This document shows positions 1 through 37,258 of a stretch of 37,258 nt of DNA, piece after piece. The notes beneath the pieces are model-generated. The model saw only the letters and a list, made by a program, of their open reading frames with translations, was not told the origin of the DNA and searched no databases. The position numbers were made by a program, and so were the translations under genes. Position 1 is the stretch's first letter, and each line of letters opens with the position of its first letter. This DNA comes from Candidatus Mediterraneibacter excrementavium. Lineage in GTDB: Bacteria; Bacillota; Clostridia; Lachnospirales; Lachnospiraceae. The DNA is taken from positions 1 through 37,258 of the forward strand of contig DWVL01000030.1 in assembly GCA_019120275.1 (NCBI GenBank), given 5' to 3'.

Positions 1-117
1 TAATATACTTTCCCGATCCCCTTGAAATACGATCTTAATATCCCCCATCTCATCCGCAACATACCCAATGTCAAATTTTACCGATGAAAATCTAAAATGG
101 CACGGTGCCCTGATAGC
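1..117 (-). other. Open reading-frame fragment running off the left edge
   Basis: Reading the minus strand from 117 to the window edge there are 39 codons without a stop, ending in a stretch that looks protein-like (for example FDIGYVADEMGDIKIVFQGD). No start codon or ribosome binding site is visible upstream in this frame, and the TGA at 120-118 closes it. It could be the 5'-truncated remainder of a gene broken by the neighbouring insertion sequence, or chance. I do not recognise the family. Confidence 0.15.
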
Positions 118-165
118 TCACTATTTATTAATAACTTTTGCTTCAGAACAAACATGGCTGCACAT

Positions 166-876
166 TTAAAAAGTGGTTAACTCTATGGTCAGGGTCAAAT
201 GGCGTATATACCTTCCCTGAACGCACAAATACAATTTTGTCTTCCACTTTACACGGATTTCGCTTTTTCTCTGGCGGCTATCTTGCTCTCCTGAGAATAC
301 TTCTCCTACAGCCTCCAACATACCCAGGCACTTGTCCCCAACGATGAGTTTGACTCCATCCAAGTCACGGCTGCGGAGCCAATAGATCCCGTCCACATAG
401 ACATACGGATATCGCCCACCTTGCAGAGGACGGTTGCGCCAATCCTCAATGTGGACATACGCCTTCTTGTTCAATTCGCTGATGGTGGAGGGAGAGACTT
501 TGCTACCCCACAGGGCCTCGGTAATGTCTTCTACACGGCGGACAGATACGCCGGCCAGGTACATCTCAATGAGTGCCTCTTCCACGCTGCTCTCCCGGCG
601 GCGGTACCGCTCAATAATAGCCGTCTCAAAGGAGATCCCTTTGAGCTTGGGTACCTTGAGGGTGACATCCCCGGAAGTGGTGGTGAGGTTGCGGCTGTAG
701 TGGCCGCTGCGGTAGCCCTGGCGCTGTTCGTTGCGCTCATACCGGGCTGCTTGCGTCAGTTTTTGAGCCTCAGCCTCCAGCAGCTCGTTGAGCGTTTCCT
801 CTACGCTTCCGCGTACAAGTTCCTTAAGCTGCCCCTTGATAACTTCTTCGTTTAGCTGTACAATCTTCTCAGGCAT
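166..876 (-). pseudogene. IS256-family transposase, internally deleted and C-terminally lost
   Basis: The N-terminal ~170 residues match the IS256/mutator transposase family in style: MPEKIVQLNEEVIKGQLKEL at the start, RNGHYSR-like RSGHYSRNLTT, and VPKLKG. The first acidic catalytic position lies in YVYVDGIY (about residue 162). The next recognisable family motif, KLIVGDKCLGMLEAVGEVF, follows only ~15 residues later, whereas roughly 60 residues normally separate these two blocks. An in-frame internal deletion is therefore inferred. After GEVF the protein turns into unrelated sequence to the stop, so the last third, including the final catalytic Glu, is absent. Full-length family members are about 400 residues; this is 236. 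It cannot be an active transposase. Confidence 0.8.
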
Positions 877-987
877 GGTTTGCTGTCTCCTTTCAGAATG
901 GTGTGTCGCAACTTCATTCTACCAGAGATCTGCAAACCATGTCTCTTTTTATCTACTTTTCAATTTGCGAAATTTATTCTACCTTAT
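166..987 (-). mobile_element. Decayed IS256-type insertion sequence
   Basis: The segment carries a broken IS256-family transposase plus about 110 bp of upstream AT-rich sequence with an AGGAGA ribosome binding site (rc of 885-893). The upstream end abuts the last codons of the rlmD-type gene near 984-990. No clean pair of terminal inverted repeats or target duplication could be identified by eye, so both boundaries are approximate. The right part of the element appears to be missing. It is inferred to be immobile, because the transposase lacks most of its catalytic half. Confidence 0.6.
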
Positions 988-2618
988 CTAATCGCCGCTT
1001 CCTTTTCTGGCGGACACTTTGGCACTTTCGGGTTTTCGGATTTGGACAGGTTATAATTCTGACCAACCTCTAATCCGCACTTTCTTTTGACTTGGGAGAT
1101 ATACAGGCTGGATACTTTCAAATGGTGCTTATCCCAGACGTATGCCTTGATTTCCTCATAGGTGGCCTTTGTCTCAGCAGTCGTGGCGTCCAGCTCATCC
1201 AAGTCCAGGTCGATCTCTATGGTGTCATCCGGCTTTTGTTGGGACAAAAGAACTACCGTCTCCACATGCACACTCATCGGGAACTGATCCACCGGCTGCA
1301 CCTTTTCCAACACATATCCGCTTCCGCATAAAACTTTCAGATCCCGGGCCAGCGTAGCCGGATCGCAGCTCACATACACGACTTTCTCTGGCGTCATCTT
1401 CACGATCGTATCCAGAAGCTTCTCATCGCATCCTTTTCTGGGCGGATCGACCACGATCACGTCTGCGTGCATTTCTGCGCTGTCCTCTGTGCGCTTCTGT
1501 TCGCAGAATGCCGGCAGCACTTCCTCGGCTTTCCCGACAAAAAATTCTGCATTTCTGATCCCGTTGAGTTCCGCGTTCCGGCGGGCATTTTCAATAGCCT
1601 GGGGAATGATCTCCACTCCGTATACTTTTCCCGCTTTCTGCGCCAGGAAAAGGGAAATAGTCCCGATCCCGCAGTACAGATCCCACACAGTCTCGCCGCC
1701 TTTTAAATCTGCATATTCCAGTGCGAGGGAATAAAGTTTCTCCGTCTGCACCGGATTTACCTGATAAAAAGAAAGCGGCGAGATCTGATATTTAATCTCT
1801 CCGATATAATCCGTGATGTAGTCCTGCCCCCAGAGCACACGGTACGCATCTCCCATGATGACATTATTCCGGTTCGTATTCTCACTGAACGAAATACTGG
1901 TCATTCCCGGCAGTTCCCTCAGCTTCCGGATCAGTTCATCCGCGTGAGGGATGTCCGTTCCGTTTATGACCAGACATACCATGATCTCTTTCGTCTTAAA
2001 TCCATAACGGATCAGAACATGGCGGACCAGTCCCTTCCCGCTCTTTTCATCATAGGAAGGGATCCGGTATTTCTTCATAAATGCCAGGATGATCTCCAGG
2101 ATCTCCTGATTAACCGGAACCCCGAGTATACAGTCCGTATTCGCGATAATATCATGCGTCCTTCCGGCGTAGAATCCGGTGACCGGACTGCCTTCTTTAT
2201 CCGTACCGAAAGGAAACTGGGCTTTATTACGGTATCCGAACGGATCCTCCATCCCGATGACAGGATCCATTACCCGTTCGACCAGTTCCGGATCAAATCC
2301 TCCGATCCGCACCAGATCGTCCCGCACTTTCTTCTGCTTGAACGCAAGCTGCTTCTCATAAGACATCTCCTGTATCTGACAGCCTCCGCACTGACGGGCG
2401 AACCGGCATCTTGGCTCCACCCGGTCCGGCGATGGTTCAATGACGCGCATAAGCCGGGCGTACCCGTAATTTTTCTTCGCCTTTATAACTTTTACTTCTG
2501 CTCTGTCACCGATCACAGCGTCTTTAACAAAGAGGGTGTAGCCGTCGAGTTTTCCGATGCCCTCGCCGCCTACACCGATATCTGTGATCTCTATGACTGC
2601 TGTTTCATTTTTCCGCAT
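984..2618 (-). CDS. rlmD: 23S rRNA (uracil-5-)-methyltransferase, RlmD/RumA type
   Basis: This enzyme is an SAM-dependent m5U methyltransferase of the TrmA/RlmC/RlmD family that modifies 23S rRNA. A TRAM domain (about residues 1-60) precedes a [4Fe-4S] cysteine set (C71, C77, C80, C163). The SAM-binding loop DLYCGIGT is at 313-320, DPPRKG at 391-396, the catalytic nucleophile C418 lies in VYVSCDPATLARDL, and the base E453 in HVETVVLL. Residues ~465-544 form an extra tail (with VSSLYISQVKRKCG) found in many clostridial homologues but not in the E. coli enzyme. The stop codon (986-984) lies at the junction with the IS256 remnant. The reading frame ends directly after CPPEKEAAIR, where relatives usually run on for several residues, so a slight 3' truncation is inferred. 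It is the last gene of a unit with the two genes upstream (15-bp gap). Confidence 0.9.
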   Translation of the reverse strand: MRKNETAVIEITDIGVGGEGIGKLDGYTLFVKDAVIGDRAEVKVIKAKKNYGYARLMRVIEPSPDRVEPRCRFARQCGGCQIQEMSYEKQLAFKQKKVRDDLVRIGGFDPELVERVMDPVIGMEDPFGYRNKAQFPFGTDKEGSPVTGFYAGRTHDIIANTDCILGVPVNQEILEIILAFMKKYRIPSYDEKSGKGLVRHVLIRYGFKTKEIMVCLVINGTDIPHADELIRKLRELPGMTSISFSENTNRNNVIMGDAYRVLWGQDYITDYIGEIKYQISPLSFYQVNPVQTEKLYSLALEYADLKGGETVWDLYCGIGTISLFLAQKAGKVYGVEIIPQAIENARRNAELNGIRNAEFFVGKAEEVLPAFCEQKRTEDSAEMHADVIVVDPPRKGCDEKLLDTIVKMTPEKVVYVSCDPATLARDLKVLCGSGYVLEKVQPVDQFPMSVHVETVVLLSQQKPDDTIEIDLDLDELDATTAETKATYEEIKAYVWDKHHLKVSSLYISQVKRKCGLEVGQNYNLSKSENPKVPKCPPEKEAAIR

Positions 2619-2633
2619 ACTATGCTCCCGTTG

Positions 2634-3578
2634 TCAACTTTCCGATGTTCTCCGCAGATTGGACTCGAAGAGCTTGTTATATCCCAGCCATTCCGTGCCC
2701 GTTTTCCCTTTGAAGATCTCTGTGAGCGTCTGCATCTTTGCATCCGTATTATCCGCCAGATTCAGCGCCATAGCCTCCGCCAGCGCCGGTTTCTTCGGCG
2801 AACCATACTCCAGTTCCCCGTGATGGGCAATGATGCAGTGCTTCAGTTCATTGGCCAGTCGCTGCGGAAAATCCGGAAGCGTCCGCAATGCTTCATCGAT
2901 CATCTCCACGCCGATCACGATATGTCCGATCAGCTGGCCTTCGTCTGTGTAATCATTATCCGGGAAAGCGGAAAGTTCTCTCGTCTTGCCGATATCATGA
3001 CAGATCGCCGCAGTGATCAGAAGATCCTTATTCAGGATCGGGTATGCACCCGAAAAATAATCACACATATGGACCACGCTCAGCGTATGCTCCAGCAGGC
3101 CGCCGGAGAACCCGTGATGTACCGTCTTCGCTGCCGAATGGCCCCTGAATGATTTTATAAACTGCTCGTCTTTCACAAAAAAATATTCCAGGAGCTGTCT
3201 GAGGTGCGGATTGGTGATCCTGCTGATATACCCGAGCAGTCCTGCATACATCTTCTCCACATTTTTATCAGTCGTCGGCATATAATCCGCAGGGTCATAC
3301 TCTCCTTCATCCGCCCTGCGTATCTGCTTGATATTCAGCTGCAGATTGCCGTTATAACTGATCACATCACCGTAAACTTCAATGAAGTCCTTTTCTTCAT
3401 ACTCCGCGATCCCCTGCGAGTTGGGATCCCACACCTTTCCATCCAGAATTCCTGTTTTGTCCTGCAGGAGCAGATTATCATACGGCTTCCCGTTTCTCGT
3501 CTCCGCAGAACGCTTTCCTTTACAGAGATAAATATTCCTGATCGTCTCACCTTCATGAAGTCCGTTAATATATCTCAT
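2634..3578 (-). CDS. yhaM: 3'-5' exoribonuclease YhaM family (OB fold + HD domain)
   Basis: YhaM-type enzymes degrade RNA from short 3' tails in the Firmicutes cytoplasm. The N-terminal ~90 residues look like an OB-fold nucleic-acid binding domain (LLLQDKTGILDGKVWD). The C-terminal half is an HD metal-dependent hydrolase with ligands H164 (GLLEHTLSV), H194-D195 (ICHDIGK), H252/H253 (IIAHHGE) and D276 (NLADNTDA). At 314 residues it has the usual family length. The start ATG at 3578 has an AGAGGA site upstream. It is preceded by the HtrA-like gene (23-bp gap) and followed by rlmD (15-bp gap), so the three are probably cotranscribed. Confidence 0.9.
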   Translation of the reverse strand: MRYINGLHEGETIRNIYLCKGKRSAETRNGKPYDNLLLQDKTGILDGKVWDPNSQGIAEYEEKDFIEVYGDVISYNGNLQLNIKQIRRADEGEYDPADYMPTTDKNVEKMYAGLLGYISRITNPHLRQLLEYFFVKDEQFIKSFRGHSAAKTVHHGFSGGLLEHTLSVVHMCDYFSGAYPILNKDLLITAAICHDIGKTRELSAFPDNDYTDEGQLIGHIVIGVEMIDEALRTLPDFPQRLANELKHCIIAHHGELEYGSPKKPALAEAMALNLADNTDAKMQTLTEIFKGKTGTEWLGYNKLFESNLRRTSES

Positions 3579-3601
3579 TTATAATCCTCTTTCTAATGTT
3601 T

Positions 3602-4873
3602 TTATTCCTTACTTCCAACCGTCACTGTGAAATCCACATCCACATAACCGTCCGCGCCGCGCCGCTGTCCCCTGAGCCGGATCATGTCGCCCGTCTTCGT
3701 CTTGAGTATGGTACTCTGGAAAGCCCCGATGCCCGAAACTTCTTCTCTGGCCGCCTCACAGATAATATCCCCGCTCTGGATCCCGGCCTCCATCGCCGGC
3801 GATTCCGGATCCACATCCACCACATAGACCCCTTCCGGCATTCCCTGTTCCTGAAGATCGCTGGTCACTGCCGCGCCATATATACCGATATACGGAACGC
3901 TCTCGTCATTGGCCAGGATTTCGATCACGGTTTTAAGATCGGATATGGCATACGCTTTTGCCGTTGTACTTCCCTCTTCATCCCAGACCGATGGGGAGAT
4001 CATACCGATCACTTCACCGTCCAGATTAAAAAGTACTCCGGTCCCTCCCTCACTCACGGGAATATCTGTCGCTATAACATCGCACTCTCTGTCGAAAAAT
4101 GTCTCTTTATATTCAACGGAACTTACGGTTCCCCGGCTTGCGCCGTCCGCATACCCGTACATATCTCCCAGGGCCAGCACGATGCCGCCCTGTCTGACCG
4201 CATTGGAATTCCCCAGCACAGATACTTTGATGCTGCTCCATGTGCTGTCCGTAATATCTGCCCGCGGCACGCTGAATACAGCAAGACCGCTGTTCAGATC
4301 CCGTCTTTTCAGTGAAGCGGTATATATACTGGAATCCTGAAATGTAACCTTCCATTCCTGCGCTCCCTCACTTACGGAACTGTCTGCAAGGATCAGGAGT
4401 TCCCGCCCGTTGTCCGCAAGGATCACACCGGTGGATCCTTCATCAATCCCTGTCATCCGGGCATTCCAGTCGTCCGCTCCTGCAGCCGGCTGTATATACG
4501 CGGTTCCCCTCTTCGCTTCCTGGACACGCTCATTCACCGATGCCATGATCTCCTCATAGCTCTCCGCATCGAGCACAGGTTCGGCCTCTTCCTCTTCCGC
4601 CGCTTCCTGTGGTTCCTCAGGCTCCGTATCCTCGGGAATTGAAACCGTCTCAAGATTGCCCCTGAATACGTCCTGCACCCATGGCCTGAGCGCAAAAAAA
4701 CCAAGGCAGGCGAACGCTCCCAGGATCACACCGTATATGGCGATCCTGACACACTGACGCGCAAGCTGCCGCCTGCTGAGAGGTTTTGGCTTTATCGTTT
4801 CCTGTAGGAAAGAATATTTTTCTTCTTCCGGTCCCTCATCCGGACTCAGATTCTGATCTTTATCGTTCGGCAT
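3602..4873 (-). CDS. HtrA/DegP-like membrane protein without a catalytic triad (PDZ pseudoprotease)
   Basis: The protein is 423 residues from the chosen start, with an acidic cytoplasmic tail, one membrane segment (about 42-63, IAIYGVILGAFACLGFFALR), a Glu-rich linker, a trypsin-like domain (about 140-320) and a C-terminal PDZ domain (about 325-420, ending in TVGSKE). The fold resembles S1C proteases: GSTGVILADNG, a LAVF strand and NLDGEVIGM can be aligned. The three catalytic positions appear replaced: the His position reads LLILADSSV, the Asp position NSGLAV, and the Ser position SEGGTGVLFN instead of GNSGGPL. I therefore infer a non-proteolytic sensor or scaffold. The frame is open to 4924, but ATG at 4873 is preferred because GGAGGAA lies 7-8 nt upstream and the promoter overlaps the longer start. 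It is the first gene of a unit with yhaM and rlmD. Confidence 0.8.
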   Translation of the reverse strand: MPNDKDQNLSPDEGPEEEKYSFLQETIKPKPLSRRQLARQCVRIAIYGVILGAFACLGFFALRPWVQDVFRGNLETVSIPEDTEPEEPQEAAEEEEAEPVLDAESYEEIMASVNERVQEAKRGTAYIQPAAGADDWNARMTGIDEGSTGVILADNGRELLILADSSVSEGAQEWKVTFQDSSIYTASLKRRDLNSGLAVFSVPRADITDSTWSSIKVSVLGNSNAVRQGGIVLALGDMYGYADGASRGTVSSVEYKETFFDRECDVIATDIPVSEGGTGVLFNLDGEVIGMISPSVWDEEGSTTAKAYAISDLKTVIEILANDESVPYIGIYGAAVTSDLQEQGMPEGVYVVDVDPESPAMEAGIQSGDIICEAAREEVSGIGAFQSTILKTKTGDMIRLRGQRRGADGYVDVDFTVTVGSKE

Positions 4874-4895
4874 GGGTACAATTCCTCCGAATTCT

Positions 4896-4924
4896 AGTAT
4901 AACCGATTCACAAAGATAGTTCAA
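4896..4924 (-). promoter_or_regulatory. Sigma-A-type promoter for the HtrA-like/yhaM/rlmD unit
   Basis: On the minus strand TTGAAC (4924-4919), a 17-nt spacer and TATACT (4901-4896) lie 23 nt before the chosen ATG at 4873. This arrangement also argues against the longer start at 4924, which would fall within the -35 box. Confidence 0.75.
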
Positions 4925-4939
4925 TCATCTGGAAAGGAC

Positions 4940-4968
4940 TTTTCTTTATCGTCATAATAAGGTAAACT
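4940..4968 (+). promoter_or_regulatory. Possible weak promoter for mutS2
   Basis: TTTTCT (4940-4945), a 17-nt spacer and TAAACT (4963-4968) precede mutS2 by 38 nt. Both boxes are poor matches; the position between divergent genes is the main support. Confidence 0.35.
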
Positions 4969-5006
4969 AATAGCATGCGAAACCCAGAATTGAACAGAGG
5001 GATCAT

Positions 5007-7382
5007 ATGAATCAGAAAACACTTGCAAAACTTGAATTTGATAAAATCATTGCCCGCCTTGAGGAAGAGGCGGGATCTTTCAGAGGTCGGCAGCTCTGCC
5101 GCCGTCTGAAACCGATGACAGACCCCGAAAAGATCGATACCTGCCAGGAACAGACAGCGGCTGCTTACACCCGCATTGTCAGAAAAGGCCGGATTTCCTT
5201 CTCAGATGCCGCCCCGGTGGAAGAATCCATGAAGCGGCTGGAGATCGGCGGCGCCTTGAGCGCCGGTGAGCTGCTGCGCATCTGCAGGCTCCTTGCCTCT
5301 GCAGCCAGAGCCAGATCTTACGGGCGGCACGACACCCCGGAGGATGCAGCCGACTGCCTGGATATCTATTTTGACCAGCTGGATCCGCTGGCTTCTCTCT
5401 CAGATGAGATCGGGCGATGCATTATCTCCGAAGATGAATTAAGCGACGATGCCAGCAGTACACTGAAGCACATCCGGCGGAGCATGAATGGGATCAACGA
5501 CCGGATCCACAGTACACTGAACAGCCTGGTCAACGGTTCCATGAGGACTTATCTGCAGGACGCCATCATCACCATGCGCGGGGACCGGTACTGCCTCCCC
5601 GTCAAATCAGAATACCGTTCTCAGGTTCAGGGACTGATCCACGACCAGTCCTCCACCGGTTCCACACTGTTCATTGAACCGATGGCTGTCGTAAAGCTGA
5701 ACAACGACCTGAAAGAACTCTTTGCAAAGGAACAGGAGGAGATCCAGGTGATCCTTGCCCGGCTGAGCGAAGAGGCTTCGCAATATATCGAAGAGATCCG
5801 CGCAGACTACCGCGCGCTGACGGAACTGGACTTCATCTTTGCCCGCGGAGCACTCGCCGTGTCCATGCGGGGCAGCCGTCCGGTCCTGAACCGGGACGGG
5901 CGGATCTTCATCCGCGAAGGGCGCCATCCCCTGCTGGATCAGAAGACCGTCGTTCCGATCACAGTAACCTTAGGGAAAGATTTTGACCTGCTGATCGTCA
6001 CAGGCCCGAACACCGGAGGCAAAACAGTGTCACTGAAGACAGTGGGTCTGCTCACCCTGATGGGGCAGGCCGGTCTTCACATCCCGGCCGCAGACCGTTC
6101 CGAGCTGGCGGTATTCGATCAGATCTATGCCGATATCGGCGATGAACAGAGTATCGAACAGAGCCTCAGTACTTTCTCTGCGCATATGACCAATATCGTC
6201 TCCTTTCTCCGGAAAGCGGATGAGCGCTCACTGGTGCTCTTTGACGAGCTGGGCGCAGGGACCGATCCCACTGAAGGCGCTGCGCTTGCGACATCCATTC
6301 TCTCCTATCTGCACGGCAGAGGGATCCGCACTATGGCGACCACCCATTACAGTGAACTGAAGGTATATGCGCTCTCCACCCCCGGCGTGGAAAACGCCTG
6401 CTGTGAGTTTGACGTGGAAAGCCTCCGGCCGACTTACCGGCTGCTTATCGGCATTCCCGGCAAGAGCAATGCGTTTGCCATATCCGGAAAGCTGGGCCTT
6501 CCCGATTTCATTATCGATGACGCCCGCCGGCGTCTGAGCGAACAGGACGTATCCTTCGAGGATCTGCTGAGCGACCTGGAGGAAAGCCGCCGCACAATTG
6601 AAAAGGAACAGGCCGAGATCGCAGCCTTCCGCCGCGAAGCCGAAGACCTTAAGGCCCGTGCCCAGGAGCGTCAGGATAAACTGGACGAACAGCGCGACCG
6701 CATCATCCGCGAGGCAAACGAAAAAGCCAACGCCATCCTGCGCGAGGCAAAGGAAGTCGCAGATGAGACGATCCGCAATTTCCACAAGTTCGGCAAAGAA
6801 AATATTTCCGCCGCAGAGATGGAGAAGGAACGCGACCGCCTGCGCCGGAAGATCAACGATACAGCATCAGCCTCTTCTCTTCCCGCACGCAAGACAAAGA
6901 AAACGCACAGGCCGGAAGAGTTCAGACTGGGAGAAACCGTGCGCGTACTGAGCATGAATCTTACAGGCACGATCCAGACGCTTCCGGATTCCCGCGGCAA
7001 CGTCACTGTCCAGATGGGGATCCTCCGCTCCCAGGTTCCTATATCCGACCTGGAGATCGTAGATGAACCATCTGCTTATGCACCGAAGAAACTGTCCCGC
7101 ACTTCAAAGGGCAGGATCGGCATGAGCAAGTCCCTGTCCGTGAGTCCGGAGATCAACCTGCTCGGCAGGACCGTCGATGAAGCAGTCGCAGAACTGGATA
7201 AATATCTGGATGATGCGCTCCTCTCTCACCTGAATACGGTCCGGGTGGTACACGGGAAAGGAACCGGAGCGCTGCGCAAAGGGATCCATGAATACCTCCG
7301 CAGGCAGAAACATGTGAAATCCTACCATCTGGCTGAATTCGGCGAGGGAGATGCCGGCGTAACGATCGTAGAACTGAAATAA
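5007..7382 (+). CDS. mutS2: MutS2 family ATPase/endonuclease
   Basis: This is full length for the family at 791 residues. The MutS-type ATPase core has Walker A GPNTGGKT at residues 333-340 and Walker B LVLFDELGAGTDP from about 409. A long charged coiled coil follows (about 520-620), then a KOW-like stretch (~640-690). A C-terminal Smr domain (about 716-791) contains the HGKGTGALR nuclease/nucleic-acid motif. MutS2 was first linked to suppression of recombination. In Bacillus it is also known to act on collided ribosomes, with the Smr domain contributing RNA or ribosome interactions. The N-terminal mismatch-recognition domain of MutS1 is absent, as expected. The two-component genes follow after 29 bp in the same direction. 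Confidence 0.95.
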   Translation: MNQKTLAKLEFDKIIARLEEEAGSFRGRQLCRRLKPMTDPEKIDTCQEQTAAAYTRIVRKGRISFSDAAPVEESMKRLEIGGALSAGELLRICRLLASAARARSYGRHDTPEDAADCLDIYFDQLDPLASLSDEIGRCIISEDELSDDASSTLKHIRRSMNGINDRIHSTLNSLVNGSMRTYLQDAIITMRGDRYCLPVKSEYRSQVQGLIHDQSSTGSTLFIEPMAVVKLNNDLKELFAKEQEEIQVILARLSEEASQYIEEIRADYRALTELDFIFARGALAVSMRGSRPVLNRDGRIFIREGRHPLLDQKTVVPITVTLGKDFDLLIVTGPNTGGKTVSLKTVGLLTLMGQAGLHIPAADRSELAVFDQIYADIGDEQSIEQSLSTFSAHMTNIVSFLRKADERSLVLFDELGAGTDPTEGAALATSILSYLHGRGIRTMATTHYSELKVYALSTPGVENACCEFDVESLRPTYRLLIGIPGKSNAFAISGKLGLPDFIIDDARRRLSEQDVSFEDLLSDLEESRRTIEKEQAEIAAFRREAEDLKARAQERQDKLDEQRDRIIREANEKANAILREAKEVADETIRNFHKFGKENISAAEMEKERDRLRRKINDTASASSLPARKTKKTHRPEEFRLGETVRVLSMNLTGTIQTLPDSRGNVTVQMGILRSQVPISDLEIVDEPSAYAPKKLSRTSKGRIGMSKSLSVSPEINLLGRTVDEAVAELDKYLDDALLSHLNTVRVVHGKGTGALRKGIHEYLRRQKHVKSYHLAEFGEGDAGVTIVELK

Positions 7383-7411
7383 ACTGCAGGAAATTAAAGG
7401 AGGACCTGATC

Positions 7412-8113
7412 ATGATAGGCAAACAGAAGATCCTGATCGTAGACGATGATGAGAATATCGCGGAACTGATCTCGCTCTACCTGACTAAAGAATGTTTTGA
7501 CACAAAAATCGTATATAACGGCGAAGATGCCCTGACTGCATTTGATACATACCAGCCAAATCTGATCCTTCTCGATCTGATGCTTCCCGGCATTGACGGA
7601 TACCAGGTCTGCCGCGAGATCCGCGCCAGATCCCCGGTGCCGATCATTATGCTTTCCGCCAAGGGCGAGGTCTTTGACAAAGTACTGGGGCTGGAGCTGG
7701 GCGCCGATGATTATATCATGAAGCCTTTTGATTCCAAAGAAATGGTGGCCCGCGTCCGCGCCGTCCTGCGCAGATATAATCCGGTCAAACCGGAGACAGC
7801 GGAAAAAGACCGGACAAAGCGCGTTCAGTATGACGGCCTCGAGATCAATCTGACAAACTATTCCGTCCTCTGCGACGGAAAAAACGTCGAAATGCCGCCG
7901 AAAGAACTGGAACTGCTGTACTGCCTGGCTTCCTCACCGAATCAGGTATTTACACGCGAACAGCTCCTGGACAGAATCTGGGGTTATGAATATGTGGGCG
8001 ATACAAGAACAGTAGACGTCCATATCAAACGTCTGCGGGAAAAGCTTAAGGATCATCCTTCCTGGAGCCTGAGCACCGTATGGGGCATCGGATATAAATT
8101 CGAGACAAAATAG
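7412..8113 (+). CDS. OmpR/PhoB-family response regulator
   Basis: The protein is a 233-residue two-domain regulator. The receiver domain (1-120) has the acidic pocket D11-D13, the phosphoacceptor D55 (LILLDLMLPG), the switch Ser at 82 and K104 (IMKPFD). The C-terminal winged helix (about 135-231) carries the family signature VFTREQLLDRIWGYEYVGD and TVDVHIKRLREKL. AAAGGAGG lies 11 nt before the ATG. It is followed after 20 bp by its cognate kinase gene. The regulated genes cannot be deduced; the adjacent binding-protein gene is convergent rather than downstream. Confidence 0.93.
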   Translation: MIGKQKILIVDDDENIAELISLYLTKECFDTKIVYNGEDALTAFDTYQPNLILLDLMLPGIDGYQVCREIRARSPVPIIMLSAKGEVFDKVLGLELGADDYIMKPFDSKEMVARVRAVLRRYNPVKPETAEKDRTKRVQYDGLEINLTNYSVLCDGKNVEMPPKELELLYCLASSPNQVFTREQLLDRIWGYEYVGDTRTVDVHIKRLREKLKDHPSWSLSTVWGIGYKFETK

Positions 8114-8133
8114 CAGAAAGACAGAATGTAAAA

Positions 8134-9540
8134 ATGAAAAGTATCCTTCACCTGAAATTCATAGCACTTTATATCATCTTCGGATTCCTGTGCCTGTTTA
8201 CCACCGCAACACTGACTACACAGCTCATCACCAGCCGGCTCATGGAAGACACATCGAAGACACTGTACAGAGAAGCAACACTGATCGCCAGCGATTACCT
8301 GCCTTCTTATTTTTCCGATGATTCGTCCCTCTATGCCGTCCAGTCACAGCTTGCGGCCATGCGGCTGTATCTGGAGTCCTCACTTTGGTTTGTGGACGCC
8401 TCGGGAACTATGATCACCTCATCCAATCTCGAAGGCACTTCCTCGCCGGAAAAGATTGATGCGTTCAACCCCGCGGAAATCGGTGGAAATCAGTATATTT
8501 CCGGCACATACCACGGTTACTTCGACGAAGAAGTTATAACGGTAATGGCTCCGGTAACGGAAGGATTCTCAACCAAAGGATACCTTCTTATCCACAGTCC
8601 TGTCTCTGTTATTGATGAGCGGTGCCGTCCGATCATGATACCGGTATATATCACACTGGGTGCCATTTATGCACTTTCTTTCATTTTTCTGCTGGGTTTC
8701 CATTATTTTGTGTACAGGCCGCTCCGCCAGATTTCCGAAGCAGCCCGCCAGTATGCCCTCGGGAATCTGACCTATGAGATCCCTGTCCGCACACATGACG
8801 AAATGGGATATCTGTCGGCCTCTCTTAACTATATGGCCGCACAGCTTAAAGACATGGATGACTATCAGAAAAAAATCGTCGCCAATGTTTCTCATGATTT
8901 CCGTTCCCCCCTCACTTCCATCAAAGGATATCTGGAGGCAATGGCTGACGGCACGATCCCGCCCGAGCTTTATGAAAAATACATCGGCATTATATTGTTT
9001 GAAACAGAACGACTGACTGATCTCACCAGAGATCTGCTCACACTGAATGAGTTTGATACCAAAGAGCTCCTTCTGGACAAACAGGAATTTGACATCCAGG
9101 AAACCGTTAAGGATACTGCAGCATCTTTTGAAGCCGTATGCACCCCCAGGCACATTTCCATCGAACTGCTTCTGATGCCCGGCTCCGTGATCGTCTATGC
9201 TGACAGGCGGAAAATCCAGCAGGTCCTCTATAACCTGATCGATAACGCCATCAAATTCAGTGACGCGGACTCAACTGTGACGGTGGAGATCAATGAAAAG
9301 AATGATAAAACATTTGTTTCTGTCAAAGATCAGGGGATCGGCATCCCTAAAAAAAATCTAAATAAAATATGGGAACGGTTCTATAAGTCCGACCTGTCCA
9401 GAGGAAAAGATAAAAAAGGGACAGGCCTCGGCCTGTCCATAGTAAAAGAAGTCATCCAGGCCCACGATGAGCACATTAATGTGGTCAGCACCGAGGGCGT
9501 GGGTACGGAATTCATTTTTTCTCTTCAGAGGGTTCAGTAA
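8134..9540 (+). CDS. Membrane sensor histidine kinase
   Basis: The 468-residue protein has two membrane segments (about 8-30 and 168-192) that flank a ~135-residue extracellular sensor region. A HAMP domain (about 190-245) follows, then HisKA with phosphoacceptor H254 in NVSHDFRSPLTSIKGYL, and a HATPase domain with the N box NLIDNAIKFSD, the G1 box DQGIGIP and a GTGLGLSIVKE G2 box. The expected partner is the regulator encoded immediately upstream. The sensor region has no motif that I can tie to a ligand. The gene ends 3 bp before the stop codon of a convergent gene, and no intrinsic terminator is visible between them. Confidence 0.93.
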   Translation: MKSILHLKFIALYIIFGFLCLFTTATLTTQLITSRLMEDTSKTLYREATLIASDYLPSYFSDDSSLYAVQSQLAAMRLYLESSLWFVDASGTMITSSNLEGTSSPEKIDAFNPAEIGGNQYISGTYHGYFDEEVITVMAPVTEGFSTKGYLLIHSPVSVIDERCRPIMIPVYITLGAIYALSFIFLLGFHYFVYRPLRQISEAARQYALGNLTYEIPVRTHDEMGYLSASLNYMAAQLKDMDDYQKKIVANVSHDFRSPLTSIKGYLEAMADGTIPPELYEKYIGIILFETERLTDLTRDLLTLNEFDTKELLLDKQEFDIQETVKDTAASFEAVCTPRHISIELLLMPGSVIVYADRRKIQQVLYNLIDNAIKFSDADSTVTVEINEKNDKTFVSVKDQGIGIPKKNLNKIWERFYKSDLSRGKDKKGTGLGLSIVKEVIQAHDEHINVVSTEGVGTEFIFSLQRVQ

Positions 9541-9543
9541 AAC

Positions 9544-10833
9544 CTATTCGTACAGCATGGCACGGATGCTTTCATTCTCCAGTCCGGAAGCATCCACCCA
9601 GGTGTACCCGGTATCAACAACGGCCTCATTGCCGATCTCCAGAACTGTTCTGGCCGATGCGACTACCGTCGCATACCCCATTCCAAATGGATTCTGGACC
9701 ACCAGTCCGTCTATGCTTCCATCTTCAAGCGCGTCGATCTGCTCCTTCCCTGCATCGAATCCCATCACTGTAACCGCATCCGTCAGTTCGAGGCTCTTCA
9801 CAGCCTGCGCCGCCAGCCGTACTGTCTCGTCATTCACTCCGAAGCATCCTTTCAGATCCGGATGTTTGCCGAGATAATAAGCTGCCGTCTCTTCGTTGCT
9901 CATCCCTGCCGCGATCGCATCGATATCCTCAAGCCGTGTCCTGGCCTCTTCTGATATAGAAATTTCCCCGCTTTCACCGCTCTCCTTCTCTGCCGCATTA
10001 TCTGTGTTCTCCGCCTCTGTCCCGAGTCCGGAGGCCGCCTCGCTCCACTGTTCCAGCTGCTCTGCAGATACACCCAGTTCCTCTGCCGCCGCCTGGCGTT
10101 TCAACTGATCCATCTGATCCAGGTAGATTGTCTCAGCCACCGTAACATCCGGATGTTCTGTACGGATTTCTTCCGTGAATGCATCCGCCCGTTCTCTGGC
10201 ATTTCCGGATACAGAATCATGAACAAAAAGCGCAACTTCCCCGCTGTCCCCGATCGCCTCGCAGAGTCTGGATGCGCCTTCCTCCGCTGCCGCAGCATTG
10301 TCCGTCATGCAGGTACACTGGATTCCCTGATAACTGTTTCCCGAATCAAAGGCAACAATCTGGATCCCGTTTTCGACGGCAAGGTCAAACTGCACGGACG
10401 AAGCATTTTCATCTATGCTTGCAATGGCGATCACATCCGGATATCTGGACATTTCTTCATCCAGGATATTTACCTGCTCATCCACATCTTCGCCTTCAGC
10501 CGGCGCATTGTACAGGACTTTGACCTCATCCGCCCCGCTGTATCCCAGACGTTCATTGATATCGGCCGCCGCCTGTTCCACTCCGGCTTTCACCTGCTGC
10601 CAGTACGGTGTATTTTCGGCCTTTCCGATCACCGAGATATAAGTGCCCGGCTCAAGGTCAAGGTCGTCTATGTTCGTATAAACGGAAGGGTTTACCGCGT
10701 CAAGATTCGCCTGCCACGCCGGAAGTTCCGGCATTTCCCCTGTAAATATATCTTCTTCCTCACTGGCACATCCGCATGCCGCGGCTGCTATACAGATCGC
10801 CGACGCCACGCATACCACCGATTTCTTTCTCAT
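9544..10833 (-). CDS. Substrate-binding lipoprotein, sugar-type (periplasmic-binding/LacI fold)
   Basis: The chosen start (ATG at 10833, GGAGG 8 nt upstream) gives 429 residues that begin with a lipoprotein signal peptide (MRKKSVVCVASAICIAAAAC, then GCASEEE). The body follows the type-1 ribose-binding fold: ISVIGKAENTPYWQQVKAGV, VLYNAPAEGED, VIAIASIDENASSVQFDLA, GIQIVAFDSG, CFGVNDETVRLAAQAV and VTVMGFDAGKEQIDALEDG. A Glu/Ser-rich insertion of roughly 60-70 residues (LGVSAEQLEQW to ISISEEART) interrupts the second domain. No permease or ATPase gene is adjacent, so it is an orphan binding protein. It may serve a distant transporter, or act as a ligand sensor for the neighbouring two-component system (inference). 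The longer open frame to 10959 is rejected because the signal peptide would be internal. Confidence 0.85.
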   Translation of the reverse strand: MRKKSVVCVASAICIAAAACGCASEEEDIFTGEMPELPAWQANLDAVNPSVYTNIDDLDLEPGTYISVIGKAENTPYWQQVKAGVEQAAADINERLGYSGADEVKVLYNAPAEGEDVDEQVNILDEEMSRYPDVIAIASIDENASSVQFDLAVENGIQIVAFDSGNSYQGIQCTCMTDNAAAAEEGASRLCEAIGDSGEVALFVHDSVSGNARERADAFTEEIRTEHPDVTVAETIYLDQMDQLKRQAAAEELGVSAEQLEQWSEAASGLGTEAENTDNAAEKESGESGEISISEEARTRLEDIDAIAAGMSNEETAAYYLGKHPDLKGCFGVNDETVRLAAQAVKSLELTDAVTVMGFDAGKEQIDALEDGSIDGLVVQNPFGMGYATVVASARTVLEIGNEAVVDTGYTWVDASGLENESIRAMLYE

Positions 10834-10945
10834 AACTTTCCTCCGTTTCGCATTCAGGACTCGTTCATTGAATCTTCTTATTATCATACACCAATATTCG
10901 CAAAAAGAAAGTGATTTTTTTCTGAATTTTAGATAAAGTATTAAA

Positions 10946-10973
10946 TTTAAAACATCCAAATCTCTTGTATAAT
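10946..10973 (+). promoter_or_regulatory. Promoter for the ferredoxin gene
   Basis: TTTAAA (10946-10951), a 16-nt spacer and a consensus TATAAT (10968-10973) are followed after 79 nt by the ferredoxin start. The -10 box is perfect and the -35 box is weak. Confidence 0.55.
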
Positions 10974-11052
10974 CATGTCTGTTGTATTAAAATGAGGAAT
11001 AGCAAAAGCAATAAGGCTTCTGCGGAAATCATAAAAGGAGGGTACATAGACA

Positions 11053-11223
11053 ATGGCACACGTAATCAGTGACGAATGCGTAATGTGTGGTTCTTGCGAA
11101 GGCGAATGTCCGGTAGGCGCTATCTCCGAAGGCGATGGCAAATACGAGATTGATGCTGATTCCTGCATCGACTGTGGAGCATGCGAAGCTGCATGTCCGA
11201 CAGGCGCTATTTCAGCAGAGTAA
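11053..11223 (+). CDS. 2[4Fe-4S] ferredoxin
   Basis: This is a 56-residue clostridial-type ferredoxin that carries low-potential electrons in the cytoplasm. Two symmetric clusters are encoded: CVMCGSCEGECP and CIDCGACEAACP, each C-x2-C-x2-C-x3-C-P, and both halves end in TGAIS- or VGAIS-type repeats. AGGAGG lies about 10 nt before the ATG. A promoter precedes it and an intrinsic terminator follows, so it is a stand-alone transcription unit, as is usual for abundant ferredoxins. No partner oxidoreductase is adjacent. The redox fusion at 16084-18666 is one possible client but nothing local proves it. Confidence 0.95.
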   Translation: MAHVISDECVMCGSCEGECPVGAISEGDGKYEIDADSCIDCGACEAACPTGAISAE

Positions 11224-11251
11224 TTATATATCGCAAAGTGATCACAGGCAG

Positions 11252-11283
11252 AACACCGCTCTTTATCAGGGCGGTGTTTTTTT
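11252..11283 (+). terminator. Rho-independent terminator after ferredoxin
   Basis: AACACCGC and GCGGTGTT form an 8-bp stem around an 11-nt loop, followed by a run of T. It starts 29 nt after the ferredoxin stop codon. Confidence 0.85.
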
Positions 11284-11328
11284 GTCGCAATTTTGCGAAC
11301 GATTCTTAAAGTTGCCATCTTCCAGGCG

Positions 11329-11337
11329 TGCTATAAT
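11329..11337 (+). promoter_or_regulatory. Extended -10 promoter for the MerR-like gene
   Basis: TGCTATAAT (TGn plus consensus TATAAT at 11332-11337) lies 36 nt before the ATG. There is no good -35 box at 16-18 nt, which is normal for extended -10 promoters. Confidence 0.6.
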
Positions 11338-11373
11338 ACTCTTGAAGCTGATATTAAGGAGGTATAAATATTA

Positions 11374-11994
11374 ATGGGTGAAGTCAGATTTATGATTTCC
11401 GAAGCCGCCAAACAGGTCGATGTGGAATCCCATGTCCTGAGATACTGGGAAGAAGAACTGGGACTGAAGATCGGCCGCACGGAAATGGGGCACCGGTTTT
11501 ATACAGATGATGATATCCAGCTTTTCCGCTGCATAAAAAAACTGAAAGATGAGGGAATGATGCTGAAGGACTTAAAGCCGCTCATTCCGGAACTTACGGA
11601 AACACGGATGAAGTTGAGATCCGCGGATGACCGGAGCAACGCACCGGCATCAGATCCGGCCATCGGACCGGTTTCTGAACTTCCCGACGATGCAAACTGT
11701 GCAGCCGCTCCCGGCCCCGACCGGGAGATGCTGGAACAGCTCCGCACGCTGTTCGGGGAGCTGTTCCGGGAAATCCTGTCAGAAAACAACGGTATATTAA
11801 AAAACGACATCAGCAGCACCGTGACTGCAGATGTCGTTCATGAAATCGATTTTCTTCTCCAGGCAAAAGAACGCCAGCAGGAAGAACATTTCCGGAAGCT
11901 GGACAGCCTGATCCGCCAGCAGCAGAATCACCGTAAGGAATCTGCCAGAAGCAATGCCGTCGTGAAACTCAGGAAACTCTTTATACCATCCTGA
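11374..11994 (+). CDS. MerR-family helix-turn-helix regulator
   Basis: In this 206-residue protein the N-terminal ~70 residues form a MerR-type winged helix: FMISEAAKQVDVESHVLRYW, then GHRFYTDDDIQLFRCIKKLK, with the family R-Y-W-E-x-E-G/L pattern. A low-complexity Pro/Ala linker (about 85-125) is followed by an amphipathic C-terminal region rich in Gln, Glu and Arg (about 130-195) that could form a coiled coil, in place of a metal- or drug-binding domain. No cysteine pair for metal sensing is present. AAGGAGG precedes the ATG by about 11 nt. The gene converges with dnaB 35 bp away. The target genes and ligand are unknown. Confidence 0.85.
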   Translation: MGEVRFMISEAAKQVDVESHVLRYWEEELGLKIGRTEMGHRFYTDDDIQLFRCIKKLKDEGMMLKDLKPLIPELTETRMKLRSADDRSNAPASDPAIGPVSELPDDANCAAAPGPDREMLEQLRTLFGELFREILSENNGILKNDISSTVTADVVHEIDFLLQAKERQQEEHFRKLDSLIRQQQNHRKESARSNAVVKLRKLFIPS

Positions 11995-12029
11995 CGCACA
12001 CGCTTCCCCCGCCGTATATATACAGCTGC

Positions 12030-13373
12030 TTACTGCTGCCGGAGTTCGTTGCCGAAACGCGTATACTGCGGCATCCATGCCAGGCGTACCGTACCGATCG
12101 GGCCATTCCTCTGCTTTGCAATGATGATCTCCGCGATATTCTTATCTTCTGTATCCGGATTATAATAATCATCCCGGTAAATAAACATACATACATCCGC
12201 GTCCTGCTCGATGGCTCCCGACTCACGGAGATCAGAGAGCATCGGACGCTTGTCCGTACGCTGCTCGACCGCACGGCTCAGCTGTGACAGGGCGATAACC
12301 GGCACATTAAGCTCTCTCGCAAGGCCTTTCAGAGATCTGGATATTTCCGAGATTTCCTGCTGACGGCTTTCATTTCTCCTTCCGCCGCTTCCGCTCATCA
12401 GCTGCAGGTAGTCGATGATGATCAGATCAAGTCCCTGTTCCAGCTTATATTTTCTGCATTTTGAACGCATCTCCGAAATGGAGATGCCAGATGTATCGTC
12501 AATGATCATCCGGGAACTTCCGATCGTACCGGCTCCCTCGATCAGTTTCTCCCAGTCTGTATCGGACAGATTTCCAGTCCTCAAGAGCTGGGCGTCCACA
12601 TGGGATTCCAGGGAGAACAGTCGGTTGACCAGCTGTTCTTTGGACATCTCGAGACTGAAAATCGCAACCGCCTTGTTCTGACGGAAGGCCACATGCTGGG
12701 CAATATTCAGCACGAACGCCGTCTTTCCCATGGACGGACGGGCCGCGATCAGCACCAGATCGGAAGGCTGGAGTCCCGACAGTTTGTAGTCGAGATCAAT
12801 AAAGCCTGTCGGTATACCTGTTACATTTCCTTTTGTCTTGGAAGCACGCTCGATCACATCAAGCGCATTGAGCACTACATCCCTGATCGGCACATACTCC
12901 TGGGAGTTTCCCCGTTCAACCAGTTCAAAAACCTGCTTCTCTGTTGTCTCCAGTATTTCATCCAGCGGTTTATTTTCCAGATAGCAGGTATTCGCGATCT
13001 CCTCATTGATCCGGATCAGCCTGCGCAGTACGGCCTTGTCTTTCACGATTTCAGCATAATATTTTACATTTGCCGAAGTCACCGCGCCGGCAAGGAGCTC
13101 TCTGGCATACTCCATGCTGCTGACCTCAGGCGGAACATCCTTTTCTTTCAGATGCTCCTGCAGGGTGATAAGATCAACCGGTTTTCCCGCCCGGAACAGT
13201 TCCACCACTGCATCAAACAGGATCCCGTACGCCGTCTGGTAAAAATCCTCTCCCGTAATGATCTCGGATGCGACCATCACCGCATCCTTGTTCATCAGCA
13301 TGGCCCCCAGCACCGCCTGTTCCGCTTCAATGCTGTGGGGCGGTATCCGTTTCATTGCCGCTTCTGCATCCAT
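12030..13373 (-). CDS. dnaB: Replicative DNA helicase DnaB
   Basis: The protein is 447 residues, the usual bacterial length. The DnaB N-terminal domain (RIPPHSIEAEQAVLGAMLMN) is followed by the RecA-like helicase domain with Walker A RPSMGKTAF, Walker B LIIIDYLQLMSG and a C-terminal arginine-finger region near the final NELRQQ. It unwinds DNA at the replication fork as a hexamer and is essential. The gene lies 14 bp downstream of rplI in the conserved Firmicutes order gdpP-rplI-dnaB. No intein is present in the Walker A region, where DnaB inteins often lie. Confidence 0.97.
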   Translation of the reverse strand: MDAEAAMKRIPPHSIEAEQAVLGAMLMNKDAVMVASEIITGEDFYQTAYGILFDAVVELFRAGKPVDLITLQEHLKEKDVPPEVSSMEYARELLAGAVTSANVKYYAEIVKDKAVLRRLIRINEEIANTCYLENKPLDEILETTEKQVFELVERGNSQEYVPIRDVVLNALDVIERASKTKGNVTGIPTGFIDLDYKLSGLQPSDLVLIAARPSMGKTAFVLNIAQHVAFRQNKAVAIFSLEMSKEQLVNRLFSLESHVDAQLLRTGNLSDTDWEKLIEGAGTIGSSRMIIDDTSGISISEMRSKCRKYKLEQGLDLIIIDYLQLMSGSGGRRNESRQQEISEISRSLKGLARELNVPVIALSQLSRAVEQRTDKRPMLSDLRESGAIEQDADVCMFIYRDDYYNPDTEDKNIAEIIIAKQRNGPIGTVRLAWMPQYTRFGNELRQQ

Positions 13374-13387
13374 TCGAGAATATCTCC

Positions 13388-13837
13388 TTATGCTTCTTCT
13401 TTTACGACTACTTTCAACTCAGCTGTCACTTCCGGATGCAGCTTTACACTGACCATATGTGTACCGAGAGTCTTGATCGTCTCCTTAAGCTGGATCTTTT
13501 TCTTATCCACTTCAAGGTTCATCTGTTCCTTTACTGCCGCCGCGATTTCTTTGCTGGATACGGATCCGAAAGTCCTTCCGCCCTCCCCGACTTTGATCGC
13601 CAGTTCCACTTTGCCTGCGGACAGTTCCGCTGCCAGTTCTTTCGCTGCTTCAAGATTCTCCTGCGCTACTTTTTTCTCGTTGTTCTTCTGAAGTTTTAAG
13701 TCATTCAGATTCTTCGCTGTGGCTTCTGCTCCGAGTTTTTTCGGCAGAATGAAATTCCTTGCATATCCGTCGTTTACATTTACGATCTCTCCTTTCTTTC
13801 CGAGAGATTTTACATCCTGTAATAAGATTACTTTCAT
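13388..13837 (-). CDS. rplI: 50S ribosomal protein L9
   Basis: This is a 149-residue two-domain L9. The N-terminal rRNA-binding part has [33 protein letters not shown], and then the long exposed helix rich in Lys/Glu/Ala. The C-terminal domain includes [16 protein letters not shown] at 13837 (AAGGAGGA 11 nt upstream) is chosen over the in-frame ATG at 13858 because the family always begins MKVILL. The start sits 1 nt downstream of the gdpP stop codon, which implies translational coupling. Confidence 0.97.
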
Positions 13838-13838
13838 T

Positions 13839-15887
13839 TTAAATGTCTCCTTCCTCAATCATCTGGTCGATCGTCGCTTTCAGCGCCTTGATCGCCTCTT
13901 CTACATTCGTATGGTCAAACTGTGCGCCCGCGGAATTGATGTGCCCGCCGCCGCCAAGCTTCTCTGCTATGACCTGCACATTCACTTCGTCAATGGAACG
14001 GGCGCTCATATAAATCCTGCCATTATAAACCGTAAGGACAAATGACGCCTTAATGCCGCTGATATCCAGCAGTTCATTGGCCGCCTGAGCCGCCAGCACT
14101 GTCGGACTGTCAATATCGCTGGGACATTCGGCAATGGCAAATTCCTTTCTGTATACTTCCGCCATCCGCACTGCTTCCGCCTTGGCACGGTATGATTCCA
14201 TATCGTCACGGAACATCTTGCGGACACGGGTGATATCTGCGCCGCATCTTCTCAGGAACGCTGCAGCCTCAAAAGTACGCACACCCGTCCGGTTCATAAA
14301 GTTCCTCGTATCGATCATGATACCCGCATACAGACACTCCGCCTCGATCACCGGGATCTTGATATTATCTGAAATGTACTGCAGAACTTCTGCCACCATC
14401 TCGCAGGTGGATGAAGAGTACGGTTCCACATAAGAAAGAACAGCATTTTCTATGATATTGCTGCCCTGACGGTGATGGTCGAGCACCGCGATCATCAGCG
14501 GACGCTTCAAAAGTTCCGGACACTCTGTCATCTGCGGTTTGTTCGTATCCACAACGATCACCATCGTATTATCCGTAATATAATCAAGCACCTGATCCGA
14601 TGTCAGGAAAATATCGTCCTCATAAGCCGGACTCTCTGCGATCTCATCATAGAGCGGACGCACAGATTCCGTCACCGTATTGACCACGATATGGACTTTT
14701 TTCTCCAGGTTGACTGCCGCCCGGTATATACCCATGCAGGCACCAAACGAGTCAGGATCCGCGATCTTATGGCCCATCACGATCACCTGATCTTTTGTAG
14801 CGATAAATTCTCTTAAAGCCTCCGCTTTTACACGGGCCTTCACACGGGTATTCTTGGACGTCTGCTCTTTCTTGCCGCCAAAATACGTAATGCCGTTGCA
14901 GTCCTTGATCACCGCCTGGTCGCCGCCGCGGGCAAGAGCCAGATCGATCGCTACTCGGGCAAACTGATAGCTCAGCGCATAAGTCGCCGTATTCAGGCCG
15001 AGGCCGATGCTGAGCGTAGCAGAACGGGCATTTCCGATATTAACCTGCTTCACTTCTTCCAGGATGGAAAATTTATCTTCTGCGATCTTCCGGTAACTTG
15101 ATTTCTTAAGGACAACAAAATATTTGTCCTTCTCCATCTTCTTGACAATGCCGTCCACGTCATTGATATATTTGTTGATCTTACGGTCAATAAGCGCCAC
15201 AAGAAGCGACTGGCGGACTTCCTCCACGCTTTCCATCACTTCATCATAATTGTCAATGTAGATCAGACCCGCGATCATCCGCTGGTCTTCATTTTCACGG
15301 ATATATTCATTCAGCTCCGTTACATCCTGCAGTGAGACCGCGATAAAGAACTCTTCTTCCTCGGGGATCTGAAGCAGTTCTTCCTTCCTGCTGAATCCCT
15401 GGAGCGATACGCGGCGCAGTTCCGCCTGGTAGTCCCGCTCATGACAGGAAACTTCCATTTCTACATGCTCCATATCATCCTTCGGATATACGCCCGGATG
15501 GAGCTGCGGGAGCAGCCGGTGCAGGTATTTCTCCTTCCGCTGCCCTTCCATCAGCGCGTCAAAGGCATTGTTCGCCCACAGGATACGGCCGTCCTCCAGC
15601 GCAATGGCGTAGGGCACCGCCAGCTCCTTCAGGAGCGTATTCTCGATTCCCTTATACTGGGCCGAGAACTGGATCAGATCCGCCAGGATCAGCGACCGGT
15701 TGTAAAAATACAGCCCGCCTGCGATCCCGAGATAGATCAGGATAAAAATGGTCATAATAAATCCGGCCTTCTTATCGATCACAAAGACCCAGATATCCAT
15801 CGCCGCAAGCAGGACCGCCATGATCAGCGGCCAGCTCATATACATCCGGAGCTGTCCTTTCAGACGCATTCTGTTTTTCTTCTTCAT
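13839..15887 (-). CDS. gdpP: Cyclic-di-AMP phosphodiesterase GdpP (YybT/DHH family)
   Basis: GdpP hydrolyses the second messenger c-di-AMP and thereby affects osmotic and cell-wall homeostasis. The 682-residue protein has two N-terminal membrane segments (about 16-60), a PAS-like domain (about 85-150), a degenerate GGDEF domain (about 185-320, no GGDEF motif) and a DHH-DHHA1 phosphodiesterase module. The DHH box is seen in [12 protein letters not shown], an upstream metal motif in [12 protein letters not shown], and the C-terminal [12 protein letters not shown] in DHHA1. The ATG at 15887 has GAGGTGA upstream. It heads the gdpP-rplI-dnaB unit. Confidence 0.96.
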
Positions 15888-15899
15888 ATAAAATCACCT

Positions 15900-15960
15900 C
15901 ATCCGCACCCGGGACCGGATGCGCATAACGTTATCAGTTTCATACTAACGACTTATTATA
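15900..15960 (-). promoter_or_regulatory. Putative gdpP promoter and leader symmetry
   Basis: A consensus -10 box TATAAT (15960-15955, minus) lies 67 nt before the gdpP ATG; no convincing -35 box was found. Downstream of it are a perfect 10-bp palindrome ATAACGTTAT (15925-15934) and a 6-bp stem CATCCG/CGGATG (15900-15905 with 15916-15921) directly before the ribosome binding site. The palindrome could be an operator; this is inference from position only. Confidence 0.4.
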
Positions 15961-15993
15961 CCATTTCTTCCGGAAATTTGCTACTGTTGAATT

Positions 15994-16072
15994 AGGGACA
16001 GGGCAAAACGCAGTTTGGGACGTAGTAAAATTGAATTTTACTACGTCCCAAACTGGAATTTGCCCTGTCCCT
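15994..16072. repeat. 79-nt near-perfect intergenic palindrome (REP/MITE-like)
   Basis: A 14-bp outer stem (AGGGACAGGGCAAA, 15994-16007, with 16059-16072), a 3x3 mismatch and a 22-bp perfect inner stem (16011-16032 with 16034-16055) surround a single central base. In the minus direction, in which the flanking redox gene is transcribed, no T-run follows, so it is not a classical terminator for that gene. In the plus direction a TTTTT follows, but no plus-strand gene precedes it. The structure resembles the hairpins mobilised by REP-associated tyrosine transposases; no such transposase is in this window. Confidence 0.75.
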
Positions 16073-16083
16073 TTTTGCGAAAA

Positions 16084-18666
16084 TCAACACGTTGCTCCGC
16101 CTTTTAAGTGCTTCTGTGCTTTCAGGTTTTCTTCTTTTCTCGCCAGCAGCTCGTTGGAAAGGAGCTGTTCCTGTACGTTCTCGAATCCGAGTCTTGCCAC
16201 GGTGTCTGCGAAACGCTCGCCCGTAATTCCCTGCTCACGGAAGAGAAGGATCGCTTTTTCTACGACCGCCAGCACTTCGTCCTTGTCGGTGAATACTTTA
16301 TCAAGATACCTGCCCTGGGCCACTTTCTTGCCCCAGCGTCCGCCAATGTAAATCCGGTAGCCGTCTGTATAGTCTTCCACCGCGTGGAACGGGCACTTGC
16401 CGATGCAGCGTCCGCAGTGGTTGCAGGCATTGTCGTCGATGGTGATCCTGCCGTCGATCATCTTTGCCACATTGATCGGGCAGTTGTTTTCGATCTGGCA
16501 GATCTTGCATCCGCGGCACTTCTCCAGATTGATCTGCGGCACTCTCTGTCCGATGATGCCCAGGTCGTTGAGGTCCGGCTTCACGCAGTTGTTCGGGCAG
16601 CCGCCCACTGCGATCTTGAATTTGTGCGGCAGTTTGACTTCCCGGTACCCGTGGTAGAAGCGCTCATGGATCTCTTCGGAGAGTGCAAATGTATCGATCA
16701 GTCCGTACTGGCATGTGGTCCCCTTACAGGATACGACCGGCCGGACTTTGGATCCGGTGCCGCCGGTCTCCAGTCCGGCCTGCATCAGGTATTCTCTGAG
16801 CGGCTCGATGTTGTCGAAGGGCACGCCCTGGATCTCCATGGTCAGGCGGGACGTCATGGTCACTTCTCCGCTTCCGTACAGTTCTGCTGCCTCGGCAATG
16901 GTCCTCGCCTCTTCTGCGGTGATCTTGCCGTTCCGGGTGATCACGCGGCCGTTGAACTTATCCGGGGTCCGTTTGTCTTTCAGGAATCCAAGCGCCTTTA
17001 CCCTCGTCTCTTCTTCTTTTGATACGGCGTCTTCCGTATTCTTTACTTTCACATCATTGAAGAATGTAGCGCCTTCCAGCACCACTGTATTTGTATATCC
17101 GTAGTAACGCATGCGGTTCTGGAGGAAATATGCTCTCTTGCCTTTCGCGCACACGAGCAGCAGTTTCTCATCTTTGGCCAGGCCTTCGATCTCGCCCTTA
17201 ACCTGTCCCAGGTTGACGAAGAATGCGCCCCGGATATTCGGCTCCGGCGCCACGTCCACCACACGGTATCCTTCAGCCGCGCCCGCCGCGTACTCTGCCG
17301 GCGTCATGCTGACGATACTTCCGTCGATCTTGTTCATCAGCACATAGACCGCCTGCACGAACGGATGGATGGCCGTGGAGAAAGGCGGCGCATAAGCAAA
17401 GTCCGCGTTCTCGAAATCATCCAGCTTCGCGTCCATGTTGATACCCATCACGGCAATGTCCACCATCTTGTCCACTTCGCCCGGTCCGAACACCTGCACG
17501 CCAAGCAGTTTTCTCGTCATCTTATCCGCGATCAGCTTTGTAATAAAGAAGGATGCATCCGGATAGTAATGCGCCTTGTCATCCGTAGGCACGAGGGCGG
17601 TGATCACATCATATCCGGCCTCTTTCGCCTGCGTTTCCGTAAGTCCGGTGCGCCCGATGTTCAGTCCCGGGAGCTTCACCACGCCGGTCCCGAGCACGCC
17701 CGGATAGCTCTTCTGTGCGCCGGCCAGCACCTGTGCCAGCGTACGTCCTGCCAGGTTCGCCGTGGAGCCCATGGGCGACCACTGGCGCTTCCCGGTAATG
17801 CGGTTCGTCACCATCGCGCAATCGCCTGCCGCGTAAATGTCATCCAGGCTGGTCTTCATCTGCGCGTCCACCAGGATCGTCCCCTTGAACATCTCGATCC
17901 CTGTATCATTCAGGAATCCGGTGTTCGGACGGATGCCCGCCGCCATGATCAGCATCTCGCAGGGCAAGGTTCCCGCAGAAGTCTTCACACCGGTCACTTT
18001 ATCCGTACCGAGCACTTCTTCCGCGCTCGTCCCGGTGATCACACGGATTCCCTGGCTGAGCAGATGCTTCTTCGCATAGGCCGCCATCTCCGGATCCAGG
18101 ATGTTGGGCAGGATCTGGGATGCGAAATCGATCACCGTCACGCGGATCCCTCTGGCATGCAGGTTTTCCGCCGCCTCCAGGCCGATAAACCCGGCGCCGA
18201 TCACGACCGCTTTCTTCACGCCGTTCTCCTCTGCGTATGCGCGGATACCCTCCGCATCGTCCGGCGTCCTCATCTTAAATACACCGGCCAGCTCTTTCCC
18301 CGGGACCGGGAGCTCCGCTGCTGAAGCGCCCACGGCGAGCACCAGCTTATCATAGGAACAGACCTCCGTATTCCCGGTCTGCACATCCTTAACCGTTACT
18401 TCTTTCTTCGCCGCGTCCAGGGCGACCGCCTCTTTGCCGGTGCGCACCTCCACGCCGGTCAGCCCGGAATATTTCTGCGGCGTATTCACGATCAGTTCGT
18501 CCCTGCTCTCGATAAATCCGCCCACATAATACGGAAGCCCGCATCCCGCATAGGAAATATCCTGATCCTTCGTGATCACAGTCACTTCGATGCTCCGGTC
18601 TTCCCGTTTTAACTTCGCCGCAGTTTTGGTCCCGGCTGCGACGCCGCCGATAATGAGTACTTTCAT
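16084..18666 (-). CDS. Redox fusion: CoA-disulfide reductase, rhodanese, siroheme sulfite reductase-like and ferredoxin domains
   Basis: One 860-residue cytoplasmic polypeptide contains four modules. Residues 1-445 are an FAD/NAD(P)H-dependent CoA-disulfide reductase-type oxidoreductase (GGVAAG FAD loop, redox Cys42 in YAGCGLPYYVGG, IGAGFIGLEAAE, and YAAGDCA near 278-284). Residues ~466-542 are a rhodanese-like domain that keeps an active-site-like cysteine loop CAKGKRA (C506). Residues ~570-710 resemble a nitrite/sulfite reductase half-domain with the siroheme-[4Fe-4S] cysteine pattern C647, C652, C690, C694 (VGGCPNNC). Two ferredoxin clusters follow: C717, C720, C723, C729 and C748, C751, C754, C758. 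The arrangement suggests NAD(P)H-driven reduction of persulfide, polysulfide or sulfite with sulfur passed between domains (inference). A DUF134 gene precedes it by 80 bp in the same direction. Confidence 0.85.
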   Translation of the reverse strand: MKVLIIGGVAAGTKTAAKLKREDRSIEVTVITKDQDISYAGCGLPYYVGGFIESRDELIVNTPQKYSGLTGVEVRTGKEAVALDAAKKEVTVKDVQTGNTEVCSYDKLVLAVGASAAELPVPGKELAGVFKMRTPDDAEGIRAYAEENGVKKAVVIGAGFIGLEAAENLHARGIRVTVIDFASQILPNILDPEMAAYAKKHLLSQGIRVITGTSAEEVLGTDKVTGVKTSAGTLPCEMLIMAAGIRPNTGFLNDTGIEMFKGTILVDAQMKTSLDDIYAAGDCAMVTNRITGKRQWSPMGSTANLAGRTLAQVLAGAQKSYPGVLGTGVVKLPGLNIGRTGLTETQAKEAGYDVITALVPTDDKAHYYPDASFFITKLIADKMTRKLLGVQVFGPGEVDKMVDIAVMGINMDAKLDDFENADFAYAPPFSTAIHPFVQAVYVLMNKIDGSIVSMTPAEYAAGAAEGYRVVDVAPEPNIRGAFFVNLGQVKGEIEGLAKDEKLLLVCAKGKRAYFLQNRMRYYGYTNTVVLEGATFFNDVKVKNTEDAVSKEEETRVKALGFLKDKRTPDKFNGRVITRNGKITAEEARTIAEAAELYGSGEVTMTSRLTMEIQGVPFDNIEPLREYLMQAGLETGGTGSKVRPVVSCKGTTCQYGLIDTFALSEEIHERFYHGYREVKLPHKFKIAVGGCPNNCVKPDLNDLGIIGQRVPQINLEKCRGCKICQIENNCPINVAKMIDGRITIDDNACNHCGRCIGKCPFHAVEDYTDGYRIYIGGRWGKKVAQGRYLDKVFTDKDEVLAVVEKAILLFREQGITGERFADTVARLGFENVQEQLLSNELLARKEENLKAQKHLKGGATC

Positions 18667-18746
18667 GTCCTACCTCTGCCTTTCTGAATCTGCTTACTGT
18701 TGCTTTCTGTTGCTTTCTGTCTGCTTCTTTCCTGCTCCCGGCCGGT

Positions 18747-19112
18747 TTACTCCCTCCAGCCCCGGGATCGATCTTTGTTTCTGTGGCAGCAATGTTCCTC
18801 GCCGGCACATTCCGGACGCGGCGCCGGGCATATATAGACGTCGCCCCCTACGATGTGCAGGTTTCTTCCGCCCACCAGCATGTCCGCCATCTTCCGGCGC
18901 GCCTCGTCATAGATCCGCGTCACGGTCGGGCGGGAGATCCCCATCCGCTGCGCGCACTGCTCCTGCGTCATCTGCATATGATCCAGCAGACGGATCACTT
19001 CATATTCGTCATATGTAAGCTCCACAGTCCCGTCCGCCGCACACCCCTGCGGGGTGAAACCCGTGACCTGCGGAAGCGAACAGATGCAGCGCTGCTTCGG
19101 TGGCCTTGCCAT
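18747..19112 (-). CDS. DUF134/UPF0251 family predicted DNA-binding protein
   Basis: The 121-residue protein opens MARPPKQRCICSLP, the typical family start. A sigma-70 region 4-like helix-turn-helix follows (LTYDEYEVIRLLDHMQMTQE and MGISRPTVTRIYDEARRKMA), then a C-terminal tail with several Cys/His residues (ICPAPRPECAGEEHCCHR). The second of two in-frame ATGs is chosen: GGAGGAG lies 8 nt from it but only 2 nt from the upstream ATG (19118). The Cys-rich tail could bind a metal or cluster. Its position upstream of the redox fusion under a strong promoter suggests that it regulates that operon, perhaps autogenously (inference). Confidence 0.85.
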   Translation of the reverse strand: MARPPKQRCICSLPQVTGFTPQGCAADGTVELTYDEYEVIRLLDHMQMTQEQCAQRMGISRPTVTRIYDEARRKMADMLVGGRNLHIVGGDVYICPAPRPECAGEEHCCHRNKDRSRGWRE

Positions 19113-19154
19113 GGCCATCTCCTCCTTTCCAGATCAGATATGACTCTACTTCTT

Positions 19155-19182
19155 AGTATATATCATTATGAACATATGTCAA
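19155..19182 (-). promoter_or_regulatory. Strong promoter of the DUF134-redox fusion operon
   Basis: Consensus TTGACA (19182-19177), a 16-nt spacer and TATACT (19160-19155) lie 42 nt before the DUF134 start. The -35 box overlaps the short palindrome ACATATGT, a possible operator half (weak). Confidence 0.8.
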
Positions 19183-19226
19183 TAAATTGAAGGGGATTTT
19201 CTACAGAATTTACTATAAAATCCTCA

Positions 19227-19272
19227 TAAAAAAAGCCTCTAAACACCGGCTCCCCGGTATTTAAAGGCCTTT
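19227..19272 (-). terminator. Rho-independent terminator of rpsF-ssb-rpsR
   Basis: In the minus strand a long stem (AGGCCTTTAAATACCGG paired with CCGGTGTTTAGAGGCT, some G-T pairs) around GGAG is followed by seven T. It begins just after the rpsR stop codon. Confidence 0.9.
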
Positions 19273-19275
19273 TGA

Positions 19276-19542
19276 TTAATCCTGAACGTACGGCATCAGA
19301 GCGATATGTCTTGCTCTCTTGATCGCTACAGTAAGCGCTCTCTGATGTTTTGCACAGTTTCCTGTGATCCTTCTCGGAAGGATTTTTCCTCTCTCAGAAA
19401 TGTATTTCCTGAGCTTTGCTACGTCCTTGTAATCGATCTCGTTATTTTCTTTACCGCAGAACACGCAGACTTTTTTTCTTCTGCGAGCCGGTCCTCTTCT
19501 CTTGAAACCGCCTTCCGGTCTGCTTCCCTTTTCGTAAGCCAT
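19276..19542 (-). CDS. rpsR: 30S ribosomal protein S18
   Basis: The 88-residue protein has the conserved core [20 protein letters not shown] and [18 protein letters not shown], then [20 protein letters not shown]. The CxxC in CVFC with the later Cys indicates the zinc-type (C+) form of S18. It binds S6 on the small subunit platform. It is the last gene of the rpsF-ssb-rpsR unit, 14 bp after ssb, with a terminator directly behind it. Confidence 0.97.
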
Positions 19543-19556
19543 GATGGATCTCCTTT

Positions 19557-20000
19557 CTAACTAAACGGTAACTCCTCATCAATGCCATCCGGGATATTCA
19601 TGAATCCGTCGCCTGCCGGTGCGCTCGGCGCCGGTGCCGGTGCAGCCTGCTGGTAGGAGGATCTGTTTGCCTCGCTCTCAGCTCTGCTCTCTGCGAATTC
19701 CTGGTCTTCCACGATCACTTCCGTTGTGTATACTTTCACACCGTCCTTGTTCGTGTAGCTTCCGGTCTGAATGCGGCCGGAGATGGAAACGCGCATGCCC
19801 TGACGGAAATATTTCTCTGCGAATTCAGCGGAACGGCCGAATACCACGCACGGAATAAAGTCCGCGGTCGGCTCCCCGTCTCTCTTGAATCTGCGGTCTA
19901 CAGCGACCGTATATCTTGCAACCGCCGTCGCATTGTCACCCTGTGAATATCTGACTTCCGGATCTCTTGTTAACCGTCCTACTAATACTACTTTATTCAT
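19557..20000 (-). CDS. ssb: Single-stranded DNA-binding protein
   Basis: The 147-residue SSB has the OB fold seen in [52 protein letters not shown] and [21 protein letters not shown] disordered Gln/Ala/Pro linker follows, and the protein ends in an acidic tip DEELPFS, the partner-docking tail typical of clostridial SSBs. It sits between rpsF (16-bp gap) and rpsR in the order conserved through Firmicutes. Confidence 0.97.
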
Positions 20001-20016
20001 ATATACCTCTTTCCGC

Positions 20017-20304
20017 TTATGCTTCCTGTTTTACGCATAAATATCTGAGCACGTTGTCCATAATGCGGATACGCTGTTCCACTTCACCCGGAACAGTTGT
20101 CTCAGCCTCGAAGTGTACGAAGTAGTAATATCCTTCTGTCATCTTCTGGATCTCGTAAGCGAATCTTCTCTTGCCCCACTCGTCAACGTCTGTTACGTTG
20201 CCGCCGAAACGTGTGATAAGAGCTTTTACTTTCTCGATCACGTCAGCTCTTGCTTCGTCTTCGAGTTTTGCGCTCACAACAACAGCTAATTCATACTTAT
20301 TCAT
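20017..20304 (-). CDS. rpsF: 30S ribosomal protein S6
   Basis: The 95-residue S6 begins MNKYELAVVVSAKLEDEARA; GKRRFAYEIQKMTEGYYYFV and MDNVLRYLCVKQ are family signatures. It forms the S6:S18 heterodimer. AAGGAGGTG precedes the ATG by 8 nt. It is the first gene of the rpsF-ssb-rpsR unit. Confidence 0.97.
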   Translation of the reverse strand: MNKYELAVVVSAKLEDEARADVIEKVKALITRFGGNVTDVDEWGKRRFAYEIQKMTEGYYYFVHFEAETTVPGEVEQRIRIMDNVLRYLCVKQEA

Positions 20305-20399
20305 GGTCCTGCACCTCCTTATGGTCTCTGGCCCCCGTCCTGACGCGGGAGCAAGGAATTATGAAACTTGCCGGATATCAACCGACAGTATGTCACGGT
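20305..20399 (-). promoter_or_regulatory. rpsF 5' leader, possible S6:S18 autoregulatory RNA
   Basis: About 95 nt separate the inferred transcription start (~20398) from the rpsF ATG. At its 5' end a hairpin can be drawn (20381-20399; ACC/GGT plus GACA/TGTC), followed by CCGG- and GC-rich segments before the ribosome binding site. Many bacteria carry an S6:S18-binding leader with a CCG element upstream of rpsF. I cannot confirm the full motif by eye. Confidence 0.35.
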
Positions 20400-20404
20400 T
20401 AAAC

Positions 20405-20433
20405 ATGATACCACAAGTATCCGGATGTTTCAA
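20405..20433 (-). promoter_or_regulatory. Promoter of rpsF-ssb-rpsR
   Basis: TTGAAA (20433-20428), a 17-nt spacer and TATCAT (20410-20405). It lies immediately after the stop codon of the upstream ABC ATPase gene, so the ribosomal unit is transcribed independently. Confidence 0.75.
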
Positions 20434-20441
20434 GTCCTTTT

Positions 20442-21044
20442 TTACAATCTGACCACTCTTGTACACACTTTTTCCAGAAGCGCCCCGCTGTGGCTTACGA
20501 CCAGCATGCCCATCCCTCTTTTCCCGCTCTCTCTTATGAGGAATTCCCAGATCTGCGCCTGGCTCACCAGGTCCAGCATGGCCGTGATCTCATCGCACAG
20601 GAGAAATGCGGTCTCCGGGCGGAGCGCCCTTGCCAGGCAGAACCGCTGAAGTTCTCCGCCGGAGAGTTCCGACGGGAAGCGGTCCATCCATTCCGGCCGG
20701 ATCCGCAGTTCCTCCAGGATCCGTTTATCCGGCTCCCCGGCTTCCTTCAGTGTATCGCCAAGGCGCAGGAGGGGATCCACAGCTGCCTCCGGATGCTGCC
20801 AGATCATCTGTACCGGACAGACACCTTTATATCCGCTGACCGCCTTTCCGTCCAGAAGCACGCTGCCGCTTTTCGGTTTCTCATAACCTGCCAGCAGGCG
20901 GCAGAGGGTGGTCTTCCCCCGGCCGCTCGATCCGGTCAGGCCGACCCGTTCGCCGGGTGCGACAGTCAGATCAAAATGATCGATCACCGGCGCGTGTTTC
21001 CGGTTCCGGTAATAAAAAGTAAGATCTTTCGCCTCAAGCATCAT
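20442..21044 (-). CDS. ABC transporter ATP-binding protein, nickel/peptide type (second ATPase)
   Basis: This is a 200-residue ATPase of the DppF/NikE/OppF class. It has Walker A GSSGRGKTTLC, Q-loop region PVQMIWQHPEAAVDP, signature LSGGELQRFCLARAL, Walker B FLLCDEITAMLD and H-loop VVSHSG. It is shorter than DppF-type proteins (often about 300 residues), because it ends soon after the H-loop and lacks the C-terminal oligopeptide-type extension. Its start overlaps the end of the first ATPase by 4 bp. It is the last gene of the lar-importer operon. Confidence 0.9.
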   Translation of the reverse strand: MMLEAKDLTFYYRNRKHAPVIDHFDLTVAPGERVGLTGSSGRGKTTLCRLLAGYEKPKSGSVLLDGKAVSGYKGVCPVQMIWQHPEAAVDPLLRLGDTLKEAGEPDKRILEELRIRPEWMDRFPSELSGGELQRFCLARALRPETAFLLCDEITAMLDLVSQAQIWEFLIRESGKRGMGMLVVSHSGALLEKVCTRVVRL

Positions 21045-21883
21045 ACGTCCGTCCCGCTTTCATTTTTATTATCACGCTGCACCTGCTTCCCATCTTCCGG
21101 GTCCGGCATCACACGGAACCCGTGCTCCGGCATGGCATGCCACAGCGCCTGTGTGTAGGGATGCCGCAGATTCTCCACATTTTCAAAGTCCGCAGCCTTC
21201 GCCTGCTCGATCGTCTCTCCTTCGTAGAAGACAGTCACATCATCAGCCACGGTAAGCGCCAGCTCCAGGGCATGGGTGATGAAGAGGATGCCCGCCCCCT
21301 CGTCCGCCAGCTCCCGGAAATGCCCCAGGATCCGCTTCGCCGACCGCGCATCCAGGCCCGGCGTCGGTTCATCCGCGATGATCAACCGGGGCTTCTCCGT
21401 CACAGCAGAGGCGATCAGCACCCGGCGGGCCATCCCGCCCGACAGTTCGAAGGGATACAGTTCTTCCGTCTCCGGGCCAAGCCCGTAGCGCAGAAGCGCC
21501 GCCCGGCATCGTTCTTCCGTCCCGGCGTCTTTTCTGCCCTTCCGAAGCTGCGGGCCCACTTTCATGAGCGGATCCAGATATGTGACGCCTTGGGGGATCA
21601 GAAAGATCTCCCGGCCTCTCAGCGCCTTCGCCCGCTTCTGCGTCAGCGGCTCCCCGTCATAGAGAATGGTTCCCTCCGCCCGGCTGTTGTAGGGCAGGAT
21701 CCCCAGAATACCGTGGGCCAGCAGGCTTTTCCCGGAGCCGCTGGCCCCGACGACCGCCGCGATCTGCCCGGGCATGACTGCAAGAGACAGATCTTTCACC
21801 ACATGGAGCTGCCGTCTGCGGGCGCCCCGGTCATATTGTGTAAATGAGACCGACAGATGCTCGATCTTCAGGATTGGTTCCAT
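21041..21883 (-). CDS. ABC transporter ATP-binding protein, nickel/peptide type (first ATPase)
   Basis: This is a 280-residue ATPase of the DppD/NikD/OppD class. It has Walker A GASGSGKSLLAHGILGILP, IFLIPQGVTYLDPLMKVG in the Q-loop position, signature LSGGMARRVLIASA, Walker B LIIADEPTPGLD and H-loop FITHAL. It pairs with the second ATPase to power import through the two permeases encoded just upstream. The gap to the upstream permease gene is 8 bp. Confidence 0.92.
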   Translation of the reverse strand: MEPILKIEHLSVSFTQYDRGARRRQLHVVKDLSLAVMPGQIAAVVGASGSGKSLLAHGILGILPYNSRAEGTILYDGEPLTQKRAKALRGREIFLIPQGVTYLDPLMKVGPQLRKGRKDAGTEERCRAALLRYGLGPETEELYPFELSGGMARRVLIASAVTEKPRLIIADEPTPGLDARSAKRILGHFRELADEGAGILFITHALELALTVADDVTVFYEGETIEQAKAADFENVENLRHPYTQALWHAMPEHGFRVMPDPEDGKQVQRDNKNESGTDV

Positions 21884-21891
21884 AATACCTC

Positions 21892-22749
21892 CTATTCATG
21901 GAAGCTGGCAGGATCCGTCAGCCTCCTCACCCGCTCGCCTGCCATGGCGAACAGCACCACCACAAGGACAAGGGATAATCCCGGGAACAGCGCCAGCCAC
22001 CATTTCCCCGTGGTCAGGTACTGCATGCTTTCCGAAAGGATCACCCCGATGGCCGGCTGTTCCGGCGGCAGCCCGAATCCCAGAAATGTCACCCCGGATT
22101 CATGCAGGATCGCATGGGGGAACAACAGGATCAGACCGGTCAGGAACTGGGGAAAAACATGGGGGAACATGTGCCGCACGGCGATCCGCATCCGGGACAC
22201 GCCCAGCTTCTGCGCCGTCAGGATGTAGGGCGCCTGGCGAAGCTGCAGGATCTCGCCCCGGATCACCCGGGCCAGGGACGCCCAGTGGCTTAAGGCCACT
22301 CCTGCCGTTACCCCGGCCACGCCTTTCCCGAAGACCAGCGAGATCAGCATAACGAGCAGGATGTGGGGGATCCCCATCACCAGATCGATGCACCAGGAGA
22401 TCACGGCGTCCGCCTTCCGTCCGCCCACTGCCGAAACCGTGCCCAGCACCAGCGCGACCGCTGCACTGACCGCCGCGGTCAGGATGCCGATGCGGATGCT
22501 CAGAGACAGACCGGCCAGTGTCCGGGCCAGCATGTCCCGCCCCATCCAGTCCGTCCCGAAGAGGTGCCCGGCGCCCGGCGCCAGATTTTTCCGGGAAAAA
22601 TCCGTCTCCGCCGCGGCTTTGTCCAGCAGGATCCCGGACACCATCACCGTCAGCAGGGCCAGGCCGGCGCACATGAGGAAGATCCCCATGCTCCTCCGCC
22701 GGTTTCCCGGCTCCGCCTCCCGCATTCCGATATTCCATTCTTCATTCAT
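21892..22749 (-). CDS. ABC transporter permease, nickel/peptide type (DppC/NikC-like)
   Basis: This 285-residue membrane protein begins with an N-terminal signal-like segment (MGIFLMCAGLALLTVMVSGI) followed by DppC-class landmarks: HLFGTDWMGRDMLARTLAGL, a block of hydrophobic helices, and the cytoplasmic coupling loop around VALSHWASLARVIRGEILQL. It overlaps the preceding permease gene by 4 bp. It would form the channel together with that permease. Confidence 0.92.
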   Translation of the reverse strand: MNEEWNIGMREAEPGNRRRSMGIFLMCAGLALLTVMVSGILLDKAAAETDFSRKNLAPGAGHLFGTDWMGRDMLARTLAGLSLSIRIGILTAAVSAAVALVLGTVSAVGGRKADAVISWCIDLVMGIPHILLVMLISLVFGKGVAGVTAGVALSHWASLARVIRGEILQLRQAPYILTAQKLGVSRMRIAVRHMFPHVFPQFLTGLILLFPHAILHESGVTFLGFGLPPEQPAIGVILSESMQYLTTGKWWLALFPGLSLVLVVVLFAMAGERVRRLTDPASFHE

Positions 22750-23738
22750 CGCCGCGCCGCCCCCTTCCGGATCCGCGGGTCCGCCGCTCCGTAGAGCAGA
22801 TCCGCGATCAGATTGCCGATAAAGACGATCGCCGCCGTCACCACCGTGATGCCGAGCAGCAATGGCAGATCGCTTCCAAGTCCTGCCGTCACCGCCGCCT
22901 GCCCAAGGCCCGGGTAGGAGAAAACCTGCTCCACCAGCACAGACCCGCCGATGATCTCGCTGACCGAGGCAAACTGCAGGGTGATGGCCGGGAGCAGCAC
23001 ATTCCGGAGACCGTGCCGTAGGACGATGGACCGCTCAGATTCCCCCCGCGCCCGCGCAAAGAGGACATAATCCGAGCTCATCACCCCGACCATCTTCTCC
23101 CGCGTATGAAGGGCGATATTCGCCACGCCGGTAATGCTCAGCGTCAGCGCCGGCAGTACGGCATGCCGCAGCCGGTCCGTGAACGTAACTGCCGCCGCTT
23201 CCATCCCGGCCGGCACCGACAGCCCCACCGGAAGCCACCCGAGCCACACGGAAAAGATCAGCAGGAGCAGGATCGCCAGCCAGAACGCCGGCGTGCCGGA
23301 GATCAGCAGACAGTAGCCCCGGATCGCCCGGTCCGGCCAGCGCCCCCGGAATGCACCCGCAAGGATCCCGAGCGTCAGTCCCAGCACCCCGGAGATCACC
23401 CAGGCGGCCAGAAGGACCAGGATCGATCCCGCCAGCCGTTCCCCGATCACGGCAAGCACCGGCTGCCGGTAGAGCAGCGAAACGCCCAGATCCCCCCGGA
23501 GCGCGTCCAGAAGCCACCCAATATACCGGGAAAGGGGCGGCGTGTCCACGCCCCAGTAGGCCTCCAGCTTCGCGATCTGCTCCGGACTCATGGACCCCAG
23601 CGCCGCCTGCCCCACATTGGTCTGCAGCGGGTCCAGGGGCGACGCGCTCATCAGCAGGAAGGTCACAATGCTCACCCCCAGGAGGAGCAGTGCCATGCGT
23701 ATTAATTTTTTACCGGTAAACCATAGCCGGTGCTTCAA
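22746..23738 (-). CDS. ABC transporter permease, nickel/peptide type (DppB/NikB-like)
   Basis: This 330-residue protein has the DppB-class N-terminus (MALLLLGVSIVTFLLMSASP, DPLQTNVG). It contains an extracellular segment with YWGVDTPPLSRYIGWLLDAL, RGDLGVSLLYRQPVLAVIGE, helices and the coupling loop with TREKMVGVMSSDYVLFARAR, GLRNVLLPAITL and EQVFSYPGLGQ. It starts 6 bp after the binding-protein gene. Confidence 0.93.
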   Translation of the reverse strand: MKHRLWFTGKKLIRMALLLLGVSIVTFLLMSASPLDPLQTNVGQAALGSMSPEQIAKLEAYWGVDTPPLSRYIGWLLDALRGDLGVSLLYRQPVLAVIGERLAGSILVLLAAWVISGVLGLTLGILAGAFRGRWPDRAIRGYCLLISGTPAFWLAILLLLIFSVWLGWLPVGLSVPAGMEAAAVTFTDRLRHAVLPALTLSITGVANIALHTREKMVGVMSSDYVLFARARGESERSIVLRHGLRNVLLPAITLQFASVSEIIGGSVLVEQVFSYPGLGQAAVTAGLGSDLPLLLGITVVTAAIVFIGNLIADLLYGAADPRIRKGAARR

Positions 23739-23744
23739 GTCCCA

Positions 23745-25391
23745 TCATCCTTTCCAGGTCCATTGATCTACATTGTTGACCACCGACCACCCGTGTCCGT
23801 GGGGATGGATCTTCTGCTCCGCCATCTGAAGCCCGTCCCGCACCCAGTAGAGATGATCGATATTCACAAGCCACACCCAGGGGATGTCCCCCTCCCAGGT
23901 CACGCCTTCCGTCCCGTCCCACTGGGCCTGCTGCCACAGCTGATAGGACGTTTCCAGGTCATTCTGCGCCAGCGCCTGGTCCATATAGCGGTCCACAGTG
24001 CCGCTGGCATATGGCGAATACAGCGCCCAATCCGATCCGGCGGCCGTATGGTAAATGTTATAAAGCTCCATCGGCGTATGGGCGCCCCAGCCCCAGATCA
24101 ACGGATCCGAGAGCGCCCGGTCGTAAGCCGTATCCCAGCCCACGCCTTCCAGCGTGCAGGAGATGCCAAGTTTCCCGAGCTGGTCCGCGAAATCCGCGGC
24201 CAGCGCCTGGCGGACAGAGTCTCCGGCCGAATAGAGCAGGTTCAGTTCCGCCTTCACGCCGTCCTTTTCCCGGACGCCGTCATCCCCGGTCTTCCAGCCC
24301 GCCTCATCAAGAAGCGCCGCCGCGCCCTCCGGGTCATATTCCACTTCGGACGCTTCGCTGTACCAGGGCATCTGATCGCACACGCTGTATGCCGGGCTTC
24401 CATACCCGTTCAGCACATGGTCGATCATTTCCTGCCGGTCAATGCCCATATTGATCGCCCGGCGCACCCGCACGTCCGCCGTGAGATCATTTCCCACCGT
24501 GCGCCCCTGTGCGTCGGTCTGCTCCGGCACGGCCGGAAGATTGAATCCCCGGTTGTCCACCGTGGCATAGGACGCCAGCGCATATCCTTCGATCTGCTGG
24601 TCCGAGTAAGTGGCGGACGTATAGGCCAGATCCACCTGGCCGGCCTGCGCCGCAAGAAACGCCGCATCTTCCTCCATAAAGAGGATCGTCACTTTCTTCA
24701 TCAGCGGCTCCCCGCCGTAGTAATCCGGATTCGCCTCCAGGATCACCTGCTGCCCCTGGTCCCACTGCTTCAGGATATATCTGCCCGAACCGACAGGAGA
24801 TGCGCCATATGTCGCGCTGTCATAGGCATGCTCCGGCACGATCCCGGTCACGGCCATGGTGTAGGGCCAGATGGAGAACGGCCGGTTCATATGGAACACA
24901 ACCGTCCTGTCATCCGCCGTTTCCGCATAATCCAGCATGGTAAAATCACTGACCGAACTGGACGCTTTAACAGTATTGTATGTAAAAGCCACATCCTCCG
25001 CGGTAAGCCTCTCCCCGTCCGTAAAGGACACATCATCCCGGATCGTGACCGTCCAGGTCAGGCCGTCTTCACTGACCGAATAATCCGTCGCCAGATCATA
25101 CCCGATGGTAAGATCCGGGTTCGTCACCGTCAGGGTGCTCTGGATCAGCGGCTCATGGACATGCTCGCCTGCGCCCCAGCCGTACGCCGGATCAAAACCG
25201 GCCGCCGGTTCGGAATTGGGATCCATGGCCACCACCACTTCCCCCGCCCGGGCCCTCTGCTCTGCCGCCTGCGCGGATGTCCGGGCAGCCGCGCCTGTTC
25301 CCGCGGAGCCATTTCCGCAGCCGGATGCCGCACATGCTGCGGACAGCGCCAGTGCCGCTGACAGGAGCACCGCGGTATATTTCCTACTCAT
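23745..25391 (-). CDS. Family 5 extracellular binding lipoprotein with C-terminal His-rich motif; candidate nickel binder
   Basis: From ATG 25391 the protein is 548 residues: a lipoprotein signal (MSRKYTAVLLSAALALSAAC and AASGC) and then the large family 5 binding fold (peptide/nickel class): LATDYSVSEDGLTWTVTIRD, FTDGERLTAEDVAFTYNTVK, GSGRYILKQWDQGQQVILEA, RRAINMGIDRQEMIDHVLNG. The C-terminus holds HPHGHGW (23787-23807), three His in seven residues. The start overlaps the larC stop (ATGAGTAG, 25391-25384), so translation is coupled to larC. That coupling with cofactor genes that need Ni favours nickel or a nickel chelate as the cargo over peptides (inference). The longer frame to 25499 is rejected because the signal peptide would be internal. 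Confidence 0.88.
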   Translation of the reverse strand: MSRKYTAVLLSAALALSAACAASGCGNGSAGTGAAARTSAQAAEQRARAGEVVVAMDPNSEPAAGFDPAYGWGAGEHVHEPLIQSTLTVTNPDLTIGYDLATDYSVSEDGLTWTVTIRDDVSFTDGERLTAEDVAFTYNTVKASSSVSDFTMLDYAETADDRTVVFHMNRPFSIWPYTMAVTGIVPEHAYDSATYGASPVGSGRYILKQWDQGQQVILEANPDYYGGEPLMKKVTILFMEEDAAFLAAQAGQVDLAYTSATYSDQQIEGYALASYATVDNRGFNLPAVPEQTDAQGRTVGNDLTADVRVRRAINMGIDRQEMIDHVLNGYGSPAYSVCDQMPWYSEASEVEYDPEGAAALLDEAGWKTGDDGVREKDGVKAELNLLYSAGDSVRQALAADFADQLGKLGISCTLEGVGWDTAYDRALSDPLIWGWGAHTPMELYNIYHTAAGSDWALYSPYASGTVDRYMDQALAQNDLETSYQLWQQAQWDGTEGVTWEGDIPWVWLVNIDHLYWVRDGLQMAEQKIHPHGHGWSVVNNVDQWTWKG

Positions 25392-26670
25392 TATCCGTCT
25401 GCCCCTTTCTCTTTCCGGCATGGTACGCCCGCATCGTTTCTTCGCAGACTTCCCGATATGGAACGCCCGCCTTCTCCGCCGCCGCAGCCGCGTCTTCATA
25501 TTCCGGCTTCACGTGCACGATGCCGGACCTTTCAGCCGTCTTTACCCGGACCGCACCGTACAGGGTCTCCACCGTTTCACTGCCGGGTCTCAGGAAATAT
25601 TTCCGGCAGAGGCGGACCCGCACGCCGTTGGTGGTCGTCTCCCGCAGGATATTTTCCGCAGTCCGGTCGATCCGGCCCGCATCACACAATACGGTAAGTT
25701 CCCAGCCCGGCCGCCCTTTCTTCATGGTCCCGGCCGTGGCATACGCATCCAGCGCCCCCAGATCAAGCAGCTTTTTCTGCGCGTACGCGAGCGCCTCCGG
25801 CGTCATGTCGTCGATATTGCACACCAGCTCCGCGATGCTGCCATCGGCGCCCTCTTCTGTCTCTCCCAGAAAGACGCGGACGCAGTTTGCCCGGTCAAAT
25901 TCTTTCGTTCCAATCCCGATGCCGACGGACGTTCCCCGCATCACCGGCATATCCCCGAAATGCTGCGCGAAATGTATGAGCAGGGCCGCCCCGGTGGGCG
26001 TGCACAGTTCTCCCCTGACCTGTCCGCCGTACATGGGGACATCCGCCAGAAGATTCGCCGTGGCCGGCGCAGGGACCGGCATCACGCCGTGGGCGCAGCG
26101 GACCGTGCCGCTCCCCACATGGACCGGCGACGCCAGGATCCGGTCCGGATGGAGCAGTTCCAGGGCATAGCAGACTCCGGCCACATCCGCCACCGCATCC
26201 AGGGCGCCCACTTCGTGGAAATGCACGTCGCCCGCCGGACACCCGTGGGCCTTCGTCTCCGCTTCCGCGATCAGGTCATAGACCCGGCGCGCATGATCCC
26301 GCACACACTCCGGCAGCGGAAGCCCGTCGATCAGCGCCGCGATATGCCCCGGGGAAACATGATGATGCCCGTGCTCATGTTCATGTCCATACTGATGTCC
26401 GCATCCGTGGTCATGCAGGAAGTCCTGCGGATGCCCGTGCGGTGTGTCCGGCTCCCGCTCCTCTTCTCCGTGCACGGTCACTTCCATATGTGTGCCCGCG
26501 ATCCCGCAGGTCGTCTTCCGGCAGGGCACCACTTTTACCCCCGGAAGACCCAGACCGTTCATCTTTTCCACGAACTGCTGTTTCTGTTCATCACTCAGCA
26601 GTTCGTACAGCGCCGCCATCAGCATGTCGCCGGCCGCGCCCATATTACATTCAATATATAAGGTCTTCAT
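25384..26670 (-). CDS. larC: Nickel insertion protein LarC (pyridinium-3,5-bisthiocarboxylate mononucleotide nickel chelatase)
   Basis: LarC inserts nickel into the pincer nucleotide cofactor of lactate racemase-type enzymes. The protein is 428 residues in one uninterrupted frame; in Lactiplantibacillus plantarum the gene is split into larC1/larC2 and needs a frameshift. Seen: the family start MKTLYIECNMGAAGDMLMAA, a His-rich stretch (about 78-104, with HDHGCGHQYGHEHEHGHHH) likely to hold metal, DVHFHEVGALDAVADVAG, TPTGAALL, and C-terminal CNIDDMTPEALAYAQKKLLD. It lies 4 bp after larB and overlaps the binding-protein gene by 8 bp. Confidence 0.95.
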   Translation of the reverse strand: MKTLYIECNMGAAGDMLMAALYELLSDEQKQQFVEKMNGLGLPGVKVVPCRKTTCGIAGTHMEVTVHGEEEREPDTPHGHPQDFLHDHGCGHQYGHEHEHGHHHVSPGHIAALIDGLPLPECVRDHARRVYDLIAEAETKAHGCPAGDVHFHEVGALDAVADVAGVCYALELLHPDRILASPVHVGSGTVRCAHGVMPVPAPATANLLADVPMYGGQVRGELCTPTGAALLIHFAQHFGDMPVMRGTSVGIGIGTKEFDRANCVRVFLGETEEGADGSIAELVCNIDDMTPEALAYAQKKLLDLGALDAYATAGTMKKGRPGWELTVLCDAGRIDRTAENILRETTTNGVRVRLCRKYFLRPGSETVETLYGAVRVKTAERSGIVHVKPEYEDAAAAAEKAGVPYREVCEETMRAYHAGKRKGQTDNE

Positions 26671-26674
26671 TCCG

Positions 26675-27439
26675 TCAGTTCTCCTTTATCCCTTCCATCT
26701 GATTGATCATTCCCGCCAGATATCCGGCGCCGAATCCGTTGTCAATATTCACCACGCTGCACCCGGAAGCACAGGAGTTGAGCATGGACAAAAGCGCCGA
26801 CAGCCCGCCGAAGTTCGCCCCGTATCCAACACTGGTGGGTACCGCGATCACCGGGCAGTCCACCAGGCCGCCGATCACCGAGGCCAGAGCCCCTTCCATC
26901 CCCGCCACGGCCACAACGCAGCGCGCGCTCATGAGCGGATCCAGATTGGACAGCAGACGGTGAAGCCCCGCTACGCCTACATCGTAGAGCCGGGTGACCC
27001 GGTTTCCCATCGCTTCCGCCGTCAGCGCCGCCTCCTCCGCCACCGGGATGTCGCTGGTCCCGCCGGTGGCCACCACGATGCTTCCCCGGCCCTCCTGCGG
27101 TTCCGGAAATGCGACGGCCAGCCGGGGCAGCGGATGATACTCGGCCGGGACAGCGGCGCACAGGATATCCGCCGTATCCTGGTCAATACGGGTCACCAGG
27201 ATGTTCCTGCATCCTTTCGCCCCCATCGCTTCCACGATCCCCCGGATCTGCTCCGGCGTCTTGCCGGCGCCGTAGACCACCTCGGAAGCGCCCTGCCGGA
27301 TGCCCCGGTGATAGTCGATCTTGGCATAATCCAAATCCTCAAAAGGTTCTTCCTTCAGATGCAGAAGAGCCTGCTCCGGGGAAGTCGAACCGTCCGCCAC
27401 ACTCCGGAGGAGCTCCAGTATCTCCTGTTTATTGTTCAT
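26675..27439 (-). CDS. larB: LarB, nicotinic acid adenine dinucleotide carboxylase/hydrolase (pincer cofactor synthesis)
   Basis: LarB carboxylates the pyridinium ring of NaAD and releases AMP, the first committed step towards the nickel-pincer nucleotide. The chosen start (MNNKQEILELLRSVADG) gives 254 residues. A small N-terminal domain (with DYHRGIRQGASEVVYGAGKT) precedes a PurE-like domain with VVATGGTSDIPVAEEAALTA, VAVAGMEGALASVIGGLVD and PTSVGYGANFGGLSALLSML. ATG at 27439 overlaps the larE end by 11 bp; the frame is open to 27508 but the family start is the internal Met. Confidence 0.95.
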   Translation of the reverse strand: MNNKQEILELLRSVADGSTSPEQALLHLKEEPFEDLDYAKIDYHRGIRQGASEVVYGAGKTPEQIRGIVEAMGAKGCRNILVTRIDQDTADILCAAVPAEYHPLPRLAVAFPEPQEGRGSIVVATGGTSDIPVAEEAALTAEAMGNRVTRLYDVGVAGLHRLLSNLDPLMSARCVVAVAGMEGALASVIGGLVDCPVIAVPTSVGYGANFGGLSALLSMLNSCASGCSVVNIDNGFGAGYLAGMINQMEGIKEN

Positions 27440-28241
27440 GATCCGTTCCCTCCTCTTCCTGATCATTCTCTGTGTGCCGTTCCATGTCCGGACTCCCGGC
27501 CCGCACATTCAGATCCAGCAATACACCGTCAAAGAGGCCGCCCAGCCGTTCCATGATCTCTTCCCGCTTTTCAAGAGCCAGGGCAAACTGCTCCGCCCGG
27601 ACCTGGATCCGTGCCGCTTTTCCGTACATCCGGACACGGAAATCCCGGAATCCCATCTCACTCATCTGCGTTTCCGCCCGCTCCACATTCCGAAGCCGGT
27701 CATTCCGGATCGCTGTCCCGGTCGGGATCCGGGTGGCAAGGCAGGCGTACGCCGGTTTCTCCCATGTGAACAGCCCGGCTTTCCTGGAAAGCAGGCGCAC
27801 CTCCGCCTTCGTGATCCCGCATTCCCGAAGCGGCGAGCGCACCCCCAGTTCCCGGAGCGCCCGCATGCCCGGCCGGTCGCCTGCGTCATCGGATGCATTG
27901 GTCCCGTCCAGAAGGACCGTATACCCGTCTTCTGCGACCGCCTCCTGGAGCGCCGTGAAGATCGCCCGCTTGCAGTGATAGCACCGGTCCGGCCCGTTGG
28001 CCGCAGCCTCCGGCACTGCCAGGATATCCAGCTCCACCACCGTCATTGGGATATCCAGCTCTCCCGCCAGCCTGCGCGCGTCCTCCAGCTCAAACTCCGG
28101 CTGGAAGGCGGTCTTCACATAATAGGCGTGCACGTCACATCCGTTCTGTTTTGCAAGATATAAGAGGAGCGCTGAATCCGTCCCTCCTGAAAACGCTGCG
28201 GCAGCCCGCGGCGTCTGTCTGAAAAAATCTTTTACCGTCAT
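27429..28241 (-). CDS. larE: LarE, ATP-dependent sulfur transferase (pincer cofactor synthesis)
   Basis: LarE activates the pincer precursor with ATP and replaces carboxyl oxygen by sulfur. This 270-residue PP-loop protein has SGGTDSAL at 18-25, DGTNASDDAGDRPGMRAL at about 112-129, and KPAYACLATRIPTG with C167 at the position of the sacrificial cysteine of the L. plantarum enzyme. It also has a CYHC pair (C87, C90). Three-cysteine LarE proteins are known to hold a [4Fe-4S] cluster that carries the transferred sulfide, so a non-sacrificial mechanism is inferred here. The C-terminal tail is unusually acidic and His-rich (ERHTENDQEEEGTDHEQ), translated from DNA that contains the larB start. It is the first gene of the operon. 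Confidence 0.93.
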   Translation of the reverse strand: MTVKDFFRQTPRAAAAFSGGTDSALLLYLAKQNGCDVHAYYVKTAFQPEFELEDARRLAGELDIPMTVVELDILAVPEAAANGPDRCYHCKRAIFTALQEAVAEDGYTVLLDGTNASDDAGDRPGMRALRELGVRSPLRECGITKAEVRLLSRKAGLFTWEKPAYACLATRIPTGTAIRNDRLRNVERAETQMSEMGFRDFRVRMYGKAARIQVRAEQFALALEKREEIMERLGGLFDGVLLDLNVRAGSPDMERHTENDQEEEGTDHEQ

Positions 28242-28261
28242 CCTGTATCTCCTCTGTCTTC

Positions 28262-28314
28262 AAAAAAAGAAAAGGCACCCGCTTCCCTCTGAAAGCTGAT
28301 ACCTTCCTGATATC
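28262..28314 (-). terminator. Intrinsic terminator with competing antiterminator helix before larE
   Basis: In the minus-strand RNA GGUAUC (28303-28298) pairs with GGUGCC (28279-28274) and, inside it, GCUUUC with GGAAGC (loop AGAG). U-rich TTTTCTTTTTTT (28273-28262) follows, only 20 nt before the larE ATG. An alternative hairpin GAUAUC-AGGAA-GGUAUC (28314-28298) uses the same 5' arm and would exclude the terminator. The G-U pairs form only in RNA read from the minus strand. Either it simply ends the DUF951-DUF3842 transcript, or it is an attenuator for larE; no promoter is visible in the 20 nt between it and larE. Confidence 0.7.
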
Positions 28315-28349
28315 TTTTTCCTGTATTTCGGTCATGCGCTCCGGTATAC

Positions 28350-28365
28350 CCGGACTTCAGTCCGG
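28350..28365 (-). other. Perfect 6-bp hairpin with TGAA tetraloop in the larE leader
   Basis: CCGGAC and GTCCGG flank a 4-nt loop. It lies between the DUF3842 stop and the terminator at 28262-28303, within a ~125-nt segment that has no gene. GC-rich repeats of GCCGGAC surround it, so it may be part of a larger leader fold. Confidence 0.5.
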
Positions 28366-28387
28366 CTGTCCGGCTTCATGCCGGTCC

Positions 28388-28804
28388 TCATCCCTCTGAT
28401 GCCATGATCCCTTTCAATGCATCTACTGCGCATTCCACGCGTCTTCCCATAGACGTATTTTCAATTCCAACGACAATATTATCACAAAGATTGACCGGAA
28501 TCAATATCCGCTTCGCCGCGCTCTGCCCGACCGCCTGCGCCATGCGCGGTGTGATCTCGCCCAGCATGGCATCCGCGATCACAATGCCCACCGGTCCCAT
28601 GATCACATCAGCGCTCCTGCAGACGGTCACCACGGAGTTCTCCCCTGTCGCCGCCTGGTCCGCGCCTGCCTTCAGCATCATATTTGTCGCCGCACTGTTG
28701 GTGCCCACGGCGATGACCTCGATCCCGCGGTCATATCCTTTCACCGCGGTCACAAGCTGTTTCCCCAGGCCGCCGCCCTGGCCGTCTATCACAAGTACTC
28801 TCAT
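28388..28804 (-). CDS. DUF3842 family protein
   Basis: This 138-residue protein starts MRVLVIDGQGGGLGKQLVTA, a Rossmann-like nucleotide-binding loop typical of the family. GTNSAATNMMLKAGADQAAT and MGPVGIVIADAMLGEITPRM follow. The family is common in clostridial genomes and its biochemical role is not established. The ATG directly abuts the stop codon of the DUF951 gene (TAAATG), so the two are translationally coupled. Confidence 0.88.
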   Translation of the reverse strand: MRVLVIDGQGGGLGKQLVTAVKGYDRGIEVIAVGTNSAATNMMLKAGADQAATGENSVVTVCRSADVIMGPVGIVIADAMLGEITPRMAQAVGQSAAKRILIPVNLCDNIVVGIENTSMGRRVECAVDALKGIMASEG

Positions 28805-29005
28805 TTATTCCTCTCCCTGCGCCTTCTTCACGATCTGTCTGGTATTCTTCTCGACCAGCTTTCTTGACACCATGATCTGATGCCCGCACCCGGCACATTT
28901 CAGCCTGAAATCCGCGCCCGTGCGCAGGATCTCCCATTCATGGCTTCCGCATGGATGAGGCTTTTTCATCCGGATAATATCTCCCACACTGAATCTGTCT
29001 GCCAT
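28805..29005 (-). CDS. DUF951 family small zinc-ribbon-like protein
   Basis: This 66-residue protein has the family pattern FSVGDIIRMKKPHPCGSHEW and RLKCAGCGHQIMVSR. The Cys in HPCG plus the CAGC knuckle suggest a zinc ribbon, possibly nucleic-acid or ribosome associated (inference). In many Firmicutes the family gene lies near core replication or translation genes. AAAGGAAAAG precedes the ATG. It is 22 bp after the sortase gene and adjacent to DUF3842. Confidence 0.88.
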   Translation of the reverse strand: MADRFSVGDIIRMKKPHPCGSHEWEILRTGADFRLKCAGCGHQIMVSRKLVEKNTRQIVKKAQGEE

Positions 29006-29027
29006 CTTCTTTTCCTTTCACCTGCCG

Positions 29028-29834
29028 CTAGTCAATATCTGTAAGCACCCCGCGGACAACAAACCTGTTTGCATGACCGTTTCCTGTACATGTAGACAAT
29101 GTTATGATCTGCGACTGGGCGTTCAGTTCCACATCCACCTGATAATTCGAATCCGCGCTGCATCTGCTGAGGAACTGTTCGTACTCCTCATCCGTTGCAA
29201 AATCCACCACATAATTCTCGGACTTTGCACTCACCTCTCCTGCCGCAAATACCGTATATGTGCGCACGCTTCCATCCGGAGTATAGATATAGAAATCAGG
29301 ATGTTCCTCGCAGAATGATTCATCTTTATAAAGGTTAAGCCGGGAAAACATATCCGGGCTTACATTCAGATGATGCCCATAAATGATCGTGTTTTTATCT
29401 GAAAAATCACTGCTGTTGCGCATATCCATGAAAATAGCGCCAAGTTTATTGTCATTTTCCGAAAATGTTTTTGTAAGGTACTCTTCATTATCCGCGCTCT
29501 TTACGACAGGATAATTAATGATCGAGGGTTCATCGAACCGGATCCAGGCGATCGTATCCGGATTTATCTCAAGAAGCGCATCGAAATCCACACTGAACCC
29601 TGTTCCGTCCGCATCCGCCTCAACCGCAAGATCCTGGATCTCATCGTACTCTTTCCCGCCTGTGTAATACGGGACAAGCATCATAACAAGCTGATACAGT
29701 GAAAACACAAACACACATACCGCAGCGATCAGAACCGTACCCGATATAATGTCAAATAAAAATTTATTCTGTTTTTTCCGTTTCTTCTGCGGCCTCCGGC
29801 CGCCGGAACGTCTTCTTCTTTTTTCCGGCATCAT
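29028..29834 (-). CDS. Class B sortase
   Basis: From ATG 29834 the protein is 268 residues: a highly basic N-terminus (Arg/Lys-rich), one membrane anchor (about 28-54, FDIISGTVLIAAVCVFVFSL) and a sortase domain. The catalytic His is in IIYGHHLNVSPDMFSRLNLY, the Cys in ITLSTCTGNGHANR and the Arg in the same ANRFVV block. The TLSTCT box and the extended spacing match class B. Sortases cleave LPXTG/NPXTX-type signals and join proteins to the cell wall. No gene with such a signal is visible in the window, so its substrates lie elsewhere. ATG at 29834 or 29831 is preferred over 29879 because GGAG lies just upstream and the longer form would overlap the LUD gene. Confidence 0.9.
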   Translation of the reverse strand: MMPEKRRRRSGGRRPQKKRKKQNKFLFDIISGTVLIAAVCVFVFSLYQLVMMLVPYYTGGKEYDEIQDLAVEADADGTGFSVDFDALLEINPDTIAWIRFDEPSIINYPVVKSADNEEYLTKTFSENDNKLGAIFMDMRNSSDFSDKNTIIYGHHLNVSPDMFSRLNLYKDESFCEEHPDFYIYTPDGSVRTYTVFAAGEVSAKSENYVVDFATDEEYEQFLSRCSADSNYQVDVELNAQSQIITLSTCTGNGHANRFVVRGVLTDID

Positions 29835-29859
29835 TCTGCTCCTTCGTTTATCCGTTATT

Positions 29860-30495
29860 CTAGAATCCAAGATTTTCATCTACAAGGATGATCTTGAACC
29901 GTTTCGGTATCCTGCTGAATCTGGTGACCATGATCTGGCAGCAGATGCAGTCTTCACTTTTACAGTCAAAACAGCTTCCGTTCCTGACACACGGGGTATC
30001 CGAACCAAACCGCTGCGTATTGATCGGCGCCGCCTCATTCCTTGCCCTGTGCATGGCGTCTTCCTGGGTCTTAACGATCTTATTCATCCCCACGATCAAA
30101 AGCACATTTTTCGGACCGAAAGCATAGGCAGCCACCCGGTTGGCATTCCCGTCAATATTGACAAAAACTCCGTCCTCGCTCATAGCATTCACACTGCCCA
30201 GATACCAGTCGCATTCAAATGCCTTTCTCGCGATCTTTTCCTTCTCTTCCGGAGTCGGCGCCAGGTCCCGGTCATAAAATGTATAATTTCCGTCCTTCAG
30301 CGCTTCAATAAGCCCGGATTCGCGGACAGAAGCCGATCCGCCCATATTGACCGTGCTCCCCTCGCCGATCAGGCGGAGTGCCGTCTTTACGGCTTCTTCT
30401 CTGGATTCCACATAATAAGCTTCCATATTTCTTGATTCCAGCGCTTTGACAACTCTTTCCCCAAGCGCTTTATTTCTTTTTTCTCTGGGTCCCAT
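29860..30495 (-). CDS. LUD domain protein (lactate-utilisation/LutC-like)
   Basis: This 211-residue protein of the LUD (DUF162) family has EGSTVNMGGSASVRESGLIE, VNAMSEDGVFVNIDGNANRV, AYAFGPKNVLLIVGMNKIVK and a cysteine-rich C-terminal stretch (SCFDCKSEDCICC) that could bind a metal or cluster. Family members with a Fe-S partner act in lactate oxidation; stand-alone clostridial members have no firm role. It is 25 bp from the sortase gene. Its nearness to the lar genes is suggestive of lactate metabolism but is not proof. Confidence 0.85.
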   Translation of the reverse strand: MGPREKRNKALGERVVKALESRNMEAYYVESREEAVKTALRLIGEGSTVNMGGSASVRESGLIEALKDGNYTFYDRDLAPTPEEKEKIARKAFECDWYLGSVNAMSEDGVFVNIDGNANRVAAYAFGPKNVLLIVGMNKIVKTQEDAMHRARNEAAPINTQRFGSDTPCVRNGSCFDCKSEDCICCQIMVTRFSRIPKRFKIILVDENLGF

Positions 30496-30568
30496 TATAC
30501 TGCGCTCCTTTCATTTTAAGACAATTCTTTTTTATTCTATCACATTCCGCTTTTCAATGCATCGCATT

Positions 30569-31282
30569 TCATCGATCTCGCTCAATATCCTGGTCAATAT
30601 CACCAGACTGGCCATCAGCTGCAGACACATAATACTCCTTTCCTGTCTCCAGGCAGAGACACCCCAGCCTGCCTCCGGCTTCTGCAAAAACCGCCCCGCA
30701 GTCCACATCGATCAGCCGTCCGTCCGGACAGTGCCAGATCGTGGCCGGTTCATTTCTGGTCCCCCGGATCAGGAATGTCGGAACATGGCCGACAACAGAC
30801 ATATATCCCGGGATCCCCCGCTGCCTGTCGATCATGGATGTATCCCACAACAGCCGTTCTTTCCTTTTCCATATATGCAGGATCTCCTCTGTCGATGCAT
30901 GCGCGAGAAGCCAGCATTCACCGCCCGTCTTCACTTTCGCACAGAGCGGCAGCGTTTTCATAAAATCCACGTATTCCGGGATCTTCTTTCGCCACCTTGC
31001 ATCCGCGCAGAGGACATCATATGTATTATAGTAATACGGGTACCGGTCTCTGTCAGGCGCTTCATACCATTCCACAAAACCGTCCTCATGGTTTCCCCGC
31101 AAAGCCGTAATATTCGGGCAGTTCATCGCCAGGTCCAGCACCCCCGCCGGATCCGGCCCCCGGTCGATCATATCGCCCAGGATATAAACCCTGTCATCTG
31201 CATCCGGCTGTATCATATCCAGCATCTTTTTCAAGAGATCTGACATGCCGTGAATATCCGACATCACATAATTCCTGCCCAT
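30569..31282 (-). CDS. Serine/threonine protein phosphatase (PPP family metallophosphoesterase)
   Basis: The 237-residue protein has the three PPP metal and phosphate motifs: SDIHGM (residues 8-13), LGDMIDRGPDP (about 35-45) and LRGNHEDGF (about 60-68). Histidines (LLAHAS, SVVGHVPT) follow in the C-terminal half. It resembles the small bacterial/phage-type phosphatases and would use two metal ions such as Mn. The start ATG is 15 bp after the Rpn-like gene, so the two are probably cotranscribed. Substrates are unknown. Confidence 0.9.
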   Translation of the reverse strand: MGRNYVMSDIHGMSDLLKKMLDMIQPDADDRVYILGDMIDRGPDPAGVLDLAMNCPNITALRGNHEDGFVEWYEAPDRDRYPYYYNTYDVLCADARWRKKIPEYVDFMKTLPLCAKVKTGGECWLLAHASTEEILHIWKRKERLLWDTSMIDRQRGIPGYMSVVGHVPTFLIRGTRNEPATIWHCPDGRLIDVDCGAVFAEAGGRLGCLCLETGKEYYVSAADGQSGDIDQDIERDR

Positions 31283-31297
31283 TCACAATCCCTCAGA

Positions 31298-32320
31298 TCA
31301 TATTCCATACTGGGACAGCAGCTTCTGTGTCAGTTCAGGATCGTTCTGAATCTGCTCAAGCAAAGCATACTCCTTTTCTGAAACTAATTTCCGGTTTAAT
31401 TCCAGAAGCCTCTGCTGTTCTCTGATATGCTGCTCCTGTTCTCTCATCTTCTTCTCGCCCGCGCGCAGCTGCTTCTCCTGCTCTTCCATCTTCTTCTCGC
31501 CCGCGCGCAGCTGCCTCTCTTTCTTCTTGATTTCCCGTTCCTGCTGTTCCAATTCCTTTTCGACGAGTCTCTCATATTGTTTTTTTGTACATGATAATAC
31601 CATATTCACGATCGCCGTCCTTTCCCGGATCAGTATGTCTCTTAATATTCCCTGATCAATACAGACATCAACCGCATCATCTACAGCCTGTTTCCGGTCT
31701 CCTCCGGCTTCGATCCATTTCCGCACTTCCGCCACAAAAAGGGAATATTCTTCGAGTCGTCTGCACTTCTGCATCAGTTCATAATTATGGCCATAATTAA
31801 TATTCAGCATTGTAGCCGCACATTCAAGGCACGCATTTTCCGCTGTCTTTCCATTTGCTGAAACAAACGCGTCTGTAAGCCGCAATATCGTCCTGTCAGG
31901 TTCTTCCCTCGTTCCATTATAAAATACGATAAAAGCCGGGACCGGAAGATGTTTCAGGACTGTGCTGAACACATTGATCTCGCTGCTGTCGATATACTCC
32001 TGATATAGTCTTGCAAAATACATCAGTCCCCTGACCGGCATATTCGGATTATACGAACTCTGATGCTCATATAAGTTTATCGTTCCTCCAACCAGAAATG
32101 AAAGATCATTTTTAACAGAAATATAAACGACGTCCTCCAGCGTAGTCACTGTAAGTTCTTCCTCGTTCGAATAATCGGTTCCATTCAGTGCATTATAAAG
32201 ATCCAGCAGATCCTTCTTGTTAGAAAAAACCTTCCGGAAAAGGGAATCCTTATATCTGCGGTTGATCCTGCTCTCATACTGAGTCCTTTGTTTCTTTTCT
32301 TTATGATGTCTGTTATTCAT
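31298..32320 (-). CDS. Rpn/PD-(D/E)XK-type putative transposase-nuclease
   Basis: From ATG 32320 (AGGAGG upstream) the protein is 340 residues. The N-terminal half resembles the Rpn family: RRYKDSLFRKVFSNKKDLLD, NGTDYSNEEEL, INLYEHQSSYNPNMPVRGLM with the catalytic-style E-x-Q (YEHQSS), and LPVPAFIVFYNGT. Rpn proteins promote RecA-independent recombination and cleave DNA. The C-terminal third is a charged coiled coil (about 240-310) with two copies of KQLRAGEKKMxEQE, encoded by a 42-bp tandem repeat. The in-frame ATG at 32419 is rejected; it lacks a good ribosome site. Confidence 0.85.
   Translation of the reverse strand: MNNRHHKEKKQRTQYESRINRRYKDSLFRKVFSNKKDLLDLYNALNGTDYSNEEELTVTTLEDVVYISVKNDLSFLVGGTINLYEHQSSYNPNMPVRGLMYFARLYQEYIDSSEINVFSTVLKHLPVPAFIVFYNGTREEPDRTILRLTDAFVSANGKTAENACLECAATMLNINYGHNYELMQKCRRLEEYSLFVAEVRKWIEAGGDRKQAVDDAVDVCIDQGILRDILIRERTAIVNMVLSCTKKQYERLVEKELEQQEREIKKKERQLRAGEKKMEEQEKQLRAGEKKMREQEQHIREQQRLLELNRKLVSEKEYALLEQIQNDPELTQKLLSQYGI
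31445..31528 (-). repeat. 42-bp tandem repeat inside the Rpn-like gene
   Basis: CATCTTCTTCTCGCCCGCGC and the following bases occur at 31445 and again at 31487, exactly 42 bp apart (14 codons), giving two copies of a RAGEKKMxEQEKQL-type coiled-coil unit. Period-42 repeats in frame can change copy number by slippage without breaking the gene. Confidence 0.85.
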
Positions 32321-32451
32321 TTTTCCTCCTTCATTATATTGTTTTTCCTGAATTCCTGCAACTGCTGTCTGGTCCTCCTTATGTGACTGCAGATGAATAA
32401 CAGCATTTTCCAAACACATTCTTCTGAAAAAAGGCGAACAAAACCCATTCG

Positions 32452-32519
32452 ATAAAAAGAAAGGGATCCCTCAATCCCTCACTGCCTGCGGATGAAATTC
32501 CGGAAATGGAATCCGCAGG
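32452..32519 (-). promoter_or_regulatory. Two hairpins in the Rpn leader, the second terminator-like
   Basis: On the minus strand CCTGCGGAT pairs with ATCCGCAGG (32519-32485; TTCCGGAA lies in the loop). Then AGGGAT-TGAGGG-ATCCCT (32479-32462) is followed by TTCTTTTTAT. They lie downstream of the promoter at 32531-32559 and upstream of the Rpn-like ATG (32320), so they would be in its leader RNA. They could also end read-through from the MATE genes. Confidence 0.55.
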
Positions 32520-32530
32520 TAAGTAGATAC

Positions 32531-32559
32531 ATTATACAAAAAACGGTCTGATCCGGCAA
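32531..32559 (-). promoter_or_regulatory. Promoter for the Rpn-like gene and genes downstream
   Basis: TTGCCG (32559-32554), a 17-nt spacer and consensus TATAAT (32536-32531). The start of transcription would be about 200 nt before the Rpn-like ATG. Confidence 0.6.
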
Positions 32560-32571
32560 GTGGATAAAATC

Positions 32572-32600
32572 ATTCCCGGGCCGCCTGCCGACCCGGGAAT
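32572..32600 (-). terminator. Possible terminator hairpin after the MATE genes
   Basis: ATTCCCGGG and CCCGGGAAT form a perfect 9-bp stem with an 11-nt loop, 4 nt after the MATE stop codon. The following GATTTTATCC is only weakly T-rich. Confidence 0.5.
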
Positions 32601-32604
32601 ATTC

Positions 32605-33978
32605 TCACAGTCTGATCTCTCCAAGACGTCCTTCGCCCCGCAGATATTTCCGGTAGATAAAGAAGAAGATCACGGACGAAATGCATGCCGACACCCCGTC
32701 CGCAAAAGGCTCTGCATAAAAGGCGGACTGAGCAGTCCAAAAGAGCGGGATCAGGCAGGTCGCGGCAAAATACAGGCTTTTCCGCGTCAGGGAAAGACTT
32801 AATGAAATCTTTGTCATGCCCAATGCCGTCAGGCCGTCCACGATCACATACTGAAAACTCAGCGGCACGATCATCAGCGTAAAGACCCGGATCCCCCATA
32901 CCGCCAGTTCCGCATACGCCGGTTCATCCGTAAAGATCCGCACAAAATACCAGGGCATGATCCGTGAGATCAGGAACATAATTGCGGTAAAGCACACGCA
33001 GAGCATGAGCACCCAGAAAAATGTTTTCCGGATCCGGTCCGGCCGGTTCGCCCCGTAGTTAAAGCTGATCAGCGGCTGGGATCCGCCCGTGATGCCCAAC
33101 ATGGGCGATGTGATCAGCAGCATATAACTCTGCACAATGGTCGCCGCCGTGATCAGCGTATCGCCGTACTCCGGCCCGCCGTAATACTGAAGCACCGCGT
33201 TGAGCGCAATGATAATGATACTGTCCGATGCCAGGATGAGGAACGGTGAAAATCCGATCTTCACGATCCGTTTCCCCGTATCCCGGTCCGGTCTGACGAT
33301 GCTGAGCGGAACCGGCATCTTCTTCCGCCGCAGGGTGCAGAGCACGAATGCACAGGAACACATCTGCGCCAGCACCGTGGCCACGGCAGCGCCCGCCACG
33401 CCCATATCAAAAAGGAATATAAATACCGGGTCCAGTACGATATTGATGACCGCCCCGATCAGGGTCGTTGTCATCCCGAGAAGCGGGAAACCCTGGGCTG
33501 TGATGAAATAATTCATTCCCGTGCCAAGCAGGGCAAAAAAGGTGCCCGCCGTATAGATTGTCATATATGCATCCGCATAGGGGAATGTCACGTCACTGGC
33601 GCCAAACCAGTTCAGCAGCTGATCTTTCGTCACAAGGAAGATCAGCGTAAGCGCCAGCGACACAATGATAAGATAGGAAAAACTGTTGGCCAGGATCTTC
33701 CGGGCATTTTTCTTATCCTCAGCGCCAAGCCGCACAGAAAAAAGAACGGAGCCGCCGATCCCGAACAATGTGCCAAAGGATGACAGCAGCGTCACGACCG
33801 GCGCGCAGACGCCGACGCCCGCAAGGGCATCCGCCCCCGTCACCGGGATATTTCCCACATAGATCCGGTCCACGATACTATAGAGCACGTTCACGAACTG
33901 GGCAAACATAAACGGGACGGATATTTTCAATACGAGCAGCGGGATCGAATCCCGGCCGAAATCATTTGTTTTCTTCAT
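32605..33978 (-). CDS. MATE family efflux transporter (second of a tandem pair)
   Basis: This 457-residue protein has about 12 hydrophobic segments. It has the MATE layout of two six-helix halves: SIPLLVLKISVPFMFAQFVN at the start, IVDRIYVGNIPVTGADALAG, and ITGGSQPLISFNYGANRPDR in the second half. MATE proteins export drugs or metabolites in exchange for Na+ or H+. Its ATG lies 1 nt after the stop of the other MATE gene, so the two are one operon. Its substrate cannot be told from the sequence. Confidence 0.92.
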   Translation of the reverse strand: MKKTNDFGRDSIPLLVLKISVPFMFAQFVNVLYSIVDRIYVGNIPVTGADALAGVGVCAPVVTLLSSFGTLFGIGGSVLFSVRLGAEDKKNARKILANSFSYLIIVSLALTLIFLVTKDQLLNWFGASDVTFPYADAYMTIYTAGTFFALLGTGMNYFITAQGFPLLGMTTTLIGAVINIVLDPVFIFLFDMGVAGAAVATVLAQMCSCAFVLCTLRRKKMPVPLSIVRPDRDTGKRIVKIGFSPFLILASDSIIIIALNAVLQYYGGPEYGDTLITAATIVQSYMLLITSPMLGITGGSQPLISFNYGANRPDRIRKTFFWVLMLCVCFTAIMFLISRIMPWYFVRIFTDEPAYAELAVWGIRVFTLMIVPLSFQYVIVDGLTALGMTKISLSLSLTRKSLYFAATCLIPLFWTAQSAFYAEPFADGVSACISSVIFFFIYRKYLRGEGRLGEIRL

Positions 33979-33979
33979 T

Positions 33980-35326
33980 TTACAAGTCTTCTCCCCTGTT
34001 CATCTTTCTCCACCGCATCACCATCACAGGCACCTCAAACACAAACATGGCGATCCATCCGAAGAAGTTTGCCCATGCAAGGCAGGAAAACGCCCCGCCC
34101 ATCACATGGATCATAAACCATGCGGACAGAAAACGGGCGGTAAAATTCAGGATCGTGCTGATCAGCGTCACCTTCAGATCACCCATTCCCCGGAAAAATC
34201 CCTGGATCACATTGGTAGCCGCAGGCATCAGATACATGATCGAGATCAGTTTCAGATAAGAGATGCCAAGGGTGATCACTTCTTCCGATCCGTCGCTTAC
34301 AAAGAGCCGCATGATCGGACGGGCCAGCGCAAACACAGCCACTGAGACCGCCGCTGAATAAATGACCTGCAGCAGGATTGAATCCAGAAATCCCCTCTTC
34401 ATCCGGCTGATCTTCCCCGCGCCCCGGTTCTGCGCCATAAACGTCGTCGCCGCATGGGAAATATTTCCCTGGGGCGTCAGGGCGAAATCATCTACCCGGT
34501 TTATCGCCGTATATGCGGCGATAAACGCCACGCCCTGTACATTTACAATGGTCTGCACACAGATCTTGCCCAGCTGGATGCACATCTGCTGGAGTGCGCT
34601 GGTGATCCCGTATGTAAATGTCCGCCAGAGGATCGACGCGTCAAAAACCCGCCACTTCTTCCCGAGACACAGGAGAGGCACTTTCTTCTTAATATAGATG
34701 AGACAGAACAGACAGCAGAGGGCCTCGCTCAGCATGGTCGCCACCGCACTTCCCGCCACGCCCCATCGGATCACGACCACAAAAAGAAGATCCAGCACAA
34801 TATTGAGGAACGCGCTGATAATCAGGAAATACAGCGGCACCCGGCTGTCCCCCAGGGCCCGGAGCGTATTCGAGAAAAAGTTGTAAATAAACGTAAAAAT
34901 CAGGCCCACGAATATGATCCGCAGATATACCACAGCCGAATGGACGATATCATCCGGCACCTGCAGAAGCCCGAGGAGCGGATAGGCAAGAACGATAAGA
35001 AGCAGGGCGACAACTGCAGAAAATACCAGCCCGCCCAGCATGGTCGTACTGATCTGGCGCTCCAGCTGATCGTATTTCTTCGCCCCGTACTGGGTGCTCA
35101 TCAGGATCCCGGCGCCCATGCACATGCCGCTTATAAAAAGAATGATCATATTCATGACCGGCCCCGCCGTTCCCACGGCCGCCAGCGCCTCGTCCCCGAC
35201 GAATTTCCCCACGATCACCGAATCCGCCGCATTGTATGTAAGCTGGAAAAGATTACCCAGCACCAGCGGGATTGTAAATGCTGTGAGCTGGGGGGTGATC
35301 TTCCCCTCTGTCATATCTGTTGTCAT
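33980..35326 (-). CDS. MATE family efflux transporter (first of a tandem pair)
   Basis: This 448-residue protein of about 12 membrane helices has ITPQLTAFTIPLVLGNLFQL, YNAADSVIVGKFVGDEALAA and VGTAGPVMNM, typical of the NorM/VmrA-like MATE branch. It is clearly different in sequence from the second MATE, which argues against a very recent duplication. It is preceded by a YczE-like gene (3-bp gap). Confidence 0.92.
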   Translation of the reverse strand: MTTDMTEGKITPQLTAFTIPLVLGNLFQLTYNAADSVIVGKFVGDEALAAVGTAGPVMNMIILFISGMCMGAGILMSTQYGAKKYDQLERQISTTMLGGLVFSAVVALLLIVLAYPLLGLLQVPDDIVHSAVVYLRIIFVGLIFTFIYNFFSNTLRALGDSRVPLYFLIISAFLNIVLDLLFVVVIRWGVAGSAVATMLSEALCCLFCLIYIKKKVPLLCLGKKWRVFDASILWRTFTYGITSALQQMCIQLGKICVQTIVNVQGVAFIAAYTAINRVDDFALTPQGNISHAATTFMAQNRGAGKISRMKRGFLDSILLQVIYSAAVSVAVFALARPIMRLFVSDGSEEVITLGISYLKLISIMYLMPAATNVIQGFFRGMGDLKVTLISTILNFTARFLSAWFMIHVMGGAFSCLAWANFFGWIAMFVFEVPVMVMRWRKMNRGEDL

Positions 35327-35329
35327 CGC

Positions 35330-35998
35330 TTAGCAGTCCTCCAGTTTCCATCCTGCAAGAAATTTCCCGATCTGTTTTGCGATCAGGCCCACCAGCAGCG
35401 CTGCCGCAACGGTCCCTTCCCGGACGCCCTGCAGCTGCCCGGTAAAGACAAACGACAATATACAGGCAGTCACAACAAGGGTCACGTCAAAACCGACCTT
35501 CATATACCCAAACTTAATTTTCGGCAGCACATGACAGACCGCCAGCACGACACCCTCGCCGGCCAGCACCACCACGCCCGCTTTAACTTCCAGGCTCACT
35601 CCCACAGCAACCAGCAGGATGCCGGCCAGACAGACGAGCCACTGCTGCCAGTATGCGTCGCAGTTTATCCCCTGCACCGCCCACACGCCAAAATCTGTAA
35701 GATAGCCGAAGAACACGGCTACCGGAAGCTGCATGAGCTGGATGGGGTAATAATCTTTCCGCAGGATCAGGATCTGCAGCGCGATAAACACACAATGCAT
35801 GATGATCGTCGCTGTTCCCACTGTCAGCGGAGCAAAAAGACTGACCACATACGGCACACTGGAAATCGGGGAAGTCCCGAGACTTGCCTTGATAGAAAAC
35901 GCAACGCCAAACGCCATAATTGACAATCCGATCAGAAGCAGGAGATATCGCTTCAGGATATACACTGGTAATCTGTTCAAATTTATCATCCCTTTCAT
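35330..35998 (-). CDS. YczE/YyaS/YitT-like integral membrane protein
   Basis: A small membrane protein of about 222 residues with roughly six hydrophobic helices. LIGLSIMAFGVAFSIKASLG, TSPISSVPYVVSLFAPLTVG and the LRKDYYPIQLMQLPVAVFFG loop match the YczE/YitT-like family. Function is not established; some members are linked to export or regulation of nearby genes. An extended -10 promoter lies only 14 nt before ATG 35998, so the mRNA leader would be very short. The other candidate starts (TTG 36004, ATG 35989) cannot be excluded. It is the first gene of the MATE operon. Confidence 0.8.
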   Translation of the reverse strand: MKGMINLNRLPVYILKRYLLLLIGLSIMAFGVAFSIKASLGTSPISSVPYVVSLFAPLTVGTATIIMHCVFIALQILILRKDYYPIQLMQLPVAVFFGYLTDFGVWAVQGINCDAYWQQWLVCLAGILLVAVGVSLEVKAGVVVLAGEGVVLAVCHVLPKIKFGYMKVGFDVTLVVTACILSFVFTGQLQGVREGTVAAALLVGLIAKQIGKFLAGWKLEDC

Positions 35999-36012
35999 TT
36001 GCAAACAGTCCT

Positions 36013-36021
36013 ATTATAGCA
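36013..36021 (-). promoter_or_regulatory. Extended -10 promoter for the YczE-MATE operon
   Basis: TGCTATAAT on the minus strand (TATAAT at 36018-36013) lies 14 nt upstream of the chosen ATG. There is no convincing -35 box. Such spacing implies a leader of under 10 nt. Confidence 0.55.
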
Positions 36022-36055
36022 CTGTTACGGCCGGATAGGGAAATTAATTTCCGCA

Positions 36056-36088
36056 CCAAAAAAGAGCCCGGTGCTTTCGCACCGGACC
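36056..36088 (-). terminator. Rho-independent terminator after hsp20
   Basis: On the minus strand CCGGTGC-GAAA-GCACCGG, a stable stem with a GNRA-type tetraloop, is followed by GCTC and six T. It starts about 20 nt after the hsp20 stop. Confidence 0.9.
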
Positions 36089-36104
36089 CTTCGTCCTTCA
36101 TCCA

Positions 36105-36548
36105 TCATCCTTCAATGGCGATGGATTTCTTCGTCTCTACAGCCTGAGCCTCTTTCTTCGGGATGCTCAGTTTCAGGATGCCGTCTTCAAATTTTGCTTT
36201 GATGTCTTCCTGCGTTACATCCTCGCCTACATAGAAGCTTCTCTGCATTGTGCCTGCATAACGCTCGCGGCGGATATATTTGCCTTTCTTATCCTGCTCG
36301 TCGTTGTTTGCGCTCTTTGTAGCGGAGATGGTCAGATAGCCGTTCTCCAGTTCAGCCCTGATCTCATCTTTCTTATATCCCGGCAGGTCGATGTCCAGCT
36401 CATAGCCGGCGTCATGCTCACGAATATCCGTTTTCATCAGGTTTTTTGTGGTCTTTGTATTTCCTCTTCCCCAGAAATTCCTGTCAAACGGGAAATCCAT
36501 CCAGTCGTCATCAAATAAGTTTTCTCCAAAAATGCTAGGTACTAACAT
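36105..36548 (-). CDS. Hsp20/alpha-crystallin family small heat-shock protein
   Basis: The 147-residue ATP-independent chaperone starts MLVPSIFGENLFDDDW, then has the alpha-crystallin domain (about 40-135): YELDIDLPGYKKDEIRAELE, LTISATKSAN, ERYAGTMQRSFYVGEDV, FEDGILKLSIPKKEA. A short Lys/Ile tail (KKSIAIEG) ends it, with an I-x-I-like SIAI. It forms oligomers that hold unfolded proteins. A CIRCE operator and sigma-A promoter lie upstream, so it is HrcA-controlled, although no hrcA or groE gene is in the window. Confidence 0.95.
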   Translation of the reverse strand: MLVPSIFGENLFDDDWMDFPFDRNFWGRGNTKTTKNLMKTDIREHDAGYELDIDLPGYKKDEIRAELENGYLTISATKSANNDEQDKKGKYIRRERYAGTMQRSFYVGEDVTQEDIKAKFEDGILKLSIPKKEAQAVETKKSIAIEG

Positions 36549-36614
36549 AAGTCATATCTCCTTTCAAAATCAGAACCTCGGAACTTTTTGTTCCTCTTTT
36601 CTTGTTCTAGCTGT

Positions 36615-36643
36615 ACTATAGCACCTGTTGTTAGCACTGTCAA
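36615..36643 (-). promoter_or_regulatory. hsp20 promoter
   Basis: Consensus TTGACA (36643-36638), a 17-nt spacer and TATAGT (36620-36615) lie 67 nt before the ATG. The -35 box lies inside the CIRCE operator. Confidence 0.85.
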
Positions 36644-36657
36644 GAGGTGAGTGCTAA
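36631..36657 (-). promoter_or_regulatory. CIRCE operator (HrcA-binding site)
   Basis: TTAGCACTG-N9-GAGTGCTAA matches the CIRCE inverted repeat at 17 of 18 positions of the consensus TTAGCACTC-N9-GAGTGCTAA. It covers the -35 box of hsp20, consistent with HrcA blocking RNA polymerase until heat shock. Confidence 0.93.
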
Positions 36658-36754
36658 TTTTTTAAATAATTTTTTTGGAAAACCTCAAAAAAGCTTGATT
36701 TTACGGGCTTTTTCGGGCTTTCCAAATTTTCGATTTTTTCAAAAAATGGCTTAC

Positions 36755-36787
36755 TACACCATTTTTACACCATTTCTACACCAATTT
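36755..36787. repeat. Three 11-bp direct repeats (TACACCATTTT-like)
   Basis: Units TACACCATTTT (36755), TACACCATTTC (36766) and TACACCAATTT (36777) lie head to tail at exactly one helical turn each. They lie between hsp20 and the integrase fragment. Arm-type binding sites of tyrosine integrases often look like this, so they may mark the end of the integrated element (inference). Confidence 0.6.
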
Positions 36788-36833
36788 GCGCGAAAACTAC
36801 GAGCCATGCAGGGGGAATTTCAGGCTGCCCGAT

Positions 36834-36922
36834 GGGAGTTTACTCACATGAGGGCAGACTTGAAATTACGCCTATACGGCGACAGCCGCGACTGAGCGAA
36901 CTTGTTCGCGAGGTGCATGGCG
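36834..36922 (+). repeat. Structured ~90-nt direct repeat, copy 1
   Basis: This copy shares blocks with copy 2: CTCACAT, GGCAG, CCTATACGG, GACAGCCGCGAC and GAGGT..CATGGCG. It contains three hairpins: GAGT-TT-ACTC (36836-36845), CGGC-GACA-GCCG (36877-36888) and GCGAAC-TT-GTTCGC (36896-36909). It lies downstream of the integrase stop codon on the minus strand. No protein is encoded that I recognise. Confidence 0.75.
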
Positions 36923-36932
36923 GGGGCCTCTC

Positions 36933-37022
36933 GGGAGCTTGCTCACATAAAGGCAGCTCCGGTTTTGTACCTATACGGTGACAGCCGCGACCGAATGAAC
37001 GCAGTTCATGAGGTCCATGGCG
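36933..37022 (+). repeat. Structured ~90-nt direct repeat, copy 2
   Basis: This copy begins 99 nt after copy 1. The same three hairpins occur with different bases: GAGC-TT-GCTC (36935-36944), CGGT-GACA-GCCG (36976-36987, one G-T pair) and ATGAAC-GCA-GTTCAT (36995-37009). The first and third keep pairing by changes in both arms compared with copy 1, whereas linkers between the hairpins are less conserved. Confidence 0.75.
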
Positions 37023-37059
37023 AGTAGTTCTGTAATCATTCTTAAAGAAATCTGAGCCG

Positions 37060-37258
37060 TCACATAATCTGCACCAAATCCATCTTCGCGATCTCTTTTT
37101 CAATCCTGGACCGGTCTGTGATATGGTTATAAACTTCCATTGTGACACTGATGTTGGCATGTCCCATCACATACTGAACGACCTTCATATCCAGATCCGT
37201 CTCTGCCATTCTGGTACAGGCCGTATGTCGGAGAATATGGGCAGAGATGTGCGGCAGC
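37060..37258 (-). CDS. Tyrosine recombinase/integrase, C-terminal fragment (cut by window edge)
   Basis: The last 65 codons of a phage/ICE-type integrase are read on the minus strand, ending in TGA at 37062-37060. Catalytic landmarks are visible: HILRHTACTRMAE (H-x-x-R box), VVQYVMGHANISVT (the His/Trp box) and the nucleophile Tyr in TMEVYNHI, followed by a short basic-acidic tail ending DLVQIM. The start lies beyond the right edge. The gene is oriented so that its 3' end faces hsp20, as is usual when an integrase lies at the end of its element. Confidence 0.9.
   Translation of the reverse strand, partial: LPHISAHILRHTACTRMAETDLDMKVVQYVMGHANISVTMEVYNHITDRSRIEKEIAKMDLVQIM

Follow-up and report, generated by a model that had tools for sequence, protein, structure and literature searches.

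A lar gene cluster joined to a conserved YntABCDE-like, presumably nickel, importer in Candidatus Mediterraneibacter excrementavium

Introduction

The NikABCDE genes of E. coli follow each other in the order binding protein, two permeases and two ATPases. The lar operon of L. plantarum carries its own nickel importer, which is of the larMN/QO type.

YntABCDE of Yersinia is described in the available part of PMC2667541 as a nickel importer that is distant from NikABCDE and is told apart from it by its gene neighbourhood; in the same portion of that 2009 paper, the mode of nickel binding by YntA is given as unclear. On the side of cofactor synthesis, the CXXC-C cysteines of LarE from T. maritima bind a [4Fe-4S] cluster, according to the accessible text of PMC9283937. 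In addition, the part of PMC11796402 at hand reports larBCE without larA, and with an unknown client, for about 15% of genomes and for most cyanobacteria, and supposes that the cyanobacterial client has a fold distinct from that of LarA.

In this study we analysed a stretch of 37,258 nucleotides from Candidatus Mediterraneibacter excrementavium (hereafter the window), in which larE, larB and larC are followed by the genes of a binding-protein-dependent importer. Like the L. plantarum lar operon and the lar loci with a CbiM-type importer, the window clusters the genes for the nickel-pincer nucleotide (NPN) with a metal importer; however, the importer genes here encode a YntABCDE-type ABC system with a binding protein, and the window is without LarA. 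The pump part is a variant of a known pairing, that of lar genes with a nickel importer. The window importer resembles Yersinia YntABCDE in its five-part make-up and in the best match of its lipoprotein, which is YntA, but it is joined to larEBC and its lipoprotein ends in an HPHGHG tail, whereas the alignment shows just one IHG in YntA. It shares superfamily and gene order with NikABCDE of E. coli, although its proteins reach none of the NikA-E equivalog cut-offs. The host genome has an NPN pathway without a known client, as do the larBCE genomes without larA in the available portion of PMC11796402, and differs from what is described there by a dedicated importer and a DUF3842 gene.

Results and Discussion

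The eight genes of the row are arranged head to tail on the minus strand, from position 28241 to 20442, and their junctions span -11 to +8 bp. The row begins with larE (27429..28241), which encodes a sulfur insertase of the CXXC-C ([4Fe-4S]) type, and continues at -11 bp with larB (26675..27439), encoding a carboxylase/hydrolase, and at +4 bp with larC (25384..26670), encoding a CTP-dependent nickel insertase. A YntA-like, presumably nickel-binding lipoprotein follows at -8 bp (23745..25391; SBP_bac_5, 270 bits; lipobox recognised by eye). The next two genes encode permeases matching PF00528 (BPD_transp_1), one of the NikB/OppB type with a TTG start (22746..23738, 141 bits; junction +6 bp) and one of the NikC/OppC type (21892..22749, 88 bits; -4 bp). 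The last two encode ATPases matching PF00005 (ABC_tran): a NikD-like protein (21041..21883, 86 bits; +8 bp), scoring 150 with TIGR02770, below the cut-off of 319, and a short NikE-like protein of 200 aa (20442..21044, 81 bits; -4 bp), scoring 125 with PRK10419, below the cut-off of 354. Thus, the gene models and their junctions bear out the original prediction of larEBC and a complete ABC importer in one tight row, and we infer that the row is co-transcribed.

Two further minus-strand genes lie upstream of larE. The nearer one, at a spacing of 146 bp, encodes a lar-linked DUF3842 protein (28388..28804; PF12953, 165 bits), which is abutted with a gap of 0 by the gene of a DUF951 protein (28805..29005; PF06107, 103 bits). 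Scans of positions 20200-31400 for promoters (7 seen vs 5.2 expected) and terminators (8 vs 7.3) stayed at chance level, and neither tRNAs nor Rfam families at gathering score were found within the window. Genes resembling rpsF-ssb-rpsR, named by eye, start 137 bp downstream of the row.

All three Lar proteins passed the cut-offs of NCBIfam equivalog models (given in brackets after the scores in bits): LarE with TIGR00268 at 243 (150), LarB with NF033503 at 284 (175), and LarC with both TIGR00299 at 203 (90) and NF052512 at 130 (50). LarC is a single ORF bearing a His-rich stretch, HEHEHGHHH. The translation of larE contains FSGGTDS, corresponding to the SGGxDS loop, and the cysteines C87, C90 and C167 in the CXXC-C pattern; since these fit the characterised [4Fe-4S] LarE, we assign the protein to the iron-sulfur type. 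By their family models LarB, LarC and LarE belong to the NPN pathway, and synthesis of NPN is predicted.

The closest solved relatives of the lipoprotein, according to a sequence search, are 3ry3 and 4ofl/4ofo, at 349 bits over residues 59-546 of 548, whereas the runner-up solved chain scored 151 bits and E. coli NikA 88 bits. In the PDB titles, 4ofl/4ofo is the nickel-binding protein YpYntA and 3ry3 a putative solute-binding protein. Near the C end of the lipoprotein, H513, H529, H531 and H533 were kept in 22/22 aligned close relatives, an alignment made up of 13 of 14 loci from the family and 9 from the genus (L201, in which the gene is split, was excluded). The tail has the form H-x-H-G-H, with either HPHGHG, as in the window copy, or HGHGHG among the close relatives. 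Five distant Opp-like neighbours of lar genes are without most of the histidine tail, and GHHG is retained in three of them. The scores of the window importer against the NikA-E equivalog models TIGR02294, 02789, 02790, 02770 and 02769 were 157, 204, 148, 150 and 119 bits, with cut-offs of 393, 447, 358, 319 and 333, respectively. Because no Nik equivalog cut-off was reached, we do not call the importer NikABCDE but YntABCDE-like, with nickel as its presumable substrate. An importer of this type, passing no nickel equivalog model here, could get annotated as a peptide transporter.

The pairing of lar genes with the importer was found well beyond this locus. LarC occurred in 36 of the 58 genomes of the genus, and a binding protein of at least 48% identity was found in 32/36 larC-positive vs 1/22 larC-negative genomes (Fisher P 7e-11), the single larC-negative case being a contig-end fragment in G271. 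With the window's own copy counted, the binding protein adjoined larC on the same contig in 30 of the 36. G253 is truncated at the end of a contig, and in G267 the binding protein is encoded elsewhere in the genome. As a close binding protein was absent from four larC-positive congeners (G254, G258, G290 and G301), and lay apart in G267, it is not obligatory with larC. These linkage counts are not independent of kinship. Co-occurrence and linkage in the genus place the lar-importer pairing beyond chance.

In the wider family, LarC was found in 154 of 250 genomes, one per genus. We compared 138 larC neighbourhoods, having set aside the copy of G000 itself and 15 further cases that were weak, partial or split, although a few of the 138 are split as well; L202, a DUF362 locus, stands outside this count. 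An importer homologue lay beside the lar genes in 14 of the 138, where about 0.8 would be expected by chance with one importer copy per 3 Mb genome (the expected numbers assume genomes of 3 Mb and one or two copies). The survey of larEBC and importer in Lachnospiraceae that accompanied the original prediction as a proposal thus came out in its favour, both in the genus and in other genera. Three gene orders were met: larE-B-C-importer in L094 and L137, importer-larB-C-E in 11 loci (L077, L078, L080, L098, L110, L116, L126, L162, L194, L197 and L201), and a divergent order in L143 only, where a match to the second ATPase was missing from the stretch. The lipoprotein was 65-77% identical to the window copy in 11 of the 14 and 32-45% identical in L094, L110 and L162, and larC of the importer-larBCE group was 30-39% identical to that of the window. 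From these sequences, a single importer type seems to have been joined to two or more lar lineages, a pattern that speaks for a functional connection beyond the common descent of one cluster. Other importers occupied the same place elsewhere, CbiM-type in 9/138 and more distant Opp-like sets in 5/138, and 124 of the 138 neighbourhoods, some of them cut by contig ends, had no YntA-type importer in reach. L116 carries both a YntA-type and a CbiM-type importer beside lar. Two neighbour clusters present in 17 loci each, one hybrid-kinase-like (21 ORFs) and one MATE-like, were set aside as, by eye, large families met by chance.

Probably, the locus is an NPN module, larEBC, fed by a YntABCDE-like, presumed nickel importer, and its client is not a detected LarA. 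The lipoprotein would capture a Ni(II) chelate and the importer would pump the chelate in; LarB would carboxylate and hydrolyse nicotinic acid adenine dinucleotide, the iron-sulfur-type LarE would insert sulfur, and LarC, using CTP, would insert nickel. The supply of nickel to LarC through the importer, as had been proposed, appears well supported by linkage in several gene orders, by YntA as the closest solved relative and by the conserved histidine tail. We infer that the module is active, and consider it real, conserved and sensible as a set of NPN genes alongside a pump that is YntABCDE-like and presumably carries nickel.

The proposal that the cofactor serves a LarA encoded elsewhere did not fare as well. 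The genome search for a LarA-family (DUF2088) protein, as far as an assembly that is 86% complete and in 96 contigs reaches, found none: the only match to PF09861 (Lar_N) lay in a DUF362-ferredoxin protein and scored 20.5 bits, below the cut-off of 23.3. There is a slightly less than even chance that the client in the host genome is an unrecognised NPN protein. That there is no client in the host, the cofactor being exported or the pathway a relic, seems unlikely.

The best client candidates are DUF362 proteins, represented in the same genome by the DUF362-ferredoxin protein at C39:8137-9261; what speaks for them is correlation, and part of the results point the other way. The protein was assigned the LarA fold, and in a profile alignment it matches the spacing of His-x9-Lys-x15-His of LarA. 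However, its TM-scores to LarA were low (0.40-0.48 by query length), with an rmsd of 5-13 Å over the Foldseek alignments, and the profile alignment has no His at the DUF362 place equivalent to the second catalytic His (His108). DUF362 candidates also remained below the PF09861 cut-off of 23.3, with 19.5 bits for the copy of the host genome, 19.7 bits for P0001 and no match for L257; as queries, P0001 begins one residue early and L211:8140-9261 is without its Met. Moreover, the motif was kept in all five DUF362-ferredoxin copies tested from larC-negative congeners, and was intact in 79 of 80 DUF362 loci from elsewhere (the best 80 of 576 confirmed). Because genomes without larC keep it, the motif alone does not imply NPN, unless cells share the cofactor with one another. 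DUF362 without ferredoxin was also found, among the best 80 of 576, in records titled Bacteroidales, Bifidobacterium, Bacilli and others.

Co-occurrence also spoke against DUF362 as the client. Within flanks of up to 9 kb, lar genes were near only 3 of the best 80 of 576 loci; they were adjacent each time, and one of the three (L303) repeats L129. LarC was present in 6 of 18 genomes tested among those of the 80 loci, which had been picked for isolates and spread, and these counts ignore kinship, completeness and genome size. In 14 control genomes we found LarC in 6, LarA in 2 and DUF362 in 5. Only two of the four controls with LarC and without LarA had DUF362 (Synechococcus elongatus and Haloferax volcanii, as opposed to Corynebacterium glutamicum and Methanocaldococcus jannaschii), while Bacteroides ihuae had DUF362 without LarC. 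In G306, which has larC and the importer, neither LarA nor DUF362 was found. The motif in larC-negative congeners and elsewhere, together with the control genomes, weakens DUF362 as an obligate client, and it is unlikely that the C39 protein uses NPN. A wider proposal, in which DUF362 proteins would be the missing NPN users of larBCE-positive, LarA-negative genomes, ferredoxin-DUF362 would couple hydride chemistry to electron transfer and DUF3842 would be a nickel-supply helper, is rather unlikely as a whole. A published function for DUF362, a large LarA-fold family, was not found in the literature, where it appears alongside the nickel-pincer nucleotide as an outgroup. Some congeners have a lipoprotein form of DUF362.

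A LarA-family client might instead lie in the missing 14% of the host genome, a reading favoured by the incompleteness of the assembly and by G035, a single-contig genome of another genus, which has the operon most like that of the window and also has LarA. Since G035 has LarA, a LarA client holds for some relatives. In the genus, however, full-length Lar_N (at least 140 bits) was found in only 4/36 larC-positive vs 7/22 larC-negative genomes (P 0.08), so LarA was not commoner with larC. It was missing from 32 of the 36, and from 8 of the 11 larC-positive genomes at least 98% complete; two further larC-positive genomes had divergent Lar_N matches (G275, 39 bits; G298, 35 bits). Two comparison lists excluded G000, and their LarA cut-offs were 75 bits in one and E 1e-20 in the other. 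Six of the seven larC-negative LarA cases were ORFs of about 500 aa, a length matching that of the LarA-like enzymes 9q3j and 9q2u, which have Asn in place of His174 according to the accessible part of PMC12611868; these six had no His-x9-Lys line, consistent with Asn at His174. Thus, we regard a LarA in the missing part as quite unlikely.

With respect to the substrate, the importer could handle more than one divalent metal, or a complex with a metallophore (Ni, Co), LarC being one recipient among others. The CntA opine-metal binder model was among the matches, at 109 bits and far below its cut-off, and at another lar locus, L172, the CbiM-type partner scores above the cut-off of a cobalt-transporter model; but within the genus the presence of the importer tracks larC closely, and we consider this reading improbable. 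Peptide uptake (Dpp/Opp) by an importer that came to lie next to larEBC by chance is very improbable and unsupported, for although every subunit belongs to the peptide/nickel superfamily and the Opp4B and Opp4C permease scores slightly exceed those of the nickel models, all below cut-off, the linkage in 30/36 larC-positive genus genomes and 14/138 neighbourhoods of other genera in three orders, the wide lead of YntA over peptide binders and the conserved H-x-H-G-H tail all argue against it.

For the NPN module with its presumed nickel pump, interest centres on the client, a question that bears on the approximately 15% of larBCE-positive, LarA-negative genomes reported in the available part of PMC11796402. 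That a gut genus has retained the NPN pathway along with a dedicated, presumed nickel pump suggests that the client is worth the metal. Two concrete genes can be offered for the client or helper question, DUF362 as a LarA-fold candidate and DUF3842.

DUF3842 was named in no paper that we found in the open literature, which included few subscription papers, and preprints only via PubMed Central. A single-sequence structure prediction of the protein gave a pLDDT of 35. Any part that it may play in supplying nickel is conjectural. The gene lay upstream of larE in 12/12 genus neighbourhoods compared and near larC in 14 of the 138 from other genera, and an importer (YntA-type, Opp-like or CbiM-type) was present at 9 of these 14 loci vs 18 of the 124 others (P 1e-4).

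Small proteins beside the lar loci, LarA-like genes and DUF362 proteins

In 13 of the 138 other genera of the family, each represented by one genome, the lar genes were neighboured by a pair of adjoining genes for small proteins of about 140 and 105 aa (loci L103, L131, L133, L136, L168, L170, L174, L178, L183, L184, L187, L203 and L207; representative pairs at L103:10797-11575 and L183:5635-6392). Judged by eye, both proteins appear membrane-bound, and a search of two representatives of the pair against the Pfam and NCBIfam profiles gave no match. The pair may represent an additional, undescribed transporter for nickel or the cofactor.

Six congeners (G264, G268, G279, G282, G284 and G292; loci L217-L222) carry LarA-like genes whose open frames span about 500 aa, and the LarC search of these genomes, which are 83-99% complete, returned no matches. 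The eight DUF362 proteins selected by their weak Lar_N matches (L227-L234) all come from genomes possessing larC. A lipoprotein-like start was recognised by eye in seven of them, the sequence at L233 being shortened; the extramembrane location that such a start suggests is odd for a LarA-fold protein.

Other genes in the window

An 860-aa protein (16084-18666) resembles CoA-disulfide reductase in its N-terminal half and sulfite reductases in its C-terminal half, with every score below the cut-off, and is adjoined by a DUF134 helix-turn-helix protein (18747-19118). A LUD-domain protein (29860-30495; PF02589, 174 bits), of a domain type associated with lactate utilisation, is encoded a few genes upstream of the DUF3842 gene.
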